DNA of 14,070 nt. It comes from a bacterium HR41. Its GTDB lineage: Bacteria > Actinomycetota > Thermoleophilia > Solirubrobacterales > Thermoleophilaceae. How positions within the stretch are numbered: the stretch's first letter is position 1; every line of letters starts with the position of its first letter. Below are positions 1-14,070 of this stretch, in pieces. The notes below the pieces were generated by a model. It did not search any database. It had not been told where the DNA came from and saw nothing but the letters and a program-made list of their open reading frames with translations. A program made the translations under genes and the position numbers. The stretch is taken from contig BEIR01000011.1 in NCBI GenBank assembly GCA_002898855.1, positions 1 to 14,070 on the forward strand, read 5' to 3'.

Positions 1-1
1 G

Positions 2-250
2 GCGGCGATGATCTTCGGTCCGCTCACTGGCGCGGCTGTGAACCCTGCACGCGCTTTCGGGCCGGCGCTCGTGGCGCCGTCTTTCGGTGGCGTCGGCAAG
101 TTCCTGCTCGTGTACGTCGCCGCGCCGGTGCTCGCCGCGCTCGCCGCTTGCGGCGTGAGCGTCGCGCTGCGCAGCCTGCACGGCGGCGATCCCCGCGATG
201 CCGAGCCGACGGCGTTCGCTGGCGAGCCGGCGCGCACGAGCAAGCGCTAG
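2..250 (+). CDS. Aquaporin / glycerol facilitator (MIP family), C-terminal fragment
   Basis: Integral membrane channel for water or small neutral solutes such as glycerol. Only the last 82 or so residues are in the window; the reading frame is open at the left edge, so the true start lies outside and the in-frame ATG at position 8 is internal. The fragment carries the second NPA-type pore motif of the MIP family in the typical setting LTGAAVNPARAFGPAL. A hydrophobic helix follows (roughly residues 30-55 of the fragment, KFLLVYVAAPVLAALAACGVSVAL), matching the sixth transmembrane segment, and then a short polar tail. Seeing only this half, water cannot be told from glycerol selectivity. It is unrelated by sequence to the F420 genes downstream, and a hairpin separates it from fbiC. 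Confidence 0.85.
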   Translation, partial: AAMIFGPLTGAAVNPARAFGPALVAPSFGGVGKFLLVYVAAPVLAALAACGVSVALRSLHGGDPRDAEPTAFAGEPARTSKR

Positions 251-275
251 CCGAGCGCCGATAGCCGGCTACTGC

Positions 276-321
276 CGCGCAGCCGGAGTGGCCGATCGCT
301 GCTCGCCGGACCGGCTGCGCG
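276..321 (+). terminator. Hairpin after the aquaporin gene, possible terminator
   Basis: An 11-base-pair perfect stem is formed by 276-286 (CGCGCAGCCGG) and 311-321 (CCGGCTGCGCG), with a 24-base loop. It begins 26 bases after the aquaporin stop codon and ends before the fbiC promoter. There is no T-tract after it, so it is not a classical intrinsic terminator. GC-rich stems without a T-tract are common at gene ends in high-GC actinobacteria. Termination is inferred from position. Confidence 0.4.
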
Positions 322-381
322 CGAACCGCCGTTAGCCCGCTGCCGCCGGCGCGGCGCGCCTCGGTCCTTGCTGCACGGGCG

Positions 382-397
382 TAGACTGCCACCGGTG
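382..397 (+). promoter_or_regulatory. -10 box and leaderless start of fbiC
   Basis: TAGACT at 382-387 matches the actinobacterial -10 consensus TANNNT and lies exactly 7 bases before a GTG at 395, so transcription would start at or next to that GTG. No convincing -35 element or Shine-Dalgarno sequence is visible. This spacing is typical of leaderless mRNAs and is the reason for choosing 395 over the upstream in-frame TTG at 368, which would place the -10 box inside the gene. Confidence 0.5.
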
Positions 398-2623
398 CGG
401 CGAGTCACCTTCTCGCGCAACTACACGATCTCGCTGTCGCGGACCTGCCGCTGCTACTGCAAGTACTGCGCGTTCGCGACGCACAAGCCCCACCTGCACG
501 CGCCTGAAGCCGTCGAGCGGATGCTCGACGACGCCGTCCGGCGCGGCGCCAAGGAGCTGCTGGTGCTGACCGGCGAGGCGCCGGACGAGAACCGCGAGGT
601 GCGCGAGCGCTTGCGCTCGTGGGGGCACGACAGCTTCCTCGATTACGTCGAGTGGACGTGCCAGCGGGCGCTCGACCGCGGGCTTCTGCCGCACACGAAC
701 ATCGGTGTGCTGGAACGCGAAGAGCTCGCGCGCCTGCGCCGCGTGACCGCCTCGCAGGGGTTGATGCTCGAGTCGATCGTGCCCGACCTGGTGGTCCACC
801 AGGGGTCTCCCTCCAAGCACCCTGCGGTGCGCCAGCGCGTGCTCGAGCTGGCGGGCGAGCTGCGCATCCCCTTCACCACCGGCATCCTCGTCGGCATCGG
901 CGAAAGCCGCCACGATCGCATCGCTGCGCTCGAGACGATCGCCGCCGTCCACCGCCGCTACGGGCACATCCAGGAGGTGATCCTCCAGAACTTCGTGCCC
1001 CATCCCCGCTACTACGGCCGCGAGCCAGCGCTGATCGCCGACCGAGCGCAGCGCGAGGGAACGCGCGGCGGCCACGAGCAGCCGCTGCCGTCGTGGGCGA
1101 GCGAGGTGACGCTCGAGGAGATGCGCGAGCTGGTCCGCGTCTGTCGCGAGCTGATGCCGGACGTGGGCATCCAGATCCCGCCGAACCTGGCCGACTGGTG
1201 GCTTGAGCTCGTCGAGTGCGGGGCGACCGATCTCGGGGGTCTGTCGGCGAACGGCGACCACATCTCCCCAGAGCACCCGTTCCCTTCGCCGCTGGAGCTG
1301 CGCAGGCGGCTCGCGGCGCGTGGTTACGCGCTCGGCGAGCGGTTGTGCGTGTACCCGCGCTACATGAACGAAGAGTGGCTCGACCGCGGCGTGCTCGACG
1401 TCATCCGCATCCGCTACTGGACGTTCTTGCCGCGCACCGAGCGGACAGCGCGCGTCGAGCGACGACGTGTGCCGCGGCCTGATCTCGTGGCGCGCGCCGT
1501 CGCGCGCGGTCGCGAGGGCGAGGAGCTCACCGCCGACGAGCTCGCGGCACTGGTCGCCGAGCGCCGCCCCGAGGCGATCGAAGAGATCCGCCAAGCAGCC
1601 GACGAGCTGCGCGCCGAGCTCGTGGGCGACACGGTGACGTTCGTCGTCAACCGCAACATCAACGTCAGCAACGTCTGCACGGTCGGCTGCGCGTTCTGCG
1701 GTTTCGGTCAGTCGCGGCGCTCCCCCGACGCCTACGAGCTCGACGAGAGCGAGTTCGTGCGCCGCGTCGAGGAGGCGGTCGCCTACGGCGCCACCGAGAT
1801 CTGCATGCAGTCCGGCATCCACCCCGACTGGACGCTCGACGACTACCTGTACTGGCTGCGGGTCGCCAAACGGGTGGCGCCCCACATCCACCTGCACGCC
1901 TACTCGCCGATGGAAGTGCAGTGGATGTGCGAGCGCTCGGGGCTCGGTCCGCGCGGCGTCTTCGAGCGGCTGCGCGAAGCCGGGCTCGGCTCGGTCCCGG
2001 GCACGGCGGCCGAGATCCTCGACGACGGTGTGCGCGAGCGAATATCTCCCAACAAGCTGCCCGTCGCGCGCTGGGTCGAGATCATCGAGGCCGCGCACGC
2101 GATCGGCCTGCGTTCGACGGCGACGGTGATGTTCGGCCACATCGAAACCCCCGAGCAGCTCGCCGAGCACATGCGCGTCGTGCGGCGCGTGCAGGAACGG
2201 ACCGGTGGCTTCACCGAGTTCGTGCCGCTCTCGTTCATTCCCTACCAGACGCTGCTCGGCCGCCGTTACGGCATCGAGGAGATCGCGCCCGAGGAGAACC
2301 TCAAGCACACCGCGGTGTTCCGCCTCGCGCTCGGCAAGACCGTTCGCAACCTGCAGGCGAGCTGGGTGAAAATGGGTCTCGAGCTCGCGACCGAGGCGCT
2401 TCGCTGGGGTGTGAACGATCTCGGCGGGACGCTGATGGAGGAGAACATCTCGCGCCTCGCCGGCTCGCGTCACGGCGTGCGCCTCGACCCCGCCGATCTT
2501 GTCGAGGCCGCGCACCGTGCCGGCCGGCCGGCTGCGGAGCGCACGACCCTGTGCACGATCCGGCGGCGGTGGCCGATCGGCGAGGTTCCGCGGCGGCCGG
2601 TGGCGCTGCCGGTGGCCGGTTAG
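395..2623 (+). CDS. fbiC: FbiC: 7,8-didemethyl-8-hydroxy-5-deazariboflavin (FO) synthase, CofG-CofH fusion
   Basis: Cytosolic two-domain radical SAM enzyme that makes FO, the chromophore of F420, from tyrosine and 5-amino-6-ribitylamino-uracil. With the GTG at 395 it is 742 residues, shorter than the roughly 850 of mycobacterial FbiC. The N-terminal CofG half has the CX3CX2C iron-sulfur motif at C18, C22 and C25, within CRCYCKYCAF, followed by the family stretch NIGVL...ASQGLMLES. The C-terminal CofH half has its own cluster motif at C428, C432 and C435 after NRNINVSNV, then EICMQSGIHPD and HLHAYSPMEV, all characteristic of CofH. A charged linker (about residues 345-415) joins the halves. An additional cysteine, C20, lies inside the first motif. 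An upstream TTG at 368 would add nine residues. The gene stands alone, convergent with the ABC permease gene; the other F420 genes are about 7 kb away on the opposite strand. Function is very secure. Confidence 0.96.
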   Translation: MRRVTFSRNYTISLSRTCRCYCKYCAFATHKPHLHAPEAVERMLDDAVRRGAKELLVLTGEAPDENREVRERLRSWGHDSFLDYVEWTCQRALDRGLLPHTNIGVLEREELARLRRVTASQGLMLESIVPDLVVHQGSPSKHPAVRQRVLELAGELRIPFTTGILVGIGESRHDRIAALETIAAVHRRYGHIQEVILQNFVPHPRYYGREPALIADRAQREGTRGGHEQPLPSWASEVTLEEMRELVRVCRELMPDVGIQIPPNLADWWLELVECGATDLGGLSANGDHISPEHPFPSPLELRRRLAARGYALGERLCVYPRYMNEEWLDRGVLDVIRIRYWTFLPRTERTARVERRRVPRPDLVARAVARGREGEELTADELAALVAERRPEAIEEIRQAADELRAELVGDTVTFVVNRNINVSNVCTVGCAFCGFGQSRRSPDAYELDESEFVRRVEEAVAYGATEICMQSGIHPDWTLDDYLYWLRVAKRVAPHIHLHAYSPMEVQWMCERSGLGPRGVFERLREAGLGSVPGTAAEILDDGVRERISPNKLPVARWVEIIEAAHAIGLRSTATVMFGHIETPEQLAEHMRVVRRVQERTGGFTEFVPLSFIPYQTLLGRRYGIEEIAPEENLKHTAVFRLALGKTVRNLQASWVKMGLELATEALRWGVNDLGGTLMEENISRLAGSRHGVRLDPADLVEAAHRAGRPAAERTTLCTIRRRWPIGEVPRRPVALPVAG

Positions 2624-2692
2624 GTGCTGCGCTCGCCGCGCTCGACACGCAGCGCGTGGCTCGGTCGCCGCGCTAGACGCGCGGCTCGTCTT

Positions 2693-5038
2693 TCACTCGC
2701 TGCGCAAGGTCGCAGCCGGTGCTAGACGCGCCGCGCGCCGCGCCGGCGGCAACGCTGCTGCTGTCGCGAGCAGAAGAGCGACAGGCAGCAGAGCGGCGAG
2801 CGCCCATGGCGGCGCCCAGGCCACAACGTCCGGGCCGTCGTGCGGGTTGAGGACGATGACCAGGGTTCGGAACACCCACATGCCGAGCGGTACCCCTGCG
2901 GCCGTAGCGAGCACAGCGAGCAACGCCGCTCCCGCCGTGACCACCCCGGCCAGCTCGCGCGGGGTGAGCCCGAGCGCTTTGTAGAGCGCGAGGTTGCGCG
3001 CCCGCTCCTTGACCGCCAAAAGGAAGGCGCACAGAACGTTGATAACGGCGATTCCCAACAGCACCGCCTCGAGCGCGTAGACCACGCGGCGGGCCTGGGC
3101 GCGCTCGCTACGCCAGATGTCGCGCGACACCGCGACGGCGAAGGCTCCTCGAACGCGTTCACGCAGCGCGCGTGCAAAGGCGCGGTCCCGCCCGGGATCG
3201 TCGAGGCGTAACAGCAACTGGCGCGCCGGCGGCGGAGCGAGTCCGGCACGTCGCAGCGTCGCGGCCGATACCCAGAGGGTCAGCGCCCGGTCGAAAGGTT
3301 CGACGTAGCGCCCGACGACACGCACGACGAACTGGCGGCCGCCCACCTCTACACGCACCCGGTCACCGGTCGCGACGCCGAGCTCGCCCAGCAGCCGGCG
3401 GCCGATCAGCGCCTCCCCAGAACGGCGCAGCGGCCGACCGAGGGTGACCGTCGGCTGCATCGATCGCCAGGCGCCACGTGCGACACGCACCACGATCCGC
3501 CGGCCGGCGACGCGTGCGCCGACGCGTGCGATCGCGGCGCGCGACCTTACGTGCGCACCACTGTCGCGCTCGGCGCTCGCGAGCAGGTTCGGCTGGATGG
3601 CAGCCGGCTCTACCTGCACATCCCACGGGCGGCCGTCGCGCGCCGGGTCGGCGAGCAGGCGTGCGTACGTGTGCTCCATCGACGCCAGCGCCACCAGCAT
3701 CGCTGCAGCGAACGCCAGAGTGGCCGCGCACAGCCAGGCGCGCGGGCGGCGCGCGAAGGTCTCGGCCACCCCCAGCGCGATCGGTGCGGGGACTTGCAGA
3801 CGCAGTGCCAAACCCGCCAGCCGCGCGCGGTGTGCGGCCACCATCTGGGGTCGCCCGAGGGCCAGCGCGCTACCGACGCGAGCCGCCACCGCCCGTCCGA
3901 TGGCGGGCAGCGTCGCCAGTGCGACCGCGGCCAGCGCGATCGCCGCTGCGACAGCTGCGGTGCCACCACCGGCCCACGGCACGAACGGCGCGCCGACAAG
4001 GTCGACGAGCGGGGCGAGCAGCGGCCGGGACGCAGCGAGACCGACGATCGTCCCGATAGCCACCGCCGGCACGGCTAACGCCAAGTTTTCGAGCAGATAG
4101 CGCGAACCGACCTGGATCGGACCGAGGCCGAGCGCTTTCAGCAAGCCGACTTCGTAGGTGCGCGACAGCACGCGACTGCTCGTCGCAGTCGCGAAAACGA
4201 AACAGCTCGCGGCGAGACCCAGAAGAGCGAACGTTTGCAGGACGACCGTCTCGAGGCGCGTCAACTGCGCGTAGTCGGCGGCGACTGCTTTCGTCGTCGC
4301 GATCCGTGCGCGCGGGGCGAGGGCGCGCAAGCGGGCGCGGAAGCGTGCCAACGCGCTGCTGCTCCGGTCGGCGAGGCGGATCGCGCGCACGAGCTCGCTG
4401 CGACCGGAAACTGTGGCGACCAGCTGTGTTGGCGCCCACATCAGCGTTTCGCGCGCGCCATCGAACGGCGGCAGCGAGACAGTGCCGGCGATCCCCACCA
4501 CCCGCACGCCCCGCCCGCCGACCGTTAGCCGGTCGCCGACGGCCAGCCCGAACGCGCGCGCGAACGTGCGCTCGGCCACCACCTCGCTGCGCGACCACAG
4601 CCGCGGTGGCCGACCGCGTTCGACGAGCGGTCGGTCGACCGTTGCGGCATCGTCCCACTCGCGTAGGGCGGCCGCTATCCGCAGACCACTACCCCGGAGC
4701 AGTATGTGCCGCTGGCGCAGGCCACGCCCGGCCGCTGCGATGCCGGGAAGACGGGCTGCGGCGCGAACGTCGCGTGCGGTTCCGGTCACCACGAGGGTCG
4801 GGTCACCAGCGGCGGCGCGGGCGCGCCGCAGCGGGTCGCGACCGACATCGAAGAGGGCGATCGCCATCGTGAGCACCGCCGCAGCCGAGGCCACGACGAT
4901 CGCGGTGAGCAGAAACTGCACGGGTGCGTCGCGGAGTGCGGCGCGCAGCAGCAGTAGTTGGGCGCCGAACACGGCGCGGGCACGCGCCGCACACCCGATC
5001 CCCACACCGTGCTGCCGATGGCGCGGCCGCGCACTCAC
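2693..5038 (-). CDS. ABC transporter permease, FtsX/MacB (LolC/E-like) family
   Basis: Membrane subunit of a type VII ABC system (781 residues). These systems usually export lipids, peptides or drugs, or transmit mechanical force to periplasmic/extracellular partners, rather than moving substrate through a classical channel. Two FtsX-type units are visible. Transmembrane segment 1 (about 43-63) is followed by a 200-residue extracytoplasmic domain, then segments near 267-287, 316-336 and 360-380. A segment near 434-454 leads to a second extracytoplasmic domain, followed by segments near 652-675, 698-725 and 742-762. The coupling-helix signatures EVGLLKALGL (about 296-305) and RNLALYKALGLTPREL (about 680-695) are characteristic of the family. 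Its GTG start overlaps the ATPase stop codon by 4 bases (GTGA), so translation is probably coupled and the two proteins form one transporter. The substrate cannot be read from sequence. Confidence 0.9.
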   Translation of the reverse strand: MSARPRHRQHGVGIGCAARARAVFGAQLLLLRAALRDAPVQFLLTAIVVASAAAVLTMAIALFDVGRDPLRRARAAAGDPTLVVTGTARDVRAAARLPGIAAAGRGLRQRHILLRGSGLRIAAALREWDDAATVDRPLVERGRPPRLWSRSEVVAERTFARAFGLAVGDRLTVGGRGVRVVGIAGTVSLPPFDGARETLMWAPTQLVATVSGRSELVRAIRLADRSSSALARFRARLRALAPRARIATTKAVAADYAQLTRLETVVLQTFALLGLAASCFVFATATSSRVLSRTYEVGLLKALGLGPIQVGSRYLLENLALAVPAVAIGTIVGLAASRPLLAPLVDLVGAPFVPWAGGGTAAVAAAIALAAVALATLPAIGRAVAARVGSALALGRPQMVAAHRARLAGLALRLQVPAPIALGVAETFARRPRAWLCAATLAFAAAMLVALASMEHTYARLLADPARDGRPWDVQVEPAAIQPNLLASAERDSGAHVRSRAAIARVGARVAGRRIVVRVARGAWRSMQPTVTLGRPLRRSGEALIGRRLLGELGVATGDRVRVEVGGRQFVVRVVGRYVEPFDRALTLWVSAATLRRAGLAPPPARQLLLRLDDPGRDRAFARALRERVRGAFAVAVSRDIWRSERAQARRVVYALEAVLLGIAVINVLCAFLLAVKERARNLALYKALGLTPRELAGVVTAGAALLAVLATAAGVPLGMWVFRTLVIVLNPHDGPDVVAWAPPWALAALLPVALLLATAAALPPARRAARLAPAATLRSE

Positions 5039-5772
5039 CGCGGATCGACGCGCCAGAGGCGCTCGAGCGTCGATGACGCGCTCCCCGGGACGAGGACCGC
5101 CTCTTCGACGATGCGGCCGTCGCGCATCTGCAGCACGCGATCAGCGGCGCTCGCGACGCGCTGGTCGTGCGTAGCGAGAACGATCGTCTGGCCGCGCGCG
5201 TGCACCTCGCGCAAAAGCCCGAGAACGACGCTCGTAGCGGCCGAGTCGAGACTGCCGGTCGGCTCGTCGGCCAACAGAAGAAGCGGTTCGGCCGCAAGCG
5301 CGCGGGCTATCGCTACCCGTTGCTGCTCGCCGCCCGAGAGGCGCGACGGCAGCTCGGCGGCGCGATTCTCGACACCGAGGCGCGCCAGCAGGGCGCGCGC
5401 CCGCTGGCGCGCCACGCGCGGCCGCGTGCCGGCGACGATCGCCGGCAGCTCCACGTTCTCCTGCACTGTGAGGGTGTCGACAAGGTTGAAGAACTGGAAC
5501 ACGAAACCGATCGTGCGCCGGCGCCGCAAGGCCCAGGCGCGCTCCGACAGCCGATCGACGCGCTCGCCGCCGATCTCGATCGTGCCGCGGTCGGGGCGTT
5601 CGAAACCAGCGATCAAGTGCAGGAGCGTCGATTTTCCGCAGCCGCTGGGACCGGTCAAGGCGACGAACTCGCCCGGGGCCAGAGCAAGATCGACACCGCG
5701 CACCGCTTCGACCGCGGCTGCACCTTCGCCGAAGCGCTTGTGCAGATCTCTAGCTAGGAGCGTGAACCGCAA
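5035..5772 (-). CDS. ABC transporter ATP-binding protein (MacB/LolD-like)
   Basis: Cytoplasmic ATPase (245 residues) that powers the FtsX-type permease encoded directly downstream. All nucleotide-binding motifs are present: Walker A GPSGCGKST (41-49), Q-loop Q93, signature LSGGEQQR (145-152), Walker B LLLLADE (164-170) with catalytic E170, D-loop GSLD, and switch H202 in THD. The sequence around the Q-loop (FVFQFFNLVDTLTVQENVELP) is typical of the LolD/MacB subgroup. The TTG start at 5772 is chosen because a GAGGAG Shine-Dalgarno sequence lies 4 bases upstream and no other start codon precedes the conserved N-terminus. This makes it overlap the 3' end of the padR gene by 23 bases, which points to one padR-ATPase-permease transcription unit. 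Confidence 0.93.
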   Translation of the reverse strand: MRFTLLARDLHKRFGEGAAAVEAVRGVDLALAPGEFVALTGPSGCGKSTLLHLIAGFERPDRGTIEIGGERVDRLSERAWALRRRRTIGFVFQFFNLVDTLTVQENVELPAIVAGTRPRVARQRARALLARLGVENRAAELPSRLSGGEQQRVAIARALAAEPLLLLADEPTGSLDSAATSVVLGLLREVHARGQTIVLATHDQRVASAADRVLQMRDGRIVEEAVLVPGSASSTLERLWRVDPR

Positions 5773-6271
5773 GGCGCTCCTCGCAGCGCTCGAGCCACTC
5801 GAGGTCAGCCTCGAGGTGCAGCTGCAATGCCTCGGCGGCGAGGGCCACGGCGGGATCGCTAGCTCGGTCGCTGCGCAGCAGCTCCTCGGCGTCGCGCAAT
5901 GCCTGCAGGCACTCGCGCCGCTGCCGGCCGATCAACGTGCCGACGTCGCCGATGCCGGACAGGCCGACAGCCACCAGTTTGAGGAAAAACTCATTGCGGA
6001 AGTAGGTGGGGGGGCTGGGCGACTGCGACCACGTCCGCAGCTCTTCCTCGCCGCTCGGCGTGAGCTCGTAAACGCGCTTGTTCGGCCGCTCCGACTGCTC
6101 GACATCGGCGCCGACGATCAGGCCGTCGCGCTCGAGGCGCTGCAGCGTCGCGTACACCTGGCCGGGGTTCACCGACGACATCAGGCCGTGCAAACGCTCC
6201 TCCACCTCCTGGTGCAGCTCGTAGCCGTGCGCCGGCCTGCGCGCAAGGAGGGACATCAAGACGTACTTCAT
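5750..6271 (-). CDS. PadR-family transcriptional regulator
   Basis: DNA-binding repressor-type protein of 173 residues. The N-terminal winged helix-turn-helix (about 1-80) shows the PadR pattern: MKYVLMSLLARRPAHGYEL, then NPGQVYATLQRLERDGLI, then NKRVYELTPSGEEEL. The C-terminal half (about 90-170) is helical and charged, as expected for the PadR dimerisation coiled coil (PadR-C/Vir-like). PadR proteins often control an adjacent ABC efflux system and respond to a small lipophilic ligand; here it directly precedes and overlaps the ATPase gene. The ATG at 6271 is chosen because it begins the conserved domain, although the frame stays open far upstream. No Shine-Dalgarno sequence precedes it; CATTCT 6 bases upstream is a weak -10 candidate, so the mRNA may be leaderless. 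Self-regulation is likely for the family but not demonstrated. No classical PadR operator (ATGT-N8-ACAT) was seen. Confidence 0.9.
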   Translation of the reverse strand: MKYVLMSLLARRPAHGYELHQEVEERLHGLMSSVNPGQVYATLQRLERDGLIVGADVEQSERPNKRVYELTPSGEEELRTWSQSPSPPTYFRNEFFLKLVAVGLSGIGDVGTLIGRQRRECLQALRDAEELLRSDRASDPAVALAAEALQLHLEADLEWLERCEERLAVHAPS

Positions 6272-6288
6272 GCGACCAGAATGACACA

Positions 6289-6321
6289 CCCGCGGGCGCG
6301 CTTCCATGGCGCGCCCGCGGG
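6289..6321 (-). terminator. Perfect 13-bp hairpin between cupredoxin and padR
   Basis: Arms 6289-6301 (CCCGCGGGCGCGC) and 6309-6321 (GCGCGCCCGCGGG) are perfect inverted repeats around a 7-base loop (TTCCATG). The right arm lies 3 bases beyond the cupredoxin stop codon and the left arm 17 bases before the padR start. On the minus strand the stem is followed by the moderately T-rich TGTGTCATTCT. The best reading is a factor-independent terminator or attenuating/mRNA-end hairpin closing the oxidase operon. Because it also overlaps the expected padR promoter region, an operator role is an alternative. Confidence 0.65.
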
Positions 6322-6324
6322 CTG

Positions 6325-6777
6325 CTAGCGGACCACTATGCGCATCGTCATCTCGGCGTGGAGCGTGCAGACGATGCGGTAGGTACCGCGCCGTGTAAGC
6401 CGCCGCTTGTAGGTGTAGTCGCTGGCGGCGAGCGCCGAGCGGAACTTGCGCACGCCGCGGGGGCCGCGCGCGAGATAGACGTCGTGGACGTCGCCGGGGA
6501 TCCGCGGCCAGCGCCAGACGACCGTCGTCCCGCTGCGAATCCGCAGCTGCGACGGCTTGTAGAAGTAGTCGCCGACTTTCACGGTGACCTGGCGCTGGCG
6601 AGCGGCGTCCGCTCGCTCGCCGCCACTGTTCGCCGCGACCGCCAGTGCCGCGCAACCGGCAGCCAGGAGGGCAGTGGCCGGCAGGCGTTGCAGCGCTGCG
6701 CCACCTGCGAGCCTCGCGCCGCGCCGGGTGTCCCCGGCGCGGCGGTCGGCCGTTCGTTCTCGCCTGTTCGCGTCCAT
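6325..6777 (-). CDS. Secreted cupredoxin (plastocyanin/azurin-like blue copper protein)
   Basis: Probable small extracytoplasmic electron carrier or copper protein (150 residues). The N-terminus is arginine-rich and then has a hydrophobic stretch (about 34-49, ATALLAAGCAALAVAA), consistent with an export signal or membrane anchor; C42 could be a lipidation site but the lipobox is imperfect (alanine at -3). The rest is a single cupredoxin domain with a complete type-1 copper ligand set: H98 (in GDVHDVYL), C137, H140 and M145 in CTLHAEMTM. The CX2HX4M spacing is that of plastocyanins. The ATG has a good Shine-Dalgarno sequence (GGAGG, 5 bases away). It is the third gene after the multicopper oxidase and the beta-helix protein, 21 bases after the latter, and a strong hairpin follows it. 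A role as electron donor/acceptor or copper partner of the oxidase is inferred from context only. Confidence 0.86.
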   Translation of the reverse strand: MDANRRERTADRRAGDTRRGARLAGGAALQRLPATALLAAGCAALAVAANSGGERADAARQRQVTVKVGDYFYKPSQLRIRSGTTVVWRWPRIPGDVHDVYLARGPRGVRKFRSALAASDYTYKRRLTRRGTYRIVCTLHAEMTMRIVVR

Positions 6778-6798
6778 GCCGTCCTCCTGCCCCCGAAG

Positions 6799-8142
6799 TC
6801 AGCGTCGATAGCGCTCGACCGGTTTCACGCCCTTGCGCGGCGCATGCGGATGGCGCAGCCAGAACTGCTCGAACGTCTCCGGCTTCTTCGGGTTCTGGGC
6901 CGCGATCCACTGTGCCGCCTCCCCAAGCACGGTCGGATCGATGGCGTTCTCGCTCGGCCCGGGGCAGGGTGCGTAGGTAGCTTGCGAACCGAGGTAGGGC
7001 ACCGGGCTCGTCAGGACGTTGCCCTGGAAACAGTTGCCCGTTCCGGAGCCGTCGTAGGCGAGGTCGCGGCCGTTGAGGTCCTTGCCGTCGAGCCCGAAGC
7101 GGTTGTTGCGTACGACGTTATTACGCAACGTCGCCGCTTCCCGCAGCTTCGGGTCGCTATCGCCGGCTAGCTCGAACTGCTGGACCATGCCGAAGCCGAC
7201 CAGCCAGTTCCCGAAGATGCGGTTGTTCTCGACGATCGTGCCCTGGCTTCCGAAGAGCAGGATGCCGATACCGATCGGGTAGGCCGACAGTCCTGCCGGC
7301 CCGCTCGTCGGGATCTTGAAGGGCGCTCCGCGGTAGTAGTTGAAGTTGTTCCAGAAGACGTCGTTGTCGGCGATGACGTTCTCTTCCGGAGGCGGATACT
7401 TCTCGGTCCGCAACGCGTTCGGGACGATGCCAACTCCGTTGTTGAAGAACTGGCTGCGGCGGATCGTCACGTAACGCATGTTCGTCCCCGAGAAGCCGAG
7501 AACGTTCAGATACGACTTCACGTTGGTGACGAACGAACGCTTCTTGCGGCCTTTTTGGGGCGGTGTCTGGCCGATGTAGAAGCCCGAGTCGTTGTTGTAG
7601 TACGCCTCGGAGTTGGACATCGTGCCGCCCTTGGAGTTGAAGGCGTAGATTCCGTAAACGCCGCAGCGTTCGGCGACGAGACGGTCGAGCGTGTAGCCGT
7701 CGGCGTTGACTACGAAGAAGCAGTTGGCTTTGTAGTTGCGCGCATAAAAGCCGCGGATCGTCACGCCGTCAGCGGCGTTGACGAAGAACGCGTTCTGGCC
7801 GCCGGCGCCGCGCACCCCCTTGCCGTCGAGACGCACACGGCGCGGGTTCTTGGGATCACCAACGATCCGCAGGCCGTCGTAGCGGCGACCGAGAATCTGC
7901 ACCCCCTCGCGGTAGGTGCCGGGACGCACGACGATCAGATCACGCCCCGTCGCCCGCTTGATGGCAGCACGGATCGTCTTGTAGCGGCAGCCGCGCTTGC
8001 AGACGACGAGCTTGCGACCCTTTTTCGACGCTGCCGGGACCTTGCCCGGATTGGCCGGGGGCGGGTATTCGGCAGCGAGCGCGGGGGGCGCGGCGAACGC
8101 CACAGCGCTCAGCGCCACCGCCAGGCTTGGCGTTTTGATCAT
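6799..8142 (-). CDS. Secreted right-handed parallel beta-helix protein (NosD/pectate-lyase-like fold)
   Basis: Exported protein of 447 residues whose biochemical role is unknown. Residues 1-24 form a Sec signal peptide (hydrophobic core LAVALSAVAFAA, likely cleavage after ALAA). Residues 45-81 match the N-terminal cap of parallel beta-helix proteins (YKTIRAAIKRA...DLIVVRPGTYREGV). About 250 residues of beta-helix coils follow, rich in N, G, Y and F and in patterns such as GVTIRGF, NSEAYYNNDSGFYI, IVENNRIFGNW and TLRNNVVRNNRFGL. C48 and C52 in CKRGC may form a disulfide. The fold is shared by polysaccharide lyases, surface glycan-binding proteins and NosD of the nitrous oxide reductase copper-maturation system; no lyase catalytic set could be identified. 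The ATG has a strong Shine-Dalgarno sequence (GGAGG, 9 bases away) and starts 22 bases after the oxidase stop, so the two genes are surely co-transcribed. Base composition is locally less GC-rich, mostly because of Asn/Tyr/Phe/Lys-rich repeats. Confidence 0.87.
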   Translation of the reverse strand: MIKTPSLAVALSAVAFAAPPALAAEYPPPANPGKVPAASKKGRKLVVCKRGCRYKTIRAAIKRATGRDLIVVRPGTYREGVQILGRRYDGLRIVGDPKNPRRVRLDGKGVRGAGGQNAFFVNAADGVTIRGFYARNYKANCFFVVNADGYTLDRLVAERCGVYGIYAFNSKGGTMSNSEAYYNNDSGFYIGQTPPQKGRKKRSFVTNVKSYLNVLGFSGTNMRYVTIRRSQFFNNGVGIVPNALRTEKYPPPEENVIADNDVFWNNFNYYRGAPFKIPTSGPAGLSAYPIGIGILLFGSQGTIVENNRIFGNWLVGFGMVQQFELAGDSDPKLREAATLRNNVVRNNRFGLDGKDLNGRDLAYDGSGTGNCFQGNVLTSPVPYLGSQATYAPCPGPSENAIDPTVLGEAAQWIAAQNPKKPETFEQFWLRHPHAPRKGVKPVERYRR

Positions 8143-8164
8143 CGTTTCCTTCCTCCCTCGTCGG

Positions 8165-9244
8165 TCATCTGGGATCGACCAAGTACCAGCCCGCCATGCC
8201 GGCGTCCTGGTGGCTGAAGACGTGGCAGTGGTAGAGCCAACGGCCGGGGTTGTCCTCGGTGAACGCGGCGGTGATCGTTTCGTTGGGCCCGACGGTCGGA
8301 CAGTCGACGAGCGCGCCCGCGCTGTCGCGCCAGCGGTGGCCGTGGATGTGGAAGGTGTGAAAGTTGGAGTCCATTCCGATCACGTGGATCGCGACACGCT
8401 CTCCCACGCGTGCGCGCAAGGTCGGTGTGTTACCGGCGAAAGCGCGACCGTTGATGCAGTGCAGCACGGTGTCGGCGCCCGTGATCTGGGGCGGGAAGTT
8501 GTGCAGGAAAAGCGCGTACTCGCGGTCGGGTCGGGCGGCGCCGCGTTCGCGTACGACGATCGCGCCGAACAGACCGCGGAAGGTGTTGAGGGTGTGGTTC
8601 GGCCCGTGGTCGTGGTAGGGCCAGACGCCCACCGAGTCGGGTGTCGCCTCCCAGACGTAGGTGAACTCCTCGCCGGGAGCGACGAAGCCACCGGCACGCG
8701 TGAACTCGCCCAGGTAGGCGCCGTCGTACTCGGGGTTGTAGCGCACCCCGTGCGGGTGCACCGTCAGAGCTTGGCGGAGCTGCTCGGCGCCGTTGCGGAA
8801 GTGCACGACAATGACGTCGCCGACCTCTGCTTCGAGCGTCGGCCCGGGGATGCGCGGCGGCCCGAGCGGGCGCGCGAAACCGGCCGACCACGCTTGGTAG
8901 GCGAGCGCGCGGAAGGTCACACGCGGGACGCGGCGGGCGTGCCACTCGTCGTAGCCGCGCGGTGTCACCTGCCAGCGGACCGGTCGCGCGACGAGCCAGT
9001 ACTCGCGCCGTCGGCCGCCGTCGGCCGGTGCAGGCGTCGCGAAGCTCAAGCTGTCTACCCGGTCGCGGCGCGCCGAAGCGGGACGGCGGAGCGACGCCGC
9101 GGCGGCATCGACCCGCTGCACGTCGCGCGCCGTGCGCACCGTGAAGTTGCGCTCGCCGAGGGCGCAGACGAAGAACGCGCCGCCCGTGGCCGCCAGAAAG
9201 TCGCGCCGCCCGAGGCGGGCGGAGAAGCGATCCCGCCCTCCCAT
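8165..9244 (-). CDS. Tat-exported multicopper oxidase, small two-domain (laccase-like) type
   Basis: Extracytoplasmic copper enzyme (359 residues) that oxidises a substrate (phenols, metal ions or a protein partner) and reduces oxygen to water. A twin-arginine signal is at the N-terminus (GRRDFLAATG, R13-R14) with a hydrophobic run to about 29, so the protein is probably folded and copper-loaded before export. All four copper-binding motifs are present: HPHG (H163, H165), HDH (H211, H213), HTFHIHGH (H296, H299, H301) and HCHVFSHQDAGM (H339, C340, H341, H345, M350). M350 is the expected axial type-1 ligand. The length and arrangement suit two-domain, trimer-forming small laccases rather than three-domain enzymes. 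A nitrite reductase-type cupredoxin enzyme is the alternative, but the HCH motif argues for a multicopper oxidase. It heads a copper-protein operon under a promoter containing a palindrome. The ATG at 9244 lacks a Shine-Dalgarno sequence, consistent with a near-leaderless mRNA. Confidence 0.93.
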   Translation of the reverse strand: MGGRDRFSARLGRRDFLAATGGAFFVCALGERNFTVRTARDVQRVDAAAASLRRPASARRDRVDSLSFATPAPADGGRRREYWLVARPVRWQVTPRGYDEWHARRVPRVTFRALAYQAWSAGFARPLGPPRIPGPTLEAEVGDVIVVHFRNGAEQLRQALTVHPHGVRYNPEYDGAYLGEFTRAGGFVAPGEEFTYVWEATPDSVGVWPYHDHGPNHTLNTFRGLFGAIVVRERGAARPDREYALFLHNFPPQITGADTVLHCINGRAFAGNTPTLRARVGERVAIHVIGMDSNFHTFHIHGHRWRDSAGALVDCPTVGPNETITAAFTEDNPGRWLYHCHVFSHQDAGMAGWYLVDPR

Positions 9245-9254
9245 CTGACGCCAA

Positions 9255-9271
9255 TAGATACTCGGTATCTA
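9255..9271. promoter_or_regulatory. Perfect palindromic operator candidate over the oxidase promoter
   Basis: TAGATAC-TCG-GTATCTA is a perfect 7-base inverted repeat with a 3-base centre. It is AT-rich against the very GC-rich surroundings and covers the -10 box and the adjacent spacer of the oxidase promoter, the classical place for a repressor site. The cognate regulator is not evident: no regulator gene is immediately adjacent, and the nearby PadR is only one candidate. Confidence 0.6.
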
Positions 9272-9283
9272 GGCTGAGGTCAA
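9255..9283 (-). promoter_or_regulatory. Promoter of the multicopper oxidase operon
   Basis: Read on the minus strand: -35 TTGACC (9283-9278, five of six consensus bases), a 17-base spacer (9277-9261) and -10 TATCTA (9260-9255). The start codon begins only 10 bases after the -10 box, so the 5' untranslated leader would be about 3-4 bases. This is the best two-element promoter in the window. Confidence 0.65.
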
Positions 9284-9372
9284 GGGTCGGCGCTCGGCAT
9301 TTCGTCGATCACTGGTCCGGAGCCGGGGGCGGATAGGTGCCCGGAGACACCGTGGTCGACCGACGCAGCACC

Positions 9373-10125
9373 CTATCGGAACAGATCGTGGGCTCGCTCG
9401 CGCAACAGCGCCGCCGCACCTGGCCCGTCGTCGCGCTGGACGAAGCGGCCGAGCCCGTGCAGGAGCACCGCGGCTCGGCCGTCGGCCTTGCCGCGCACCA
9501 GCTCGGCGGCAGCAGCTACTGCATCGGCGATCGCTATCGTCGTCGCTCTCAGCTCGCGTCCCGAGCGGTCGCTCGCTCCCCGCAGGTCGAGCAGCGGGGT
9601 GAGCCCCGCGCAGCCGAGCGCCACGTCGACCGTGCCCACGCGGAACGGGCGACCGAAGCTGTCGGTGACGACGATCGCGGGTGCGACGCCGCGCACGCGC
9701 GCGATTCCGCGCCGCAGTTCGCGCGCCGAGCGGTCGGGGTCGCACGGCAACAGAACCACGGTGCCGGGTTCCGTGTTCGACTGATCCACCCCGGCGTTGG
9801 CGCACACGAAGCCGTGGTGCGTTTCGCAGATCAGAACGCCCGGACCGACCCGTACGAGCGCGCGTGACTCGTCGAGGACCGCCTGGACGAGACGCGGGTC
9901 CTTGCCGAGCTTCCTCGCCAGAGCGCGAGCACGCGCGGAGGGCGTGATCGTCGCCAGCGGCCGGATGCGACCCTCGGCTTTCGAGACCACCTTGTGGGCG
10001 ACACAGAGCACCTCCTCTCCCGTGACTCCCTTCGGCAGGCTCTCGGCGAGCAGCGTCGCGAGATCGCACCCCGGTGAAATCTCGGGGAGCGGCGGCAGCG
10101 GCTCGACAATCAGACGGTCGCTCAC
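9373..10125 (-). CDS. cofE: CofE: coenzyme F420-0:L-glutamate ligase, single-domain
   Basis: Cytosolic GTP-dependent ligase that adds gamma-linked glutamates to F420-0 (or dehydro-F420-0). It is 250 residues, the length of archaeal CofE, and contains the family signatures VLCVAHKVVSKAEGR (39-53), ICETHHGFVCANAGVDQSN (99-117) and DSFGRPFRVGTVDVALGCAG (155-174), which carry the metal- and GTP-binding residues. Mycobacterial FbiB has the same domain fused to a C-terminal FMN-dependent nitroreductase-like domain that reduces dehydro-F420. That domain is absent here and no separate copy is in the window. The GTG start at 10125 overlaps the cofC stop by 4 bases (GTGA), supporting this start and coupled translation. 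The frame remains open far upstream, antisense-free start choices there lack family similarity. Confidence 0.95.
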   Translation of the reverse strand: MSDRLIVEPLPPLPEISPGCDLATLLAESLPKGVTGEEVLCVAHKVVSKAEGRIRPLATITPSARARALARKLGKDPRLVQAVLDESRALVRVGPGVLICETHHGFVCANAGVDQSNTEPGTVVLLPCDPDRSARELRRGIARVRGVAPAIVVTDSFGRPFRVGTVDVALGCAGLTPLLDLRGASDRSGRELRATTIAIADAVAAAAELVRGKADGRAAVLLHGLGRFVQRDDGPGAAALLRERAHDLFR

Positions 10126-10997
10126 TTCGCGGTCGTAGCCGCTGGCGAGCCGAGCCTGGCACCCGCCGGTGGGCGCAGGTCGGCGCTCGCGGCGGCCGCG
10201 GCGACCGCGTCGGCCAGCTCGCGCTCGGCCGCGGTGCGGCCGCTGCGGCCGGCGAGCGACGACGCCGCGGCGGCTAGGTCGTCGACGGTGTCGATGTCGA
10301 GCGCCAGCCGGCTGTCGCGCAAGAACGCCCAGCTGCGGCCGCTGGCGATCGCCAGAGCACGGTGGCGTTCGCAGCTGCCGTCGCCGAACGAAGGGCGGAT
10401 CGCGTCCGCCGGCGACAGGGCCAGCGCGTTCGTGCCGGTTCCGTGGCGGTCGGGGACGATCACGATCGCGCGGCTGCGCGCAGCGTGCACGAGCGTCGCG
10501 AGCGCGTCCGCCGTGACGAGCGGTATATCGGCGGGCAAGAGGACGACGTGGCTGGCGCCGAGCTCGTCGCAAGCGATCGACGCGCCTAGCTCGGCGGCGC
10601 CCGACTGACCGGGGTTGCTTGCGTCCTCCACAGTCCGGTCGGCACGCGCTCGAGCGACCGCCGCACCGGAAGCACAGCCGACGACAGCGACGGTGGCGTC
10701 GATCTCGCGACAGCTCGCCACCGCCTCGAGAGTGTTCGCGAGCAGCGCTTCGGCAAGCCGGGCGCGCGCAGCGGCAGGGACGACAGGGGAGAGACGCTGT
10801 TTGGCGGACGCGAACGCTTTCGCTGTCACCACGCAGACAACCCGCTGCGACCTCTGCGCGCAGTTGGCGAGGGCGGTGTCGGGCGCGCGGCCGGTACTGC
10901 TTGCGCCTCCGCTGCTCCCGCTCCTACTGCGGCCGCTGCCGCCACCACCATCGCTGCCCCCGGCCCTGCCGCTCTGGTCCCGGTCGCGGCTCGTCAA
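10122..10997 (-). CDS. cofC: CofC/FbiD: phospholactate (or phosphoenolpyruvate) guanylyltransferase
   Basis: Cytosolic nucleotidyltransferase that uses GTP to activate 2-phospholactate or phosphoenolpyruvate for CofD. The core runs from about residue 53 (VVCVVTAKAFASAKQRLS) and shows the family motifs LLPADIPLV (154-161), VPDRHGTGTNALALSP (181-196) and PSFGDGSCERH (202-212). At 291 residues it is clearly longer than the roughly 210 typical of the family. The first 50 residues are a Gly/Ser/Arg-rich low-complexity leader and the C-terminus also has an alanine-rich tail. The TTG start at 10997 forms a 4-base overlap with the cofD stop (TTGA), which favours it, but an internal start just before V53 (in-frame GTGs in the VVCVV stretch) would give a normal-size protein. 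Its own stop overlaps cofE by GTGA. Confidence 0.9.
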   Translation of the reverse strand: MTSRDRDQSGRAGGSDGGGGSGRSRSGSSGGASSTGRAPDTALANCAQRSQRVVCVVTAKAFASAKQRLSPVVPAAARARLAEALLANTLEAVASCREIDATVAVVGCASGAAVARARADRTVEDASNPGQSGAAELGASIACDELGASHVVLLPADIPLVTADALATLVHAARSRAIVIVPDRHGTGTNALALSPADAIRPSFGDGSCERHRALAIASGRSWAFLRDSRLALDIDTVDDLAAAASSLAGRSGRTAAERELADAVAAAAASADLRPPAGARLGSPAATTAK

Positions 10998-11947
10998 GGT
11001 GCCTTCGCCCCCTCGCTTCTCGTGGTCGTCGGCGGAATCCTCGCACCGAGTTCGCGTCCGAGCGACAACACCGCTTGCGCGACACGGGCACGGCCGGCGC
11101 GATCGTCCATGCGCGTGTCGGTCACCCGATGTGGCAACCCGTCCACGGGCTCGTCAGCGACGATGCCGTCCACGAGACCGGCGTAGGCGTTCGCGATCCC
11201 ACGCGCACTCGATTCGATTCCGGCGAAAGCGCAAAAAGCGTCGGTCGGTCCCTTGACTGCGCGCCCGCCGACGAAGGGGCTGACCGCGATAGCCGGCACC
11301 GTGCGCGCGGCAAGTGCCACCCGCACGCCACGCACCGCGAGTATCGGCCCGATCGAGATGACTGGGTTCGATGGTCCGATCACGATCAACCGAGCGCTGT
11401 GAAGCGCCGCCTCGACCTCGCGCGTCGGTGCCGCGTCGTCGGCGGCCTCGACCTCGACCGCCTCGATCGGCCCGCGTGCTCGCTCGCGAACCATGAACTC
11501 CTGGAAGTCGAACCAGCTGCCGGCCGCGCGTACGCGTGTGCGCAGTTCGGTGTCGGTGGCCGGCAGCACCCGCGTCCGCACGCCGACCGCGTCGGCGACC
11601 GCCTGTTGGGCGACCGTTTTGCGCCGTCCCGCGCGGAGCAGCTCGGTGCGGATCAGGCACAGCGCCAGATCGCGGTCGCCGAGACGGAACCACGGGTCCC
11701 GCCCGTAGGCGGCAAGCGCCTCCATAACGTGCCAGCTATCGCCGCGGATGCCGTACCCGCGCGGATCGATGAGGTCGGCGAGCCAGTAGGTGACAAGGTC
11801 GGGATCTGGCGACACGTGCACGCCGTAAACCCAAACGTCGTCGGCGACGTTGGCGATCACGGCGAGGTCGGCAGGGTCGGCCAGCGCTTCGGCGAGGGCG
11901 CGCGCCAGCTTCGCGCCGCCGGTGCCTCCCGACAGAAGCGCGATCAT
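10994..11947 (-). CDS. cofD: CofD/FbiA: 2-phospho-L-lactate (or enolpyruvyl) transferase
   Basis: Cytosolic transferase that moves the phospho-three-carbon unit from the CofC product onto FO, giving F420-0 or dehydro-F420-0. The protein is 317 residues, normal for the family. Characteristic stretches are the N-terminal GGTGGAK (7-13), IANVADDVWVYGVHVSPDPD (31-50) with the conserved aspartates, DPRGYGIRGDSW (61-72), WFRLGDRDLALCLIRTELL (86-104) and IGPSNPVISIGPIL. The ATG at 11947 sits 15 bases after the npdG stop with only a weak purine-rich site (GGCGG) ahead. It is the second gene of the npdG-cofD-cofC-cofE unit. Whether the donor carries a lactyl or enolpyruvyl group cannot be decided from this sequence. 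Confidence 0.95.
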   Translation of the reverse strand: MIALLSGGTGGAKLARALAEALADPADLAVIANVADDVWVYGVHVSPDPDLVTYWLADLIDPRGYGIRGDSWHVMEALAAYGRDPWFRLGDRDLALCLIRTELLRAGRRKTVAQQAVADAVGVRTRVLPATDTELRTRVRAAGSWFDFQEFMVRERARGPIEAVEVEAADDAAPTREVEAALHSARLIVIGPSNPVISIGPILAVRGVRVALAARTVPAIAVSPFVGGRAVKGPTDAFCAFAGIESSARGIANAYAGLVDGIVADEPVDGLPHRVTDTRMDDRAGRARVAQAVLSLGRELGARIPPTTTRSEGAKAP

Positions 11948-11962
11948 CGCCGCCAGCTCGTG

Positions 11963-12655
11963 TCAATCCGCCCAGTGTCCGGCGGCGTCTTCGGGGAGTC
12001 CGGTGATGCGCACCCCGGCGTGGGTTCGGTAGCGGCGGTTGATCGAGATCAGCAGCGGCGTCAAGCCCTCGATCATCCGCGCCATCTCGAGCGGGCCGCA
12101 GTCGACCGGCCGCAGCCCGTCGATGCGCAGCACGAGCTCGGCGACACGCCGTCGGGCTGCGCGTCGGTCGCCGGCGATCAGAACGTCCTCGTCGAGCTGT
12201 TCGTCGAGCCGACGCAGGCGGTCGGCGGAGACGGTGTGAAAAGCGCTGACGACGTCGACGCCGTCGGGAACCATTTCGGCCGCTTGCTCGGCCGCCGACC
12301 CCTGGGGCACGCCGAGGAGCCGCGTCGCCTTGCCCGAGAACGCCGCCGCTAGCGGAACGGTGGCGTCGACCAGCACCTGCCCCGGCTGGAGCACAGGCTT
12401 GAGACGCGTGAGGTTCTCGGACTGGGCGCGGAACGGCACGCAGAGCAGGACCACGTCGCCGCGGGTCGCTGCCTCCTCGTTGACCGCCGCTTCCGCCGAC
12501 GCCTGGGGCAAGACCTCGCGCAGACGGGAGACGGCCTCGTTAGCGCGCCCGATGTCGCGCGACCCGACGACCACGGGCTCGCCCGCAGCGGCGAGCCGCA
12601 AAGCGAGACCGAACCCGAGCGCGCCCGTCCCGCCGATGATCGGTACCGTCGCCAC
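11963..12655 (-). CDS. npdG: NpdG/FNO: F420H2-NADP+ oxidoreductase
   Basis: Cytosolic enzyme that exchanges hydride between F420 and NADP(H), supplying F420H2 in aerobic actinobacteria. It is 230 residues, normal for the family, and consists of one Rossmann domain: IIGGTGALGFGLALRLAAAG (6-25), then VVVGSRD (28-34), where R33 fits the NADP 2'-phosphate pocket. VLVDATVPL (95-103), SAAEQAAEMVPDG and VVSAFHTVSA (134-143) are typical of archaeal and actinobacterial FNO. It heads the F420 operon. The GTG start at 12655 lacks a Shine-Dalgarno sequence and lies 9 bases after a TAGGCT -10 box, suggesting a leaderless mRNA. Placing the enzyme with cofD, cofC and cofE couples making the cofactor to reducing it. 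Confidence 0.93.
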   Translation of the reverse strand: MATVPIIGGTGALGFGLALRLAAAGEPVVVGSRDIGRANEAVSRLREVLPQASAEAAVNEEAATRGDVVLLCVPFRAQSENLTRLKPVLQPGQVLVDATVPLAAAFSGKATRLLGVPQGSAAEQAAEMVPDGVDVVSAFHTVSADRLRRLDEQLDEDVLIAGDRRAARRRVAELVLRIDGLRPVDCGPLEMARMIEGLTPLLISINRRYRTHAGVRITGLPEDAAGHWAD

Positions 12656-12732
12656 AGGCGCGCGAGCCTAGCGCAAGGGCGCAGGGCGAGCGGCTCGCGC
12701 GAGTCCGGCGCTGGTTTAGGTTGACGAGCGTG
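12656..12732. promoter_or_regulatory. Divergent promoter region between npdG and the SDR gene
   Basis: Minus strand: -10 box TAGGCT (12670-12665), 9 bases before the npdG GTG. Plus strand: -10 box TAGGTT (12717-12722), 7 bases before an in-frame GTG at 12730 and 10 before the ATG at 12733. Neither gene has a Shine-Dalgarno sequence, so both are probably leaderless. Between the boxes lie overlapping GC-rich symmetries: GCGAG-CGG-CTCGC (12686-12698) and the palindrome CTCGCGCGAG (12694-12703). They could bind a shared regulator but may equally reflect base composition. No good -35 elements are visible. Confidence 0.5.
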
Positions 12733-13494
12733 ATGCTCACGATGCGCGGAATCGAGGGAAGGGTGGCGGTCGTCACGGGCGGCGCAAGCGGCATCGGCGC
12801 GGCGACGTGCCGGCGTCTCGCTGAGGAGGGAGCGCGCGTCGCCGTCGTCGATATCGACATGGCCGGTGCCGAGCGCGTAGCCCACGAGACCGGCGGGCGC
12901 CCGTACCGGTGCGACGTGGCTGACGTCGACCAAGTGCGCGCCACGGTCGGCGCGGTCGAGCGCGAGCTCGGCGCCGTCGACCTGCTCGTAAACAATGCCG
13001 GTACCGACGAGTTCGGTTTCCTCGTCGAAACTCGCCCCGAGCAGTGGGACCGCGTTCTGGCGATCAATCTGCGCGGTGTCATCGCCTGTACGCACGCGGT
13101 CCTCGCCGGCATGCAGGAGCGCCGATTCGGGCGCATCGTGAACGTCGCTTCGGAGGCGGGGCGAGTCGGCTCGCGCGGCTCGAGCGTCTATTCGGCCGCC
13201 AAGGCAGGGGTGATCGGTTTCACCAAGGCCGTGGCACGGGAGGGAGCGCGCTACGGCGTCACGTGCAACGCGGTGGCGCTGGGCCCGATCGAGACGCCGC
13301 TCTTGATGGCGGCCCCCGAGCACCTCGGCGAACGGGGGCGCAAGTTGATCGAGACGATGGTCGGCTCGACTGCGCTGCGGCGGATCGGTCGACCGGAGGA
13401 GGTCGCGGGAGCGATCGTCTTCCTGCTGAGCGACGACGCGAGCTACATCACCGGCGAGACGCTCGGTGTGAGCGGCGGACTCGGCATGGTCTAG
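12733..13494 (+). CDS. Short-chain dehydrogenase/reductase (SDR), FabG/3-hydroxyacyl-type
   Basis: Cytosolic NAD(P)-dependent oxidoreductase of the classical SDR family, 253 residues from the ATG at 12733. Motifs: TGGASGIG (15-22) for cofactor binding, D40 at the end of the second strand (VAVVDID), which favours NAD over NADP, NNAG (87-90), N112, and the catalytic triad S140-Y153-K157 in VYSAAK. The C-terminal ITGETLGVSGGLG is standard for FabG-like enzymes. The substrate is unknown; the following HMG-CoA lyase gene suggests acyl-CoA or branched-chain carbon metabolism, but a link is unproven. Alternative starts are TTG 12721, GTG 12730 and ATG 12742. GTG 12730 fits the 7-base distance from the -10 box, and ATG 12742 fits the conserved core. 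The enzyme has no F420-binding fold. Confidence 0.9.
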   Translation: MLTMRGIEGRVAVVTGGASGIGAATCRRLAEEGARVAVVDIDMAGAERVAHETGGRPYRCDVADVDQVRATVGAVERELGAVDLLVNNAGTDEFGFLVETRPEQWDRVLAINLRGVIACTHAVLAGMQERRFGRIVNVASEAGRVGSRGSSVYSAAKAGVIGFTKAVAREGARYGVTCNAVALGPIETPLLMAAPEHLGERGRKLIETMVGSTALRRIGRPEEVAGAIVFLLSDDASYITGETLGVSGGLGMV

Positions 13495-13628
13495 CGCTCT
13501 TCACGGCCTGACACACTCCCCGCGGGCGGGGCACTCGCGGCCGATTGGGACGCGCGCCGCGGGCTCGCGCGACGAGCGACACAATTGGTCGCGCCGCAAG
13601 CGAGTCGACAAGGGAGAGGGAACGTGCG

Positions 13629-14070
13629 ATGAACGCGTCGACGGGGGAGCGAGTGAAGATCCGCGAAGTCGGGCCGCGCGACGGCTTCCAGAACGAGCCC
13701 GAGGTGATCCCCACCGAGCACAAGGTGAGGTTGGTGGAGTGCCTCGCGCGCACCGGTCTCGAGCGTCTCGAGGTGACGAGCTTCGTGCGCGCGGACGTGA
13801 TCCCGCAGCTCGCCGACGCCGAGGAGGTGCTGCAGCGGATCGACGTTCCTCCCGGGGTGTCGCTGAGCGTGCTGATCCCCAACGAGCGCGGACTCGAGCG
13901 TGCGCTCGCGGTATGCGAGCGTGCCGGTCGCCGCTTGTTCCACGAGGTGAACGTGTTCCTCTCGGCGAGCGAAGAGCACAACCGACGCAACGTCGGCCGC
14001 TCGATCGCCGAGTCGCTGGCCGGGCTGGAGCGCACCGTCGCGAGAGCGCGGGCGGCTGGCTTCCGGTGCG
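13629..14070 (+). CDS. mvaB: Hydroxymethylglutaryl-CoA lyase, N-terminal part (runs off the window)
   Basis: Aldolase-like TIM-barrel enzyme that cleaves HMG-CoA to acetoacetate and acetyl-CoA, the last step of leucine breakdown. The first 147 residues are present and the frame is open at the right edge. The hallmark VGPRDGFQNE occurs near residues 14-23 (the usual form is GPRDGLQNE); its Arg-Asp pair binds substrate and the divalent metal. ERLEVTSFV and the central LSVLIPNERGLERAL and HEVNVFLSASEEHNRRN also match the HMG-CoA lyase/citramalate-type family closely. The start at 13629 is supported by a GGGAGAGGG Shine-Dalgarno sequence 8 bases upstream. A 134-base gap separates it from the SDR gene on the same strand; no promoter is recognisable there, so co-transcription is possible. 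Isopropylmalate/homocitrate synthases are related but less similar at the N-terminus. Confidence 0.9.
   Translation, partial: MNASTGERVKIREVGPRDGFQNEPEVIPTEHKVRLVECLARTGLERLEVTSFVRADVIPQLADAEEVLQRIDVPPGVSLSVLIPNERGLERALAVCERAGRRLFHEVNVFLSASEEHNRRNVGRSIAESLAGLERTVARARAAGFRC

Follow-up and report, generated by a model that had tools for sequence, protein, structure and literature searches.

The DNA analysed here, a stretch of 14,070 nucleotides (positions 1 to 14,070 of contig BEIR01000011.1 from bacterium HR41; the window, hereafter, is this whole stretch), encodes a multicopper oxidase, a β-helix protein and a cupredoxin upstream of a PadR-family regulator and an ABC exporter, which raises the question of whether all of these genes, or just the first three, form one functional system. 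The gene positions given by a first-pass annotation of the sequence were all borne out, together with its gaps of 21-22 bases within the trio and its typing of the permease as MacB/FtsX (Pfam FtsX and MacB_PCD matches). The trio spans 6325-9244 on the minus strand with intergenic gaps of 22 and 21 bases. On the same strand, downstream of the cupredoxin gene, lie padR, the ATPase and the permease, with 53 bases between the cupredoxin stop and the PadR start. The features are as follows.

9255..9271, no strand assigned: inverted repeat TAGATAC-CGA-GTATCTA resembling an operator, 11-27 bases ahead of the start of the oxidase gene
8165..9244, minus strand: two-domain multicopper oxidase, SLAC-like, apparently a 'K2-type' laccase (Pfam, PDB matches, ligand residues)
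6799..8142, minus strand: exported right-handed β-helix protein, partner of the laccase (Pfam, AlphaFold2 model, ortholog loci)
6325..6777, minus strand: cupredoxin, a type-1 blue copper protein (Pfam Copper-bind, amicyanin match in the PDB, H/C/H/M ligands)
6289..6322, minus strand: G+C-rich hairpin 3' of the cupredoxin gene (computed fold)
5750..6271, minus strand: PadR-family regulator (Pfam PadR)
5035..5772, minus strand: ABC ATPase of the LolD/MacB/FtsE type (NCBIfam matches, every one below its cut-off)
2693..5038, minus strand: FtsX/MacB-type permease (Pfam FtsX, MacB_PCD)

Across an order of soil bacteria, the genes for laccase, β-helix protein and cupredoxin are conserved as a unit. 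At 39 of 43 ortholog loci, a same-strand laccase gene is found no more than 4 kb from the β-helix gene, the other four ending at a contig edge, and a cupredoxin is present at 40 of the 43; seven further loci from named genomes all have the laccase (7/7). Conversely, among the close laccases (E<=1e-70), a set of 42 to which that of the window belongs, 39 have a β-helix gene beside them, and two of the remaining three sit at contig starts. Two gene orders occur, varying by group, with the oxidase first at 17 loci and the β-helix protein first at 22. The trio recurs in relatives, and therefore the arrangement is beyond chance; these counts agree with the earlier proposal that the trio is the stronger unit of the locus.

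A wider sample of the phylum, from outside the order, extends the association. A cupredoxin is fused or adjacent at 32 of 54 distant β-helix loci (23 of the 32 being fusions at the N-terminus), and 13 of these 32 also have a two-domain oxidase, which belongs to either of two kinds, as detected with profiles partly trained on the tested loci (25 cupredoxin and 11 oxidase sequences); the profiles trained on the order alone find a cupredoxin at 21 and an oxidase at 14 of the 54, and the oxidase match at L159 (41 bits) falls below the stricter limit used with the partly locus-trained profiles. None of 19 control β-helix loci has copper partners. Some loci run against a single module: the laccase L104 truly lacks an adjoining β-helix gene, the β-helix locus L062 has no cupredoxin, and 22 of the 54 distant loci have neither partner in the same test. 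A tentative and somewhat doubtful generalization would be that Actinomycetota possess phylum-wide secreted redox modules, in which a β-helix scaffold with the motif G[FYW][SN]GTN would carry a blue-copper domain and pair interchangeably with either kind of two-domain oxidase (T1 copper in domain 2 for one, in domain 1 for the other), and might wire an extracellular polymeric or insoluble substrate to O2 through copper alone.

The exporter genes behave differently from the trio. The first-pass annotation suggested a NosDFY-like device, in which the β-helix protein, the ATPase and the permease would mature the secreted copper proteins, and the six genes do share one strand both in the window and in a genome of the same genus. 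However, among loci L031-L103, only that same-genus locus (L044) resembles the window in having the permease and PadR beside the trio. ABC ATPases are a huge family, and the ATPase-type matches elsewhere (L061/L042 and L056) lie at least 2.9 kb from the trio. A permease homologue (E<=1e-40) was found in 3 of 101 genomes, and in G073 it is on a different contig from the trio; in the window itself, a strong hairpin separates the trio from the PadR-ABC block. The window β-helix protein has no match to TIGR04247 (NosD) at E<=1e-3, and none of the 101 genomes (G000 among them being 72% complete) has NosD above the TIGR04247 cut-off, with weak matches in 40, or NosZ above those of TIGR04244 and TIGR04246; because the control genomes also gave no positive (0 of 14 for NosD), these absences are defined by the curated cut-offs alone. 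Gene neighbourhoods and the search for permease homologues rule out the ABC exporter as a part of the system: at the loci examined, the pair does not travel with the trio beyond the window's genus, and the transporter genes look like local neighbours outside the trio device. The comparison of neighbourhoods largely refutes the NosDFY-like proposal, which we consider hardly credible.

The boundaries of the trio carry putative regulatory signals. The hairpin noted earlier between the cupredoxin gene and padR is present (-36.6 kcal/mol, z -2.81, with no clear T run), and is probably the end of the trio transcript. Upstream of the oxidase, the operator-like repeat has a single, exact match in the window (0.03 expected with up to three mismatches) and also precedes the oxidase in the same-genus genome; it occurs in two of 31 genomes. 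PadR is a possible candidate for binding this repeat, and may regulate the trio in the window's genus alone.

The oxidase, of 359 residues, has a Tat-type N-terminus (RRDFLA) and matches PF07732 (Cu-oxidase_3, 79.2 bits) and PF07731 (Cu-oxidase_2, 68.5 bits). The 12 copper ligands do not vary in an alignment of 30 oxidases that includes the window's (30 of 30), in keeping with the earlier description of a Tat-exported multicopper oxidase with complete copper motifs. Eight are histidines (H163, H165, H211, H213, H299, H301, H339 and H341), which we take to form the trinuclear sites, whereas H296, C340, H345 and M350 in domain 2 are presumably the T1 copper ligands. Of 49 oxidase ORFs, 46 carry the twin-arginine motif; two of the others are truncated by a contig end, and in the third unknown bases hide the region. 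The N-terminal stretch of the family aligns with ceruloplasmin and factor V. A ceruloplasmin-type ferroxidase, raised by profile matches to these two proteins as well as to laccases, was considered and rejected; the residues of the ceruloplasmin iron site are not kept in the family, as judged by eye from the alignments. Among solved structures, the two-domain laccases 3t9w and 8aip match the oxidase over approximately residues 105-357.

The cupredoxin has 150 residues and the full ligand set that had been assigned to it, H98/C137/H140/M143. At other trio loci, 50 of 54 cupredoxins have the same H/C/H/M set; three of the four deviating proteins lack the methionine and one is cut by a contig end. 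Since copper-resistance loci commonly combine a multicopper oxidase with small copper proteins, the trio could also be read as copper protection, with the oxidase oxidising Cu(I) like CueO while the cupredoxin and the β-helix protein sequester copper. However, the window oxidase reaches 59.2 bits with the CopA model against a cut-off of 478.95, and 34 with the CueO model against 525, and the cupredoxin ligands are typical of blue electron carriers and not of metal stores, which makes this function very unlikely.

The β-helix protein comprises 447 residues with an N-terminus that looks signal-like by eye, and its AlphaFold2 model is confident (pLDDT 89.3, pTM 0.89). It matches Pfam Beta_helix and, weakly, NosD (PF05048, 30.4 against a cut-off of 23.6, which it passes), and scores 52.7 bits with TIGR03805, below the cut-off of 141.5. 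Its coil (residues 44-373) shows no His or Met column conserved at 80% or more across the family; the sole invariant histidine, H433, is located in the tail, among rows reaching the C-terminus. Fusions tie this protein to the cupredoxin in both domain orders: besides the N-terminal fusions, a C-terminal β-helix-cupredoxin fusion was found in nine of nine long homologues read and at locus L050. A model of a natural fusion has moderate confidence (pLDDT 74.8, pTM 0.68) and does not settle how the cupredoxin docks onto the β-helix.

These features bear on what the β-helix protein does. It might act, without any ABC partner, as a NosD-like maturation factor or chaperone that folds or metallates the laccase and the cupredoxin. 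A lasting structural partner fits better than a catalytic chaperone, because both fusion orders occur; moreover, the coil offers no conserved His or Met column, the tail W-H motif is not universal (37 of 48 complete β-helix ORFs), and polysaccharide-enzyme folds outrank NosD among the matches, so that we judge a chaperone unlikely. Of the scaffold-or-metallochaperone role proposed in the first-pass annotation, the association with the oxidase and cupredoxin stands, whereas the chaperone part is disfavoured. Alternatively, the protein might bind, or enzymatically modify, a polysaccharide of the envelope or of plants, with this polymer also being oxidised by the copper proteins. However, AlgE-type catalysis requires a conserved histidine, which the coil lacks, and the Pfam and NCBIfam scans gave the window protein no carbohydrate-active family match; a sequence search of the β-helix profile against solved structures yielded just two short pectinesterase matches, unusable for active-site mapping. 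We regard this possibility as quite unlikely.

Because the genes stay together and are sometimes fused, the three proteins probably work as one copper-based oxidising device. In its full form, a single secreted, O2-dependent oxidase module with a carrier cupredoxin and a scaffold β-helix, this proposal has in our judgement about an even chance of being correct. The Tat-exported laccase would accept electrons at the type-1 copper of domain 2, with its trinuclear copper sites reducing O2 to water, a site chemistry taken from SLAC-type laccases. The cupredoxin would serve as a dedicated one-electron carrier that supplies the laccase with electrons drawn from a donor or substrate. The β-helix protein would provide the scaffold: it would carry the cupredoxin (by a covalent link in the fusion proteins) and could dock the laccase, a polymeric substrate (lignin or polysaccharide, for example) or both, thereby placing oxidation at the right spot outside the cell. 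The association, the fusions, the two gene orders, the conserved copper ligands and the predicted β-helix fold are observations; the direction of electron flow, the docking and the substrate are inferences. Two-domain laccases have been studied mostly as stand-alone enzymes, and SLAC-type laccases can act alone on small phenols, an observation that speaks against a carrier.

The window laccase appears to belong to the K2-type clade, which was reported from 13C-lignin-enriched MAGs in a stable-isotope study (ISME J 2022, PMC9296663). According to that study, K2-type laccases lack the 15-residue flap of K1 SLACs, and the two tried by expression were both insoluble and hence not assayed (PMC9296663). 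Loci L033 and L036 (HOG39 and HOG64) appear to be MAGs MB2.39 and MB2.64 of that study, since isolate number, taxon and hog-fuel name agree. The main text of the study never uses the words helix, cupredoxin, plastocyanin or operon, and so leaves the partner genes undescribed; our literature queries, most of which yielded little, found no published description of the trio. If the two neighbouring genes do encode partners of these laccases, the insolubility of K2-type enzymes made alone would have a simple reason. An electron carrier and a scaffold, previously left out of account, would be added to the bacterial oxidation of lignin or phenols, and a group of β-helix proteins whose present annotation is mostly hypothetical or NosD-like would acquire a function.

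Compared to NosD of NosDFY (PDB 7o0y), the window β-helix protein has no conserved ABC partner. The A-module of the mannuronan C5-epimerase AlgE4 (PDB 2pyh) is a parallel β-helix of the same type, with 17% identity over the aligned part 43-393; however, the coil of the window family has no His column at 80% or more, and H433 lies outside the AlgE4-aligned part. The TIGR03805 parallel β-helix proteins, such as Ruegeria pomeroyi SPO_RS20610, have a related β-helix domain, and the same-strand block around the Ruegeria gene includes genes for a c-type cytochrome and a cytochrome c peroxidase, thus heme rather than copper neighbours; of ten plasmid-borne distant β-helix matches, four were inspected for their annotated neighbours, and one of these (Ruegeria) has heme redox genes beside it whereas three have none. 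The window laccase family differs from SLAC in an extra N-terminal stretch outside the SLAC-aligned core. It shares with K2-type laccases and SLAC (PDB 3cg8, 3t9w) the two cupredoxin domains, the T1 motif in domain 2 and the Tat-type signal, and with the K2-type laccases also their Solirubrobacterales/Thermoleophilaceae hosts.

The trio lies on the minus strand of the window, with intergenic gaps of 22 and 21 bases:

8165-9244, minus strand, two-domain multicopper oxidase of the laccase type
6799-8142, minus strand, exported beta-helix protein
6325-6777, minus strand, cupredoxin (type-1 blue copper protein)

A strong hairpin separates the cupredoxin gene from padR, which is followed by genes for an ABC ATPase and an FtsX/MacB permease. 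Both flanks of this block are F420-synthesis genes. The trio and the padR-ABC block sit within the F420 run both in the window (1-13494) and in the same-genus genome G001 (locus L044), with CofC/D and NpdG on one side and a fused CofGH on the other; no Cof or NpdG matches appeared at the other trio loci in the neighbourhood scan. The genome of the window is fragmentary (1.61 Mb, 285 contigs, 72% complete).

Searching 101 genomes with the beta-helix protein yielded 43 ortholog loci outside the window, comprising 42 further matches down to E 1.1e-43 and a contig-edge fragment (G054:C72). At 39 of the 43, the beta-helix gene has a same-strand oxidase gene no more than 4 kb away; at the other four (L073, L079, L081 and L107) the contig leaves 34 to 782 bases on the 3' side. 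The cupredoxin is found at 40 of the 43, the misses being two contig ends (L073 and L081) and one true absence (L062). Seven additional loci gave an oxidase in 7/7 and a cupredoxin in 5/7, both misses at contig ends. Conversely, a beta-helix gene adjoins 39 of the 42 close oxidases (E<=1e-70, the window's own counted). Two of the remaining three, that of L105 and the first oxidase of L080, lie at contig starts, and the one true exception found is L104 of genome G033 (8854-10508), where a CUP4-type (further cupredoxin-type) protein comes after the close oxidase and no beta-helix gene is present. Oxidase, beta-helix protein and cupredoxin form a conserved unit. A second class of two-domain oxidases (nine matches, E 1e-69 to 1e-55) had no beta-helix gene nearby at any of the six loci examined (L108-L113), two of which gave a weak CUP4-like match.

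The gene order varies while the set is kept: the oxidase comes first in 17 loci and the beta-helix protein in 22. One or two CUP4 proteins follow the oxidase in 21 of the 22 beta-helix-first loci; in the single one without (L074) the contig ends at that point. CUP4 proteins carry His/Cys/His ligands, with no Met 2-6 residues further on in 27/27 and none 2-11 residues on in 26/27. Beta-helix protein and cupredoxin are fused in L050, and among the 120 matches listed all nine beta-helix homologues of 547-565 residues bear a C-terminal cupredoxin. In locus L040 (9983-15509) the beta-helix/cupredoxin pair is present twice, and just one oxidase follows, along with one CUP4 protein. Near the trio, 14 beta-helix-first loci (L065, L068, L070, L071, L075-L083 and L099) share a conserved gene for a lipoprotein-like protein of ~340 aa, the L065 copy having no Pfam match, and a conserved opposite-strand gene occurs at eight loci, its L078 member being a GMC-type oxidoreductase.

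The ABC exporter, which had been put forward as a partner, is not part of the unit. Among loci L031-L103, L044 was the only trio neighbourhood with a match to PadR or the permease. The 101 genomes include three with a permease homologue (E<=1e-40), namely the window's, G001 and G073; in G073 it lies on a different contig from the trio. L061, which shares its contig with L042, has ATPase-type matches at a distance of 2.9 kb from the oxidase; in L056 they are still more distant. PadR may be linked to the trio as a regulator. In both the window and G001, the oxidase start is closely preceded by a perfect inverted repeat, TAGATACnnnGTATCTA. The sites of this repeat are:

window, 9255-9271
locus L137
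locus L139, 1501-1517

It was absent from the 16 other oxidase-first loci checked and present in 2/31 genomes. The second copy in the window's genome is near ORFs resembling, by eye, L-aspartate oxidase and flavin reductase. As a guess, PadR is a candidate binder of this putative operator-like repeat.

In a phylum sample of 396 genomes, a close beta-helix protein (E<1e-130) was found in seven; those seven, together with G033, also have a close oxidase (E<1e-150), and all belong to the window's order, Solirubrobacterales. More distant beta-helix loci from outside the order numbered 54 in 49 genomes, one of the same class and the rest of the same phylum only. Using profiles for the cupredoxin and both oxidase kinds, partly trained on the tested loci, we found a cupredoxin at 32/54, of which 23 are N-terminal fusions, the opposite end from those in the window's relatives. 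At 13/54 loci a same-strand two-domain oxidase gene was found no more than 2 kb away, and all 13 of these also have the cupredoxin. The same profile search found neither partner at 19 similar-score beta-helix loci of the window's order (0/19); order-trained profiles gave a cupredoxin at 21/54 and an oxidase at 14/54 distant loci. The motif G[FYW][SN]GTN occurs in 30/32 beta-helix loci with a partner, 9/22 without and 0/19 controls. The partner oxidases are of two kinds: three have the type-1 copper motif in domain 2, like the window's oxidase, and ten have it in domain 1. For six of them (four domain-1, two domain-2) the best curated-model scores were all far under cut-offs; copper nitrite reductase was the leading, sub-cut-off model for the domain-1 kind (five scanned, L187 included). 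On the Ruegeria pomeroyi megaplasmid (L200, 1055-5281), genes for a c-type cytochrome, a cytochrome c peroxidase and a TPR protein precede a TIGR03805 beta-helix gene on the same strand; this arrangement may be a heme equivalent of the copper module.

Because fusions occur at either end, the oxidase kind is exchanged and co-localisation is strict, the simplest account of this pattern is a physical module, in which the beta-helix protein would serve as scaffold, the cupredoxin as electron carrier and the oxidase as the oxygen-reducing component. The beta-helix protein may dock the substrate, dock the laccase or help it fold. In its C-terminal tail past the coil, W428 is invariant (30/30) and H433 is found in 29/29 of the alignment rows reaching each; this W-H motif, present in 37/48 complete beta-helix ORFs, is a possible docking or metal site.

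No description of the trio was found in the literature covered, which excluded most subscription papers, so this absence is no proof of novelty. K2-type two-domain laccases with Tat signals were reported from 13C-lignin-enriched Solirubrobacterales and Thermoleophilaceae MAGs in the main text of PMC9296663, where helix, cupredoxin, plastocyanin and operon do not occur. Two of them were expressed in that study, in E. coli and in Rhodococcus, and gave insoluble protein that could not be assayed; insolubility of a lone K2 laccase fits either docking of the laccase by the beta-helix protein or help with its folding. Trio loci are present in 'Thermoleophilaceae HOG39' (L033) and 'Solirubrobacteraceae HOG64' (L036), which appear to be MB2.39 and MB2.64 of that paper, judging by the numbers of the isolates, their taxon and the hog-fuel source rather than by an accession. 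Each genome has one oxidase match at E<=1e-3, namely the trio oxidase.

The oxidase family has an N-terminal stretch, EYWI-A-----W---P---D (about residues 80-100 in the window's protein), that can be aligned with the beginning of the ceruloplasmin and factor V domain pairs and falls outside the part aligned with the small two-domain laccases (SLAC). By sequence, the family may be a near bacterial relative of the ceruloplasmin/factor V/VIII line.
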